Source: Paludibacteraceae bacterium
GTDB lineage: Bacteria; Bacteroidota; Bacteroidia; Bacteroidales; Paludibacteraceae
Direction: 5' to 3'
Length of the DNA: 56,721 bases
NCBI GenBank assembly: GCA_024693065.1
Contig: JAILLP010000030.1
Coordinates: 1-56,721 of the forward strand
Positions 1-56,721 of this stretch are shown here, piece after piece (the stretch's first letter is position 1; every line of letters starts with the position of its first letter). The position numbers were made by a program, and so were the translations under genes. A model generated the notes under the pieces. The model was given only the letters and a program-made list of their open reading frames with translations. It was not told where the DNA came from and made no database searches.

Positions 1-215
1 ACTCAATCGCAACCGGCTCAGAGGTGGGCAAGTACGGCATGACCTTCACGAAGGATGATTTCGAGAACCTGAACCACAACTTCGGAACTGTTAACATAAC
101 GGTTGTGGAGGATAGCATGGAGAGACCTCCAAGCGCAGTAAACGTGACCATCACGAAGCACGGCCGAACGCATGACTACGATGGTCAGGAGCATAGCGTG
201 AGCGGCTACTTCTTT
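1..215 (+). other. Suspect misassembled repeat copy upstream of the adapter
   Basis: Bases 1-116 are identical to 274-389, base for base. From 117 to about 208 the sequence resembles another repeat copy (around 2025-2120) with scattered substitutions. It then breaks off in the middle of the SGYDF motif and runs into the adapter. The true genome probably does not contain this segment in this order. Confidence 0.85.
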
Positions 216-1271
216 AATGATACGGCGACCACCGAGATCTACACCCTTCCCCGGCACGCCGCTCTTCCGATCTACTCAATCGCAACCGGCTCAGAGGTGG
301 GCAAGTACGGCATGACCTTCACGAAGGATGATTTCGAGAACCTGAACCACAACTTCGGAACTGTTAACATAACGGTTGTGGAGGATAGCTTGGAGATTAC
401 TCCAATCACTGTGAACGTGACGATCACGAAGCATGGCTTGACGCAAGACTATGATGGTCAAGAGCATAGTGTGAGCGGTTACGACTTCACCAGCGACAAT
501 ACCTTGTTCGAGAGAAGCGACCTGACCTTCACGGGTGCAGTAAGCGACTCAATTGCAACTGGCACATTAGTTGGCAGGTATGGCATCTCCTTCACGCGGC
601 TCCACCTCGGAACCGCCAGCCCTAACTACACTGAGCTGATCCTCCCGGTTGTGGAGGATAGCTTGGAGATCACACCAATCGCTGTGAACGTGACGATCAC
701 GAAGCATGGCTTGACGCAAGACTATGATGGTCAAGAGCATAGTGTGAGCGGTTATGACTTCACCAGCGACAATACCTTGTTCGAGAGAAGTGACCTGAGG
801 TTCACCGGTACGATAGCCGATAGCACTGCAACTGGTACAACTGTGGGCAAGTACGGTATGACCTTCGCGAAGGACGACTTCGAGAACCTGAACCACAACT
901 TCGGAACTGTTAACATCACGATCGTAGAGGATAGCTTGGAGATCACACCGATTTCTGTGAACGTGTCAATTACGAAGCACGGTCTGACGCATGACTACGA
1001 TGGTCAAGCGCATAGCGTCAGTGGCTACGACTTCGCTAGCGACAATGATCTGTTCGTGAGAGGCGATCTGACCTTCACGGGTGCTGTGAGCGACTCAATT
1101 GCAACTGGCACATTAGTTGGCAAGTATGGCATGACCTTCACGAAGGACAACTTCCGCAACGACAACCCTAACTTCAGCGAGGTGAACATCACGGTTGTGG
1201 AGGATAGCTTGGAGATCAGACCGGTAGATGGTAACGTGGGGAAAGCGAGTAGTGGCTGGTGGGAGGCGTAA
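1..1271 (+). CDS. Giant T9SS repeat protein A, 5' fragment (partial; ends at a suspect in-frame stop)
   Basis: This is the upstream piece of a gene that starts before the window; codons are in frame from base 3. It encodes 91-residue (273-bp) Ig-like repeats with the recurring motifs ITKHGLT, YDGQ.HSVSGYDF, DLTFTG, VGKYGMTFT and VVEDSLEI. They resemble the MBG-type repeat domains of bacterial surface proteins; that family assignment is from memory. The reading frame is the same as that of the 1323-7829 piece, and only the TAA at 1269-1271 separates them. Bases 216-273 are an Illumina adapter, translated as the peptide NDTATTEIYTL and flanking residues. Bases 1-116 duplicate 274-389. Two further stretches (577-645 and 1219-1271) carry clustered substitutions without length change. 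The reliable coding sequence therefore probably starts at 274, and the stop is probably an error. The whole should be treated as one gene with 1323-7829. Confidence 0.75.
   Translation, partial: SIATGSEVGKYGMTFTKDDFENLNHNFGTVNITVVEDSMERPPSAVNVTITKHGRTHDYDGQEHSVSGYFFNDTATTEIYTLPRHAALPIYSIATGSEVGKYGMTFTKDDFENLNHNFGTVNITVVEDSLEITPITVNVTITKHGLTQDYDGQEHSVSGYDFTSDNTLFERSDLTFTGAVSDSIATGTLVGRYGISFTRLHLGTASPNYTELILPVVEDSLEITPIAVNVTITKHGLTQDYDGQEHSVSGYDFTSDNTLFERSDLRFTGTIADSTATGTTVGKYGMTFAKDDFENLNHNFGTVNITIVEDSLEITPISVNVSITKHGLTHDYDGQAHSVSGYDFASDNDLFVRGDLTFTGAVSDSIATGTLVGKYGMTFTKDNFRNDNPNFSEVNITVVEDSLEIRPVDGNVGKASSGWWEA
216..273 (+). other. Illumina P5 / TruSeq universal adapter embedded in the sequence (assembly contamination)
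   Basis: Bases 216-244 equal the 29-nt Illumina P5 flow-cell sequence exactly, beginning AATGATACGGCGACCACCGA. Bases 245-273 match the 29-nt TruSeq read-1 primer part with 5 mismatches and end with the perfect 3' segment GCTCTTCCGATCT. That is 53 of 58 identities with no indel. In frame it encodes FFNDTATTEIYTL and flanking residues, a peptide I recognise as a recurrent adapter artefact in metagenomic proteins. The base after the adapter (274) is where insert sequence would start. Confidence 0.98.
577..645 (+). other. Patch of clustered substitutions in a repeat unit (probable low-quality consensus)
   Basis: Compared with sister units (for example the one ending near 1200), this stretch keeps the exact length and frame but differs at many scattered positions, mostly towards C or G. 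The flanks on both sides are almost identical to the sister units. The affected protein segment replaces the usual GMTFTKDNFRNDNPNFSEVN with an unrelated-looking string. The pattern suits low-quality reads better than natural divergence. Confidence 0.7.
1219..1271 (+). other. Patch of clustered substitutions creating an in-frame TAA stop
   Basis: Aligned without gaps to the preceding unit, I count 28 differences in 53 bases, 15 of them changes to G. The flanks are nearly perfect matches. The last change turns the conserved Tyr codon TAC of the DYDG motif into TAA at 1269-1271. The coding frame is unchanged on both sides. A consensus error is the simplest reading; a real nonsense mutation would not need 27 neighbouring changes. 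Confidence 0.75.
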
Positions 1272-1322
1272 GATGGCAAAGCGCATAGCGTCAGTGGTTA
1301 CGACTTCACCAGCGACAATGGC

Positions 1323-4300
1323 TTGTTCGTGAGAGGCGATTTGACCTTCACGGGTGCAGTAAGCGACTCAATTGCAACTGGCACATTAGTTGGCAAGTAT
1401 GGCATGACCTTCACGGAGAGTGATTTCCGCAACGACAACCCTAACTTCAGCAATGTAGTCATCACCGTCGTGGAGGATAGCTTGGAGATCACACCGATTT
1501 CTGTGAACGTGTCAATTACGAAGCACGGTCTGACGCATGACTACGATGGTCAAGAGCACAGCGTCAGTGGTTACGACTTCGCTAGTGACAATGACTTGTT
1601 CGTAAGAAGTGACCTGAGGTTCACTGGCTCGATAGCCGATAGCACTGCAACTGGTACAACTGTGGGCAAGTACGGTATGACCTTCACGAAGGACGACTTC
1701 GAGAACCTGAACCACAACTTCGGAACTGTTAACATCACGGTCGTGGAGGATAGCTTGGAGATCACACCAATCGCTGTGAACGTGACAATTACGAAGCACG
1801 GTCTGACGCATGACTACGATGGTCAAGCGCATAGCGTCAGTGGTTATGACTTCGCTAGCGACAATGACTTGTTCGTGAGAGGCGATTTGACCTTCACGGG
1901 TGCAGTAAGCGACTCAATTGCAACTGGCACATTAGTTGGCAAGTATGGCATGACCTTCACGAAGGACAACTTCCGCAACGACAACCCTAACTTCAGTGAG
2001 GTGAACATCACGGTTGTGGAGGATAGCTTGGAGATTACTCCAATCACTGTGAACGTGACGATCACGAAGCACGGTCTGACGCATGACTACGATGGTCAGG
2101 AGCATAGCGTGAGCGGCTACGACTTCGTGAGTGGCAATGACTTGTTCGTGAGAAGTGACCTGAGGTTCACCGGTTCGATAGCCGATAGCACTGCGAAAGG
2201 CACTGAGGTGGGCAAATATGGCATGACGTTCACGAAGGATGACTTCGAGAACTTGAACCCTAACTTCAGCTCTGTTGTTATCACAATTAAGGAGATTGAT
2301 AGTTTGGTAATCACTCCAATTTCTGTGAACGTGACGATTACGAAACATGGCTTGACGGAAGAGTATGACGGTCAGGAGCATGGCGTGAGCGGTTACGACT
2401 TCTTGAGCGACAATGACTTGTTCGTGAGAAGCGACTTGAGGTTCACAGGCACGATAGCTGACAGCACTGCTGTGGGAACCGAGGTGGGCAAGTACGGTAT
2501 GACGTTCACGAAGGATGACTTCGAGAACCTGAACCATAACTTCGGAACTGTTAACGTGACGGTTGTGGAGGATAGCTTGGAGATCTCTTCGATCCCAGTA
2601 CGTGTCACGATTACGAAACATGGCTTGACGGAGGCATACGATGGTCAAGTGCATAGCGTGAGCGGCTACGACTTCTCTTGTGATAATGCATTGTACCTGA
2701 GGAATTACCTGAAGTTTACGGGTGCGCCATCCGATAGCATCGCAAGCGGTACGGTTGCTGGCAAATATGGCATGACGTTTACGGCGACGGACTTTGAGAA
2801 CACGAACTCTAACTTCAGCAATATCATCGTGACAATCGTTGAAGACAGCTTAGTGATTACACCAATCACGGTGAACGTGACGATTACGAAACATGGCTTG
2901 ACGCATGAATACGATAAGAACTATCATTATGTGAGTGGTTATGATTTCGAAAGTGATAATGCTTTGTACGTGAGGGAAGATCTGGTGTTCTCTGGTTGGT
3001 GGAACGATACGATTGCGAGTGGCATGGGTGTCGGTAAGTATGGCATGCTGTTCTCAAAATATGACTTCGAGAATACGAATCATAATTTCGATAACGTAGT
3101 CATCACCGTAGTGGAAGATAGTTTGGAGATCATTCCTATCTCTGCGAATGTGACGATTACGAAGCATGGTCTGACGACATCATACGATGGAAAGGTTCAT
3201 ACGGTGCGTGGATATGATTTCGAAAGCGACAATGAGTTGTACTTGCGTGAATTCCTGCTCTTTACGGGTGAGGCTTCTAGCTATGAGGCTTCTGGTTCTG
3301 CCGTTGGCAAGTACGGTATGTCGTTTACGGAGAATGACTTCCGAAACACGAATAAGAACTTCACGAACATAGTTGTGAGAGTGGTGGAGGATAGCTTGGA
3401 AATCTTGCCGATCGATGTTGTCGTGAAGATCACAGGAAATGCATTGAGCGTGGATTACGATGGTAACCCTCATACGGTAAGCGGTTATGCGTGGACCAGC
3501 GACAACGAGCTCTACATCCAGGAGGGTACATTCTCCTTCTCGGGTGATAGCCTCATGACGCAAACAGAGCCTGGCGCTTATGCCTTTGGCTTGAATGACA
3601 CGGACTTCACCAATACGAACCCTAATTTCGGTAATGTTACATTTGAGGTGGTTGCCGATGGCCAATTGATCATCAATAAGCTTGATGTGAAATGCCCTAA
3701 TGATAGCGAGAATATCCTGATCGAGGCATGCTCTAGCTTGACTTGGACGGATGTTGAGGACTCCTTGATGAAGCGTGGCATGACCCCTGTCGCTTCCTAC
3801 GCTAACTTCGCCACAAATGATACGGTTAGCCTTGCGCCTTCTGTCGTGAAGTGCATGGTGGATGGCTCGAATAGTTGGAAAAACATCGGCGCTAATTCCA
3901 CCCTCGAGTATAACAAAGACTTGACCATCCGATGGATCTATAAGAGCGAGTACAACGCTAACCCTAAATTGGATTCTTGCGAGTTGAATATTATCTTGAA
4001 GGATACGACGCTTCCTCTCTTCGATTGCGGTGGCATCGACCCTGACACGTTCAAGGCTGTCGTCGATGGCGGTTGTGATATTCCTTACAAGGAGTTGAAC
4101 TTTAACACTTACCAAGCGGACGATAACTGTGGTGGAAAATTGGATGGTATCCTCTCTTGGACGACCAACCTGGCGGATAGCGTGAAGGCTAACGACAGAT
4201 TTAAGGTGGGTGTTCCGTACGAGCTGCATTGGGTATTCCAGGACGCTACGGGCAACAAGGTGACTTGCGCTCAGTCCATGTCGTTGATCTCTAACGTTCC

Positions 4301-7300
4301 TCCGATTTCAGATTGTGACGTCCGTTACAAGACGATTTCGAAGGTGGCCGCTGGCGTTTGTGAATTGCCAGCCGACGAGATGAACATCAAAGCGCCTGAC
4401 GCTTACGAGGTTTGCACGAATGAGCCTGCGTATGGCGTGGGTAGAAGATCGAGTGGTCGTGGCATGGATGACCCATATTCCGTTGGCCGTGACACCATCG
4501 TCTGGACGTATACCAGCGAACACACAACGGGCATCTCCTTCTGTGAACAGTATGTCGTTGTGAAGAGCGATTTGCCGCCAGTCGCTAACTGCGACTCCTT
4601 GAAGGATGCGGTGATCACGAAGATGATTGCGGGTGCGTGCGAGACTTCCGCCGCATCGATGGCGATCCAAACCCCTGTCGCATTCGACCCTTGCACGAAG
4701 GAACCGTTGTATGGCGTGGGACAAAGAAAGAGTGGATATGGCATGGAGGATCCTTACTTCGTTGGACATGATACGATCGTCTGGACCTTCACGGGCGAGT
4801 ATACGACGGGTGTCACCACTTGCGAACAATATGTCTTCGTACAAAGCGATTTGACGCCTATCGCCAACTGTGACTCTTTGAAGGAAGCGGTCATCACGAA
4901 GGTGATCGCCGGTGCGTGCGAGACCTCCGCGGCTTCGATGGATATCCAAACCCCTGTGGCGCTTGAGGCTTGTACGAATAACCCATTGCAAGGCGTGGGA
5001 CGCAGAACGAGCGGTCGCTCGATGGATGACCCTTACTTCGTGGGCCATGATACCATCGTCTGGACCTTCACGGGCGAGTATGCGACGGGTGTCACCACTT
5101 GTGAGCAGTATGTCTTCGTCCAAAGTGATCTGAAGCCGCTCTTCGATTGCGCTTCATTGAAGGATACGGTGGTTTATCTGGCCGCAGACCAATGTGCGAC
5201 GGCTGAGGGTCAAGTGATCTTGCCTACACCTGTTGCCAAGGATGCTTGCGTGGATATGGATCTCATCGGTTCGTTTAACAGGAATGGATTGTCGCCTGAG
5301 ACCTCTTATCCTAAGGGTGAGACGGTCGTTGATTGGGTGTTCACCAGTCCTTACAGCGTGGCTTCCCTGACTTGTCCTCAACGTGTGATCGTCAAGGATA
5401 CGATCGCTCCTACGCCTGATTGCGGCGCTTTGGATACGATCCGTGCATATATCACCAACAATACATGGTTCCAAGACCATCTCATCTACGACGAGGTGGT
5501 TGCCGCCGGACTCTCCACCCCTGTTTGGGAGGATGATTGCGATAGCTTGATATACGTGTTGGGCCGCTTCGAGGATGGCACTCCTTACCAAGGCAACTAT
5601 GAAATGGGTGAGAAGACCATCGTCTGGAAGTTCACTGATTTGTCGGGCAATTCATCCACTTGTACACAGGTTGTCCTAGTATTGGATTCCTTGGTGGATT
5701 CGTTGACTTGCCCGAACCGATTGGATGGTACGGTCTATGCATGTCTGGATGAGGTGCCTGCTCCATATGGATCCTATGCGGATATTAAGTACGCCGGTGG
5801 CTGGTTCTCTACGGAATCTAAGTTGTTGGAGGATTCCTATACCACTGCGGACCGCCTCGAAGGGGATTCTTGCATGATGACCATCTATAGGACATACATG
5901 ATGAACGATGTCAGGGGTAGGGAATATACTTGTATGGATGTGATGACAGTGAAAGATACCATCGCTCCTAAGTTCTCCCGTATCCTGAAGGATACCCTCC
6001 TCACTTGCCAGGATACCATCTTTGACCCTGTTCAGATTACTGCTAAAGACAACTGTGGCGAGGAGGTGAAGGTTACCTTTACCGAAACGAATAAGCGTGG
6101 CTCGAACCCTGATTCGGCGAACTATTACAGCTACGACATAGAGCGTCTCTACGAGGCGGTTGACCGTTGCGGCAACTATACTTCCATGAAACAGGTGGTG
6201 ATGATGCGTGATACGACGCCTCCTGTCATCAACGTGGCCAACAACTGGCGCGACACGTCTCTCCCGAAACCTCTGAAGGGTTGTGTCTATGAGGTGCCTG
6301 ACTACACCATGGATGTGTTGTCCATGGTATACGACGACTGCTCCGAGCCTTCCGTTATCAAGGCTTCCCAGAACCCTCCGGCAGGTACAATGATCGATGT
6401 CTCCACCAACGTCTGGATCCGCGTCACGGATGTTAGCGGCAATGCGGATAGTGTCGCCAAGTACTTGATGGTACAACGCAGACATGAGATCGTCTCTGTG
6501 ATAGCAGAATCGAGGGATACCTGCGTTATCCAAGACCAGGGTCTGACTCTCGCCAGCCAAGACATCCGTTATGCGAGCGGTAGGGTGGCCTACGAGAGAG
6601 CGAATGGAACAATCCGTCTCATACCTAGTGTGTTCTGCTACGATTATTACTTGGGTGATGTTGCTCCTGAGAATGTTATTTATAGTGATAACCCACGCAC
6701 CTATGCTTCTCAGTTCTCGGATCTTGTCTCGATGTATGGCTCTAAGCTTGAGGCTGCCACGGAGTTGACGAAGCTCTACCGCCATTCTCAAAGCGGATTC
6801 TATTCGTTTGTGGTGATGGATACGACAACGGGATGCTCCGATACCGCTAGGGCGTACATCAACTTGTTGGAACGTCCTAAGGTTAACTTGAACGTCGCTC
6901 CGATCTCCGTCTGCGAGGGATTTGAGGTGGATCTGAACCAATATGTGCGTTGTGTGGACGATATGGGTGATCCGATCACTGACCAATACTGGATTGTGGA
7001 CGGCAACATTGTTCGCAGAGAAGATACATTGAGGGCTTCTGCCGACTTGGAGGGCAAGTCTGCCGTATACTACGTGGAGAATCGATGCGGTTCCACCACT
7101 TCTCTCGATTCGCATGTGATGCTCTCCTGCGATGATAAGAACTTGACCACGGAAGACTCTCTCCTCTATTTGGATGGCGATACGATGGCTTTGGAGATGT
7201 TACGCTTGAATGACTTGTTAGCGATGGATTCGCTCAAGTTCGATGTCCACCGTCGTCTGAATCCGGATGATGTCTCCATCGTCGCTACTCCAGGAAATCC

Positions 7301-7829
7301 TTCCCGTATCTGGCAAGGCGAATCTATCCGTCTTGATCTGAAGACGAGCCAACCATACCAATACCTCGTGTGGAAGAAGGTGGTGCGCAAGTATGATATG
7401 CGTGACTACGATGTCCTGAGGGATGAGGGCTTCTTCTTCGACAATGAGCCGAGGGAAATCGAAGACGAGGTGGTTGACTACTCGGGTCGCCCTTACTTCA
7501 TCGACGAACCGAAGGATACCACGTTCTATTATGCGACCCTCTCCGATGGTATCTGCCCTGAGACTTCTTCCCCTGTCGTGGAGGTGGATGTCTTGGATCA
7601 TGTGCCGACCGCCTTCACGCCTCATGATCAGGATGGTATGAATGATGTCTTCATGGTGGGTCATGAGGTAATCATCTACGACCGGTATGGTAACAAGGTG
7701 TTCGAAGGTCCGAACGGATGGCCGGGCACTCGCTTGGGCAAGATGGTTGAGCCTGCGGTATACTTCTATGATGTGAAGATGGCGAACGGTGTTTGGATGC
7801 AGGGTACGATTGAAGTGGTTAAGTTTTAG
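1323..7829 (+). CDS. Giant T9SS repeat protein A, main part: MBG-like repeats, HYR-like modules, gliding-motility C-terminal domain
   Basis: The open frame runs from 1272, just after the stop; the first start-like codon is the TTG at 1323, which is unlikely to be a true start because the gene continues from upstream. Counting from 1323 there are 2168 residues. Residues 1 to about 790 are further 91-aa MBG/Ig-like repeats, increasingly diverged towards the end. Residues about 790-1000 hold cysteine-containing HYR-like modules with DNCGG motifs. Residues about 1000-1270 hold three units of 92-93 aa (CDSLK, VGxDTIVW, CEQYV motifs) plus a shorter relative. The last 75 residues match the gliding-motility-associated C-terminal domain: PTAFTPHDQDGMNDVF, then IYDRYGNKVFEG, WPG and PAVYFYDVKM. 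This predicts export by the T9SS and surface anchoring or release. The second half is clearly paralogous to the neighbouring giant gene. Its role is probably adhesion or gliding; this is inferred from architecture only. Confidence 0.85.
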   Translation: MFVRGDLTFTGAVSDSIATGTLVGKYGMTFTESDFRNDNPNFSNVVITVVEDSLEITPISVNVSITKHGLTHDYDGQEHSVSGYDFASDNDLFVRSDLRFTGSIADSTATGTTVGKYGMTFTKDDFENLNHNFGTVNITVVEDSLEITPIAVNVTITKHGLTHDYDGQAHSVSGYDFASDNDLFVRGDLTFTGAVSDSIATGTLVGKYGMTFTKDNFRNDNPNFSEVNITVVEDSLEITPITVNVTITKHGLTHDYDGQEHSVSGYDFVSGNDLFVRSDLRFTGSIADSTAKGTEVGKYGMTFTKDDFENLNPNFSSVVITIKEIDSLVITPISVNVTITKHGLTEEYDGQEHGVSGYDFLSDNDLFVRSDLRFTGTIADSTAVGTEVGKYGMTFTKDDFENLNHNFGTVNVTVVEDSLEISSIPVRVTITKHGLTEAYDGQVHSVSGYDFSCDNALYLRNYLKFTGAPSDSIASGTVAGKYGMTFTATDFENTNSNFSNIIVTIVEDSLVITPITVNVTITKHGLTHEYDKNYHYVSGYDFESDNALYVREDLVFSGWWNDTIASGMGVGKYGMLFSKYDFENTNHNFDNVVITVVEDSLEIIPISANVTITKHGLTTSYDGKVHTVRGYDFESDNELYLREFLLFTGEASSYEASGSAVGKYGMSFTENDFRNTNKNFTNIVVRVVEDSLEILPIDVVVKITGNALSVDYDGNPHTVSGYAWTSDNELYIQEGTFSFSGDSLMTQTEPGAYAFGLNDTDFTNTNPNFGNVTFEVVADGQLIINKLDVKCPNDSENILIEACSSLTWTDVEDSLMKRGMTPVASYANFATNDTVSLAPSVVKCMVDGSNSWKNIGANSTLEYNKDLTIRWIYKSEYNANPKLDSCELNIILKDTTLPLFDCGGIDPDTFKAVVDGGCDIPYKELNFNTYQADDNCGGKLDGILSWTTNLADSVKANDRFKVGVPYELHWVFQDATGNKVTCAQSMSLISNVPPISDCDVRYKTISKVAAGVCELPADEMNIKAPDAYEVCTNEPAYGVGRRSSGRGMDDPYSVGRDTIVWTYTSEHTTGISFCEQYVVVKSDLPPVANCDSLKDAVITKMIAGACETSAASMAIQTPVAFDPCTKEPLYGVGQRKSGYGMEDPYFVGHDTIVWTFTGEYTTGVTTCEQYVFVQSDLTPIANCDSLKEAVITKVIAGACETSAASMDIQTPVALEACTNNPLQGVGRRTSGRSMDDPYFVGHDTIVWTFTGEYATGVTTCEQYVFVQSDLKPLFDCASLKDTVVYLAADQCATAEGQVILPTPVAKDACVDMDLIGSFNRNGLSPETSYPKGETVVDWVFTSPYSVASLTCPQRVIVKDTIAPTPDCGALDTIRAYITNNTWFQDHLIYDEVVAAGLSTPVWEDDCDSLIYVLGRFEDGTPYQGNYEMGEKTIVWKFTDLSGNSSTCTQVVLVLDSLVDSLTCPNRLDGTVYACLDEVPAPYGSYADIKYAGGWFSTESKLLEDSYTTADRLEGDSCMMTIYRTYMMNDVRGREYTCMDVMTVKDTIAPKFSRILKDTLLTCQDTIFDPVQITAKDNCGEEVKVTFTETNKRGSNPDSANYYSYDIERLYEAVDRCGNYTSMKQVVMMRDTTPPVINVANNWRDTSLPKPLKGCVYEVPDYTMDVLSMVYDDCSEPSVIKASQNPPAGTMIDVSTNVWIRVTDVSGNADSVAKYLMVQRRHEIVSVIAESRDTCVIQDQGLTLASQDIRYASGRVAYERANGTIRLIPSVFCYDYYLGDVAPENVIYSDNPRTYASQFSDLVSMYGSKLEAATELTKLYRHSQSGFYSFVVMDTTTGCSDTARAYINLLERPKVNLNVAPISVCEGFEVDLNQYVRCVDDMGDPITDQYWIVDGNIVRREDTLRASADLEGKSAVYYVENRCGSTTSLDSHVMLSCDDKNLTTEDSLLYLDGDTMALEMLRLNDLLAMDSLKFDVHRRLNPDDVSIVATPGNPSRIWQGESIRLDLKTSQPYQYLVWKKVVRKYDMRDYDVLRDEGFFFDNEPREIEDEVVDYSGRPYFIDEPKDTTFYYATLSDGICPETSSPVVEVDVLDHVPTAFTPHDQDGMNDVFMVGHEVIIYDRYGNKVFEGPNGWPGTRLGKMVEPAVYFYDVKMANGVWMQGTIEVVKF
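4308..5140 (+). repeat. Three tandem 276/279-bp HYR-like units in gene A
   Basis: Equivalent Cys codons lie at 4314, 4590 and 4869, giving spacings of 276 and 279 bp. Each unit has four cysteines around CDSL, a GxCE motif, a CT(K/N)EP-type motif and TCEQYV. A degenerate fourth unit follows at about 5140-5400. The unit is homologous to the 93-aa repeat that is amplified 18-fold in the next gene. Confidence 0.85.
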
Positions 7830-7851
7830 TTATTAGACTTTAAATTTTAGA

Positions 7852-7905
7852 CATTGGACATTGGGCTTTTATTTTAGGCCCAATGCCCAATGCATATTCT
7901 CTTTT
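7852..7905 (+). terminator. Hairpin downstream of giant gene A
   Basis: Arms 7852-7866 (CATTGGACATTGGGC) and 7878-7892 pair over 15 positions with a single mismatch and an 11-nt loop. Each arm is itself a near-direct repeat. A T-rich run (CTTTTTG) follows only about 10 nt later, so it is either a terminator or a stabilising 3' hairpin. The remainder of the 350-nt gap up to 8180 is AT-rich leader with the promoter candidate listed separately. Confidence 0.5.
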
Positions 7906-7994
7906 TGTTTGCTCATTTTCAGTAGATTGAGATATAAATTCTCTTTTTCGTTGATTTTCTTCGTTTGGGGGGCGGTTTATCGCTATGAAATTTG

Positions 7995-8002
7995 TATTTT
8001 TG
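7995..8002 (+). promoter_or_regulatory. Candidate -7 element TATTTTTG for giant gene B
   Basis: The sequence matches the Bacteroidetes -7 consensus TAnnTTTG. No well-spaced -33 TTTG is present; the nearest is at 7964-7967, 27 nt away. It would leave a leader of about 170 nt before the ATG at 8180. Confidence 0.35.
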
Positions 8003-8179
8003 CCAGCAATTTGGGAATTTAGGTATTTGGTGTGCTCGTCAGTTTGATTGTGTATTGGTGAAAAAACTTGAAAATCAACCGATTACTTGATTCCGATGTG
8101 ATATTGATGTTTATGATTGTTTCGTCTTGATTTTAGTCGTTTTCTGTCGGACGGGGCATGGAAAAATTATAATAGGAAT

Positions 8180-11100
8180 ATGAGGCGTTTATTAGCTGGA
8201 AATTTGTTTTTGAAGTTCTTTTTTGTAACTCTTTTTATCTCTTGGGAATTGTGTGCTTCGGCGCAGGTCATATCAGGACCTACTGAAGCTTGTGTGGATG
8301 ACCCGGTTGCGTTTGAGGTGACTGATCGTGGACCAATCGCTCCTGCTGAACCTTTGCAGTGGTGGATTTCGAAGGGTGATAGGAACCATTACGAGGCGTA
8401 TAAGCAGACTCGGCGAAATAGAATGGTGCTGAATGCGATGCCTAACCAAGAACAAATTTATGTGATGGTCACGAAAGTGGGCGACGATAAACCTGAAAGA
8501 GGTACGGATGATAGTCGAAAAAAGGTGTCGTTGAAAACAAGTGGTTGTCGTGACATGCAGTGCCAAGAGACCGCCACGGGAGATTATTATTTCGGAACGG
8601 ATTTCACCCCGAAGTATGGTGGTACAAACCAAGAATTTACCGGAGATCCGAACCAGTTGGTTAATTATTTCCCGAATGAGGTGTATGTGGGTAAGCAAAC
8701 TAACGCATATTCGTTCAATTTAAGGACCACGGAGGATTTGATAGCTAACCGAGATGTTCCGACGGGCTTTTTGCCACAAACGGAAGTCTCCAATTATTAT
8801 CTGGATGTGGATTTGACGAAGTGTGATGGTGAACCTTATCCTTTTCAAGTGAATTTTACCGACCCTTATTATAAAGTTGGTACGACAAAACTCTCTTTTA
8901 ACATATTGATTAGAGCTTATTTGTACATTGGTTGTACCACTACCCAGGAATATAAGGTAAAGTTTGAGGGTAACTATGGAACTGAAGTGGCCAATGTGGA
9001 AGCCGCCATCTATGTCTTGGACATGAATACGGGGAATGATTATTATTACGCAACGAATAGTAATAGACAACCTCAAATGTCTATGACTGGTAGAAATATA
9101 GACGGTGTGGTTAACCCAGGTCAAGGAACTGGAGTTTTGAAGGGTGAACAGTTGCTGCCTGGTCATATGTATCGTATTGACATGATCTATTCTGGAAAGT
9201 TCACAGGTCAGCGACAATCCTTCGGTTTCCAGCCTAAATTTTTCACTTCTAACAAAAAGGAGTGTAAAGAAGGTAATCGTTTGTTAATCGACTACATCAG
9301 TTATGAGACGGAGGCGGTGTGTGTGACTCCTCGTCTTGCTTGTGTGGGAGATGCCGTGTTGGTGAATACGGCGGGTTTCCCTGCAATGTCTGATATTGAC
9401 TGGTACAAGAAAGTTGGGAATAACTTTGCCCCAATACCTAATCCGGAGGTGACGTATGTGCTTACGAATGGTAGGAAGAAACAGGCTTATATTAAGTTGA
9501 TGAATTGGGGTGTGACTACATACCGAGTTCAATCTTCCTCTCATTCTTCTACTTATGTTGATTTCGATCTTACGGGTGAGGATTGTGATGATGTGTTGCA
9601 TCCGCTCATATCGGGTACGGACCCTGTCTGTGCTGGAGGTGGACTGGCTGTGACTTCCCAATATTTCGTTACGAACAAGGATGCCCTTAAGTTCATGGAA
9701 GGAAGTAAGGAATACCATTGGACATTGACTGCTCCGAGTGGTGCTGATGTCACTGAATATATCACTTCTCAGGAAGGCCCGGAGTATGACCGAATCGCCA
9801 TTACTTTCCCACCGGATGCGGAGGGAAGCGACCGTTTGGATTTACCATATGTCATCACCATGGTGCCTCATGTTGGGGGATTCGCACATGATGAATTTAA
9901 AGTTTCCAAGGAGATCTATTTGAGAATGATACCTGACTTGTCAGGTTTGACCATGGAAGCCGAACCGATTTGTCCGGGTGTGCCGGATGTGACTACCGCA
10001 ACGGTAAAGGGAATTGAGTCTGTGACAGATCAGTCTCCTGATTATACCTATAGTTGGAAAATCATGAACAATACTTATTCAACCAATAGTTCATCTTTCC
10101 GACCTGATCCAGTATTTGAGGTGCCGCTGACTCCTCATACGAATTTCTGTACCATTACGGAGGATGCGAATTTCCCTTGTACTTTCATTGTGAACAACCA
10201 TGGTTGTGAGGCTTCCATTACGGAAAATGTACTTGTCCAAAAAATGGATGATCCGTATTTCGTCAGGTATGGTACTCGTCTGAAACCTGACTCTATCCTG
10301 GAGGAAATCCGTTCTGTGAATCAGAATTGTAAGGCTGAGGGATATTATCTGGACACCGCGAATTCCTATGTGTTCTGCGGAGAAAAGACGGTTACCGTGG
10401 AGTTCTCCCACGAAGGTGGCGCATATGTCAATTATACGGATAGCATACATAAAAATCTTACAATGGATAAGGGTGTGAACCTTTTCCGGGTTACGGTTAC
10501 GGATGCGTGCGGTAATACGGCAAGATATTATAACAAGGTTTTGGTCAATGACTATACCCCTCCGACCATTACGTGTCCAAACAATGTGACACTTTATCCT
10601 GTAAATGAGTGTGATACTATTTGGAAAATCGTGCCTGCCGTGGCTACAGACAATTGCGATGAACCGATCCTTAAGTATCGTATTGATAACGATCCAACGT
10701 GGGAGGAGTTTTATGCGGGTGATGTAATACAACTGGATCAGGGTTCGTATACGTTCCATTGGCAGGCTTCCGACCTTTCAAACAAGGCTAGCGTCTGTTC
10801 GACTCGAGTCGTTGTCGCGGATTCGGTGAAACCTATCATTAAAATTAATACATCCAACGACCCGAATGGCGCTTGTAACCCGTACATCGTTGCCCCTACG
10901 TTCGTGGCTGAGGATAACTGTACTCCTTCGAATGAAATGACCGTGGAAGTGACGTCCCCAGGCGAGGAAATCACAACCGGTTGTATGTACACCCAGACAT
11001 GGGTGGCGAACGTGAAGGATGCGAGTGGCAACAAGGCGGATTCGGTGGCGGTCACTTATACCTGGAAGCAGGATCTCATACCTCCTACCATGACGGGCAC

Positions 11101-14100
11101 ATTGCCTGATGTGACGGTGTATGGCTGTTCTGTCTCAGATGCCTCTATACCTGATCCTGTTACCTCCATCGCTGCTTTAGAGGCGTTGGCTGATGGACTG
11201 GATGTCAGTGACAACTGTACCGCGGATGCTGATCTGACTATTTCCAGTTCGGATGCTGCCCCTGTAGGTTCTTGCCCTGTCGTGGTGGTGCGTACCTATA
11301 GAATCACGGATGAGTGTGGCAAGTATAAGGACTTTAACCAAAACATTTATATTCAGCAAGCTGACTTCAGTATGCCGGTTAATCGGGATACTAATGTTAG
11401 TTGTCCTGCGGATGTCGTTTCTCCGCGCTTGCCTGAAGTGAAGGATGCCTGTGGACATGTGCTTGAGCCTACTGACTCGGTGATCGGTGCGAAGCCGACC
11501 TGTACCGGGGATGTGGTTTACCGATATACTTATGAGGATTGCGCAGGGAATAGCCATGACTGGACATTCACCTATCATGTGATCCTCCCTACGTTTAATC
11601 TGGAACCTGATGGCGCTTTGACCGTTCATTGCGCATCGGAGATAGATCCTCCGACACCTCCTGTCATGAAGGATTTCTGCGGAAGGACGCTCACCGTTCC
11701 GTCGCCAACGGTTAATCCTACAACTTTCCCTTCGTGTGAAGGAACGGTTACCTATACGTACAATTACGTGGATTGTGCGGGTAATGAGAAACCTTGGAAG
11801 TTTGTCTATACGATCGAGAAGAGGGCTCCTGTGATCGATTCGGACGGGTTCGCTACTTCTAGGAACATCTCTTGTATCACCGATACCGCCGCTTTGGCTT
11901 CGAACATGGTTCCTACTGCCGTTAATGATTGCGGTGTGGCGGTGACTCCTACACTGTCGAAATCTTATAGTTGGGAGGATGGTAAGGAGTTCTGTAAGGG
12001 TACAATCTCTTATGTCTATACTTATACCGACTGCGGTAAGTCCAGCACATGGACTTACCAATATGTTTTGAATGACAATGTGAAGCCTGTATTCACTTGC
12101 CTCCCTGACGTTTCGAAAACTATCTCGAAATGCCGCGACACAATTGAGTTGACTGCTCCAACGGTCTCAACTCCTTGTACGAGTGTCTCCATCTCCTATA
12201 GGATTAATGATGGTGAAATCCATCCTTACACCGCGCCGTTCGACCAGAATTTCGAGTTGGGTACGACGACCGTGCATTGGTATGCGGTCGATGCTTGCGG
12301 CAATGAGGCGGCGGAGTGTTCCGTGACTTATGAAATCAAGTATAAGCCTGGCTTCGACACGAAGTGTCCTGTCGATCCGAATCTCGTGATAGAAGGTTGC
12401 GACAATCTGACATGGAGCGATGTGAAGACTCATTTGACGGGCGATTATGCTGCGTCTGTCACCAGTACGGAATGTCCGAGCGGGAATACGAAAGTCATAT
12501 CTCCTGTTTTCTACTACAAGAAAGATAACGAGGGGGAGAGCTCTTATGTGGCGTTGACGGACGCCTCCGTCTTCCTCTTCGATGTGAAATACGATCTGAA
12601 ATGGCTCTTCGTTTATGAAGGGGAGAACTTGGAGACTGTGGAGACCTCTTGTTTCTCTACTGTCCTCTTGACCGACACGACTGCTCCTGTGATGAATTGC
12701 GACGCGATTACTTCTGACACATTGCGTCCTTTGGGGTGTGATACGCTCTATAAGTTGATCCCTCCTAAGGGTGTATTCAGTGACGCATGTACAGAGGAGG
12801 ATGATTTGAGATATCTCTTCTATTTGGATAGAACGGGTCCGTTCTACTATGAATTCGATCAAATCGTTTACCGCTTGTCAAGCGGTTCGCACTGGGTTTC
12901 ATGGGCGAGTGTCGATAAACATGACAATTGGTCCGACACGTGTGGCCACGCCATCATTGTGATGGATGTCAACCCGCCTGTCATCACTTGCGCTCCAGTG
13001 GAAAACCTCACCTTGGAGGTGCGTGGTAATCATTGTGACACAACCTTCAACCTCAGTTCTCCTGAAGTGAAGGATTCCTGTGGGGTGGCTGCCGTTTACT
13101 ACAAACTGGCGGATGGCGTGGAGCATCTCTACGACTCCATAACCGCCGCGAATAATAGTGTTACCTTCCCTGTGGGTACGTCTGTCGTTCGGTGGTATGC
13201 GAAGGATGCTTCGGGAAATGTTTCGGATACCTGCAGAAGCACTTATACGGTGAGGGACATGGCGAAACCATCCATCACATGTCATTCTGACACGAGCATC
13301 AAGCTACGCTTGCATTGCGACTCTCTGATCACACTGGATGTGCCTGAGGCGAGCGATAACTGCTCTTACCAATTGTATTACAAGATTGGAACTGGCAGCG
13401 AGAAACTTTATACGACTACGGTTCAGGAAACCTTCCGGTTGGGATCCACAACTGTCACTTGGCGTGCGGTGGACCCTTCCGGTAACGAGGCTACCTGCAC
13501 AACTACCTATACGTTGTCTGATAGCTCGGGCGTGCATATCGTCTGCCCTAAGAACCCGGATTTGCTTATTGAAGTATGTGAGGATCAGCCGTGGAGCGAG
13601 GTGAAGACCCGTTTGACGGGCGACTATGCCGCTTCCGCTAAATACATGGATTGCCAAAACGGTGACAGTATCGTGATTGAACCTGCCTTCTTCTACAAGG
13701 AACAATCCCAGGCTGAGAACGCTTATGTGGCTCTGACGGACGCCTCTAACTTTAAGATGGACGTGAAGTATGACTTGAAGTGGTTGTTCGAGAAGAGTGG
13801 CGGTATCCTGGAGACGGTGAAGGATTCTTGCTTCTCGACGATACTCTTGACCGACACGACCGCACCGGTGGCGAACTGTGCCATCGTGATGCCGGGTCTT
13901 GAACCTCATGGGTGTGACACGTTGTACCTCTTGGAGGCTCCGGACACCGCATTCCACGACAACTGTACGCCTAGTGACGAGCTTGTTTATTGGTACCGTG
14001 TCGATACAAGTGATTTCGTGAATTATGCGGATAGAGTGAATGACAATAAGGTTATCCTTTCAATAGGCGATCATGTTGTTTATTGGTATGCGGTTGATAA

Positions 14101-17100
14101 ACATAACAATGTTTCGGACACTTGCTCTTATACGTTGACTGTGAAGGACATCCTTCCTCCGACGATTCTATGCGATGCGGTTGTCCTTCCTACGTTGAAT
14201 GTTACGCAAAGTTGTGACACGACCTTCAAGGTCGGAGCTCCGACTGTGACGGATTGTGATACGTTCCATGTTTACTATAAACTGGGCGATGGCGTGGAGC
14301 ATCTCTATACCGACTCCTTCAATGTCACCTTCGCTGTGGGCGACACGTTGCTGAAGTGGTACGCGAAGGATACGACGGGTAATGTCTCCGACACCTGTGT
14401 GAAGGAGTACACGGTGAGGGATGTTGCGGCTCCTGTTTTCGATTGCCCTGCCGACACCTCCTTCATGCTCTATCATAGTTGTGATACGACCATGCGCATA
14501 TTCTTCCCGAATGTGACCGATAATTGTAAAGTGACGAGACGCACCTATAGCGTGAACGCTGGCGCTGAGCAGGATTACACGGGAAATGATCTGGTTAAAT
14601 TTGAGTTGGGAGTGACCACCATCACGTGGTTCGCTTACGATGCTTCCAACAATAAGAAGGATTGCTCACGTGCCTATACGGTGACGGATAACACGAGCAT
14701 CACCAAGACTTGCCCAGCGGAGGATGATGTGACCATCAATACTTGTACGGATATGACTTGGGGTGAGGTCTTTGCCCTCTACACGAATGCGCAGAAGGCT
14801 ATCGCGACTCGCCTGAACTGTGCGAACAACGGTGAGGCCATCCATATCGATCCGATCATGCGCTACAAGGCGAGCGACGCTTCGAACGATGCGTATGCTC
14901 CGCTTCTTGATAAAACGGTTTTGACCTACAATGTCTCCTACGATATCCGTTGGGTGTTCGAGAAGAGCGGAACGAACATGGAGGAGATCCATGACAGCTG
15001 CGACAGCAAACTCATCCTCAAGGATACGAGCGTGCCTACGATGGATTGCTCTAAGATCGAGGATATTGTCCTGAAACCGATCACTTGCGATTCTGTTGGT
15101 TATCAGTTCGAGAAGCCTGCGGGTGTCTTCGATGACAATTGCGGCGAGGGGAACCTCAAATACTTCTTCAAACTGGACGATGACGCTACCTTTACGGAAC
15201 TTGCGGCCGCATCGCCTCGCACCGTCACGAACGGTTCCCATACCATCGTGTGGAAGGTGCAGGATCAGATCGGCAATGAGTCCGGCGAGTGTAGCCAATC
15301 TCTGACGGTGCTCGACACCATCGCTCCTGAGATGACATGCCCTACCGATACGACGGTGAAGGTGTTGGCCGGATGCTCCATCACGCTTGACCTCCCTGTC
15401 GCTACCGCTACGGATGCCTGCGGCGAACCGAAGGTGTTCTTCTCCTTCGACGGTGTGTCGTTCACTCAGTTGGGCGCAACCTTCAACCATACGCTTCAGG
15501 TGGGCGATACGACCATCTATTGGTACTCGGAGGATATCCACAATAACTTGACTGACACGTGCCACTATAAGGTGACCGTCCTGGATACCATCGCTCCTAC
15601 GATCACTTGTCCGAGCGATATCTCCATCTCTTTGACCACCGGTTGCGAGACGGATGTGGAGTTCGGTCCTGCCACGGCGGAGGACAACTGCGAGGTGCAG
15701 ACGATCTACTACTCGTATGATAATGCCTCATTCACGGCTTTGCCTACGCTCACCTCTTCCGTGACGAAGAACTTCGCGGTGGGTGACTATACGGTTTATT
15801 GGTATGCGGAGGATAACCATGGTGTTCTTTCCGACACCTGCAAGCAGAAGATCTCCATCTTGGATGACCATACCTTCGATATCAACTGTCCTCCATACTC
15901 GGGCGCTGATCCATTCATCGTGGAGACCTGCACCGAGTTGCCTTGGAAGGACTTGAGCGATAGCCTCTCCAAACTGAATATGAACGCTTCCGCTTCCTAT
16001 ACGGACTGCAAGACGAAGGTCGAGACTCCTATCGATAGCATCATCATGAAGTATTCTGTGAAGGGTTCCAATACTTGGACGCTCTTGAATGATGACGATA
16101 AGATTCCTTACAATACGCCTTACGTGATCCGTTGGGTCTTCGTGAAGGCGGGCGACAATCTCGTGACGAAGGCTGACTCCTGCGAGCTCCCTGTCTTGCT
16201 GAAGGATACGACGGTGCCTTTCTTCAACTGCGACGACATCGATCCTGATTCGGCTGTGGTGGTTGCTGACAGTGTCTGCGAATTGCCTTACAAGGATATT
16301 ACCTTGAATACCTATACGGCTACTGATAACTGCGATGGCGACATCGTCGGTATCCTCTCCACGTCGACGAACCTCGCCGACAGCGTGAAGGCGGAGGATG
16401 TCTTCAAGGTGGGTACGCTCTATAATCTCTATTGGATATTCCAGGATAAGACGGGCAATAAGGTTTATTGCGACCAGAAGTTGATGCTGAATACCAACTT
16501 GAAACCTGTCTTCAACTGCGACTCTTTGAAGAATAGCCCGATTGAGAAGATGTTGGTGGGCACTTGCGACACTGACTCCACATCGTTGGGCATCGTGACG
16601 CCTATCGCTTATGACGCTTGTACGAAGGACCCTATCCCTGGTGTCGGTCATAGAAAGAGCGGCTTGGCGATGAATGGCACGTATAGCGTCGGCCGTGACA
16701 CCATCGTTTGGGTATTCCAAAGCATCTATTCAACATCGCTTGATAGTTGTGAACAATATATCTTTATCCAAAGCGATAAGGAGCTTGAGTTCGATTGTGA
16801 TTCGTTGAATAAAGCTGTGATCGACACCGTCCTGAGTGGTGTGTGCGAAATCAGCGCCGCAGACCTGAAGGTGAACACTCCGTTCGCCATCGATGTTTGT
16901 ACGAAGGATACGATCTTGGGTGTGGGTGTGCGCAAGAGCGGTAAGGCAATGACCGATCCGTATCTCGTGGGCCGTGACACCATCGTCTGGACCTTCACCA
17001 GCGAATATGCGAAGAACTCAGTTGTCTGTGAACAATTTGTCTATATCAAGAGCGACTTGGAGCCGGTGTTCAATTGCGACTCTTTGAAGAACACTCCGAT

Positions 17101-20100
17101 CGATACCGTCCTGAGTGGCGTGTGCGAGATCAGCGCCTCTGATTTGAAGGTGAACACACCGTTCGCCCTCGATGCATGTACGAAGGATACGATTTGGGGC
17201 ATCGGTACCCGCAAGAGCGGTCGTGCGATGACCGAGCCTTATCCTGTGGGCCGTGACACGATCGTTTGGAAGTTTGTCAGCGAATACTCTACGGCTGAGG
17301 TTGAATGTGAACAATATGTATTCATCCAAAGTGACATGGAGCCTACGTTCAATTGCGACTCTCTGAAGAACAGCCCGATCGAGCGTGTCCTGCATGAAGT
17401 CTGCGAAACGGATTCTGTTGGAATGAAGATCACGGTTCCGTTTGCCCTCGACGCTTGTACGAAGGATACGATCTGGGGCGTGGGCACGAGAACGAGCGGT
17501 GAACCGATGGGCGGCATCTACAAGGTGGGACGTGACACCATCGTCTGGAGGTTCGTCAGCGAATATTCTACAGCGGTGGCTGAATGTGAACAATATATCT
17601 ATATTAAGAGCGATAAGAAACTTGAGTTCGATTGCGACTCGTTGAACAATGCTCCGATCGAGCGGGTATTGCATGATGTTTGCGAAATCGACTCTGCTGG
17701 AATGAACTTCACGGTTCCGTTCGCCCTCGACGCTTGCACGAAGGATACGATCTGGGGTGTTGGTGTACGCAAGAGCGGTGAGCCGATGGGCGGTATCTAC
17801 AAGGTGGGTCGCGACACGATCACCTGGACCTTCATCAGTGAGTACTCCACCGATACGGTGGTCTGCGACCAATATATCTTCATCCAGAGCGACAAGGCGC
17901 TTGAGTTCGATTGCGACTCGTTGAAGAATTCACCGATCGAGCGTGAGTTGGATGGTGTCTGTGAAATCGATTCCGCTGGACTGAACCTCACGGTTCCGTT
18001 CGCCCTCGACGCTTGTACGAAGGATACGATCTGGGGCGTGGGCGTACGCAAGAGCGGTGAGCCGATGGGCGGTATCTACAAGGTTGGCCGCGACACGATC
18101 ACCTGGACCTTCATCAGCGAGTACTCCACCGATACGGCTATCTGCGATCAGTATATCTTCATCCAGAGCAACTTGAAACCTAAGTTCGATTGCGACTCGT
18201 TGAAGAATTCACCGATCGATACTGTGTTGAACGGTGTCTGTGAAATCGATTCCGCTAGTTTGAACTTCCAAGTTCCGTTCGCCCTCGATGCTTGTACGAA
18301 CGATACGATCTGGGGTGTGGGCACCCGCAAGAGTGGTCTGCCGATGGGCGGCGTTTACAAGGTGGGTCGCGATACCATCGTCTGGGTGTTCGACAGTGAA
18401 TATTCTACGGCTAACGACACATGCGAGCAATATATCTATATCCAAAGCGATATGAAGCCTAAGTTCGATTGTGACTCTTTGAAGAACGCACCGATCGAGC
18501 GTGTCTTGGAGGGTGTCTGTGAAATCGACTCCGCTGGACTGAATATGATTGTGCCTTTCGCTTTGGACGTATGTACGAATGATACGGTCTGGGGTAAGGG
18601 TACCCGCAAGAGCGGTGAGCCGATGGGTGGCATCTACAAGGTGGGCCGTGATACCATCGTTTGGGTATTCGACAGCGAATATTCTACGGCTAACGATACT
18701 TGCGAGCAGTATATCTACATCCAGAGCGACTTGAAGCCTAAGTTCGATTGCGATTCTTTGAAGAACGCGCCGATCGATACGGTGTTGCATGGTGTTTGTG
18801 AGATCGACTCGGCTGGTTTGAACTTCACGGTACCGTTCGCTCTCGACGCTTGTACGAACGATACGATCTGGGGTAAGGGCACACGTAAGAGCGGTGAGCC
18901 GATGGGCGGCGTCTACAAGGTGGGCCGTGACACGATCGTTTGGGTATTCGACAGCGAATATTCTACGGCTAACGATACTTGCGAACAATATATCTTCATC
19001 CAGAGTGATTTGACTCCTAAGTTCAATTGCGACTCGTTGAAGAACTCACCGATCGAGAAGGTCTTGGACGGTGTGTGCGAAATCACGCCTGCGGACTTGG
19101 GTGTGAAGACTCCGTTCGCTTTCGACGCTTGTACGAACGATACGGTATGGGGCGTCGGCGAAAGAACGAGCGGTCGCTCGATGACCGACACTTATGTTGT
19201 TGGCCCTGATACCATCGTATGGAGATTCATCAGCGAATTCTCCGTTGATACGGCCATTTGTGAGCAATATGTATTTATCCAAAGCAACAAGGGCATTGAG
19301 TTCGATTGCGACTCTTTGAAGAATGCTCCAATCGAGAGGGTGCTCCATGGTGTCTGCGAGGTGGATTCCGCTACCTTGAACTTCCAAGTTCCATTTGCGA
19401 TGGACGGTTGTACGAACGATACGGTATGGGGCGTGGGCACACGCAAGAGTGGTCTGCCGATGGGCGGCACCTACTACGTGGGTCGTGACACGATCGTCTG
19501 GAGGTTCTCCAGCGCCTATACGACGGAGGATGTTCTCTGTGAACAATATATCTTCATCCAGAGCGATTTGACTCCTATCTTCGACTGCGACTCGTTGAAG
19601 AACAGTCCGATCGATACGGTGCTCCACGGTGTCTGCGAGATCGACTCCGCAGGACTGAACTTCCAAGTTCCGTTCGCCCTCGATGCTTGTACGAAGGATA
19701 CGATTTGGGGCGTGGGCGTTCGTAAAAGCGGTGAGCCGATGGGTGGCACCTACAAGGTGGGTCGTGACACCATCGTCTGGACATTCGACAGCGAATATTC
19801 TACAGAAAATGCTGTTTGTGAGCAATATATCTTCATCCAAAGCGATCTGGCTCCTCTGTTCGACTGTGATTCTCTGAAGAACAGTCCAATCGATACGGTG
19901 CTGCATGGTGTGTGTGAAATCGACTCTGCTAGCTTGAACTTCCAAGTTCCGTTCGCCCTCGACGCATGTACGAAGGATACGATTTGGGGTGTGGGTGTTC
20001 GTAAGAGCGGTGAGCCGATGGGCGGCATCTACAAGGTGGGACGTGATACTATTGTTTGGACATTCGCTAGCGAATATGCTACCGATACGGCTGTCTGTGA

Positions 20101-23100
20101 GCAATATATCATCATCCGAAGCGACATGGCTCCTAAGGTTGATTGCGACTCTTTGATGAACAACCCAATCGATACGGTGCTTCATGATGCTTGTGAGATC
20201 AGCGCTGCTGACCTGCATATCAACACACCGTTTGCCCTCGATGTCTGCACGAACGATACGGTTTGGGGCGTGGGCGAAAGGAAGAGTGGCTTGAGCATGA
20301 CCGATAACTTCCGTGTGGGACGTGATACGATCATCTGGCGTTTCATCAGCGAATTCGCTACCGATACGGCTATTTGTGAACAACCGGTATTCATCCGCAG
20401 CGACAAGAAACTCCAGTTCGATTGTGACTCTTTGATGAACTCTCCTGTGGAGCGTGTGTTGGAGGGCGTCTGCGAAATCTCTGCTGCTGACCTGAACCTT
20501 GAGGTTCCTTATGCTATCGATGCTTGCACGGATCAGAAGATCTATGGCGAGGGCGTCCGCAAGAGCGGACGTGGCATGGATGAGTCGTATGTCGTGGGCC
20601 GTGACACGATCGTCTGGACATTCATCAGTGAATATTCCACGGATACGGTTGTCTGCGAACAATTCGTTTATATCCAAAGCGACATCAAACCAGTATTCAA
20701 TTGCGACTCCTTGAAGCAGGAGGTTGTGGAGAAAGTACTGGAGGGTGTTTGCGAGATCAGTGCGGCTGACCTGAACATCGCTACGCCGATCGCTCATGAC
20801 GCTTGCACGAATGAGCCTATCCCTGGCGTTGGTACCCGCAAGAGCGGACGTGCCATGGATGACCCTTATGTGGTCGGCCGTGATACCATCGTCTGGGTGT
20901 TCGACAGCGAGTTCTCTACGCAGAACGACACTTGTGAGCAATATGTCTTCATCCAAAGCGACATGAAGCCTAAGTTTGATTGCGACTCGTTGAAGAACGA
21001 TCCGATCAAGAAGGTGCTTTCAGGTGTATGCGAGATCTCTGCGGCTGACCTGAACGTGAACACACCGTTCGCCCTTGATGTTTGCACAAACGACACGGTA
21101 TGGGGCGTAGGTACACGCAAGAGTGGCAAGGCGATGACGGATAGCTACGTTGTCGGAAATGATACGATCGTTTGGGTGTTCGATAGCGAATACTCTACGA
21201 ACAATGATACTTGTGAACAATATGTATTCATCCAAAGCGATCTGGAACCTAAGTTCGATTGCGACTCGTTGAAGAACGCTCCGATCGAGAAGGTGCTCCA
21301 TGGCGTCTGTGAGATCTCTGCGGAGGATATGGATATCGATACACCGTTCGCCCTCGACGCTTGTACGAATGATACGATCTGGGGCGTCGGCACAAGAAAG
21401 AGCGGACGCGCGATGGATAGCTCTTACGTTGTGGGTCATGACACCATCGTATGGACCTTCACGAGCGTCTACTCGACGGCTGTGGCGGAGTGCGAACAAT
21501 ATGTCTTCATCCAAAGCGACTTGGAGCCTAAGTTCGATTGCGACGAGTTGACGGATACGACCTTGTACCTCGCTATGGACAAGTGCGAGATTCCTGCTGG
21601 ACAATTGATATTGCCTACGCCTGTGGCGAAGGACGCTTGTACGGACGATGATGTGCCGGGCGATCCTACCCGTGATGATGGACTCACGTTGTCTGACGCT
21701 TACCCTGTCGGGACGACTACGGTGACGTGGACGTTCATCAGCCCATACAGTACGACTCCGAAGGTCTGCGAGCAACATGTGATTGTGAAGGATACGATCG
21801 CACCTGTTCCTCATTGCGAGGATCTGGATACGATTCATGCGGATATCACCGCCACTTCTGTCAGCAAGAATTTCACCACTTACGAAGAGGCTGTCGCCGC
21901 TGGCTTGGTGGCTCCTACGTTGGATGACCTTTGCGACGGTGTGATCACCGCTACAGGTCTTCGCGAGGATGGCTCTGCGTTGGAGGGCAACTTCGAAATC
22001 GGTTTGACAACCATCGTATGGACGTATACTGATAAGTCAGGCAACTCAAGCACTTGTACGCAGATTGTACAAGTGGAGGATCATGGCACGGATACGCTCT
22101 TCTGCCCTGGCGATCTTGACGGCAAGGTATTCGCTTGTGTCGAGGACATCCCTGCTGGCTACGACTCCTTCGAGGCGTTCAAGGATGCGGGCGGTTCCTT
22201 CACTACGGAGTATAAGATTGTGGACGGATCATTCCGCTATACGGACACTTATCAAGGCGATTCCTGCTCAATGATCGTGACCAGAAAATATCAGGTGACG
22301 GATACAAGGGGTGATATCGATACTTGCGAGGAGGTTATCTATATCAGGGATACCATCGCTCCAGTATTCGACTTCGTCTTGCGTGATACCACTCTCTCTT
22401 GTGAGGACTCTATCTTCAACCCTATCACGGTGACGGCTACCGACAATTGTGGCAAGGATGTTCGTGTCGAGATGGTGGAGAGCAACGATAGGGGCAAGGA
22501 TCCTTCCTCTTGCGACTACTTCAATTACAACATCAAACGTGTCTACTTTGCATATGATCGATGCGAGAATGTGGATTCCATGATCCAGATCATTGCAATC
22601 CGTGACACGACGGGTCCTACGTTCACTTATCCGGACGGATGGCGCGACACTGTCTTGGCTAAGTCGTTGAAGGGTTGTTTGTTCGAGGTGCCTGATTTCA
22701 CTCTGGATGTGAAATCTATGGTGAACGATAATTGTACGGAAATAGAAAACCTTACTATTTCCCAGAACCCTCCAGCTGGCTCAACTATCCAAAGCTCTAT
22801 GTGGGTATGGGTGCGCGTCTCCGATAAGTGTGGTAACACGGATAGTGTCGCTAAGTATGTGAGAGTTCAGTCTCCTAGCGCGATTGTCTCTTTGGATGCC
22901 TTCTCCACGGATACTTGTGTGACCGACGAGGTGGGTGTCTATTTGGCGAGCCAAAGCATACGTTTCGCTTCAGGTTATGTGGAGCAAGTGATGTATAATG
23001 GCAGAATCCGTAAACTTCCTAGTGTGTTCAGCTACGATTACTATAAGGGTTCTATCTCTCACGAGAATTTGATGTACAGTGATAATCCGAAGACCTATAG

Positions 23101-24268
23101 GAACGAGTTCTCCGAGTACGTGAAGATGTACGGCTCTGAGGTGAATACAAGCAAGGCTTTGACTACCTTGCATCAAAAGTCGGAGAGCGGCCTTTATTGG
23201 TTCGTCGCCATGGATACGACGACGGGCTGTTCCGATACGGCTTCCGCTTACATCAATATCTTGGAACGTCCTAAGATTAGCATGATATCTGCTGAAATGC
23301 CGGTCTGCGAGGGTACTATGATCCAGTTGGATCCATACTTGAGATGCGTTGATAGTATGGGCGCTCCGATGAAGGCTGAATATTGGATGGTCGATGGCAA
23401 ACGTTTCGACTCGAATGATTCAGTTGACGGTCTCGTCTCCTACGAATATAGAGGAAAGGAAATCGCTTATTATGCGGAGAACCGATGCGGTGCTTCCACC
23501 TCTAACAACACGTATGATAGCTTGGGTAATAACCTTCATACGCATGTGTTGTTGTCTTGCTACGACGATTCCCTCACTACTGCGGATACGTTGATTTACT
23601 TGGATAATGATACTGCCGCTTATGAGATGCTTCGTGTCAACCAATTGTTCTCTTCGGATTCCATCTTGTTGGATGTTCATAAACGTTATGATCCGGATAG
23701 CATCATCATCGAGACGGATCCTCATGATCCTGCACGTATCTGGAATGGAGAGAGCATCACGTTGGCTCTCAAAACGAACTACAATTACCATTACCTCGTA
23801 TGGCGTAAGGTGTCGGGCAAGTTCGATATGGAGAATTATAACTCCTTCGAGGGCGATGGTTTCTTCTTTAATGATCCGGATGATGTGGAGGACGAGGTGT
23901 ATGAGTCTTCTGGCTACATGACCGATCCATATATCGTGGATTATCCGCAGGATACGGCTTACTACTATGTGACCATCTCGGACGGCGTTTGCCCGGAAAC
24001 TCCTTCCCGTCTCACCGAGGTTGATGTGTTGCAGCAATTGCCTACTGCGTTTACTCCTCATACGAAGGAGGGCTTGAATGACGTCTTCATGAAGAACCAT
24101 CACGTCATCATCTTCGACCGCTATGGACAAAAGGTGTTCGAAGGCACGGATGGTTGGCCAGGTCTGCACAATGGTCATCCGGCTGACCCTGCTGTCTACT
24201 TCTATGAGGTGGAGATGGGCAATGGTCTGATTGTGAGAGGTACGATCGAGGTGGTTAAAGTACATTGA
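8180..24268 (+). CDS. Giant T9SS-exported repeat protein B (5362 aa)
   Basis: I chose the ATG at 8180 because it is followed directly by a signal peptide: MRRLL, a hydrophobic core and likely cleavage at ASA|Q after residue 28. The frame is open further upstream only from a TTG at 8117. After an unrecognised N-terminal region of about 750 residues come HYR-like modules (DNC, TDTTAPVxxC, GNxSDTC motifs). Four supermodules of about 390 aa follow from about nt 12350. Then come 18 tandem 93-aa units (nt 16511-21532), a shorter 19th relative and a long C-terminal part shared with gene A. The last 75 residues are a gliding-motility-type T9SS domain (PTAFTPHTKEGLNDVF, IIFDRYGQKVFEG, PAVYFYEVEM). The protein is cysteine-rich and acidic and probably forms an extended disulfide-stabilised surface fibre for adhesion or gliding, SprB-like in concept. 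That function is inference; no catalytic domain was seen. Confidence 0.92.
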   Translation: MRRLLAGNLFLKFFFVTLFISWELCASAQVISGPTEACVDDPVAFEVTDRGPIAPAEPLQWWISKGDRNHYEAYKQTRRNRMVLNAMPNQEQIYVMVTKVGDDKPERGTDDSRKKVSLKTSGCRDMQCQETATGDYYFGTDFTPKYGGTNQEFTGDPNQLVNYFPNEVYVGKQTNAYSFNLRTTEDLIANRDVPTGFLPQTEVSNYYLDVDLTKCDGEPYPFQVNFTDPYYKVGTTKLSFNILIRAYLYIGCTTTQEYKVKFEGNYGTEVANVEAAIYVLDMNTGNDYYYATNSNRQPQMSMTGRNIDGVVNPGQGTGVLKGEQLLPGHMYRIDMIYSGKFTGQRQSFGFQPKFFTSNKKECKEGNRLLIDYISYETEAVCVTPRLACVGDAVLVNTAGFPAMSDIDWYKKVGNNFAPIPNPEVTYVLTNGRKKQAYIKLMNWGVTTYRVQSSSHSSTYVDFDLTGEDCDDVLHPLISGTDPVCAGGGLAVTSQYFVTNKDALKFMEGSKEYHWTLTAPSGADVTEYITSQEGPEYDRIAITFPPDAEGSDRLDLPYVITMVPHVGGFAHDEFKVSKEIYLRMIPDLSGLTMEAEPICPGVPDVTTATVKGIESVTDQSPDYTYSWKIMNNTYSTNSSSFRPDPVFEVPLTPHTNFCTITEDANFPCTFIVNNHGCEASITENVLVQKMDDPYFVRYGTRLKPDSILEEIRSVNQNCKAEGYYLDTANSYVFCGEKTVTVEFSHEGGAYVNYTDSIHKNLTMDKGVNLFRVTVTDACGNTARYYNKVLVNDYTPPTITCPNNVTLYPVNECDTIWKIVPAVATDNCDEPILKYRIDNDPTWEEFYAGDVIQLDQGSYTFHWQASDLSNKASVCSTRVVVADSVKPIIKINTSNDPNGACNPYIVAPTFVAEDNCTPSNEMTVEVTSPGEEITTGCMYTQTWVANVKDASGNKADSVAVTYTWKQDLIPPTMTGTLPDVTVYGCSVSDASIPDPVTSIAALEALADGLDVSDNCTADADLTISSSDAAPVGSCPVVVVRTYRITDECGKYKDFNQNIYIQQADFSMPVNRDTNVSCPADVVSPRLPEVKDACGHVLEPTDSVIGAKPTCTGDVVYRYTYEDCAGNSHDWTFTYHVILPTFNLEPDGALTVHCASEIDPPTPPVMKDFCGRTLTVPSPTVNPTTFPSCEGTVTYTYNYVDCAGNEKPWKFVYTIEKRAPVIDSDGFATSRNISCITDTAALASNMVPTAVNDCGVAVTPTLSKSYSWEDGKEFCKGTISYVYTYTDCGKSSTWTYQYVLNDNVKPVFTCLPDVSKTISKCRDTIELTAPTVSTPCTSVSISYRINDGEIHPYTAPFDQNFELGTTTVHWYAVDACGNEAAECSVTYEIKYKPGFDTKCPVDPNLVIEGCDNLTWSDVKTHLTGDYAASVTSTECPSGNTKVISPVFYYKKDNEGESSYVALTDASVFLFDVKYDLKWLFVYEGENLETVETSCFSTVLLTDTTAPVMNCDAITSDTLRPLGCDTLYKLIPPKGVFSDACTEEDDLRYLFYLDRTGPFYYEFDQIVYRLSSGSHWVSWASVDKHDNWSDTCGHAIIVMDVNPPVITCAPVENLTLEVRGNHCDTTFNLSSPEVKDSCGVAAVYYKLADGVEHLYDSITAANNSVTFPVGTSVVRWYAKDASGNVSDTCRSTYTVRDMAKPSITCHSDTSIKLRLHCDSLITLDVPEASDNCSYQLYYKIGTGSEKLYTTTVQETFRLGSTTVTWRAVDPSGNEATCTTTYTLSDSSGVHIVCPKNPDLLIEVCEDQPWSEVKTRLTGDYAASAKYMDCQNGDSIVIEPAFFYKEQSQAENAYVALTDASNFKMDVKYDLKWLFEKSGGILETVKDSCFSTILLTDTTAPVANCAIVMPGLEPHGCDTLYLLEAPDTAFHDNCTPSDELVYWYRVDTSDFVNYADRVNDNKVILSIGDHVVYWYAVDKHNNVSDTCSYTLTVKDILPPTILCDAVVLPTLNVTQSCDTTFKVGAPTVTDCDTFHVYYKLGDGVEHLYTDSFNVTFAVGDTLLKWYAKDTTGNVSDTCVKEYTVRDVAAPVFDCPADTSFMLYHSCDTTMRIFFPNVTDNCKVTRRTYSVNAGAEQDYTGNDLVKFELGVTTITWFAYDASNNKKDCSRAYTVTDNTSITKTCPAEDDVTINTCTDMTWGEVFALYTNAQKAIATRLNCANNGEAIHIDPIMRYKASDASNDAYAPLLDKTVLTYNVSYDIRWVFEKSGTNMEEIHDSCDSKLILKDTSVPTMDCSKIEDIVLKPITCDSVGYQFEKPAGVFDDNCGEGNLKYFFKLDDDATFTELAAASPRTVTNGSHTIVWKVQDQIGNESGECSQSLTVLDTIAPEMTCPTDTTVKVLAGCSITLDLPVATATDACGEPKVFFSFDGVSFTQLGATFNHTLQVGDTTIYWYSEDIHNNLTDTCHYKVTVLDTIAPTITCPSDISISLTTGCETDVEFGPATAEDNCEVQTIYYSYDNASFTALPTLTSSVTKNFAVGDYTVYWYAEDNHGVLSDTCKQKISILDDHTFDINCPPYSGADPFIVETCTELPWKDLSDSLSKLNMNASASYTDCKTKVETPIDSIIMKYSVKGSNTWTLLNDDDKIPYNTPYVIRWVFVKAGDNLVTKADSCELPVLLKDTTVPFFNCDDIDPDSAVVVADSVCELPYKDITLNTYTATDNCDGDIVGILSTSTNLADSVKAEDVFKVGTLYNLYWIFQDKTGNKVYCDQKLMLNTNLKPVFNCDSLKNSPIEKMLVGTCDTDSTSLGIVTPIAYDACTKDPIPGVGHRKSGLAMNGTYSVGRDTIVWVFQSIYSTSLDSCEQYIFIQSDKELEFDCDSLNKAVIDTVLSGVCEISAADLKVNTPFAIDVCTKDTILGVGVRKSGKAMTDPYLVGRDTIVWTFTSEYAKNSVVCEQFVYIKSDLEPVFNCDSLKNTPIDTVLSGVCEISASDLKVNTPFALDACTKDTIWGIGTRKSGRAMTEPYPVGRDTIVWKFVSEYSTAEVECEQYVFIQSDMEPTFNCDSLKNSPIERVLHEVCETDSVGMKITVPFALDACTKDTIWGVGTRTSGEPMGGIYKVGRDTIVWRFVSEYSTAVAECEQYIYIKSDKKLEFDCDSLNNAPIERVLHDVCEIDSAGMNFTVPFALDACTKDTIWGVGVRKSGEPMGGIYKVGRDTITWTFISEYSTDTVVCDQYIFIQSDKALEFDCDSLKNSPIERELDGVCEIDSAGLNLTVPFALDACTKDTIWGVGVRKSGEPMGGIYKVGRDTITWTFISEYSTDTAICDQYIFIQSNLKPKFDCDSLKNSPIDTVLNGVCEIDSASLNFQVPFALDACTNDTIWGVGTRKSGLPMGGVYKVGRDTIVWVFDSEYSTANDTCEQYIYIQSDMKPKFDCDSLKNAPIERVLEGVCEIDSAGLNMIVPFALDVCTNDTVWGKGTRKSGEPMGGIYKVGRDTIVWVFDSEYSTANDTCEQYIYIQSDLKPKFDCDSLKNAPIDTVLHGVCEIDSAGLNFTVPFALDACTNDTIWGKGTRKSGEPMGGVYKVGRDTIVWVFDSEYSTANDTCEQYIFIQSDLTPKFNCDSLKNSPIEKVLDGVCEITPADLGVKTPFAFDACTNDTVWGVGERTSGRSMTDTYVVGPDTIVWRFISEFSVDTAICEQYVFIQSNKGIEFDCDSLKNAPIERVLHGVCEVDSATLNFQVPFAMDGCTNDTVWGVGTRKSGLPMGGTYYVGRDTIVWRFSSAYTTEDVLCEQYIFIQSDLTPIFDCDSLKNSPIDTVLHGVCEIDSAGLNFQVPFALDACTKDTIWGVGVRKSGEPMGGTYKVGRDTIVWTFDSEYSTENAVCEQYIFIQSDLAPLFDCDSLKNSPIDTVLHGVCEIDSASLNFQVPFALDACTKDTIWGVGVRKSGEPMGGIYKVGRDTIVWTFASEYATDTAVCEQYIIIRSDMAPKVDCDSLMNNPIDTVLHDACEISAADLHINTPFALDVCTNDTVWGVGERKSGLSMTDNFRVGRDTIIWRFISEFATDTAICEQPVFIRSDKKLQFDCDSLMNSPVERVLEGVCEISAADLNLEVPYAIDACTDQKIYGEGVRKSGRGMDESYVVGRDTIVWTFISEYSTDTVVCEQFVYIQSDIKPVFNCDSLKQEVVEKVLEGVCEISAADLNIATPIAHDACTNEPIPGVGTRKSGRAMDDPYVVGRDTIVWVFDSEFSTQNDTCEQYVFIQSDMKPKFDCDSLKNDPIKKVLSGVCEISAADLNVNTPFALDVCTNDTVWGVGTRKSGKAMTDSYVVGNDTIVWVFDSEYSTNNDTCEQYVFIQSDLEPKFDCDSLKNAPIEKVLHGVCEISAEDMDIDTPFALDACTNDTIWGVGTRKSGRAMDSSYVVGHDTIVWTFTSVYSTAVAECEQYVFIQSDLEPKFDCDELTDTTLYLAMDKCEIPAGQLILPTPVAKDACTDDDVPGDPTRDDGLTLSDAYPVGTTTVTWTFISPYSTTPKVCEQHVIVKDTIAPVPHCEDLDTIHADITATSVSKNFTTYEEAVAAGLVAPTLDDLCDGVITATGLREDGSALEGNFEIGLTTIVWTYTDKSGNSSTCTQIVQVEDHGTDTLFCPGDLDGKVFACVEDIPAGYDSFEAFKDAGGSFTTEYKIVDGSFRYTDTYQGDSCSMIVTRKYQVTDTRGDIDTCEEVIYIRDTIAPVFDFVLRDTTLSCEDSIFNPITVTATDNCGKDVRVEMVESNDRGKDPSSCDYFNYNIKRVYFAYDRCENVDSMIQIIAIRDTTGPTFTYPDGWRDTVLAKSLKGCLFEVPDFTLDVKSMVNDNCTEIENLTISQNPPAGSTIQSSMWVWVRVSDKCGNTDSVAKYVRVQSPSAIVSLDAFSTDTCVTDEVGVYLASQSIRFASGYVEQVMYNGRIRKLPSVFSYDYYKGSISHENLMYSDNPKTYRNEFSEYVKMYGSEVNTSKALTTLHQKSESGLYWFVAMDTTTGCSDTASAYINILERPKISMISAEMPVCEGTMIQLDPYLRCVDSMGAPMKAEYWMVDGKRFDSNDSVDGLVSYEYRGKEIAYYAENRCGASTSNNTYDSLGNNLHTHVLLSCYDDSLTTADTLIYLDNDTAAYEMLRVNQLFSSDSILLDVHKRYDPDSIIIETDPHDPARIWNGESITLALKTNYNYHYLVWRKVSGKFDMENYNSFEGDGFFFNDPDDVEDEVYESSGYMTDPYIVDYPQDTAYYYVTISDGVCPETPSRLTEVDVLQQLPTAFTPHTKEGLNDVFMKNHHVIIFDRYGQKVFEGTDGWPGLHNGHPADPAVYFYEVEMGNGLIVRGTIEVVKVH
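12351..16500 (+). repeat. Four supermodules of about 1.17 kb in giant gene B
   Basis: Equivalent cysteine-proline segments (KCP, VCP, TCP, NCP) occur near 12361, 13540, 14708 and 15884, about 1.17-1.18 kb apart. Each supermodule starts with a TW.(D/E)V or PW.(D/E)(V/L) segment. It continues through a Y(D/V)(L/I)(K/R)W.F motif and then several HYR-like units with DNC and WYA(V/K)D motifs. The fourth runs into the 93-aa array. Confidence 0.8.
16511..21532 (+). repeat. Eighteen tandem 279-bp (93-aa) units in giant gene B
   Basis: The conserved segment ATTGCGACTC or its variants recurs at 17631, 17910, 18189 and 18468, exactly 279 bp apart. Counting the CDSL motif gives 18 full units, and 18 x 279 = 5022 bp fits the whole interval. 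Each unit has four conserved cysteines (CDSL, VCE, (A/V)CT, CEQ) and a VGRDTIVW core. Units in the middle (about 17600-20100) are most alike, with the PFALDACTNDTIWG and KSGEPMGG segments, which points to recent amplification or homogenisation there. Confidence 0.93.
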
Positions 24269-24279
24269 TGAAAGGAATG

Positions 24280-24307
24280 GGAGAAGGGTCTGATCGGACC
24301 TTTCTCC
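24280..24307 (+). terminator. Hairpin downstream of giant gene B
   Basis: GGAGAAGGGTC (24280-24290) pairs with GGACCTTTCTCC (24296-24307), with one G-T wobble and a 5-nt loop. It starts 11 nt after the stop codon. The following T-run is poor (TCCTCTAAT), so termination is plausible but weak. Confidence 0.5.
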
Positions 24308-24416
24308 TCCTCTAATCGCTTGGGTGATGAATGTTTCCTCTTTTTACTGCAATTTCTTCGATTGAAAAATGGATATAGTGATTTCTTTAGTATAAATGTT
24401 TCTAAATGAAAATGTT

Positions 24417-27338
24417 ATGATGAAAAGGTTTTTATTTTTATGCACTTTGTTGCTTTCTGCAGTGACTTCCTACGGGTCTATCGTGATTAATGAGGTCATG
24501 CCGAAGAATGTCTGCTCTACAGTGGACGACATGTTCCAGTTCTCTGGCTGGGCTGAGTTGTATAACTCGGGTAGTGAAGCGGTGGACGTCTCTTCCTACT
24601 TTCTTACGGATACGTCCGCTATCGCTGAAAAGTGGCGTATCGAGGCGGAGGGTACCCAATCGGAGAAATCCGTGATTCCACCGGGTGGATTCCTCGTCAT
24701 CTATCTGGATGGCTCGAACGAGGATCCCCAGCCATTCCATGCCTCTTTCAAATTGCCTGCCAAGAAGGGTACTCTTTATCTCTTCGATGGGTCTGGCCGC
24801 CAAGTAGACCGTATGGTCTATGACACCACCTATCGGAATGTCTCTTACGGCAGGGTGGGGGATGGCGAGAAGTCTTTCGGCTTTTTGCTGAAGGCTACTC
24901 CTGGCGCCTCTAACAATGGTGTGAAGACGTCGAAGACGCAGACTCCTGCTCCTTCCTTCGACTTGAAGCCAGGCTTCTACAGCGGAGAGCAGTCTGTCCG
25001 TATCAGTGATGCGGATGCCTCGGCTGAGATTTTCTACACGACCGACGGCTCCGAGCCTACGAAGGAGAAGGGAACGCTTTACAACGGACCCGTTACCATT
25101 TCGGAGAATATGCCTCTGCGTGCGGCGGCGTACCGCGACGGACAATTCCCAAGCAACGTCACTTCCGCGACCTACTTCATCGATGAGCGTAACATCAACC
25201 TTCCTGTTGTCGCTATCGTTTCTGACCCCGAATATCTCTACGGTGATGAGTTGGGTCTCCTTGTCGCTGGCTATAATGGATCCGAGGTGCCTTCCTATTG
25301 CAACGGACCAGACGACGAAGCCAACTATTGGAACGATTGGGACCGGCCGGCTAACTTCGAGTTCTTTGATGGTAAGAAAAAGGAACAACTGAATCAGGAG
25401 GTGAAAATCGGTAATTTCGGCGCATGCTCAAGGACCAAGTTCGTTAAGTCCATCAAGGTCAATGCGGCTAAGGTTTATGGAGATAATGAACTGGACTATC
25501 CTATCTTCAAGGAGAAACCTAATTTGAGGTGGAAGAGCGTTGTCTTGCGTAATTCCGGAAATGATTTCGGGCGCTCTTATTTGAGGGATGGTTTCTTGCA
25601 GACCGCCGCTTCTTGCTTGGATATCGACCATCAGGCTTACCAACCTTCCGTTGTCTTCGTGAATGGTGTCTATTATGGCATGCTCAATATTCGTGAACGC
25701 ACCAACAAGGACTTCATCTTCTCTAACCATGGATATGATGAAGATGAGTTTTTCATGAATGAGGGTTCTCATGCCCACAGTGGTACCACCTACGAGAGGG
25801 TGCTGAATCTCGCTAAACTTTCTTCTGAAGCGATCAATGAGCCTGGCATGTATGAGAAAATCGATAGCATAGTCGATATCAATGAGTTCTTGAACTATTT
25901 CTTGGCGGAAATCTATGTGGTGAATAGGGATTGGCCGGGTGGTAACATCAAGGCTTGGGTGCCAAAGAAGGGTGGTAAATGGAGATGGATCCTCTATGAC
26001 ACTGATTTCGGCTTCTCATTGTATGAGCAGAACTACTCCACACGTTCCATTACGTCGTTGGCGAATAAGAGCGAGACTTTCAAGGGATTGATGCAAAACG
26101 AGGTCATTAAGAGACGCTTCTTGGCGAAGTGTTGTGTCCATCTCGCGACTACCTTCTCCGAAGCTCGAATGAGCGCTATCCTGGATAGCCTGCTGGAGAA
26201 TGTGAGAACGGAGGCGGAGTATTATGCGGAATATCTTTCCAAACATAAAAAGATAGAGGGATCTTTTGATGATAACATCGCCTCCATCAGGAAATTCATT
26301 GAGAAGCGTATCCCTTATATCTATAAGGATATCAAGGCTTTGTATGGACCGGACTCTCTCCGTGTGCGCATTTCCTCTTCCCTCCGTAACGCTAAGTTCA
26401 TGCTGAATGGGGAGCCTATCAATATGAATGATTTCTCCGGACTTTATTTCCAGGATACTCCATGTGAGGTCGAGGCGATTGCCCCTGCCGGATATCTGTT
26501 CGACCATTGGGTGGTCACCCGCAATGGATCTGCTGAGACAATCCGTGAGCCGTTGATACAAGACGCTGCGTGTGCGGATTCCTACGAGGCGTTCTTTGTG
26601 GAGGATGCTTCTTATGATCCTGACGTGAATAGGATCTTCTTCAACGAGATCTGCACGAAGAACAAAGTCTATTTGGATGAGTTCAGACAGACTGAGGACT
26701 GGATTGAGTTCATCAATACCGGCAAAGATGATGTCGATATGGCGGGCCTCTTCCTCTCTTCTTCCATCGATACGTTGGGTATGTATGAGATTCCTTCGGG
26801 TCATGCCGCTTTGACGACGATTCCGTCTGAGGGCTTCTTGGTGTTCTGGGCGGATAAGGACCCGGAACAGGGACCTTTGCATGCTAATTTCAAACTGCCA
26901 TTCTCGGAGACTGAAACATTGTTCCTCTCTAAGAAGGTGAATGGTTCGTTTGTCATCTTGGATTCCGTCACATATCAGTTCCATGACCTTCATAGATCAT
27001 ATGCGCGGTTTGTCGACGAAGAAAGGGTCTCTTGGCAAGTAACCAACTTGGTCACTTTCTCTGCGGCCAACTTGCCTCCTACTTCTGTTAGGAATGTCGT
27101 TTCCAACGAGCTCTTCATCTCTTTCTATCCTAATCCTGCTACGGATAGGTTGTTTATCACTGCTTCCACGGAGGACGTGCTACATGTGCAATTGATATCC
27201 TTGATGGGCAATGTGGTGTTGGAGAACTCCTTGAGGAGCGGGGATTCCCTTGACCTGGATCGCCTCGACAAGGGTGTCTATATGCTTTTGGTGAAGTCGG
27301 CTGATGGTTATGCCATCGCTAAGGTTGTGAAGAAATAA
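24417..27338 (+). CDS. CotH-family kinase-like protein with lamin-tail domains and T9SS type A sorting domain
   Basis: The frame opens at ATG 24396, but the paired ATGs at 24417/24420 lie directly before a clear signal peptide (MKRFLFLCTLLLSAVTSYG), so I start there. The domain order is as follows. First is a lamin-tail domain (INEVMPKN..WAELYN.., about residues 20-145). Next is a chitobiase C-terminal-like segment (FYTTDGSEPT, about 205-255). A CotH-like region runs from LPVVAIVSDP at about 262 onwards, with the motif RDWPGGN.KAW near 505 and the acidic DTDFGF near 528. A second lamin-tail domain starts with FFNEICTKN at about 740. The last 80 residues form a type A T9SS domain (FYPNPATDRLFI..GVYMLLVK). 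CotH proteins are atypical kinases that phosphorylate secreted proteins. Whether this one is active, and on what, is unknown. It is not overlapped by its neighbours and sits 3' of giant gene B. Confidence 0.88.
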   Translation: MMKRFLFLCTLLLSAVTSYGSIVINEVMPKNVCSTVDDMFQFSGWAELYNSGSEAVDVSSYFLTDTSAIAEKWRIEAEGTQSEKSVIPPGGFLVIYLDGSNEDPQPFHASFKLPAKKGTLYLFDGSGRQVDRMVYDTTYRNVSYGRVGDGEKSFGFLLKATPGASNNGVKTSKTQTPAPSFDLKPGFYSGEQSVRISDADASAEIFYTTDGSEPTKEKGTLYNGPVTISENMPLRAAAYRDGQFPSNVTSATYFIDERNINLPVVAIVSDPEYLYGDELGLLVAGYNGSEVPSYCNGPDDEANYWNDWDRPANFEFFDGKKKEQLNQEVKIGNFGACSRTKFVKSIKVNAAKVYGDNELDYPIFKEKPNLRWKSVVLRNSGNDFGRSYLRDGFLQTAASCLDIDHQAYQPSVVFVNGVYYGMLNIRERTNKDFIFSNHGYDEDEFFMNEGSHAHSGTTYERVLNLAKLSSEAINEPGMYEKIDSIVDINEFLNYFLAEIYVVNRDWPGGNIKAWVPKKGGKWRWILYDTDFGFSLYEQNYSTRSITSLANKSETFKGLMQNEVIKRRFLAKCCVHLATTFSEARMSAILDSLLENVRTEAEYYAEYLSKHKKIEGSFDDNIASIRKFIEKRIPYIYKDIKALYGPDSLRVRISSSLRNAKFMLNGEPINMNDFSGLYFQDTPCEVEAIAPAGYLFDHWVVTRNGSAETIREPLIQDAACADSYEAFFVEDASYDPDVNRIFFNEICTKNKVYLDEFRQTEDWIEFINTGKDDVDMAGLFLSSSIDTLGMYEIPSGHAALTTIPSEGFLVFWADKDPEQGPLHANFKLPFSETETLFLSKKVNGSFVILDSVTYQFHDLHRSYARFVDEERVSWQVTNLVTFSAANLPPTSVRNVVSNELFISFYPNPATDRLFITASTEDVLHVQLISLMGNVVLENSLRSGDSLDLDRLDKGVYMLLVKSADGYAIAKVVKK

Positions 27339-27367
27339 TTGAATCCCTGACATCTGACGGGGTGTTG

Positions 27368-27386
27368 ATCCACGTGGATAATTTTT
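27368..27386 (+). terminator. Palindrome plus T-run after the CotH-like gene
   Basis: ATCCACGTGGAT (27368-27379) is a perfect 12-bp palindrome followed by AATTTTTGG, 30 nt after the stop codon. The stem without a natural loop is short, so this is a weak terminator candidate. Confidence 0.3.
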
Positions 27387-27419
27387 GGTCCGCCCTGTTC
27401 GATGTTGGGGATTTTTGTA

Positions 27420-27427
27420 TACTTTTG
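27420..27427 (+). promoter_or_regulatory. Candidate -7 element TACTTTTG for the pyridoxamine kinase gene
   Basis: It matches TAnnTTTG and lies 29 nt before the ATG at 27457. No clear -33 TTTG was found at the usual distance of 19-21 nt. Confidence 0.45.
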
Positions 27428-27456
27428 TGCCCTGAATTTATTTGCTTTAACTGAAC

Positions 27457-28299
27457 ATGAAAGATAGTAGAATTTTGACGGTGCAGGATGTTTCTTGCGT
27501 TGGACAGTGCTCTTTGACGGTGGCTTTGCCTATCCTCTCTGCCATGGGGATTGAAACCGCTATTTTACCTTCCGCTGTGCTCTCAACGCACACGGGTGGT
27601 TTTACAGGCTTTACTTTCCGTGATTTGACGGAGGACTTGGTGCCTATTATGAAACATTGGCAGAAGGAGAAAATATTTTTCGATGCTTTTTATACGGGTT
27701 ATGTGGGCAGCCCGAAACAATTGGCGTATATCACGGATATTATCGACAATACCTCCCAAAAGGATAGCTTGGTCATCATAGACCCTGTCTTGGGTGATAA
27801 GGGTAAGCTCTATCCTGGCTTCACGGATGATTTCCCGGCTAAGATGGCTCAGTTCTGCGCTAAGGCGGATGTGATCCTTCCGAACTTCACGGAGGCTTCA
27901 TTCATGCTAAACGAGAAGTATGTCGAAGATCACCACACGAAGGAGTATGTCGAGGATATGCTTCACAAACTGAAAGGATTGGGCGCAAAGAACGTATTGC
28001 TCACCGGTGTCTCCTTGGAAGAGGGTAAGGTGGGCGTCGCTACGCTGAACGGTAAGACGGGCGAGGTAAGCTACTACTTCCGCGACTTCATCGGCGGTGC
28101 TTTCCATGGCACGGGCGACGTTTTCGCCAGCTCATTTACCGGTGCGATGGTGCGTGGCTACTCTTTGGAAGAGGCTGCTAAGATCGCGGTGGACTTCACC
28201 GTGAAGGCCATCGAATGCACGGTGGACGATCCTTCCCACTGGTATGGCGTGAAGTTTGAGAAGGCTTTGCCTTCTTTGATAAAACGCCTAGGGGATTGA
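27457..28299 (+). CDS. Pyridoxamine kinase (PdxK/PdxY-like)
   Basis: This 280-residue protein of the pfkB-like pyridoxal kinase family phosphorylates pyridoxal or pyridoxamine in the B6 salvage pathway, in the cytoplasm. The start motif RILTVQDVSCVGQCSLTVAL is typical of the family. The anion-hole/catalytic motif GGAFHGTGD lies at 213-221, with the catalytic Asp at 221. The STHTGGFTG segment (43-51) fits the substrate-binding loop, and the length fits the family. It has its own promoter candidate and a strong terminator, so it is probably monocistronic. PdxK and PdxY cannot be told apart from the sequence alone. Confidence 0.9.
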   Translation: MKDSRILTVQDVSCVGQCSLTVALPILSAMGIETAILPSAVLSTHTGGFTGFTFRDLTEDLVPIMKHWQKEKIFFDAFYTGYVGSPKQLAYITDIIDNTSQKDSLVIIDPVLGDKGKLYPGFTDDFPAKMAQFCAKADVILPNFTEASFMLNEKYVEDHHTKEYVEDMLHKLKGLGAKNVLLTGVSLEEGKVGVATLNGKTGEVSYYFRDFIGGAFHGTGDVFASSFTGAMVRGYSLEEAAKIAVDFTVKAIECTVDDPSHWYGVKFEKALPSLIKRLGD

Positions 28300-28354
28300 T
28301 GCGCATCGGATCCTCCAATTGATTATAGTTGGATATTGACTTGTGAAATAGCTT

Positions 28355-28386
28355 AAAAAGTGCTGAGCAAAATCAGCACTTTTTTT
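28355..28386 (+). terminator. Intrinsic terminator after the pyridoxamine kinase gene
   Basis: Arms 28355-28366 (AAAAAGTGCTGA) and 28373-28384 pair perfectly around a 6-nt loop GCAAAA, and the 3' side continues as a T-run. The rest of the 354-nt gap to 28654 holds the promoter candidate of the next gene and no ORF I would support. Confidence 0.88.
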
Positions 28387-28469
28387 GTCCCCTTGAATCA
28401 ATAGCCTGTTTGCCCTTGATATTGATGAAGATTCCCTTCCTGAAAATGCAATAGTTGAACTGTTTTTTT

Positions 28470-28477
28470 TATATTTG
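28470..28477 (+). promoter_or_regulatory. Candidate -7 element TATATTTG for the acyl-CoA synthetase gene
   Basis: It matches TAnnTTTG exactly and sits behind a run of eight T. It would give a leader of about 170 nt before the ATG at 28654. The -33 box is not clear. Confidence 0.5.
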
Positions 28478-28653
28478 TGCCTAGTAGTAGGTGCTGTGCC
28501 CCAGTTTTGTCAGTGAATGTAAAAAAAGAATGAACCCCAGTTCCCTACAATAAAATGAGTAGAACACTCCTGCATATGAACATAGGGTGAGAATCGTTGG
28601 TTGCCCCATGTGGCAGGATTGTATGAATATATTGATAATCATAAAATTAAAAG

Positions 28654-30543
28654 ATGAAGAAGACAATCATAGATGTTTTTGAGAATTCGGTTCGCTGCTA
28701 TGCCCAGAACACGTTTCTGATGGAAAAGGTGGGAACGGAGTGGCAACATACGAGTTACGAACAAGTCCGACAAATGGTCTATCGACTTGGCGCTGGTTTG
28801 CAATCCATCGGTGTGAAGAAGGGGGATAACATGGCGCTCCTCTCGGAAGGCAGGAACATGTGGATCGTCAGCGAGCTGGCAATGTTTTATGCGGGCGCCG
28901 TCAATGTGCCTTTGAGCATAAAATTAGAGGAGAAAAATGATTTGCTTTTCAGGTTAAACCACGGGGATGCGAAGTTCATTATTGTCAGTGGCCAACAGTT
29001 GAAGAAGGTTCGCCTTATCGCAGACCAACTGCCGCTTTTGCAAAAGATCATCGTGTTGGATGAGCAGGCGGAGTATGGCGACAAGGAAGTCTCCGTCCAG
29101 GAGGTGATGCGTATGGGCGACGATTTCCTCTCCCTTCATTCGATGGATGAGTTCCTGAGCGTCGGAAAAAGCATAGAGAATGATGATCTAGCTACTATCA
29201 CATATACCAGTGGAACGACTGCCGACCCTAAGGGCGTTTGCCTAACCCATCGGAACTATACCGCCAATGTGGAACAGTCCCTTTCGAGGGTTACCATCGA
29301 TTCTACATGGCGGACTCTCATCATCCTACCGCTTGACCATTGTTTTGCCCATGTGGTGGGATTCTATGTGATGATGATGCAGGGAGCTTCCGTCGCTACC
29401 GTCCAGGTGGGTCGGACCTCAATGGAAACGTTGAAGAACATTCCGTTGAATATCAAAGAGGTGAAGCCTCATTACATCCTAAGCGTTCCCGCATTGGCCA
29501 AGAGCTTTAAGAAAAACATCGAACAGAATATACAAAACCAAGGGGCGCTTGCTTCCCTTCTCTTCTCTTGGGGAAAGACGATCCGGCAAACCTATTTCGG
29601 AGAGAGTTGCATGGACAATAAAGGGGTGAGGTCGCTCTTGTGGCCTCTCGTGAAACTATTCGACAAGATACTGTTCGATAAGGTGCGTGCCGGGTTCGGA
29701 GGCGAACTGAAGTTCTTCGTGGGGGGTGGCGCCTTGTTGGATAAGGATTTGCAAAAGTTCTATATTGGCATCGGTATCCCTATGTTCCAAGGCTATGGGT
29801 TGAGTGAGGCCACACCTGTTATCAGCACCAACACGCCTACCTTTTATCGATTTGGCTCGTCTGGCAAGTTGGTGGAGCCGATAGAGCTGAAGATATGCGG
29901 TGCGGATGGGAAGGAATTGCCATTGGGCGAGTCGGGAGAAATCGTGGTGAAGGGAGAAAATGTGATGGCCGGTTATTGGAAGAATCCTGTCGCTACGGCT
30001 GAGACCGTGAAGGGTGGATGGCTCTATACGGGAGATTTGGGATACATGACTCCGGAAGGCCTGCTTTTCGTGAAGGGGAGGTTCAAGAGCTTGCTTATTT
30101 CCAGTGACGGGGAGAAATATAGTCCGGAAGGTATAGAAGAGTCTCTGGTGCAACTATGTCCGACCATCGACCAAGTGATGCTCTACAATAATCAATCACC
30201 TACCACCAGCGCATTAATTGTGCCGAACAAGCAGGAATTGACCCGGAAGGGCTTCGACCTGACGAGCGAGGAGGGTAGGAGAGCGGCGATATCCGCCATT
30301 AACCTCGAAATCTCAGCCTTCAGAAAGGGAGGCGAATATGCTGGACTTTTCCCGGAAAGGTGGTTGCCGAGCAGTTTCATTCTGTTGAAGGAACCCTTCT
30401 CGGAACAGAACCACATGATTAACAGTACGATGAAGATGGTGAGGGGTAAGATAGAAAAAGCGTATGCGGAGCAGCTGGCATTCGTCTATACGCCTGAAGG
30501 TAAGAAACTGGATAATGAGTACAATATGAATGCGTTGGCGTAG
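28654..30543 (+). CDS. Long-chain fatty acid--CoA ligase (AMP-forming, FadD/FAA1-like)
   Basis: A 629-residue ANL-superfamily enzyme that activates fatty acids to acyl-CoA through an acyl-AMP intermediate. The ATP-binding P-loop-like motif TYTSGTTADPKGV is near residues 183-195. The GYGLSEATPV motif is near 380. The adenylation hinge region YTGDLGYMTPEGLLFVKGR is near 455-475, followed by K.LLISSDGEKYSPEGIE. No signal peptide or membrane segment is seen, so it is cytosolic or peripheral. The length fits the long AMP-binding forms common in Bacteroidales. Chain-length preference cannot be read from the sequence. It is followed by the convergent ridA gene without an obvious terminator. Confidence 0.9.
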   Translation: MKKTIIDVFENSVRCYAQNTFLMEKVGTEWQHTSYEQVRQMVYRLGAGLQSIGVKKGDNMALLSEGRNMWIVSELAMFYAGAVNVPLSIKLEEKNDLLFRLNHGDAKFIIVSGQQLKKVRLIADQLPLLQKIIVLDEQAEYGDKEVSVQEVMRMGDDFLSLHSMDEFLSVGKSIENDDLATITYTSGTTADPKGVCLTHRNYTANVEQSLSRVTIDSTWRTLIILPLDHCFAHVVGFYVMMMQGASVATVQVGRTSMETLKNIPLNIKEVKPHYILSVPALAKSFKKNIEQNIQNQGALASLLFSWGKTIRQTYFGESCMDNKGVRSLLWPLVKLFDKILFDKVRAGFGGELKFFVGGGALLDKDLQKFYIGIGIPMFQGYGLSEATPVISTNTPTFYRFGSSGKLVEPIELKICGADGKELPLGESGEIVVKGENVMAGYWKNPVATAETVKGGWLYTGDLGYMTPEGLLFVKGRFKSLLISSDGEKYSPEGIEESLVQLCPTIDQVMLYNNQSPTTSALIVPNKQELTRKGFDLTSEEGRRAAISAINLEISAFRKGGEYAGLFPERWLPSSFILLKEPFSEQNHMINSTMKMVRGKIEKAYAEQLAFVYTPEGKKLDNEYNMNALA

Positions 30544-30601
30544 CCAGGTGAGTAAAGCCGGGAACGCCTTCGCATCATTGCCTATTGAATGGGAGTGAGG
30601 C

Positions 30602-30979
30602 TTATTTCTGAGCTATCACTTCCACTTCTATCAGCGCACCTTTGGGTAGGGATTTCACCTCCACACAGGATCTTGCTGGCGCATTGCCCGTGAAATATTC
30701 TCCATATATCTTATTCACAGTGCTGAAACTAGCCATGTCGCAGATGAATACAGTGGTTTTCACCACGTCGGAGTAGGCGAAGCCTGCTGCTTCCAGAATC
30801 TGACCAAGGTTTTTCATCACTTGGATGGTTTGTTCCTCTATGGTCGGACCGGCGATGTTCCCGGTAGCGGGGTTGATCGCGATTTGTCCGGAGGTGTAGA
30901 GGGTGTCGCCAACTTGTACGGCTTGGCTGTAAGGCCCGATGGCTGCAGGCGCGTTAGGTGTGGAAATTATTTTCTTCAT
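30602..30979 (-). CDS. ridA: RidA family enamine/imine deaminase
   Basis: 125 residues, the full family length. RidA hydrolyses reactive 2-aminoacrylate and related enamines made by PLP enzymes, in the cytosol as a trimer. Diagnostic segments are APAAIGPYSQAV near the N-terminus, LYTSGQIAINP, and the C-terminal PARSCVEVKSLPKGALIEVE with the substrate-binding Arg. It is transcribed divergently from the sigma-54 activator gene and converges on the acyl-CoA synthetase gene. Confidence 0.93.
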   Translation of the reverse strand: MKKIISTPNAPAAIGPYSQAVQVGDTLYTSGQIAINPATGNIAGPTIEEQTIQVMKNLGQILEAAGFAYSDVVKTTVFICDMASFSTVNKIYGEYFTGNAPARSCVEVKSLPKGALIEVEVIAQK

Positions 30980-30998
30980 GCTTGAAATTTTTGTTAGA

Positions 30999-31006
30999 CA
31001 AATGTA
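30999..31006 (-). promoter_or_regulatory. Candidate -7 element TACATTTG for ridA
   Basis: Read on the minus strand, it matches TAnnTTTG 19 nt upstream of the ridA ATG. No clear -33 element. It lies next to the oppositely directed promoter of the sigma-54 activator. Confidence 0.45.
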
Positions 31007-31013
31007 ATAATGT

Positions 31014-31047
31014 TTTGGGGAAAATCCATTCGAATGTTGTATTTTTG
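31014..31047 (+). promoter_or_regulatory. Promoter candidate of the sigma-54 activator cluster
   Basis: TTTG at 31014-31017 and TATTTTTG at 31040-31047, separated by 22 nt, resemble the Bacteroidetes -33/-7 pair. The ATG at 31075 lies 27 nt downstream. It fits a housekeeping promoter for the unit running to secG. Confidence 0.5.
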
Positions 31048-31074
31048 TGCTGTTCAGTAAGACGGGGGGCTATT

Positions 31075-32361
31075 ATGATGAACAATAGTGAAATGCAAAG
31101 TGTCAAGAATAAGTTTGGCATCGTGGGGGTGGATCCTGCGTTGAACCGTTCGATTGATGTGGCTGTTCAGGTGGCGTCTACCGATTTATCTGTGCTCGTG
31201 ACGGGGGAGAGTGGAGTAGGTAAGGAGCGGATTCCCCAAATCATCCATCAGTATAGCGCCCGAAAACACAATAAGTACATCGCGGTGAATTGCGGTGCGA
31301 TTCCTGAGGGCACGATCGACTCCGAGTTGTTCGGTCATGTCAAGGGATCGTTCACAGGAGCCACTTCAGATAGGAAAGGGTATTTCGAGGAGGCGAATGG
31401 TGGCACTATCTTCTTGGATGAGGTGGGCGAGCTGCCCCTCTCCACGCAGGTCCGTTTGCTTCGCGTGTTGGAAGCGGGAGAATACATGAAGGTGGGTTCC
31501 TCGGAGGTCTACAAGACGAATGTGCGGGTGGTGGCGGCCACCAATATGGACATGCCTCGTGCCATTTCGGAAGGCCGATTCCGCGAGGATTTGTACTATC
31601 GTTTGAACACTGTGCCGATTACCGTTCCTCCGCTCCGTCAGCGAGGAGACGATATCTATTTGTTGTTCCGCAAGTTCGCGACGGATTTCGCTGAGAAATA
31701 CAAGATGCCGGCGGTCTCTTTGTCTGCTGAGGCTAGAATGTTGCTGCTCCATTACTCCTGGCCGGGTAACGTGCGCCAATTGAAAAACGTGACGGAACAG
31801 ATCTCTGTGCTGGAGACGGACCGTGAGATCTCGAAGGAGACGCTGCTCTCCTATTTGCCGGATCAGGCGGTGGGGGCTAATCTCCCCATGGTTACTCCCT
31901 CTGCGGGCGACAAGTCGTTCAATAGCGAGCGGGAGATCCTTTATCAGGTCCTGTTCGACATGAAGAAGGATATGAACGATTTGAAGAAACTGGTGAATGA
32001 TATTATGCGGAATGCGGGCATGCATGTCGATGATATACAGATGAAGCCAGTGGATGTGCATACCTACCGTGATATCCACCAGTCGTATGAGGGTATGCAG
32101 GGCGTGGATAACTTCCCGACCGACACGACTGTGCCGTCCACACCGGTGACGTCGTCTTCCGTGACGAAGATCAAGTCGCAGCGTGACATCCAGGACATGG
32201 AGGAGTATGTGGAGGAGAATTTCTCCTTGGAGGATGCGGAGAAGGACATGATAAAGAAGGCTTTGGAGAAACACAATAACAAAAGGAAATACGCGGCGCA
32301 GGATTTGAAGATCTCCGAGCGTACGTTGTATAGAAAGATTAAACAATATGGCTTGGAATAA
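31075..32361 (+). CDS. Sigma-54-dependent transcriptional activator without receiver domain
   Basis: I start at the ATG at 31075 (a second ATG follows at 31078), giving 428 residues; the frame is open further upstream but overlaps the promoter region. The AAA+ core has Walker A GESGVGKE (44-51). The sigma-54 contact loop is GSFTGA (91-96), a Ser variant of the usual GAFTGA. Walker B is TIFLDEVGEL (111-120). The arginine-finger region is FREDLYYRLN, and SWPGNVRQLKN is also present. The C-terminal 40 residues are a Fis-type helix-turn-helix (KKYAAQDLKISERTLYRKIK-like). The N-terminus has only about 20 residues before the AAA+ core, so control by phosphorylation of an attached domain is excluded. 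The stop overlaps the start of the LptE-like gene by 14 nt, showing translational linkage. Confidence 0.9.
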   Translation: MMNNSEMQSVKNKFGIVGVDPALNRSIDVAVQVASTDLSVLVTGESGVGKERIPQIIHQYSARKHNKYIAVNCGAIPEGTIDSELFGHVKGSFTGATSDRKGYFEEANGGTIFLDEVGELPLSTQVRLLRVLEAGEYMKVGSSEVYKTNVRVVAATNMDMPRAISEGRFREDLYYRLNTVPITVPPLRQRGDDIYLLFRKFATDFAEKYKMPAVSLSAEARMLLLHYSWPGNVRQLKNVTEQISVLETDREISKETLLSYLPDQAVGANLPMVTPSAGDKSFNSEREILYQVLFDMKKDMNDLKKLVNDIMRNAGMHVDDIQMKPVDVHTYRDIHQSYEGMQGVDNFPTDTTVPSTPVTSSSVTKIKSQRDIQDMEEYVEENFSLEDAEKDMIKKALEKHNNKRKYAAQDLKISERTLYRKIKQYGLE

Positions 32362-32872
32362 GAAGAAAACATATCTTTTCGTGGCGATCGCCTCTGTGTT
32401 GTGCGCGTTCGTCTCTTGTAAGATATCCTATAAGTTCAATGGCTCTTCCATCGATTATACGGTTGTGAAGACGATAAGCATTGATGAGTTCCCGAATAGG
32501 GCGCCGTTGGTTTACGCCTCCTTGTCGTCCGATTTCACGGAAAAGCTGAAGGAGGAGTTCTCTTCCAAGACCGCGCTCCGTTTCGTGGATCATGACGGGG
32601 ATTTGCAGATTTCCGGTGATATTACCGGTTATAATGTGATATCGAGTGGTGTGAACTCCTCTGGAGAGGCTGTCGACTCCCGTCTGCAGATGGCGGTTTC
32701 TGTGCGTTTCGTGAACAAGGTGAACTCCACCGAGAGCTTTGAGAGGACGTTCTCTTCTTACCAGACATTCTCCAATCAGTACACCATCGACCAGGTTCAG
32801 GGCGAACTCAACGGATTGTTGATTGAGGATATCGTTAGCCAGATATTTAATGCAACCGTAGCTAATTGGTAA
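32348..32872 (+). CDS. lptE: LptE family lipoprotein (LPS transport to the outer membrane)
   Basis: 174 residues with a lipoprotein signal: a hydrophobic stretch ending FVSC with Cys24 as the lipidated residue. In the family, LptE forms a plug in the LptD barrel for LPS insertion at the outer membrane. The assignment rests on length, lipobox, the IDYTVVKTISIDEFPNRAP segment and the neighbourhood, which in Bacteroidales carries an LptE family gene between a sigma-54 activator and secG. The start overlaps the preceding gene by 14 nt, and the following gene starts 3 nt after the stop. Confidence 0.8.
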   Translation: MAWNKKKTYLFVAIASVLCAFVSCKISYKFNGSSIDYTVVKTISIDEFPNRAPLVYASLSSDFTEKLKEEFSSKTALRFVDHDGDLQISGDITGYNVISSGVNSSGEAVDSRLQMAVSVRFVNKVNSTESFERTFSSYQTFSNQYTIDQVQGELNGLLIEDIVSQIFNATVANW

Positions 32873-32875
32873 GAG

Positions 32876-33583
32876 ATGACGACAAGTGAAATCATATCGC
32901 TGATGGAACATCCTGGCCGTGTCGCCGAATGCCATTTGAGGGATCTGCAGGATTGTGTGGAACGCTTCCCGTTTGCGCAGACATTCCGATTGCTTTATCT
33001 GAAGGGCCTTCATAATGTGGGAGACCTTCGCTTCGATCAGGAGCTGAGGAAGGCTTCCCTTTATGTCGTTGACCGGAATGCGTTGTGCCAATTGATCCTT
33101 GTGCCGGTGGAAAAGGAGGAGAAGCCTGCCCCCATCCCTGAGAAACTTGCGGATGTGGAGAATGACAGGACCGTCCCTGAAAGGACGTCCCGCATTAATC
33201 CGTCGTTGGCTTATGTCACGGATATGACGGATTTGTTGAACGATTTGAAGCCTATCGACACGGGAAAACCGGTGAAGGAGATGCGTGGACAGAGCCTGAT
33301 CGATGAATTTATATGTTCCCGGGAGTCGGTTGATGAAAATAATTACCCGACAAGTGAGTTGCGGGTGGACCCTGCTCCGCTTCTTCCGGAACAGCCTGAT
33401 AATCAGACGGAAGATACCGAATGTTTTACGGAAACATTGGCCAAAATCTACATCAAACAAAGGAAGTTTGACAAGGCGATAAAAATATTTAGGCAGTTAA
33501 GTTTGAAAAATCCAGAAAAAAGCATTTACTTTGCAGACCAAATCAGATTCTTTGAGAGACTGATAGAGAATTTAAACAATTAA
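32876..33583 (+). CDS. TPR-like protein of the lptE-secG cluster
   Basis: 235 residues without signal peptide or membrane segment. The N-terminal half (about 1-85) is helical with a conserved look (FPFAQTFRLLYLKGL). A low-complexity acidic/proline linker follows. The last 50 residues contain a single TPR-like motif (LAKIYIKQRKFDKAIKIFRQL). I know it as a conserved hypothetical in this position in Bacteroidales; no biochemical role can be stated. It is translated 3 nt behind the lptE stop, and the gap to secG is 9 nt, so all belong to one operon. Confidence 0.8.
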   Translation: MTTSEIISLMEHPGRVAECHLRDLQDCVERFPFAQTFRLLYLKGLHNVGDLRFDQELRKASLYVVDRNALCQLILVPVEKEEKPAPIPEKLADVENDRTVPERTSRINPSLAYVTDMTDLLNDLKPIDTGKPVKEMRGQSLIDEFICSRESVDENNYPTSELRVDPAPLLPEQPDNQTEDTECFTETLAKIYIKQRKFDKAIKIFRQLSLKNPEKSIYFADQIRFFERLIENLNN

Positions 33584-33592
33584 GTTAAAAAA

Positions 33593-33898
33593 ATGATTTA
33601 CACATTTATTACGATTATTGTAGTGATTGCTTCCATCACTTTGATTGGTGCAGTATTAATGCAAAATTCGAAAGGTGGAGGCTTGGTTTCCAGTTTCCAG
33701 GCTCAAAATCAGATTATGGGCGTAAAGAAGACTACGGATTTCATGGAGAAAGCGACTTGGTTTTTGGTGTGTGTGGTGGTTGTGTTGAGTATCGCTAGTG
33801 CTGCTTTTTACCCAAGAGAGGAAGCTGGTGCAAAATCTCAGTTGACTGGACAGGTTGAGTCTCCTACGGCTCCTACTTCTAGCGCTGATGCTGAATAA
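33593..33898 (+). CDS. secG: Preprotein translocase subunit SecG
   Basis: 101 residues with two membrane segments (about 2-21 and 53-73), separated by the signature GGGLVSSFQAQNQIMGVKKT loop. SecG supports SecYE/SecA-driven protein export across the inner membrane, the step before T9SS export for the giant proteins in this window. It is the last gene of the operon, with a strong terminator 25 nt downstream. Confidence 0.92.
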   Translation: MIYTFITIIVVIASITLIGAVLMQNSKGGGLVSSFQAQNQIMGVKKTTDFMEKATWFLVCVVVVLSIASAAFYPREEAGAKSQLTGQVESPTAPTSSADAE

Positions 33899-33922
33899 GG
33901 AAAAAAATGATCTTATTTGTCA

Positions 33923-33952
33923 GGGGGTTGGATGTTTCCGACCCCTTTTTTT
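33923..33952 (+). terminator. Intrinsic terminator after secG
   Basis: GGGGTTGGA (33924-33932) pairs with TCCGACCCC (33937-33945) with one G-T wobble and a TGTT loop, followed by seven T. Confidence 0.88.
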
Positions 33953-33962
33953 CTTTTTTGTG

Positions 33963-33993
33963 TTGTGATATCTTTTCATTTTCATTATATTTG
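33963..33993 (+). promoter_or_regulatory. Promoter candidate for the TPM-domain gene
   Basis: TTG at 33963-33965 and TATATTTG at 33986-33993, spaced by 20 nt, fit the Bacteroidetes -33/-7 pattern. A start site about 6 nt downstream would leave almost no leader before ATG 34005 and about 17 nt before ATG 34017. Confidence 0.55.
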
Positions 33994-34004
33994 TATGAAG
34001 CATA

Positions 34005-34904
34005 ATGAGTAAAGGAATGAGAAAATTATTGTCTATTTTTATCGCTTTGCTTTCGTCTTGTTTGCTTTGTGCGAAACAGTACAGCGTCGACAACATCGAG
34101 ATGGTCCATCTGCAGGATGCGTCACGTTATGTATGCAATCCTGAGAACATTCTGTCGTGGGATTCCGTGGCGGTGATGGACGCTATGCTGAACCAGTTGG
34201 AGGATTCTACTGGCATAGAGGTGGTTGTCATAGCGGTGGATTCCCTCGCGAATCATGATTGCTACGAGACGGCCATCCGTATCGGACAGAAATATGGTGT
34301 GGGTAAATCTTCTTTGAATAATGGACTCGTCATCCTGCTTTCCACGCGGGAGCGTTGCGTGCAGTTCTCCACAGGCTCCGGATTGGAAGGTTATCTGCCG
34401 GATGCGATATGCAAGAGGATCCAAAGAGAATGGATGGTCCCTTATTTCAGTAGGGGGGATTGGACCAGCGGCATGACGATGGGTGTGCGTGTTGTTTACG
34501 AGACGTTACAAGGTTCTATGACTTGGGAGGAGGAAGCGGAAGAATTGACCCTTTTCGAGGTGTTCGTTTTCTTGGGCTGCCTTTTGTTTTTCCCGCTCCT
34601 TGCCATCTATTTCTGGTGGAAAGGCAAGAAATGCCCTCATTGCGGCAAGCATTCCCTGAAACGGCTTACGAGCGAGTTGTCATACTCGGATAGGTCGATG
34701 GTGAAATATAAGGATACGTACCAGTGTGGCAAATGCGGGGAGCAGACGGTTCGTTTGCGGACCATCTATAAGTCGAGCGGCACCTCCCGCAGGTCCGGCG
34801 GTAGCTATGGCGGTGGATTCGGAGGCGGATTCGGCGGTGGCAGGTCGGGCGGACACTTCGGGGGCGGCCATTTCGGCGGAGGTGGTGCAGGCTCCCGATT
34901 CTGA
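34005..34904 (+). CDS. TPM domain membrane protein with zinc ribbon and glycine-rich tail
   Basis: 299 residues from ATG 34005; ATG 34017 is an alternative that fits the promoter spacing better. A signal sequence (LLSIFIALLSSCLLC) leads into a periplasmic TPM domain (about 25-165) with the IGQKYGVG and NNGLVILLS motifs. One membrane segment follows (about 180-203). Then comes a cytosolic zinc ribbon with CPHCGK and CGKCGE, and a tail of GGGFGGG repeats. TPM proteins such as YgcG commonly neighbour LemA, as here. The cellular role is unsettled; envelope stress or membrane repair has been proposed for relatives. The gap to lemA is 61 nt. Confidence 0.85.
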   Translation: MSKGMRKLLSIFIALLSSCLLCAKQYSVDNIEMVHLQDASRYVCNPENILSWDSVAVMDAMLNQLEDSTGIEVVVIAVDSLANHDCYETAIRIGQKYGVGKSSLNNGLVILLSTRERCVQFSTGSGLEGYLPDAICKRIQREWMVPYFSRGDWTSGMTMGVRVVYETLQGSMTWEEEAEELTLFEVFVFLGCLLFFPLLAIYFWWKGKKCPHCGKHSLKRLTSELSYSDRSMVKYKDTYQCGKCGEQTVRLRTIYKSSGTSRRSGGSYGGGFGGGFGGGRSGGHFGGGHFGGGGAGSRF

Positions 34905-34965
34905 TGCCTTCTTCCCGGAGAATAACATGCAATCAATTTAGTATAAATTTATAATTACAAGTAAC

Positions 34966-35547
34966 ATGAAAAAGAGTTCGTTAATTTTAATCGCAGTTCT
35001 AGCTGTCCTTGTGGTTTGGTGCATCAGTGCTTACAACTCCTTGGTCCAGCTGGACGAGAAGGTGACTGCGGCATGGGGTAATGTGGAGACGCAATACCAG
35101 CGCCGTGCGGATCTCATCCCTAACTTAGTAGAGGTTGTGAAAGGTTATGCGAAACATGAGCAGGGGACGCTCACGGCTGTAATCGAGGCGAGAAGCAAGG
35201 CTACTTCCGTCACGATTGACCCTTCGAACATCACACCGGAGGAGCTGGCAAAGTTCCAGGAGGCACAACAGGGTGTCACAAGTGCATTGGGTAAATTGTT
35301 GGCAGTGGCGGAAGCCTATCCTGATTTGAAGGCAGAGGCCCGTTTCGGAGAATTGCAAGCTCAATTGGAAGGCACCGAGAACCGCATCGCGGAGTCCCGT
35401 CGTGTGTTCAATGAGACGGCTAAGGAGTACAACATGAAGCTTCGTACGTTCCCGAATAATATTTTGGGTGGAATCTTTGGACTGAGCACGCGTGCTTACT
35501 TCGAGTCTGATTATGGTGCTAATAAAGCGCCGAAGGTGGAGTTCTAA
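34966..35547 (+). CDS. lemA: LemA family protein
   Basis: 193 residues with one N-terminal membrane anchor (about 5-22) and a helical extracytoplasmic domain. The family signatures YNSLVQLDEKVTAAWGNVE, QRRADLIPNLVEVVKGYA and the ENRIAESRRVFNETAKEYN segment are all present. The molecular function of LemA is not established. Position directly behind a TPM-domain gene and a shared terminator suggest they act together. Confidence 0.93.
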   Translation: MKKSSLILIAVLAVLVVWCISAYNSLVQLDEKVTAAWGNVETQYQRRADLIPNLVEVVKGYAKHEQGTLTAVIEARSKATSVTIDPSNITPEELAKFQEAQQGVTSALGKLLAVAEAYPDLKAEARFGELQAQLEGTENRIAESRRVFNETAKEYNMKLRTFPNNILGGIFGLSTRAYFESDYGANKAPKVEF

Positions 35548-35573
35548 TTATAGGAATTCTCCGAATTTGATAT

Positions 35574-35614
35574 GGGGGAGAAACCGGATGTCGACGGTTC
35601 CTCCCCTCTTTTTT
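35574..35614 (+). terminator. Intrinsic terminator after lemA
   Basis: GGGGAGAAACCG (35575-35586) pairs with CGGTTCCTCCCC (35595-35606) with one mismatch. TCTTTTTT follows. Confidence 0.85.
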
Positions 35615-35703
35615 GCCGATATATTCCGCCATCTGCCTTGTGTGTGAACGGAGAGGAATCCCCGCCTGCCATTTTTTTTTCGAAATTCCGTCTGTTTTTG
35701 GCG

Positions 35704-35733
35704 TGTGAAATAAAACAAAAATCACTATATTTG
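35704..35733 (+). promoter_or_regulatory. Promoter candidate for secDF
   Basis: TATATTTG at 35726-35733 is an exact TAnnTTTG match, with an imperfect -33 TGTG at 35704-35707 (18-nt spacing). The leader to the ATG at 35831 is about 90 nt and AT-rich. The 283-nt gap contains no ORF. Confidence 0.5.
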
Positions 35734-35830
35734 CGCTCCGATTGAAAGTGGGTTCGTTTTTCAGCCCAGTGATTCAGTCTGTTAATGTGAAAAATATATT
35801 TAAAATTATTTATAATTAACTGTTATTAAA

Positions 35831-38800
35831 ATGCAAAACAAAGGATTTGTAAAGTTGATTGCGGTGCTTTTCGCATTCGCTTGCCTCTTTTACCTTTCGT
35901 TTAGCCTTGTCACCAAGCATTATGAGAACAAAGCTTCTAAGATGTTTGGCGAGGGTACGGAGGAATACAACAGGTATCTTGACTCCCTTTCGGGAGAGAA
36001 GATTTGGTTGGGTTATACGTTGAAGGAGTGCCGCGAGAATGAGTTGAACTTGGGTTTGGACTTGAAGGGTGGTATGAATGTGGTGATGGAGGTATCCGTT
36101 TCCGACATCATCAAAACTTTGGCGGGAAGCCAGGCCAATACCGATGAATTTGTGAGTGCGATGAAGCTGGCTAAGGAAAAGCAACTCAACACTCAGAAGG
36201 ATTTCGTGGATCTTTTCGCGGAAGCCTATAAAGAGACGAACCCAGGAAAACCGTTGTTCTATTTATTCTCATACGAGTTGAAGGATAAATTCACGAACAC
36301 GCCAGAGGATCGTGAGGTGGTGTCAGTATTGAAGGAACAGGTGAAAGTCGCTGTGGACAACTCTTTCAATGTGCTCCGTTCCCGTATCGACCGTTTCGGC
36401 GTGGTTCAACCGAATATTCAACAGTTGGATATCGCAGGTCGTATCTTGATCGAGATGCCAGGTGTGAAGGAGCCAGAGCGTGTGCGTAAACTGTTGCAGG
36501 GATCCGCAGACCTCGAGTTCTGGGAGACATTTGATTATGCAGAGGTGTATGAGAACCTTCAGGCGATAAACAATATGGTCAGGGATATGCAGAGCGCTTC
36601 TGAAAAGAAGGCGAGCGGTGAGACTGCGAATGCGGATGAGAATGCAGTGAAGGATACTGTCGCTCAGTCTATCGCGGATAGCCTGATTGCGGCGTCTGCC
36701 GCTTCTGACTCTTTGGACGAGGAGAACATGTCCGTGGAGGAGTACAAGAAACAGAATCCGTTCTTCGCAATCTTGCAACCAATGCAGAGAAGAGACGGAA
36801 AGGGTCCTGTTCTCGGTGTCGCTGAGATCAAGGATACTTCCAAGGTTATGGAGTATTTCAGATTGGCTCGTGAGAAACGTCTGATTCCTTCTAGCCTTCG
36901 TCCGGTATGGTGCATTAAGCCAATGGATAAGGCAGGTCTTTATGTGCAGTTGATCGCTATCAACTCTTCGAGAAGGGACGGTAAGGCTCCGTTGAACGGT
37001 TCCGTTATCACGGACGCCCGCGCGGATCTCAGCCAATTCGGTTCTTCTGCCGAGGTTAGCATGGAAATGAATCAGGAAGGCGCTAAGAAATGGGCTGACT
37101 TGACCAAGAAGAATATTGATAAGAGCGTCGCTATCGTGTTGGATGGTTATGCATACTCTTTCCCGAACGTCAACTGCGAGATTACAGGCGGTCGTTCCCA
37201 AATCACTGGTAACTTCACCATGGAGGAGGCGAAGGACTTGGCCAACGTGTTGAAGTCAGGTAAGATGCCTGCTCCTGCTCATATCGTTCAAGAGGATGTC
37301 GTTGGTCCATCTTTGGGTCAGGAGGCTATCAATGCGGGATTCATCTCTTTCATCGTGGCGTTCATCCTTGTCTTGATTTACATGATCTTCTATTATGGAT
37401 TGATCCCAGGTCTTGTGGCTGACTTCGCGTTGCTTTGCAATGTGTTCTTCATCTTCAGCGTGCTGGCCTCCTTCAAGGCGGTTTTGACGTTGCCAGGTAT
37501 CGCAGGTATCGTGTTGACTCTCGGTATGGCTGTCGATGCGAATGTGTTGATTTACGAGCGTATTCGTGAGGAGAAACGTAACAACAAACCTCTTAAGCAA
37601 GCGTTGGCGGATGGTTATGGAAATGCGTTGAGCGCCATCCTCGACTCTAATATCACTACAGTTTTGACGGGTATCATCCTCTTCGTGTTTGGTACGGGCC
37701 CAATCAAGGGATTCGCCACCACGTTGATTATCGGTGTGCTTTGCTCTTTGTTCACTGCAGTGTTCATCTCTCGTCTGATATTCGATTTCTTGAGCAAGAA
37801 GAAACCTCTTATGATGGAGAGCTTGCCATTCTGCACATCTGTGACGAAGGACTTCCTCCAGAATGTTAACTTCGACTTTATCGGTAAGGCTAAGCCTTTC
37901 ATGATGGGTTCTTTGATTATCTTGCTTATCGGCTTGGCTTCATTGTTCACTTCTGGTTTGAAGTCAGGTATCGACTTCTCTGGTGGACGTAACTACATCG
38001 TTCGCTTCGAACAACCAATCAATACGGCTGAAATGGCTTCTAAATTGAGGGATGTGTTTGATAATGTGAACGTGATCACCATCGGAGAGAGCAACAAAGT
38101 GAGAATCTCCACGAACTACAAGATTATGGAGACTTCTGACAATGTTGACGAGGAAATCGAATCAATGGTTTATGAGGGCGTTAAGTCGTACTTGCCTGAT
38201 GGTGTTACGAAGGATATGTTCTTGAGCCGTTATGTCCGCACGAATGATGGCGGATTTGGCGCTGACGTGGAGGATGGTTCCGTCACATATGGTTTGCAGA
38301 GCTCCCAGAAAGTGGGTCCTACAATGGCAGACGATATCAAGACTTCCGCTATCTTCGCCGTCTTGATCGCTGTGCTTGTGATCGGACTTTATATCTTGAT
38401 CCGTTTCCGCAACCTCTCATTCAGCTTGGGTGCTGTGGCTGCTTTGGTTCATGATACTTTGTTCATCATGGGTATCTTCTCCTTGTTGAAGAATGTCATG
38501 CCATTCTCCATGGAGGTGGATCAGTCGTTCATTGCGGCTATATTGACGGTCATCGGTTACTCTATCAATGATAAGGTGGTCATCTTCGACCGTATCCGTG
38601 AGTTCCGCAAATTGTATAAATCCCGTGACGATCATAAGTTGTTCAATGACGCCTTGAACTCTACTTTGAGCCGTACGTTCAGTACCTCTATGAGTACTTT
38701 GGTGGTGTTGTTGATCATCTTCGTCTTCGGTGGTGACACAATTCGTGGATTCATCTTCGCAATGTTGGTCGGTGTTATTGTCGGCACCTATTCTTCTTGG

Positions 38801-38902
38801 TTTATCGCTGCGCCTATCGCACATCGTTTCTTGCCAAAGAAGGAGGAGGCTAGCGTCAGTGAAAAGGACAATTCAAAGAAAACTGACATTGTGACTAAAT
38901 AA
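35831..38902 (+). CDS. secDF: Protein translocase subunit SecDF (SecD-SecF fusion)
   Basis: 1023 residues, the usual fused form in Bacteroidota. SecDF uses the proton gradient to pull preproteins across the inner membrane. The SecD half has the N-terminal helix, the LNLGLDLKGGMNVVMEV motif, the periplasmic domain and the membrane signature LTLGMAVDANVLIYERIREE. The SecF half begins near residue 690 with the SGIDFSGGRNY motif and ends with GYSINDKVVIFDRIREF. Twelve membrane segments are expected. An acidic, Ala/Ser-rich insert with EKKASGETANADENAV lies near 255-310, as often seen in this phylum. It has its own promoter and a strong terminator. Confidence 0.95.
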   Translation: MQNKGFVKLIAVLFAFACLFYLSFSLVTKHYENKASKMFGEGTEEYNRYLDSLSGEKIWLGYTLKECRENELNLGLDLKGGMNVVMEVSVSDIIKTLAGSQANTDEFVSAMKLAKEKQLNTQKDFVDLFAEAYKETNPGKPLFYLFSYELKDKFTNTPEDREVVSVLKEQVKVAVDNSFNVLRSRIDRFGVVQPNIQQLDIAGRILIEMPGVKEPERVRKLLQGSADLEFWETFDYAEVYENLQAINNMVRDMQSASEKKASGETANADENAVKDTVAQSIADSLIAASAASDSLDEENMSVEEYKKQNPFFAILQPMQRRDGKGPVLGVAEIKDTSKVMEYFRLAREKRLIPSSLRPVWCIKPMDKAGLYVQLIAINSSRRDGKAPLNGSVITDARADLSQFGSSAEVSMEMNQEGAKKWADLTKKNIDKSVAIVLDGYAYSFPNVNCEITGGRSQITGNFTMEEAKDLANVLKSGKMPAPAHIVQEDVVGPSLGQEAINAGFISFIVAFILVLIYMIFYYGLIPGLVADFALLCNVFFIFSVLASFKAVLTLPGIAGIVLTLGMAVDANVLIYERIREEKRNNKPLKQALADGYGNALSAILDSNITTVLTGIILFVFGTGPIKGFATTLIIGVLCSLFTAVFISRLIFDFLSKKKPLMMESLPFCTSVTKDFLQNVNFDFIGKAKPFMMGSLIILLIGLASLFTSGLKSGIDFSGGRNYIVRFEQPINTAEMASKLRDVFDNVNVITIGESNKVRISTNYKIMETSDNVDEEIESMVYEGVKSYLPDGVTKDMFLSRYVRTNDGGFGADVEDGSVTYGLQSSQKVGPTMADDIKTSAIFAVLIAVLVIGLYILIRFRNLSFSLGAVAALVHDTLFIMGIFSLLKNVMPFSMEVDQSFIAAILTVIGYSINDKVVIFDRIREFRKLYKSRDDHKLFNDALNSTLSRTFSTSMSTLVVLLIIFVFGGDTIRGFIFAMLVGVIVGTYSSWFIAAPIAHRFLPKKEEASVSEKDNSKKTDIVTK

Positions 38903-38946
38903 GGGATTGGGGATTTTATTCGTAATTCTTATTTGAACTTTACAAT

Positions 38947-38993
38947 AAAGATTTCACGCATTTTCTTCACAGAAATGTGTGAAATCTTTTTTA
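38947..38993 (+). terminator. Intrinsic terminator between secDF and ispG
   Basis: A 17-bp stem (38947-38963 with 38973-38989) has one G-T wobble and a 9-nt loop, and is followed by a T-run that ends only a few bases before the ispG ATG at 38998. Confidence 0.85.
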
Positions 38994-38997
38994 TCGT

Positions 38998-40776
38998 ATG
39001 TGGCTTATGAAATATTTGCAGTCTGACGATTTGTTTAATTACAAACGGAGAGTCTCTTCTGTCGTGCATGTTGGTGGTTTGTCCTTGGGTGGAGACAACC
39101 CGGTACGGGTGCAGTCTATGGCGAATACCAACACGAATGACATTGAGCCTAGTGTGGAACAAGCGATGCGTATTGTTGCTGCTGGTGGTGAGCTTGTCCG
39201 TTTTACCGCCCAAGGGGTCAGGGAAGCCGAGAGCCTGAAACTGATTCGCCGTTCCTTGTCTGACAAGGGTTGCGATGTGCCTTTGGTGGCGGATATCCAT
39301 TTCAACCCTGCCGCCGCCGAGGTGGCGGCGCAGTATGTCGAGAAGGTGCGTGTCAATCCTGGCAATTTCGTCGACAGGGTCCATACGCTCCAACGTTTCG
39401 ATTATACGGACGAGGAGTATCAACAGGAACTGGAGAAGATAAAGAATCGTCTGCTTCCTTTGCTCCGCATTTGCAGGGAACATCATACCGCATTGAGAAT
39501 CGGGGTGAACCATGGGTCGTTGTCTGATAGGATATTGTCCCGATATGGGGATACCCCTCAGGGTATGGTTGAGTCTTGCATGGAGTTCCTTCGAGTCTGC
39601 AGAGAGAATGATTTCAATGACGTGGTAATCTCTATCAAGGCCTCCAATACGGTGGTCATGGTGCAGACCGTCCGTCTCTTGGCCGCGACGATGGAGAAGG
39701 AGGGGATGCGTTATCCGTTGCATTTGGGCGTCACTGAGGCTGGTGATGGCGAGGATGGACGTGTGAAGTCCGCTCTTGGTATCGGTGCGTTGTTGGCGGA
39801 TGGCATTGGAGATACGGTGCGCGTCTCGCTGAGCGAGGCACCTGAGTGTGAGATTCCTGTCGCCCGTAAGTTGGTCGATTATATCACGAAGCGGGCTGGT
39901 CATGTGAAGATATCCGCAAAGGATTCCGGCATGGTCGACCCGTTCCGTTTCGCTCGTAGAAACACCTTTAAGGTGGACCGTATCGGAGAGGGTGCTCTCC
40001 CTGTCGTGATTATGTCCTCTGCTGTCTCCTCCCCAGTCCTGGAGCCAGACTATTGTCTGGAGAATGGTCGTTTGGGAGGTGGTCCATTGTATGAGGTGAG
40101 TCGTCTCGAGGATCTGCGGTCCGACCTCTCTCCTTTGAAATTTTTGCAGTTGTCATATCCTGATTATACGGAGGCTGTCAGGAATGCTCTGGATGAGCGT
40201 ACGGTCATTGTGTTGACCACTGACCATCCGAATGGAGTAGGGGAGCAACGCGCCTTTTTCCATGCGCTGCTTGCGGATGGGGTACGGAATCCTGTCGTGC
40301 TGAAACGTAGTTACGAAGACTCCTGCCTTGAGGATTTGCAGATCAAGGCGGCGGCGGATTTGGGTGTGTTCTTCATTGATGGCTTGGGTGACGGTTTGTG
40401 GATAGAGGCTCCGAATGTGCCTCAGTCTCAGTTGCTTTCCTTGTCTTTCGGCATTCTGCAGGGCTCACGTGTGAGGGTTAGTAAGACGGAGTATATCTCT
40501 TGTCCGAGTTGCGGAAGAACATTGTTCGATTTGCAGGCCACCATCGCGCGAATCAAGGAGAAGACCTCCCATCTGAAAGGCTTGAAGATAGGTATCATGG
40601 GTTGCATTGTGAATGGACCGGGCGAGATGGCGGATGCCGACTATGGTTATGTCGGTTCGGCGAAGGGCAAGGTGAACCTTTACAAGGGACAGACTTGCGT
40701 GGAGAAACTCATTCCGGAGTCGGAGGCGGTCGAAAGACTGATTGACTTGATTAAGCGAAACGGAGATTGGAAATAA
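38998..40776 (+). CDS. ispG: 4-hydroxy-3-methylbut-2-enyl diphosphate synthase (IspG, large form)
   Basis: 592 residues from ATG 38998; ATG 39007 is equally possible and fits homologues better. IspG makes HMBPP in the MEP isoprenoid pathway using a [4Fe-4S] cluster. The N-terminal TIM barrel shows NPVRVQSMANT and PLVADIHFNP. The C-terminal iron-sulfur domain has CPSC (Cys502, Cys505) and GCIVNGPGE (Cys536, Glu543). A long insert between the two domains (about residues 290-480) is characteristic of the Bacteroidota/plant-type enzyme. The start codon lies immediately behind the terminator of secDF, so the source of its transcript is unclear. Confidence 0.93.
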   Translation: MWLMKYLQSDDLFNYKRRVSSVVHVGGLSLGGDNPVRVQSMANTNTNDIEPSVEQAMRIVAAGGELVRFTAQGVREAESLKLIRRSLSDKGCDVPLVADIHFNPAAAEVAAQYVEKVRVNPGNFVDRVHTLQRFDYTDEEYQQELEKIKNRLLPLLRICREHHTALRIGVNHGSLSDRILSRYGDTPQGMVESCMEFLRVCRENDFNDVVISIKASNTVVMVQTVRLLAATMEKEGMRYPLHLGVTEAGDGEDGRVKSALGIGALLADGIGDTVRVSLSEAPECEIPVARKLVDYITKRAGHVKISAKDSGMVDPFRFARRNTFKVDRIGEGALPVVIMSSAVSSPVLEPDYCLENGRLGGGPLYEVSRLEDLRSDLSPLKFLQLSYPDYTEAVRNALDERTVIVLTTDHPNGVGEQRAFFHALLADGVRNPVVLKRSYEDSCLEDLQIKAAADLGVFFIDGLGDGLWIEAPNVPQSQLLSLSFGILQGSRVRVSKTEYISCPSCGRTLFDLQATIARIKEKTSHLKGLKIGIMGCIVNGPGEMADADYGYVGSAKGKVNLYKGQTCVEKLIPESEAVERLIDLIKRNGDWK

Positions 40777-40781
40777 ATTCA

Positions 40782-40789
40782 TATCTTTG
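40782..40789 (+). promoter_or_regulatory. Candidate -7 element TATCTTTG for fabG
   Basis: It matches TAnnTTTG, starts 5 nt after the ispG stop and lies 33 nt before the fabG ATG. The -33 region falls inside ispG and has no clear TTTG at 19-21 nt. Confidence 0.5.
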
Positions 40790-40822
40790 CGTAAGATTAA
40801 TAACTAAAAAGAGAATATAATT

Positions 40823-41569
40823 ATGGGATTGTTAAATGGGAAGACGGCCCTTATCACGGGTGCCGCCAGAGGTATTGGAAAGGCCATCGCTTTGAAGTTT
40901 GCCAGCGAGGGTGCGAATATAGCGTTCACTGATTTGAAGATTGACGAGCTTGGTAAAGCTACGGAGGCTGAAATCGCCGCTTTGGGTGTGAAGGCTAAGG
41001 GTTACGCTTCCAATGCTGCGGATTTCGAGGAGACTCATAAAGTGGTTGAACAGATCCAGAAGGATTTCGGAAGCATCGATATTTTGGTGAACAATGCGGG
41101 TATCACGAAAGATACGTTGTTGTTGCGTATGACGGAGGCTCAGTGGGACGCTGTTTTGACGGTGAACCTGAAGTCCGCCTTCAATTTCATCCATGCGTGC
41201 GCTCCTATCATGATGCGTCAGCGTGGTGGTAGCATCATCAACATGAGTTCTGTCGTAGGTGTCTCCGGAAATGCGGGACAATGTAACTACTCGGCCTCTA
41301 AAGCGGGTATGATCGGCTTGGCTAAGTCTACCGCTAAGGAGTTGGGCTCCCGTGGCATTCGTGCGAACTGCATCGCTCCAGGTTTCATCTTGACGGATAT
41401 GACGCTCCAATTGTCTGAGGAAGTGCGTAAGCAATGGACTGACACAATTCCTTTGAGGCGTGGTGGAACACCTGAGGATGTGGCTAATGTCGCTACATTC
41501 TTGGCGTCAGACCTCTCTTCGTATGTCTCTGGACAGGTTATCCACTGCTGCGGTGGCATGAACATGTAA
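40823..41569 (+). CDS. fabG: 3-oxoacyl-[ACP] reductase FabG
   Basis: 248 residues, classical short-chain dehydrogenase. It reduces 3-oxoacyl-ACP with NADPH in fatty-acid elongation. The nucleotide motif TGAARGIG is at 12-19 and NNAG at 90-93. The catalytic set is Asn115, Ser143, Tyr156 and Lys160 (YSASK). The C-terminal SYVSGQVIHCCGGMNM matches FabG. It is followed by a terminator. Confidence 0.92.
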   Translation: MGLLNGKTALITGAARGIGKAIALKFASEGANIAFTDLKIDELGKATEAEIAALGVKAKGYASNAADFEETHKVVEQIQKDFGSIDILVNNAGITKDTLLLRMTEAQWDAVLTVNLKSAFNFIHACAPIMMRQRGGSIINMSSVVGVSGNAGQCNYSASKAGMIGLAKSTAKELGSRGIRANCIAPGFILTDMTLQLSEEVRKQWTDTIPLRRGGTPEDVANVATFLASDLSSYVSGQVIHCCGGMNM

Positions 41570-41593
41570 TTTTATTATACCGTATAGGAAATA

Positions 41594-41627
41594 GGGGACG
41601 GGTGCTTCGAAGGCTCGTCCCCTTTTC
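41594..41627 (+). terminator. Intrinsic terminator after fabG
   Basis: GGGGACG (41594-41600) pairs with CGTCCCC (41616-41622) and TTTT follows. The rest of the 295-nt gap up to 41865 is AT-rich and contains only the promoter candidate. Confidence 0.75.
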
Positions 41628-41812
41628 TGTTTCCCTGACAGTTTCCTAACATGTTTTCAACAGGTTTACTGACATTCTCCTTCCTTTATTTCCTGGCATC
41701 CTTGGATCGAGTTATAAAAATATGTTAATAAATGTTGGTACATTGTGGATTTTTTACCATCTTTGAGGTTATTTAGGTGAGTTGGATATATCGGTGATGA
41801 TGGATTTCTTCG

Positions 41813-41820
41813 TAAATTTG
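41813..41820 (+). promoter_or_regulatory. Candidate -7 element TAAATTTG for giant gene C
   Basis: It matches TAnnTTTG and lies 44 nt upstream of the ATG at 41865. No clear -33 TTTG at the normal distance. Confidence 0.45.
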
Positions 41821-41864
41821 TGTTTTTGAACGTCGGTGAATGGCTCAGGATTTGTAGTTCGATT

Positions 41865-44800
41865 ATGAAAACAAAGGGATTAAAAATATTTTTAGGGATA
41901 ATTGTGGGTCTTTTGTGCGCTGTCACTTCTGTGTATGGACGCACACGGACTGTTGGCGTGTCGGGCACTGGTTCCGCTTATACGAACTTGGTTGATGCAG
42001 TGAATGCGGCACAGACGGGTGATACCCTAATGTTGCTCAGCGATGTGACGTTGGATGAAAACCTTAGTTTTTCCAAGAGCGTGGTGGTGATGTCGAAGAA
42101 TGGCTATGCCATAAAAAGGAAATCCGTCAGTATAATTTGGGATCTGATACACCTCTACAACACGTCCATATACATCAATGGTGGCATTGAGGTGGTTTTC
42201 TCGGACATTGTGCTTGATGCTAACAACCTAAGTTCCACGTCTGGCTGGGTCACCTATAACCATTATGTTTCAGTCAATAGCGGTGCGGTTCTGCGGCTTA
42301 ACCGTACGGTTATCCGGAACAGTACGGATGGTGCTCCTCTGGCGGTGTCAGGCACTGTGGTGGGAGGTCTGGTCACGGGGAATACTTCGTCGGAGTCTGC
42401 TATGGGCGTTGTGTTGGTCAATTCCAACGGTTTGTTGGTCAATATGGTGATTGTCTCGAACACATTGAGTAAATCGAATGTGTCGGCCGTTAACCTGAAC
42501 GGCGGTGATATGCTGAACTGTACTGTGATCAATAATAGAAATAGCACTGGATCCGCCAACCGTTATGGTATCAATTCTTCCAACTCTAAATGTAAAGTCA
42601 CCAACTGTATTGTTTATGGGAATGGAGGCTCCATCCTTAATGTGGCTGACGTGACATATTCGTGTATTCAAGGTGGGTACACGGGTAGGGGCAATATCTC
42701 CGCAAATCCTCTCTTGAATGGTGATTACACCTTGATGGAGGGCTCCCCTTGCGTGGATGCGGGTAGTAACAGCGCAATCTCTGGTGTCACGGACATCGAC
42801 TATTTCGGCAAGCCTCGTATCGGCGGACCGGCTGTTGATATGGGTGCTTCCGAAAAACCACGTAACTATTGTGAGCGTACCGACACCCATGTTTCATGTG
42901 GCGAACCGTTCGTGTGGATTGATGGCAAAACCTACACGGAAAGTAACCATACGGCTTTGGACACAGTCCTTGGGTATGGCGATTGCGATACGATTGTCAC
43001 CCTTGATTTCACATATTACCCTCCTGTGGACAAGTCTTCTTTGACGGAGGAGGATCTGAATAAGATTGATTGTACGGGTGAGGAGGTGACCTTCTCATTT
43101 GATCCGAGTGCGAGTGGTCGTACCTCTTTCCGCTGGATGAACCCGTCCGGTGGGGTGGTGAGCACTTCGACTTCATACACGGCAACGGTCGGAACCCATG
43201 ACGTGGAGTATCTGTTTGTCGCTTCCGCCCCTGATGGCTCTTGCCCTGATTCCACGTTGTTCATGGCTTTGCTTAATTATGATTTCTTTGTGCAGAATCA
43301 GGCTAACTCTTCGGTGGACAGCGCGGCGAACAATGATTGTCTCCTGAAAAGCCTTGATCTGAATGATTATAAGCCTACGATTTCTTACTGCTCTAACCTG
43401 GGAAAGGATACCACTTACCGCTATCGTCTGAATAATGGTCCATGGGTCGATTTCGAGTCGGCTCCTGTCCTTTCGGATGTCGCTTCCGGGGATGAGATTC
43501 GTTGGAGTGTGTCGGTACGCACTTATGAGGGGGATATTATGGAGGATGTGACTCCTGATCCTATCGTAGTCCATTTGTGGGATGATCAAAGACCAGTGCT
43601 CTCTTGTGATGGTATATCCGCGGGGAAAAGGGTGGTCGCCGTGGCTGATTCGGTCAGCGGTGTCGTTCCTTGCCCTGTCACTTTGCAGGATGTTCTTTCC
43701 TCCGCTTCCGATAACTGCACTTCTTCCTTGAAGGTATATGTGAGCTTGGACGGGGCTACCTTCTACGAATTCAATGGCTATGAGGGATATTTGAATGTGT
43801 TTGAGGCGCCATCCGCTACCGCTTATTGGTTCGTGGAGGACAATGCTGGTCTTCGGTCTGATGTCTGTCCTGTCACCTATGAGGTGGAACGCGCCACTCT
43901 GCGGGATGGTGAATATTATGCGATTGTTCGGGACACTTCGGTTTGTTCCTTGCCGGTTTCTTGGCATGGACATACTTTTACAAGTGACGGGGAACAGGCG
44001 AAAGTCGGTGCGGCTTTGCTGACTGTCCGGATTGATAGCTCTTATTACAAGACGGAGACGGTTGTGAACGTCGGACCGTATACTTGGCGTGACGGTATAA
44101 CCTATACGAAGAGCACGGAAGTGAATGATTTCCACCAACCTAATGCGGGTACCTGTGATAGCGTATTCTCTTTGCGCCTGACGATAAAGGAAACGAGTGA
44201 CATCAAGATAGATGAACCGCTATCTCCTATTGATAGTGTCATGAATGATGGATGCTTCCTATCCCGGTTGGATTTGGAGCCTTTGAAGCCTGGTTTTGTC
44301 TATAATTTGGGCAATGCCTTGGACACGACGGTTTATTATCGGGTAAATGGAGGCGATTGGGTGGATTATGCCGCTAACCCAATTCTTTCCAAGGTTGAGA
44401 ATGGCACGAAACTCTATTGGCGTGTGGTTGTCACGGCAGATGACCATAGCAGTGTGTTTGATGAGACGTCCACTCCTCAACTGATTCGCTTGAGTGACGT
44501 TGTCGCTCCTTCGTTGGATTGTAAGAAAATTTCTGTGGACAAACGCATGGTCCCTGTGTTGGATTCCGTGAAGGGGGATGTGCAGTTAAGAGTGTACCCT
44601 GCCGAGGTGAAGTTGGCGGCATCCGATAACTGCTCTACTGATTTCACTGTTTTCGTCAGTACGGATGGCCTTTCATTCTCGAAATACAATGCGGTGGGAT
44701 CATTCCCGTTGAATGTCTTCACCCAGCCTACGATTACGTTGTATTGGAATGTGAGCGATGAGGCGGGTAATGAATCGTCCGTTTGTTCTATTGAGTATGG

Positions 44801-47800
44801 CGTGGAGAGAAATACGGAGGTCGCTTCCAAGAAGTATGCGATCGTTCGTGACACAATGCTTTGTGTGGGCGAACTACCATTCGTTTGGCATGGATACACC
44901 TTCACCTATAGCGGTGAACAAGCAGAGGTGGGCGCCGCTTTGCTGACGGTGCATGTCGACAGCTCATTCTATGTGGAGGAAAGTGTCATGTCGATGGAGC
45001 CTTATACGTGGAGAAATGGTGTCACATATACCGAGAGCGTGCGTGTGGAGGATTACCATCAACCGAATGCCGGGAAATGTGATAGTGTCTTCACACTGAA
45101 CTTGGTGATGAAAACCAATCTTTCCTTGGTGGTGTATGAGGCAATGTCGCCGATAGACAGTGTGGCGAACGAAGGATGTAATTTGAGGCGGATGGATATG
45201 GCCTCGATACGTCCTGCGTTTGCATATAGTTCCGATAATGCGATTGACACGTCTGTTTATTATCGTGTGAATAGGGGAGAGTGGGTGAGCCTTGCTGACC
45301 AACCGTCACTCCTGAATGTCGCAGATGGAACTGAATTGCACTGGAAGGTTGTAATCAATACCCAGGACACTTCATTGTCTGACGAGACGGTCAATCCTCA
45401 GTTGATCCGTGTGAGGAACCTTACGGCTCCATATCTGGCCTGCGATGACATTTCAGCGGGCAAACGCTTCGCCGCGGTGATTGATTCCGTGAATGGAGAG
45501 GCCCGTTTCTCCGTTTCCCCTTCTGATGTTAGTTCTGCCGCATCCAGCGAGTGTGCTTCCTCCTTTGATGTGCTCTACAGCAACGATGGGGTCAATTTTA
45601 ATCCGTATAATGGTCTGACATTCAACCTGAATGCCTTTACGCAAACTGAGAGGACGTTGTATTGGAAGGTGACGGATGAGGTGGGGAACATCTCCGAGGC
45701 TTGTGCCGTTGATTATTCTGTGGAGCGCGCGACAGAAAAGGATGGCAAAATGTATGCGATAGTCCGTGACACGTTTGTCTGTGCGACCTCTTTCCCTGTC
45801 ACCTGGCATGGCCACGTGTTCAATGCCGCCGGCGAATCGGCGGAGATAGGTGCTGCCTTGCTTTCCGTGAGGATCGACAGCTCGTATTACAGGTATGATA
45901 CGTTGACGATCTGTAACGTCAGAAATTATCAGTGGCGTGACGGGAAAACCTACAATAGTGGTTCATCCTATGATCTTTCGTATACGGTTGATAATGGACC
46001 AGATCTCTGTGATTCAATTGTCTATGTGCATCTTTCCGTTTTCAATAAGGTGGATAAGCCCGTTGCCGACACCGTCTATTCAGTGGGTTGTTACGGAGAC
46101 TTCTTCCGCATGGGATATACCCCGTCTGGCGTACATACCGAATATGCGTGGTATGAGCAGGGTGTGCTTCAGCACGGAGAGGATTGGGATGGTAGAACGA
46201 GGGTGACGAGGGAGTATAGTGGTCATGATAACTATCAATACATGTTGGTTACATCGGTTAAGGGAGGGTATTGCCCGGATACGACTGTTTATGTGACCAA
46301 TTCCACCCACGATATAGAGTCTGGTGATGTGAAGTCTCTGGTGATGTTCGCAGGAGATAATTGTAAGGCGAGAGTCCGTCTAAGGGATTATATGCCGGAC
46401 TTCATCGATCGATGCTCGTATGATCTTGCGGATACGTTGTGTGCTTATCGAATCAATCATGGCATCGTTCAATATGCTTCGGCGGACGATTATTATGAAT
46501 TTGTTGATGGCGATTCCATCTCATGGCGTGTGGGTATTGTGGCTAATGATGGCCTCACGTATACGGTAAGCAATCCGGACTTCTATCAGCAGGTGAGGGT
46601 GTTAGACGCTACCGCACCTAAGGTGGATTCTTTGGGTATCTCTTATGGCAATCGTATCCATTCGGTGGCTGATTCCGTTCGGGGGGATGTCTCCTTCCGT
46701 GTGCCATTGAGCGATGTGACGGATCATGTGTCCGATAATTGCGACGACGTATCCGCCCTTCTCTTCCAATATAGTTTGGATGGTGTTTCGTATGAGGATT
46801 TTAATGGGGTAGACCTGAAACTGAATGTCTATGAGTCTCCTTCCGTGATGGTCTATTACGCTGTCACGGATCTTAGCCGTAATACAATGATCGATTCTGT
46901 CTTGTACAGTGTTGAACGTAAAAGTTTTGTCGGTGAAGATTCTTTCGCGATCGTGCGTGATACGACGGTTTGCCCAGGATCGATTCCTTTTGTATGGCAT
47001 GGAAAGACTTTCTCTTCCTCCGGCGTGCCTGTCGTAGTGGGTGCGGCTCATTTGACGGTCTATGCGGATGAATCATATGAGCGGTACGATACGGTATTCT
47101 CCTGTGACTCTTATGTGTGGAGGGATGGTGTTGAATATGCGAGCAGCACGACGGAGCCTGTCTTCGTGGTGCATAATGGTGAGGGAGTCTGCGATTCCAT
47201 CATCCATTTGAACCTGACGGTCCTGAATCCTTCTTTGGGTGTGGATTCTATCATCGTATGTGTGAAGGAACTGCCGTATGAGTGGCATGGCTCGCAGGTC
47301 TCCGGTGATACGACATTGAACCTGCATAACGTGGCGGGTTGTGACTCGTTGGTCGATGTGAAGGTGGTTGTGCTGCCGATTGCTACGGAGACTATTTATG
47401 ATACCGCATGCGTTTCGTACCGATTGAATGACTCCGTCTATACGGAGAGCGGTGTGTACGAGCAGGTGCTCACCTCCGCGGTGACGGGTTGTGATTCAAT
47501 TCTCACCTTGCATCTTGTCGTCTATCAGCCTACTCGCGCAACATTGTCCGATACGGCTTGTGGCTCTTATACGTTGAACGACTCTGTGTACACGCAAAGC
47601 GGTGTGTATGAGCAATTCTTACGCTCTTCCACGGGCTGTGATTCGATACTGACATTGAATTTGACGATTTTGGAGAACTCTTATGGCGCGGATACCCTTA
47701 CCGTATGCGAAGGCATGCTCCCTGTCAGATGGAAGGGTAGGTCTGTCACGGGCGATACCATTATCCGTTTCCAGAATGCTATCGGATGCGATTCGTTTGT

Positions 47801-50800
47801 CTCCCTGAAGGTGATAGAGAATCCTGTTCCTGTCGTGGAGATTACTGATACGGCGTGTGGCTCATATGCCCTGAATGAATATGAGTACAATAAGTCCGGC
47901 GATTATGTGCAACTCCTTACTTCGGAAGGTAGTTGCGATTCCATCGTGAAACTTCATCTGACGATTTTGGAACCTAGTAGCAGGACCATCTATGATACGG
48001 CCTGTGGACCTTACACCCTCAATGGCCAGACTTACACCGAGTCGGGCGTGTATGAACAACAGCTGACGGCGGCGAATGGTTGCGATTCATTGCTGTTCTT
48101 AGTGCTGGACATTAATCCTGCGGGCGACACACTCATCACGGAGATCGCTAATGGGTCGTATCAATTGAACGATTCGGTCTATACCCGAACAGGTTTGTAT
48201 ACGCAACATATCAAGACTCCAAATGGCTGTGATAGTATCGTGCGGTTGGATTTGACCATTCTGGAGGGTATTGTGACGGAGTGGAGCGATACTACCTGTA
48301 GTGGCGGAATCTTCTGGGATAATTCATTGTTCAACCAGTCCGGCACTTACCTCAAACATTATGTGACAGCGTCGGGGGCGGATTCCACCTCTATCCTTCA
48401 TCTGACCGTTTTGCCAACCAAGTACAGTACGATTGTGGATACGGCATACTCGTACTATATCCTGAACGATTCGGTCTATACGAAGAGTGGCATTTACGTG
48501 CAACACCTTTACTCGTCGATCGGGTGCGACTCTGTACTGACTTTGACCCTGAAGATACTGAATCTGGAGAATGGAACGGTTCGGGATACCGCTTGTTCAT
48601 CATTTGTCTTGAACGATTCCGTTTACACGGAGAGTGGCACGTATGTACAACGCCTCGTCACACCTGACGGCAGGGATTCGATGCTGACGCTGGAACTCGT
48701 CATTTATCCTTCTTACGAAATCGAATTGACGGAAACGGCTTGTGGCTCTTATCAGTTGAATGATTCCACGTACACGAAAAGTGGGGTGTACGTGCAAAAA
48801 TTGCAGGCCGTTTCGGGCTGCGATTCTGTGGTTAAACTGAATCTGACGATTTTGAATGTGCCGACGTCTGTCATTACCGATACGGCTTGCGGCTCTTATG
48901 TGTTGAATGACTCTGTTTATCGGAAGAGCGGATCGTACGAGCAACGGTTGCCTTCTTCTAACGGTTGCGATTCTGTGATCACCTTGAATCTGATCATCCT
49001 TCCTGCTCCAGTTACTGAGATATTTGATACGGTTTGTATTTCCTATCGTTTGAATGATTCGGTATATACTGAGACGGGTGTGTATGAGCAGCGTTTCCTT
49101 GCGATGAATGGTTGCGACTCCATCGTGCGTCTGAATCTGATCGTCTTGTCCTCTCCTACGAATGAGGTGTATGATACGGCCTGCGTTTCGTATACGGTCG
49201 ATGGTACGATTTATACGGAGAATTCGGTGCTGCAGAAAAAAGTGAGCTCACCTTCGGGCTGTGACTCCATCATAACCGTCCATTTGACCATCTTGCCAAT
49301 CTTGAAGGATACGATTTATCGTACGGCTTGCGGTACGTACACGTTGAACGATTCGGTCTATACGGAGAGCGGCGAATACACTCAGACGCTTATCTCTTCT
49401 GTGGGTTGTGATTCTATCCTGACATTATACCTAACCATACTGGAACCTACGTATGGCGAGGAAACAGTGGATATATGCGAGAATGCGGCCTTCGTGAAGT
49501 GGCACGATTATGAGGTGTCGTCGGATACGACATTGACCATTCGGAACTCGTTGGGCTGTGACTCTATCGTGACCATTCACTTGAATCGTTTGCCTGTTCT
49601 TAGGTCTGAGTTCAGCGACACATCCTGCGCACCGTATGTGTGGTATGAAAAGGAAATCATGGAGTCTGGCGATTATGATTATAAATTGACCTCCTCCATT
49701 GGTTGTGATTCTGTTATCACGCTTCACTTGACGATTCTTCCGTCTTATGAGGTGTTCCTGCTGGATAGCGCGGTCTCATACTATGAGTGGAACGATATGC
49801 GTTATGACTCCTCCGGAATATACACCCAAAATCTTGTATCTTCCGTTGGTTGCGACTCTATCGTGACGATCGGGCTGACGATCTTGCCGCCTCCTGAGAA
49901 GCAACCGGAAAAGGTGAACGCATGTATTTCGTACGAATGGCAAGGATTGACGTTGACGGAGAGCGGAATCTATTATGATCTGATAAAAACGGAAACCGGA
50001 GAGGATAGCATCGTTTCCATTGATTTGACCATCAATTATCCGAAGTACAACGAGGATACCATCTTCTACACGGTTTGTGAGAATGAGCTTCCTATCATAT
50101 GGAATGGATATGAAATCCACAGTGACACCTCCCGTGTTGTCCTTACGACGAAGGCGGGGTGTGATTCGTTCATCATCTTCAGGTTGAATGTCTTGCCGAT
50201 ATATGACACGATGATTTCCGTTACCACATGTGATTCGTTTGAGTGGCATGGTAGGTATCTTTACGATAGTGGGCTTTACACTGATACGTTGCAATCTCTC
50301 TTGGGTTGCGATAGCATTACTCGGTTGAGCCTGACAGTGAAGCATTCTTCCGTGACGAAGGTGAGAAGGACGCTTTGCGAGAGCGAGTTGCCTTTCCGCT
50401 GGCAGGGGTATGAGTTTTATGGCGATACCCTCATCGTATTCCCTAGCTCCAACGGTTGTGATTCTATCATTGATGTGAAGCTTACCATCAACAAGGAATA
50501 TAACCTTGTGTTCAACGAGGTGGCGTGCGGGGATTTCTATTGGCAGGGTAAACTGCTGACCAAACCGGGAACCTACGTGGATTCATTCACTACCAGCACG
50601 GGTTGTGATTCTGTGGTGACGTTGAACCTTGTCGTCTCACATCCATATTATGTGAGGTTGGTGGATACGACAAAGGCTGGTACGATCTATGAAAAGAATG
50701 GCTTCACGGTGGAGGCTAATCATATCGGTGATTATGAATATGAGGTGAATCTGCTTTCTCAGTATGGATGTGATAGCGTGGTGCATCTTTCACTCTTCGT

Positions 50801-51635
50801 GGATGGCCGTGATATCAAGATTAGATGGACCTGCATTACGGGCGGAACCTCCGTGTTCTTCGGCGACAAGAATATGAACCGTAAGTTCTGTGCGGGTGAC
50901 GAGTATTATTTGAATTACGAAATTTTGAATGGTGTACCAGACTCGTTTAAGTTCTTCTTCGATTCCGAGGAGATCGCACAAGGATTCCGTAATGTCACGG
51001 GTTCTGTGAAGGAAGGAGAGACTGGCGCCATCACGTTTACGGTCCCTGAGGGTATCGCTCCGGGTAAGTACAAGGTGAATGCTCAGATGTTCGGTGAGGG
51101 CAAGTCCAGTAAGGTGGTGACTGTCCCGATCCGTATCGGGTATGATGTGCGTTATGTGATGCGCATGTGGAACGATGTCGTGGTGTGTGACAATTCCAGA
51201 AATGAGTTCGTCTCATACCAGTGGAGGAAAAACAATGTGGATATCCCAGGCGCTACAGGTCAGTACTATTGCGAGTATCCGGGCCTTGATGGGTATTATT
51301 CGTTGCATGTCGTCACGACCAACAATGACACGATGTATGTCTGTGGCAAGTATTTCGAGCCTTTGGATGTTCCGTTCTCCATCTCATCCTATCCGGTGTA
51401 TACGAATAGGGGTATGGTGACGGTCTATGTCCATGGGGTGAAAGACGAGGAACTCGCTGGCGCCAGGATGTATGTCTATACAATTGACGGAAAGCTGACG
51501 TACTGGACGGATATCGTGAAAAAGGAAAATGAGGTGTGGATTAGGGATGGACGGTACGTTTGTATCGTCGTTCTTGAGGACGAAAGGAGGGCTTCGTGCC
51601 AATTTGTCTCCCGCGCTGGTGAATTGAAAAAATAA
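41865..51635 (+). CDS. Giant secreted repeat protein C: beta-helix head, HYR-like modules, about 24 short repeats, T9SS-like tail
   Basis: I chose ATG 41865 because a signal peptide follows (MKTKGLKIFLGIIVGLLCAV.., cleavage near VYG|R); the frame is open upstream only from a GTG at 41820. The product is 3256 aa. Residues about 25-330 look like a right-handed beta-helix (GTGSAYTNLVDAVNAAQTGD; ends with DIDYFGKPRIGG.AVDMGASE, typical of such heads). Four modules of about 307 aa follow to about residue 1780, with SDNC, YAIVRDT and W(H/R)(G/D) motifs. Next are about 24 units of about 50 aa (TACGSY.LNDSVYT.SG.Y.Q..GCDS(I/V)..L.L.IL). The C-terminal 75 residues (SISSYPVYTNRGMVTVYV..GKLTYWTDIV..) look like a divergent type A T9SS domain. 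Function is probably surface attachment or polysaccharide contact, inferred. A beta-barrel gene follows at 23 nt. Confidence 0.9.
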   Translation: MKTKGLKIFLGIIVGLLCAVTSVYGRTRTVGVSGTGSAYTNLVDAVNAAQTGDTLMLLSDVTLDENLSFSKSVVVMSKNGYAIKRKSVSIIWDLIHLYNTSIYINGGIEVVFSDIVLDANNLSSTSGWVTYNHYVSVNSGAVLRLNRTVIRNSTDGAPLAVSGTVVGGLVTGNTSSESAMGVVLVNSNGLLVNMVIVSNTLSKSNVSAVNLNGGDMLNCTVINNRNSTGSANRYGINSSNSKCKVTNCIVYGNGGSILNVADVTYSCIQGGYTGRGNISANPLLNGDYTLMEGSPCVDAGSNSAISGVTDIDYFGKPRIGGPAVDMGASEKPRNYCERTDTHVSCGEPFVWIDGKTYTESNHTALDTVLGYGDCDTIVTLDFTYYPPVDKSSLTEEDLNKIDCTGEEVTFSFDPSASGRTSFRWMNPSGGVVSTSTSYTATVGTHDVEYLFVASAPDGSCPDSTLFMALLNYDFFVQNQANSSVDSAANNDCLLKSLDLNDYKPTISYCSNLGKDTTYRYRLNNGPWVDFESAPVLSDVASGDEIRWSVSVRTYEGDIMEDVTPDPIVVHLWDDQRPVLSCDGISAGKRVVAVADSVSGVVPCPVTLQDVLSSASDNCTSSLKVYVSLDGATFYEFNGYEGYLNVFEAPSATAYWFVEDNAGLRSDVCPVTYEVERATLRDGEYYAIVRDTSVCSLPVSWHGHTFTSDGEQAKVGAALLTVRIDSSYYKTETVVNVGPYTWRDGITYTKSTEVNDFHQPNAGTCDSVFSLRLTIKETSDIKIDEPLSPIDSVMNDGCFLSRLDLEPLKPGFVYNLGNALDTTVYYRVNGGDWVDYAANPILSKVENGTKLYWRVVVTADDHSSVFDETSTPQLIRLSDVVAPSLDCKKISVDKRMVPVLDSVKGDVQLRVYPAEVKLAASDNCSTDFTVFVSTDGLSFSKYNAVGSFPLNVFTQPTITLYWNVSDEAGNESSVCSIEYGVERNTEVASKKYAIVRDTMLCVGELPFVWHGYTFTYSGEQAEVGAALLTVHVDSSFYVEESVMSMEPYTWRNGVTYTESVRVEDYHQPNAGKCDSVFTLNLVMKTNLSLVVYEAMSPIDSVANEGCNLRRMDMASIRPAFAYSSDNAIDTSVYYRVNRGEWVSLADQPSLLNVADGTELHWKVVINTQDTSLSDETVNPQLIRVRNLTAPYLACDDISAGKRFAAVIDSVNGEARFSVSPSDVSSAASSECASSFDVLYSNDGVNFNPYNGLTFNLNAFTQTERTLYWKVTDEVGNISEACAVDYSVERATEKDGKMYAIVRDTFVCATSFPVTWHGHVFNAAGESAEIGAALLSVRIDSSYYRYDTLTICNVRNYQWRDGKTYNSGSSYDLSYTVDNGPDLCDSIVYVHLSVFNKVDKPVADTVYSVGCYGDFFRMGYTPSGVHTEYAWYEQGVLQHGEDWDGRTRVTREYSGHDNYQYMLVTSVKGGYCPDTTVYVTNSTHDIESGDVKSLVMFAGDNCKARVRLRDYMPDFIDRCSYDLADTLCAYRINHGIVQYASADDYYEFVDGDSISWRVGIVANDGLTYTVSNPDFYQQVRVLDATAPKVDSLGISYGNRIHSVADSVRGDVSFRVPLSDVTDHVSDNCDDVSALLFQYSLDGVSYEDFNGVDLKLNVYESPSVMVYYAVTDLSRNTMIDSVLYSVERKSFVGEDSFAIVRDTTVCPGSIPFVWHGKTFSSSGVPVVVGAAHLTVYADESYERYDTVFSCDSYVWRDGVEYASSTTEPVFVVHNGEGVCDSIIHLNLTVLNPSLGVDSIIVCVKELPYEWHGSQVSGDTTLNLHNVAGCDSLVDVKVVVLPIATETIYDTACVSYRLNDSVYTESGVYEQVLTSAVTGCDSILTLHLVVYQPTRATLSDTACGSYTLNDSVYTQSGVYEQFLRSSTGCDSILTLNLTILENSYGADTLTVCEGMLPVRWKGRSVTGDTIIRFQNAIGCDSFVSLKVIENPVPVVEITDTACGSYALNEYEYNKSGDYVQLLTSEGSCDSIVKLHLTILEPSSRTIYDTACGPYTLNGQTYTESGVYEQQLTAANGCDSLLFLVLDINPAGDTLITEIANGSYQLNDSVYTRTGLYTQHIKTPNGCDSIVRLDLTILEGIVTEWSDTTCSGGIFWDNSLFNQSGTYLKHYVTASGADSTSILHLTVLPTKYSTIVDTAYSYYILNDSVYTKSGIYVQHLYSSIGCDSVLTLTLKILNLENGTVRDTACSSFVLNDSVYTESGTYVQRLVTPDGRDSMLTLELVIYPSYEIELTETACGSYQLNDSTYTKSGVYVQKLQAVSGCDSVVKLNLTILNVPTSVITDTACGSYVLNDSVYRKSGSYEQRLPSSNGCDSVITLNLIILPAPVTEIFDTVCISYRLNDSVYTETGVYEQRFLAMNGCDSIVRLNLIVLSSPTNEVYDTACVSYTVDGTIYTENSVLQKKVSSPSGCDSIITVHLTILPILKDTIYRTACGTYTLNDSVYTESGEYTQTLISSVGCDSILTLYLTILEPTYGEETVDICENAAFVKWHDYEVSSDTTLTIRNSLGCDSIVTIHLNRLPVLRSEFSDTSCAPYVWYEKEIMESGDYDYKLTSSIGCDSVITLHLTILPSYEVFLLDSAVSYYEWNDMRYDSSGIYTQNLVSSVGCDSIVTIGLTILPPPEKQPEKVNACISYEWQGLTLTESGIYYDLIKTETGEDSIVSIDLTINYPKYNEDTIFYTVCENELPIIWNGYEIHSDTSRVVLTTKAGCDSFIIFRLNVLPIYDTMISVTTCDSFEWHGRYLYDSGLYTDTLQSLLGCDSITRLSLTVKHSSVTKVRRTLCESELPFRWQGYEFYGDTLIVFPSSNGCDSIIDVKLTINKEYNLVFNEVACGDFYWQGKLLTKPGTYVDSFTTSTGCDSVVTLNLVVSHPYYVRLVDTTKAGTIYEKNGFTVEANHIGDYEYEVNLLSQYGCDSVVHLSLFVDGRDIKIRWTCITGGTSVFFGDKNMNRKFCAGDEYYLNYEILNGVPDSFKFFFDSEEIAQGFRNVTGSVKEGETGAITFTVPEGIAPGKYKVNAQMFGEGKSSKVVTVPIRIGYDVRYVMRMWNDVVVCDNSRNEFVSYQWRKNNVDIPGATGQYYCEYPGLDGYYSLHVVTTNNDTMYVCGKYFEPLDVPFSISSYPVYTNRGMVTVYVHGVKDEELAGARMYVYTIDGKLTYWTDIVKKENEVWIRDGRYVCIVVLEDERRASCQFVSRAGELKK
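43290..47220 (+). repeat. Four modules of about 0.92 kb in giant gene C
   Basis: Equivalent segments (VDSAANNDC, IDSVMNDGC, IDSVANEGC) occur near 43315, 44233 and 45155, about 920 bp apart. A diverged fourth copy starts near 46320 (GDNCKARVRLRDYMPDF). Each module ends with ER(A/N/K)..(D/E)(G/S)..YAIVRDT and a W.DG.(T/E)Y segment. Confidence 0.75.
47227..50805 (+). repeat. About 24 tandem units of about 50 aa (about 149 bp) in giant gene C
   Basis: Counting the GCDS or equivalent motif gives 24 units in about 3.58 kb. The consensus is DTACGSYxLNDSVYTxSGxYxQxL..GCDSIxxLxLTIL. At least five units are of a second type with a C(E/V)..LP..W.G...(S/G)DT core. Copies are diverged, in contrast to the near-identical units of giant genes A and B. 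Confidence 0.88.
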
Positions 51636-51658
51636 TTTTGATTGTTGAGATGCTGGTT

Positions 51659-52579
51659 ATGAAAAGGATTTTGTTTATCGCAGCCTTGTTCTTCTCTTTG
51701 AACGTGTTCGGACAGGGTGAAATGCTTTCGTTTGGAGTGGGTGGCGGATTGAATACCTTCTTCTTTGACCCGACCCTTGACCGCCCTCTTGATTCGGGCG
51801 AGAAGAGTGCGGAGTCAGTTCTCTCATTCGGCTTCACCCTCAGCTCTCGGTATGTCTTTTTCTTCCAGAATACGAACTTCGGTTTGGGAAGTGGTGCGGA
51901 TTTCCTGATGTATAACTCAAAGACCAAACTCGATGGTTGTGCCGTCACTCCTTCATATGACCAGGAGAATGGTCAGTCGTTTGATTTGATAGAGTCTTTC
52001 TCCGACTGGGAGGAGAAGGAGCGGATGTTCTCCTTTGAGTTTCCGTTGGGGTTCTATTATAAGATCCCTTTTTCAGACAAGGCGAATATGGTCGCCGGAT
52101 TGGGCGGTAAGCTAGTGGTGCCAATCCTTGCTCGCTATAAGGTGTCCGAGGGAACGTATGCCGTCAGTGGTTATTATCCCCAAACGAATGTCGTCATAAA
52201 GGACTTGCCTCATCATGGTTTCGTCAACAGCCAACCGTATGCTAGTGGCGCTATTAAGACGAAGCTCGCTTTCGCAGTTTATGGTGAGCTCGGTTTTAAT
52301 TTCTCCATCTCGGATAAGATGATGTTCTATAGCGGATTTTATTGCGATTACGGATTGACTAACGTCTTGAATGACAAGCGAAAGAAGGTGCCGGACCTTT
52401 GGGACGATTTCTTCGTGGACAATGAAAGCGTGTTCGCTACTCGCATCGTTGATAAGGTGCGGCTTTTTTCCGCAGGCCTGAAACTGGGAATCACGCTGCC
52501 TTCTAATAATAGGGATCAAATCGCTTCCGGGACAAGATCTGAGGTGAAGACACCTTCCCGTCAGCCAACAGTGGAGTAG
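51659..52579 (+). CDS. Outer-membrane beta-barrel protein following giant gene C
   Basis: ATG 51659 is chosen because it is followed by a signal peptide (MKRILFIAALFFSLNVFG|Q); the frame is open a little further upstream (TTG 51638, ATG 51650). The 306 residues alternate short hydrophobic/aromatic strands ending in aromatic residues (SFGVGGGLNTFFF, FSFEFPLGFYYKIPF, MMFYSGFYCDYGL, VRLFSAGLKLGITL). This is typical of an 8- to 12-stranded outer-membrane barrel. A short polar Ser/Thr/Arg tail follows the last strand. The gene starts 23 nt after giant gene C with no terminator between them, so co-transcription is likely. No PorP/SprF signature was seen. Function unknown. Confidence 0.75.
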   Translation: MKRILFIAALFFSLNVFGQGEMLSFGVGGGLNTFFFDPTLDRPLDSGEKSAESVLSFGFTLSSRYVFFFQNTNFGLGSGADFLMYNSKTKLDGCAVTPSYDQENGQSFDLIESFSDWEEKERMFSFEFPLGFYYKIPFSDKANMVAGLGGKLVVPILARYKVSEGTYAVSGYYPQTNVVIKDLPHHGFVNSQPYASGAIKTKLAFAVYGELGFNFSISDKMMFYSGFYCDYGLTNVLNDKRKKVPDLWDDFFVDNESVFATRIVDKVRLFSAGLKLGITLPSNNRDQIASGTRSEVKTPSRQPTVE

Positions 52580-52642
52580 AAAATTTTATGGATTGATTCC
52601 GTGAGATTTATTCTTATTCGATGATAAAAAAGTCTTTTTCGA

Positions 52643-52673
52643 TTTGCGAGTTTGACGAAATTTCTTAATTTTG
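52643..52673 (+). promoter_or_regulatory. Strong Bacteroidetes promoter for the surface lipoprotein gene
   Basis: A -33 TTTG at 52643-52646 and a -7 TAATTTTG at 52666-52673 are spaced by exactly 19 nt, the best match in the window. The predicted leader to the ATG at 52754 is about 75 nt and AT-rich near the start codon. Confidence 0.7.
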
Positions 52674-52753
52674 TATATATAGAGGGGGATATCATTAAGG
52701 GTCTTCCCTTTTAATTGTCGAATTGAATATTAGTTATAAATAATAAATTCACC

Positions 52754-53764
52754 ATGAAAAGAAATTTTGTGTTTATAGTATCGTTGGCTATCGCTGGATG
52801 TCTGGCTAGCTGCGACAATGGGGGAGGTTCTGTTCAGCAGAACGGAGGGTCATGTACGAATGAACCCGTGATGGAAAGAATGTTGTGTGAGTATGTTCCT
52901 GATGGACAGACAGCGGTTATCTACGGTAGCAATTTGAAGAACTGCGAGATTATGTTCCCGGGAGCTGATTTCCCAGCTAAGATTGTGGAATCTTCCAACA
53001 ATCAAATCTCCGTGGTCGTTCCGGAAGGCTCCGAGGACGGTCAACTGAAGATAAAGTGTGGGGATAAGGTTATCCTTTCAAAATTCTTCTTCCGTGATAA
53101 TCGTAACATTATCGTGAACTTTGATTACAGGCTCGCGACTTGGGGAGGATACAATCCTTTCGACGAGAATGGTGAGTTGATCACTGGTACGTTGGAAATG
53201 GGTACGGAGATCTCTCCTTTCGTGAATGGCGCTAAATTGCCTCAGCCTTGTAGTGGCAACTATGGCTTGCTCTATGGCAAGTATGATCATCCTTGGATGA
53301 TGAACCAATGTATGTATATCCAGTATGTGGCTAACCCGCAAGAGGGTGGACGTGGTCCTATCTCTGTGGCAACGAAGGCTTTCGAGTCTTACGACTTGAG
53401 CTCGTTGGCCCTCAAGTTTGAGGTGTATGTGCCTAAAGAGGTGGCTTACAAGGGTATTAAGACGGAGATCTTCTTCGGTCCTATCGATTCTCCGGACAAG
53501 CATGGTCGTGAGATTTCTCCGATCTGTTTCTGGGAGCCTTACAAGGATTGCTCGGATGGGTTCTATACGGATTCATGGACTACCATCACGATTCCTTTGA
53601 CGGAGTTCTGGCATGGAGTAAAGAGCGATACGGATCCGTTTGACGGCAACTTCGACTTGAAGAAGGCTACGAACTTAAGCTTCCTGCAGTTCGGTCAACC
53701 AGAGGGAGAACCTCAAATCATGATGTGCGTGGATAACTTCCGCGTGGTTCCTATCATCCATTGA
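52754..53764 (+). CDS. Glycan-binding surface lipoprotein (SGBP-B-like, IPT/TIG domain)
   Basis: 336 residues. The lipoprotein signal ends LASC with Cys18 or a near neighbour lipidated, followed by DNGGGS, so it is probably surface-exposed. Residues about 45-115 form an IPT/TIG domain (PDGQTAVIYGSNLKNCEIMF, ISVVVPEGSEDGQLKIKCGD). The rest matches the ligand-binding part of surface glycan-binding proteins: FDYRLATWGGYNPFDENG, then aromatic segments GFYTDSWTTITIPLTEFW and the ending MMCVDNFRVVPI. Such proteins bind polysaccharide at the cell surface for a SusCD system, but no SusC, SusD or glycoside hydrolase is in this window. The ligand cannot be predicted. Confidence 0.82.
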   Translation: MKRNFVFIVSLAIAGCLASCDNGGGSVQQNGGSCTNEPVMERMLCEYVPDGQTAVIYGSNLKNCEIMFPGADFPAKIVESSNNQISVVVPEGSEDGQLKIKCGDKVILSKFFFRDNRNIIVNFDYRLATWGGYNPFDENGELITGTLEMGTEISPFVNGAKLPQPCSGNYGLLYGKYDHPWMMNQCMYIQYVANPQEGGRGPISVATKAFESYDLSSLALKFEVYVPKEVAYKGIKTEIFFGPIDSPDKHGREISPICFWEPYKDCSDGFYTDSWTTITIPLTEFWHGVKSDTDPFDGNFDLKKATNLSFLQFGQPEGEPQIMMCVDNFRVVPIIH

Positions 53765-53784
53765 TTATAGTTGAATCTAATATG

Positions 53785-53817
53785 AAAAAGGCTGGCGGGT
53801 TTCCGTCAGCCTTTTTG
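53785..53817. terminator. Bidirectional intrinsic terminator between convergent genes
   Basis: AAAAAGGCTGGCGG pairs with CCGTCAGCCTTTTT with one wobble and a GTTT-type loop. A-run on the left and T-run on the right allow function in both directions. It sits 20 nt after the lipoprotein stop and 32 nt past the stop of the minus-strand nucleotidyltransferase gene. Confidence 0.88.
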
Positions 53818-53849
53818 TTCGTTGGTTGTGAGGAGCGGAACTCCTCCCC

Positions 53850-54584
53850 TTATAGGTCGCGGAAGTGTTCCTCCGCCTCTTTGAGACTGTCTAATTTCCC
53901 CACATCTATCATCTTTAATTGGTTGTCCACGTGGCATCGGATCTCCGCCCTCCCCGCATTCTCAATGTAGAAATCCATGATGGGGAATTTTTCGGGGTAG
54001 TGTTCCATTAGCGTGAATATCCTAGGGGATATCACGTGTATGCCTGAAAAGGCGAACTTGTTGTTGTGCTCTGGATTGAAGTCGCTGAAAGGGGACTTCT
54101 TCTCTCCTGTTTTAAGGTTCTTCCACCCCCTCAGACGGTTCCCTTCGTCGAAATAGAGGTAACGGGAGGTCTCCCTCTCCTTGACGAGTAGGGTGGCGGC
54201 GCTTCCGCTCTCCTTGTGGATTTCGTATAGTCCCTTGAGGTCGGCGTCCGATAGGATGTCCACGTTATGCACCAGGAAGGGCTTTCCGTCGTTGAAGAAA
54301 TGCGCAGCCTTGCGGATTCCTCCTCCTGTGTCGAGTAGCATCTCCCGTTCGTCTGATAGCTCAATCCTGATGCCGAAGTTTCTCTTCTCTTTCAGATATT
54401 CGATTATTTTGTCCGCGTGGTGGTGCACATTGATGATCTGCTCATCGAATCCTTGTTCCGCAAGCCTTGTGACCACATGCTCCAGCAGTGTGCGTCCGCC
54501 GACAGGCACCAAGGCTTTGGGTAAAGTGTCGGTTATGGGTTTTAGCCGCGTACCTAAGCCTGCGGCGAATATCATCGCTTTCAT
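53850..54584 (-). CDS. Sugar-1-phosphate nucleotidyltransferase (MurU/RmlA-like)
   Basis: 244 residues, cytoplasmic. The N-terminal motif GLGTRLKPITDTLPKALVPV (residues 9-28) is the nucleotide/phosphate loop of the family. The LDTGGGIRKA segment and the metal-site NVDILSD follow. Short forms of this kind without an added hexapeptide repeat domain include MurU (N-acetylmuramate-1-phosphate uridylyltransferase, cell-wall recycling) and related enzymes; the exact sugar is not readable. It is the last gene of the rarA / S41 protease / nucleotidyltransferase unit, 16 nt behind the protease. Confidence 0.82.
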   Translation of the reverse strand: MKAMIFAAGLGTRLKPITDTLPKALVPVGGRTLLEHVVTRLAEQGFDEQIINVHHHADKIIEYLKEKRNFGIRIELSDEREMLLDTGGGIRKAAHFFNDGKPFLVHNVDILSDADLKGLYEIHKESGSAATLLVKERETSRYLYFDEGNRLRGWKNLKTGEKKSPFSDFNPEHNNKFAFSGIHVISPRIFTLMEHYPEKFPIMDFYIENAGRAEIRCHVDNQLKMIDVGKLDSLKEAEEHFRDL

Positions 54585-54600
54585 ACGAAAATTCTTTGTG

Positions 54601-56259
54601 TTATTTCTTCTCGTCCAGTTCCCCTGATAGGATCTTCTTGTATCGCTCCGAATCGTTTAGTAGCCTGATGGCTTCGTTCTTGCAGTCGTCGAACTTGAGC
54701 GATTCGATGATCATGCCGGTTTGATAATAGTATCGCTTGGCGATTTCTATGCTGATGCTTCTGACGATTTCTTTTTTGAAGAGATTGAGGTCTGTGTCGA
54801 TGTCATGCTTCAATTTCGCTTCTAAGGCGTTGATTTCAGCCTCCGCGTATTCTGCGTAGCCTTCCTCCTTTAACGACTCCTTGAGGGATGTGAGGTAGCT
54901 CTCCGAGAACAATTTGTAGGTGAAGTCCTTGCTCTTCACGAATGCTTTGAACTCTTCATAGTCCGCATCCGTGTAGGTGAATTCTTTGATGTTTGGAATG
55001 GAAGGATGCTTCTTCTGGTACTCCGTGACGTAGTCGAAGATGATATCTTTCTCATAGAGATAATACTCTGCGGTTGATGTGACGGTGTCAGCCGAGAAGA
55101 TGTCCGGGTTGATACCTCCTCCGTCCCTGACGGTCCTTCCGTGGATGGTCTTGAACTCGTGGGTGAGGCTGTCTGGAATCCTTTGTGAATATTCCTTCCC
55201 GGTCTTCTTCGAATAGTCAATCGCCTGGATGCACCGTCCGCTTGGGATATAGTATTTCGAGATGGTCACTTTGAGGTTTCCTCCGTGAGGCAGGTCTCTT
55301 GTGGTTTGCACCAGTCCCTTCCCGAAGGTGCGTTCTCCGATGATGACGGCTCGGTCCATGTCTTGCAGGGAACCTGCCACAATCTCTGCGGCGGATGCCG
55401 AGTTGCGGTTCACAAGCACTGCGATGGGCATCTCCTTGTCGATAGGGTCGCGCATCGCTTTGTATGTTTTGTTGAGGTTGGGGTTTTTCCCCTTGGTGTA
55501 TACAACGGTGGATTTCCTGTCCACGAACATGTTGATGATATCGACGGCCTCGTCTAGTATGCCTCCCGGGTTTTCCCTCACATCGATGATCAGTTTCTTT
55601 ATTTTCTTCTCGTTTTTCAGTTCGAGGAAGACTTCCTTGAATTGGGACGCCGCTTTCTCGGTAAATCCGTTGATGTAGATATAGCCGATGCCTGGCTCTA
55701 TCTCCGAATAGAACGGAATGGCGGGGATGGCTATTTTTTCTCTGGTGATGACGGTCTTTGTCTTTTCTCCGTTGGCGTGTTTTATTGTTACTGCCACTTG
55801 CGTTTTCGATTCTCCCCTGAGTTGTTCACTGGCGTTCGTCACGCTCAGTCCCACCGTGGATTTCCCGTCGATTTCCACGATGAGGTCTCCTGTGCGGATG
55901 CCTGCTCGTTGGGCGGGCATTCCTTCGTATACGTCAGTGATCAGAATGCCGTCCTTCTTTTGCGAGATCACGCAACCCACACCCGCGTATTCGCCCGTTG
56001 TCATCATCTTGAGTTTGTCCATATCGTCTTGCGGGATATAGTTGGTGTATGGATCCAACGATGACAACATCTCGTCAATGCCTTTTTTGATGGTTTTCTG
56101 GGGCTCAATAGTGTCCACGTATAGCAAATCCAATTCTTTGTATACCGCATTGAATATGTCCATGTGTTTTGCGATCTCCACATTCCTGTTGGGTGTCCCG
56201 TCCGCCCACACGTTTAGGACGCAACAGATGGCTAGAACCGTGAGTATTGGGTGTTTCAT
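54601..56259 (-). CDS. S41 family C-terminal processing peptidase (CtpA/Prc-like)
   Basis: 552 residues with an N-terminal signal peptide (about 1-19), so periplasmic. A PDZ domain (about 90-170; ITDVYEGMPAQRAGIRTGD) precedes the protease domain. The Ser/Lys dyad is Ser289 in NRNSASAAEIVAG and Lys314 in GERTFGKGLVQT, the usual 25-residue spacing. The C-terminal 150 residues are helical and charged. Such proteases trim or degrade envelope proteins. Length and domain order match Bacteroidota family members. The gene starts 11 nt after rarA and is followed at 16 nt by the nucleotidyltransferase. Confidence 0.92.
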   Translation of the reverse strand: MKHPILTVLAICCVLNVWADGTPNRNVEIAKHMDIFNAVYKELDLLYVDTIEPQKTIKKGIDEMLSSLDPYTNYIPQDDMDKLKMMTTGEYAGVGCVISQKKDGILITDVYEGMPAQRAGIRTGDLIVEIDGKSTVGLSVTNASEQLRGESKTQVAVTIKHANGEKTKTVITREKIAIPAIPFYSEIEPGIGYIYINGFTEKAASQFKEVFLELKNEKKIKKLIIDVRENPGGILDEAVDIINMFVDRKSTVVYTKGKNPNLNKTYKAMRDPIDKEMPIAVLVNRNSASAAEIVAGSLQDMDRAVIIGERTFGKGLVQTTRDLPHGGNLKVTISKYYIPSGRCIQAIDYSKKTGKEYSQRIPDSLTHEFKTIHGRTVRDGGGINPDIFSADTVTSTAEYYLYEKDIIFDYVTEYQKKHPSIPNIKEFTYTDADYEEFKAFVKSKDFTYKLFSESYLTSLKESLKEEGYAEYAEAEINALEAKLKHDIDTDLNLFKKEIVRSISIEIAKRYYYQTGMIIESLKFDDCKNEAIRLLNDSERYKKILSGELDEKK

Positions 56260-56270
56260 GACTATATGAG

Positions 56271-56721
56271 TTACATGTTGTTATAATTCTTTTTGTCGCC
56301 CCAGAGGCGTTTCATGTTGTCCGCCAGCCTATTCTCCGCCGCATTGTCCTGCGGTGTCCAGAACTGTGTGCCGGATATCTTGCTCGGAAGGAATTCCTGC
56401 ACGACGAAGTGTCCTTTGTAGTCGTGGGAATATTTGTACTCCTTCCCGTAGTCCAAATTCTTCATGAGCTTCGTCGGAGCGTTCCGCAAATGGAGCGGTA
56501 CGGGTTGGTTCCCGTTTTGTCTGACGAATTCCAGAGCCTTGTCTATGGAGAGGTAGGCGGAGTTGCTCTTCGCACTGGTGGCGAGGTATATGGTGGTCTC
56601 CGCCAATACGATTCTGCCCTCGGGCCATCCGATCTTATGGATGGTGTCGAAGCAGGCGTTGGCCAATAGGAGCGCATTCGGGTTGGCGAGGCCGATATCC
56701 TCCGCCGCTGATATGACAAGC
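56271..56721 (-). CDS. rarA: Replication-associated recombination protein RarA (MgsA), C-terminal part
   Basis: Only the last 149 codons are in the window; the start lies beyond its right edge. The segment SAAEDIGLANPNALLLANAC, then IGWPEGRI, PLHLRNAPT and Y.YSHDY, are diagnostic of the C-terminal tetramerisation region of the RarA/WRNIP1 AAA+ ATPases that act at stalled replication forks. It probably heads the operon with the S41 protease gene (11-nt gap). Confidence 0.92.
   Translation of the reverse strand, partial: LVISAAEDIGLANPNALLLANACFDTIHKIGWPEGRIVLAETTIYLATSAKSNSAYLSIDKALEFVRQNGNQPVPLHLRNAPTKLMKNLDYGKEYKYSHDYKGHFVVQEFLPSKISGTQFWTPQDNAAENRLADNMKRLWGDKKNYNNM

Follow-up and report, generated by a model that had tools for sequence, protein, structure and literature searches.

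Illumina adapter letters blended in register into a tandem repeat gene at a contig start of a Paludibacteraceae assembly

Column-wise mixing of letters at collapsed or under-resolved repeats is a general type of error, and chimeric consensus and over-correction errors in tandem repeats belong to it. A second described class is untrimmed Illumina adapter at contig ends, of the kind covered by VecScreen and UniVec; a passage of the NCBI FCS-GX report names adaptors among common contaminants (PMC10898089). We analysed a window of 56,721 nucleotides (the whole stretch of DNA examined) from a Paludibacteraceae bacterium, the first base of which is also the first base of its contig, and compared it with both classes. 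It shares with untrimmed contig-end adapters the same oligo, the near-end position and the T-rich lead, but differs from them in that tandem repeat is replaced by adapter in exact register and in that at least one further copy is blended so heavily that a BLAST-type search does not list it. It resembles chimeric consensus errors in the column-wise mixing of sources at a collapsed or under-resolved repeat, whereas one of the sources here is the sequencing adapter.

Adapter at 216 to 273 and its register in the repeat array

The trace, its lead and the repeat gene that holds them are located as follows.
216 to 273, forward strand: trace G1, TruSeq universal adapter (P5 and read-1 part), 53 of 58 letters
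210 to 215, forward strand: T-rich lead of G1, TTCTTT; the T at 210 and the T at 211 are absent from all reference units
9 to 2915, forward strand: tandem repeat array with a unit of 273 bp (91 aa); TRF gives period 273, 10.6 copies and 76% matches
3 to 7829, forward strand: host gene, truncated by the contig start, consisting of ORFs 3-1271 and 1323-7829
1 to 116, forward strand: contig start, identical to 274-389 at 116 of 116 letters

The window was compared letter by letter with sequences that we take to be the TruSeq and P5 oligos. The results showed that 216-244 matched P5 at 29 of 29 letters and that 245-273 matched the read-1 part with 5 of 29 letters mismatched (adapter positions 30, 34, 38, 39 and 44), so that the Illumina P5/TruSeq adapter reported here by the first-pass annotation, with its five mismatches in the second half, was reproduced in full. 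On the same strand, the 53 of 58 letters of G1 compare with 31 of 58 at the runner-up place in the window and 30 of 58 at the top of one letter-shuffled window. By source, 33 letters of G1 were adapter only, 20 were common to adapter and repeat, 5 were repeat only and none was neither; all 33 letters absent from the other reference units were adapter letters. Exact P5 occurred once in the genome itself (3,477,266 bases, 37 contigs), and a BLAST-type search of this genome with the whole adapter returned 216-273 at E = 1.8e-17, the other five of the six matches being at chance level (E 0.63 to 2.2). P5 with up to three mismatches was found in none of the 15 same-genus genomes. The only exact match in this genome to the 14-base adapter end was 260-273; at up to two mismatches the same 14 bases gave 24 places, compared with 18 for a reversed control.

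The adapter stretch is open and in frame, and it is translated as ...SGYFFNDTATTEIYTLPRHAALPIYSIATG... The peptide NDTATTEIYTL, quoted earlier as the product of in-frame read-through, proved correct by translation, and the protein from this locus is chimeric, as had been proposed, with adapter letters translated within the frame of the repeat protein. A full-text literature search for NDTATTEIYTL found no paper, and no gene-family meaning was found for this artefact peptide.

We then considered the spacing of the repeat. Units start at 1, 274, 547, 820, 1093, 1366, 1639 and 1912, each 273 bases apart; because this spacing continues across G1, the adapter occupies no additional length. In a register test, the flanks of each trace were compared with six clean units at every shift between -40 and +40 bases. 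The G1 flanks, the left of which lies partly (150-170) inside a tentative further trace, G4, matched 94 of 111 letters at shift 0 and at most 72 at other shifts. The adapter and its T-rich lead replace repeat sequence of the same length in exact register, with no extra insert, and the lead is probably read-through beyond P5 mixed with repeat letters. Given this in-register replacement, reads mapped here may differ from the contig column by column instead of being cleanly clipped at 215/216 and 273/274.

Blended traces and the stop codon at 1269 to 1271

Further adapter letters were found within the array, which contains all four traces, G1 to G4. The traces G3 and G4 are tentative.
1218 to 1275, reverse strand: trace G2, reverse complement of the TruSeq universal adapter, agreeing at 37 of 58 letters and intermixed with the repeat
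1269 to 1271, forward strand: TAA, in frame, inside G2; it ends the first ORF
590 to 647, forward strand: trace G3 (tentative); of 15 letters foreign to the repeat, 12 match the adapter
113 to 170, forward strand: trace G4 (tentative); the 7 letters foreign to the repeat all match the adapter

G2 matched the adapter at 37 of 58 letters, compared with 30 at the next place on the same strand and 32 in one shuffled window, and it was not among the matches of the BLAST-type whole-adapter search of this genome at E up to 10. Of its 21 non-adapter letters, 20 were repeat letters (10.7 expected, P = 5e-6) by comparison with 57 in-register units, of which 6 came from the array itself and 51 from relatives, and 14 of the 15 letters found in no unit were adapter letters. 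When only the six own units were used, 19 of 21 non-adapter letters were repeat letters and 21 of 23 non-repeat letters were adapter letters. In a private-letter scan, which takes the letters of 1-2184 that no other reference unit shares and compares them with the adapter, 16 of the 17 such letters at 1218 matched (P = 2.7e-7). The G2 flanks fitted at 112 of 129 letters at shift 0 versus 94 at other shifts. G2 is a base-by-base mosaic of adapter and repeat.

The ORFs 3-1271 and 1323-7829 share one frame, and a stop-tolerant reading gave a single frame of 2608 residues holding one TAA. Intact relatives exist, and among the matches listed an internal stop occurred in this locus only. We judge the TAA at 1269-1271 to be a false stop that splits one reading frame in two. 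Its third letter, at 1271, comes from neither the adapter nor any reference unit, indicating that the TAA is a further error in the damaged stretch and not adapter as such.

The four best places of the private-letter scan were 216 (33 of 33), 1218 (16 of 17), 590 (12 of 15) and 113 (7 of 7); the fifth overlapped G2 (P = 0.016). With units 1, 547 and 1093 excluded as references, 78 of the 87 private letters in 1-2184 fell inside the four traces and their 12-base tails, which total 280 of 2184 bases. After G1 and G2 had been masked, place 590 was equalled by 12 of 5000 shuffled adapters and place 113 by the best place of 24 of 5000, while none of the 5000 had an equally good second-best place, the measure of G3 and G4 jointly. 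As a control, an adapter-free relative with arrays of 31 and 12 units gave best P values of 0.018 and 0.33 with all reference units and of 0.0041 and 0.037 with five neighbours only; the control minimum under either reference set was thus 0.0041, versus 2.9e-4 and 4.6e-4 in the array studied here. Shift 0 was the best fit at all four traces: the G4 flanks matched 90 of 94 letters versus 77 at other shifts, and for G3, where the best-scoring comparison was of the unit with itself, the next one matched 79 of 83 at shift 0. These results suggest that G3 and G4 are probable adapter traces. Three letters of G3 come from neither adapter nor repeat, and its odd peptide had nothing above 48% identity among the matches listed in 16 genomes of the genus. 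As 12 of 5000 shuffled adapters equalled it when taken alone, G3 might be a naturally odd repeat unit.

Other oligos were also tried. P7, read-2 and Nextera oligos reached scores barely above one shuffled window (best, read 2, 21 of 34 versus 19; the others no more than about one letter above it) and were rejected, and none of the clusters of non-repeat letters within the array was explained by the read-2/P7 oligo (best P 0.012).

Origin of the traces and comparison with other assemblies

We interpret the traces as a sequencing and assembly artefact, in which untrimmed short-insert reads piled up on a hard repeat and letters of both adapter and genome entered the consensus, and we put the probability of this reading at about 0.94. 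As to 216-273 itself, the stretch is almost certainly an artefact of sequencing and assembly with no biological function, and as biology it holds little interest. The adapter identity, the exact register, the existence of G2, its mosaic composition and the stop within it are shown by the letters themselves; how the reads behaved and which software step acted are what we infer. Reads of short-insert library molecules would have run past the insert into the TruSeq universal adapter, then onward into a poly-T linker, and the genomic part of the untrimmed reads, coming from the 273-bp array, would have placed them on the array at the contig end. A letter-by-letter step could then have overwritten repeat letters with adapter letters at unchanged length; pile-up consensus, polishing, read correction and merging of overlapping mates are all candidates, and the data do not separate them. 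Where adapter reads dominated, at 216-273, nearly pure adapter would result, and where votes were mixed, at 1218-1275 and probably also at 590-647 and 113-170, a mosaic.

The contig start was examined in the same way. G1 sits 216 bases into the contig, and base 1 has the repeat phase of base 274, the first after the adapter. The identity of 1-116 with 274-389 is the longest exact in-register run among the units compared (the next is 85 letters), and 171-209 equals unit 1912 at 39 of 39 letters. A contig cut directly after a terminal copy of the adapter, with its first unit assembled from reads of other units, would fit this start.

Adapter remnants were also sought in other genomes. A wildcard-pattern scan of the genome collection gave 124 matches at no fewer than 120 loci; as the pattern fixes the 53 letters other than the five deviating in G1, this sample is a cleaner one and blind to adapters that deviate elsewhere. 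A T-rich lead preceded 119 of the 124 matches (at least one of the remaining five runs out of sequence), and 122 lay no more than 300 bases from an end of the examined stretch. A search with the adapter in 296 genomes taken from the phylum found 13, including the present one, with a match at E of 0.01 or below. Outside this genome, P5 at up to three mismatches was found in 1 of 60 genomes, which carries its own degraded copies. This genome (G031) is of the same family, and its two loci, L147 (G031:C180:4578-4606) and L148 (G031:C223:27-55), hold degraded P5 with three mismatches each and an 8-base index-like stretch ahead of the read-1 part, presumably marking dual-index adapters. Error-rich remnants of 31 of 36 to 50 of 58 letters (L156, L157, L168 and L164) were observed near an end of the stretch examined in three other genomes of the phylum Bacteroidota. 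At a further locus, L163 (G330:C42:23668-23696), exact P5 with a poly-T lead stands 1.5 kb inside the locus and lacks the read-1 part.

The five deviations of G1 bear on a simpler account, in which one low-quality adapter-bearing read was joined whole, its deviations being read errors and its register luck. All five deviations are repeat letters, at P = 0.017 with the six own units and P = 0.15 with the 57; no own unit carries all five (best, four), and three units of one relative do. The A-to-C change at position 44 recurs in two unrelated assemblies (L156 and L164), and L157 and L156 show that remnants matching at 49 or 50 of the 58 letters (8 or 9 errors) do occur near contig ends in two genomes. 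Given this recurrence and the non-significant value for 57 units, some or all of the deviations of G1 are possibly plain read errors. A single read joined whole is nevertheless improbable, at roughly one chance in ten: the 273-bp period is exact across the adapter, the mosaic G2 would be left unexplained, and at the same five positions 121 of the 124 matches elsewhere carry no deviation and 3 carry one, against five here, in a pattern that fixes the other 53 letters.

We also considered that G1 alone is adapter and that the other three traces are repeat units that diverged naturally, the stop in G2 being real. Repeat units do diverge, G3 and G4 are faint, and the third letter of the stop is not adapter-derived; we nonetheless regard this as very unlikely, in view of the 37 adapter letters of G2 against 30 at the next place, the 16 of 17 non-repeat letters that spell adapter there (P = 2.7e-7), the failure of all 5000 shuffles to do as well as G3 with G4, and the lack of any other internal stop among the matches listed. 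That the sequence is a real genomic insertion, or acquired sequence resembling P5, has a vanishingly small probability. Being in frame and open would suit it, against which stand the complete P5 (29 of 29), the read-1 part and the T-rich lead at a single place in a damaged contig end; a natural insertion was ruled out by register together with adapter identity.

Consequences for annotation and the host gene

Under the artefact reading, protein records of this locus are unfit for use as they stand, 204-273 or so being largely adapter, and the ORF break at 1271 in the damaged stretch causes one gene to be read as two. G2 harms annotation more than G1 because it contains the false stop. G1 is caught by a plain adapter screen, and the BLAST-type search listed G1 but not G2; cleaning that removes only near-exact adapter leaves blended traces in repeats, where they can be mistaken for natural variation or pseudogenes. 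The in-register replacement, the blended second trace and the false stop are useful additions to the first-pass annotation.

Blended adapter traces in tandem repeats may form a recurring and largely unscreened class of error in public short-read assemblies, a tentative proposal that we consider somewhat less probable than its opposite. If it were true, such traces would keep length and register, fall below the thresholds of adapter screens and create false stops and falsely 'divergent' units in large surface proteins, and a test of whether the letters peculiar to a single repeat unit spell adapter would reveal them. Among literature titles we found none on adapter letters blended into repeats; that search covered titles only, and we do not claim the idea as unpublished.

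From its domains, the host gene product is predicted to be a secreted surface protein that combines repeats with HYR-like domains and, at its C-terminus, type IX domains. HYR-type domains downstream of the array scored above Pfam cut-offs, and the C-terminal sorting domain matched PF13585 CHU_C at 29.7 bits (cut-off 27). The type B sorting domain TIGR04131 reached 23.8 bits, below its cut-off of 35, so this subtype was not assigned. Matches to Imm15 (22.2 bits, cut-off 22.9) and DUF2334 (20.4 bits, cut-off 26) were rejected. Relatives of the host gene were present in 35 of the 61 genomes searched, including all 15 of the same genus.

One same-genus relative (G009) has a far longer 273-bp array, at L149 (G009:C2:158-9166) and L150 (G009:C32), with 33 and 13 units of at least 70% identity; since it is spread over two contigs, the array breaks that assembly too. 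In the window, a single open frame of 5383 residues (8117-24268) adjoins the host gene, and parts of it match the middle and C-terminal part of the host protein at 46-56% identity. Positions 24396-27338 encode a CotH-kinase protein that carries lamin-tail domains and a T9SS sorting tail of type A, and an open frame of 3271 residues lies at 41820-51635.
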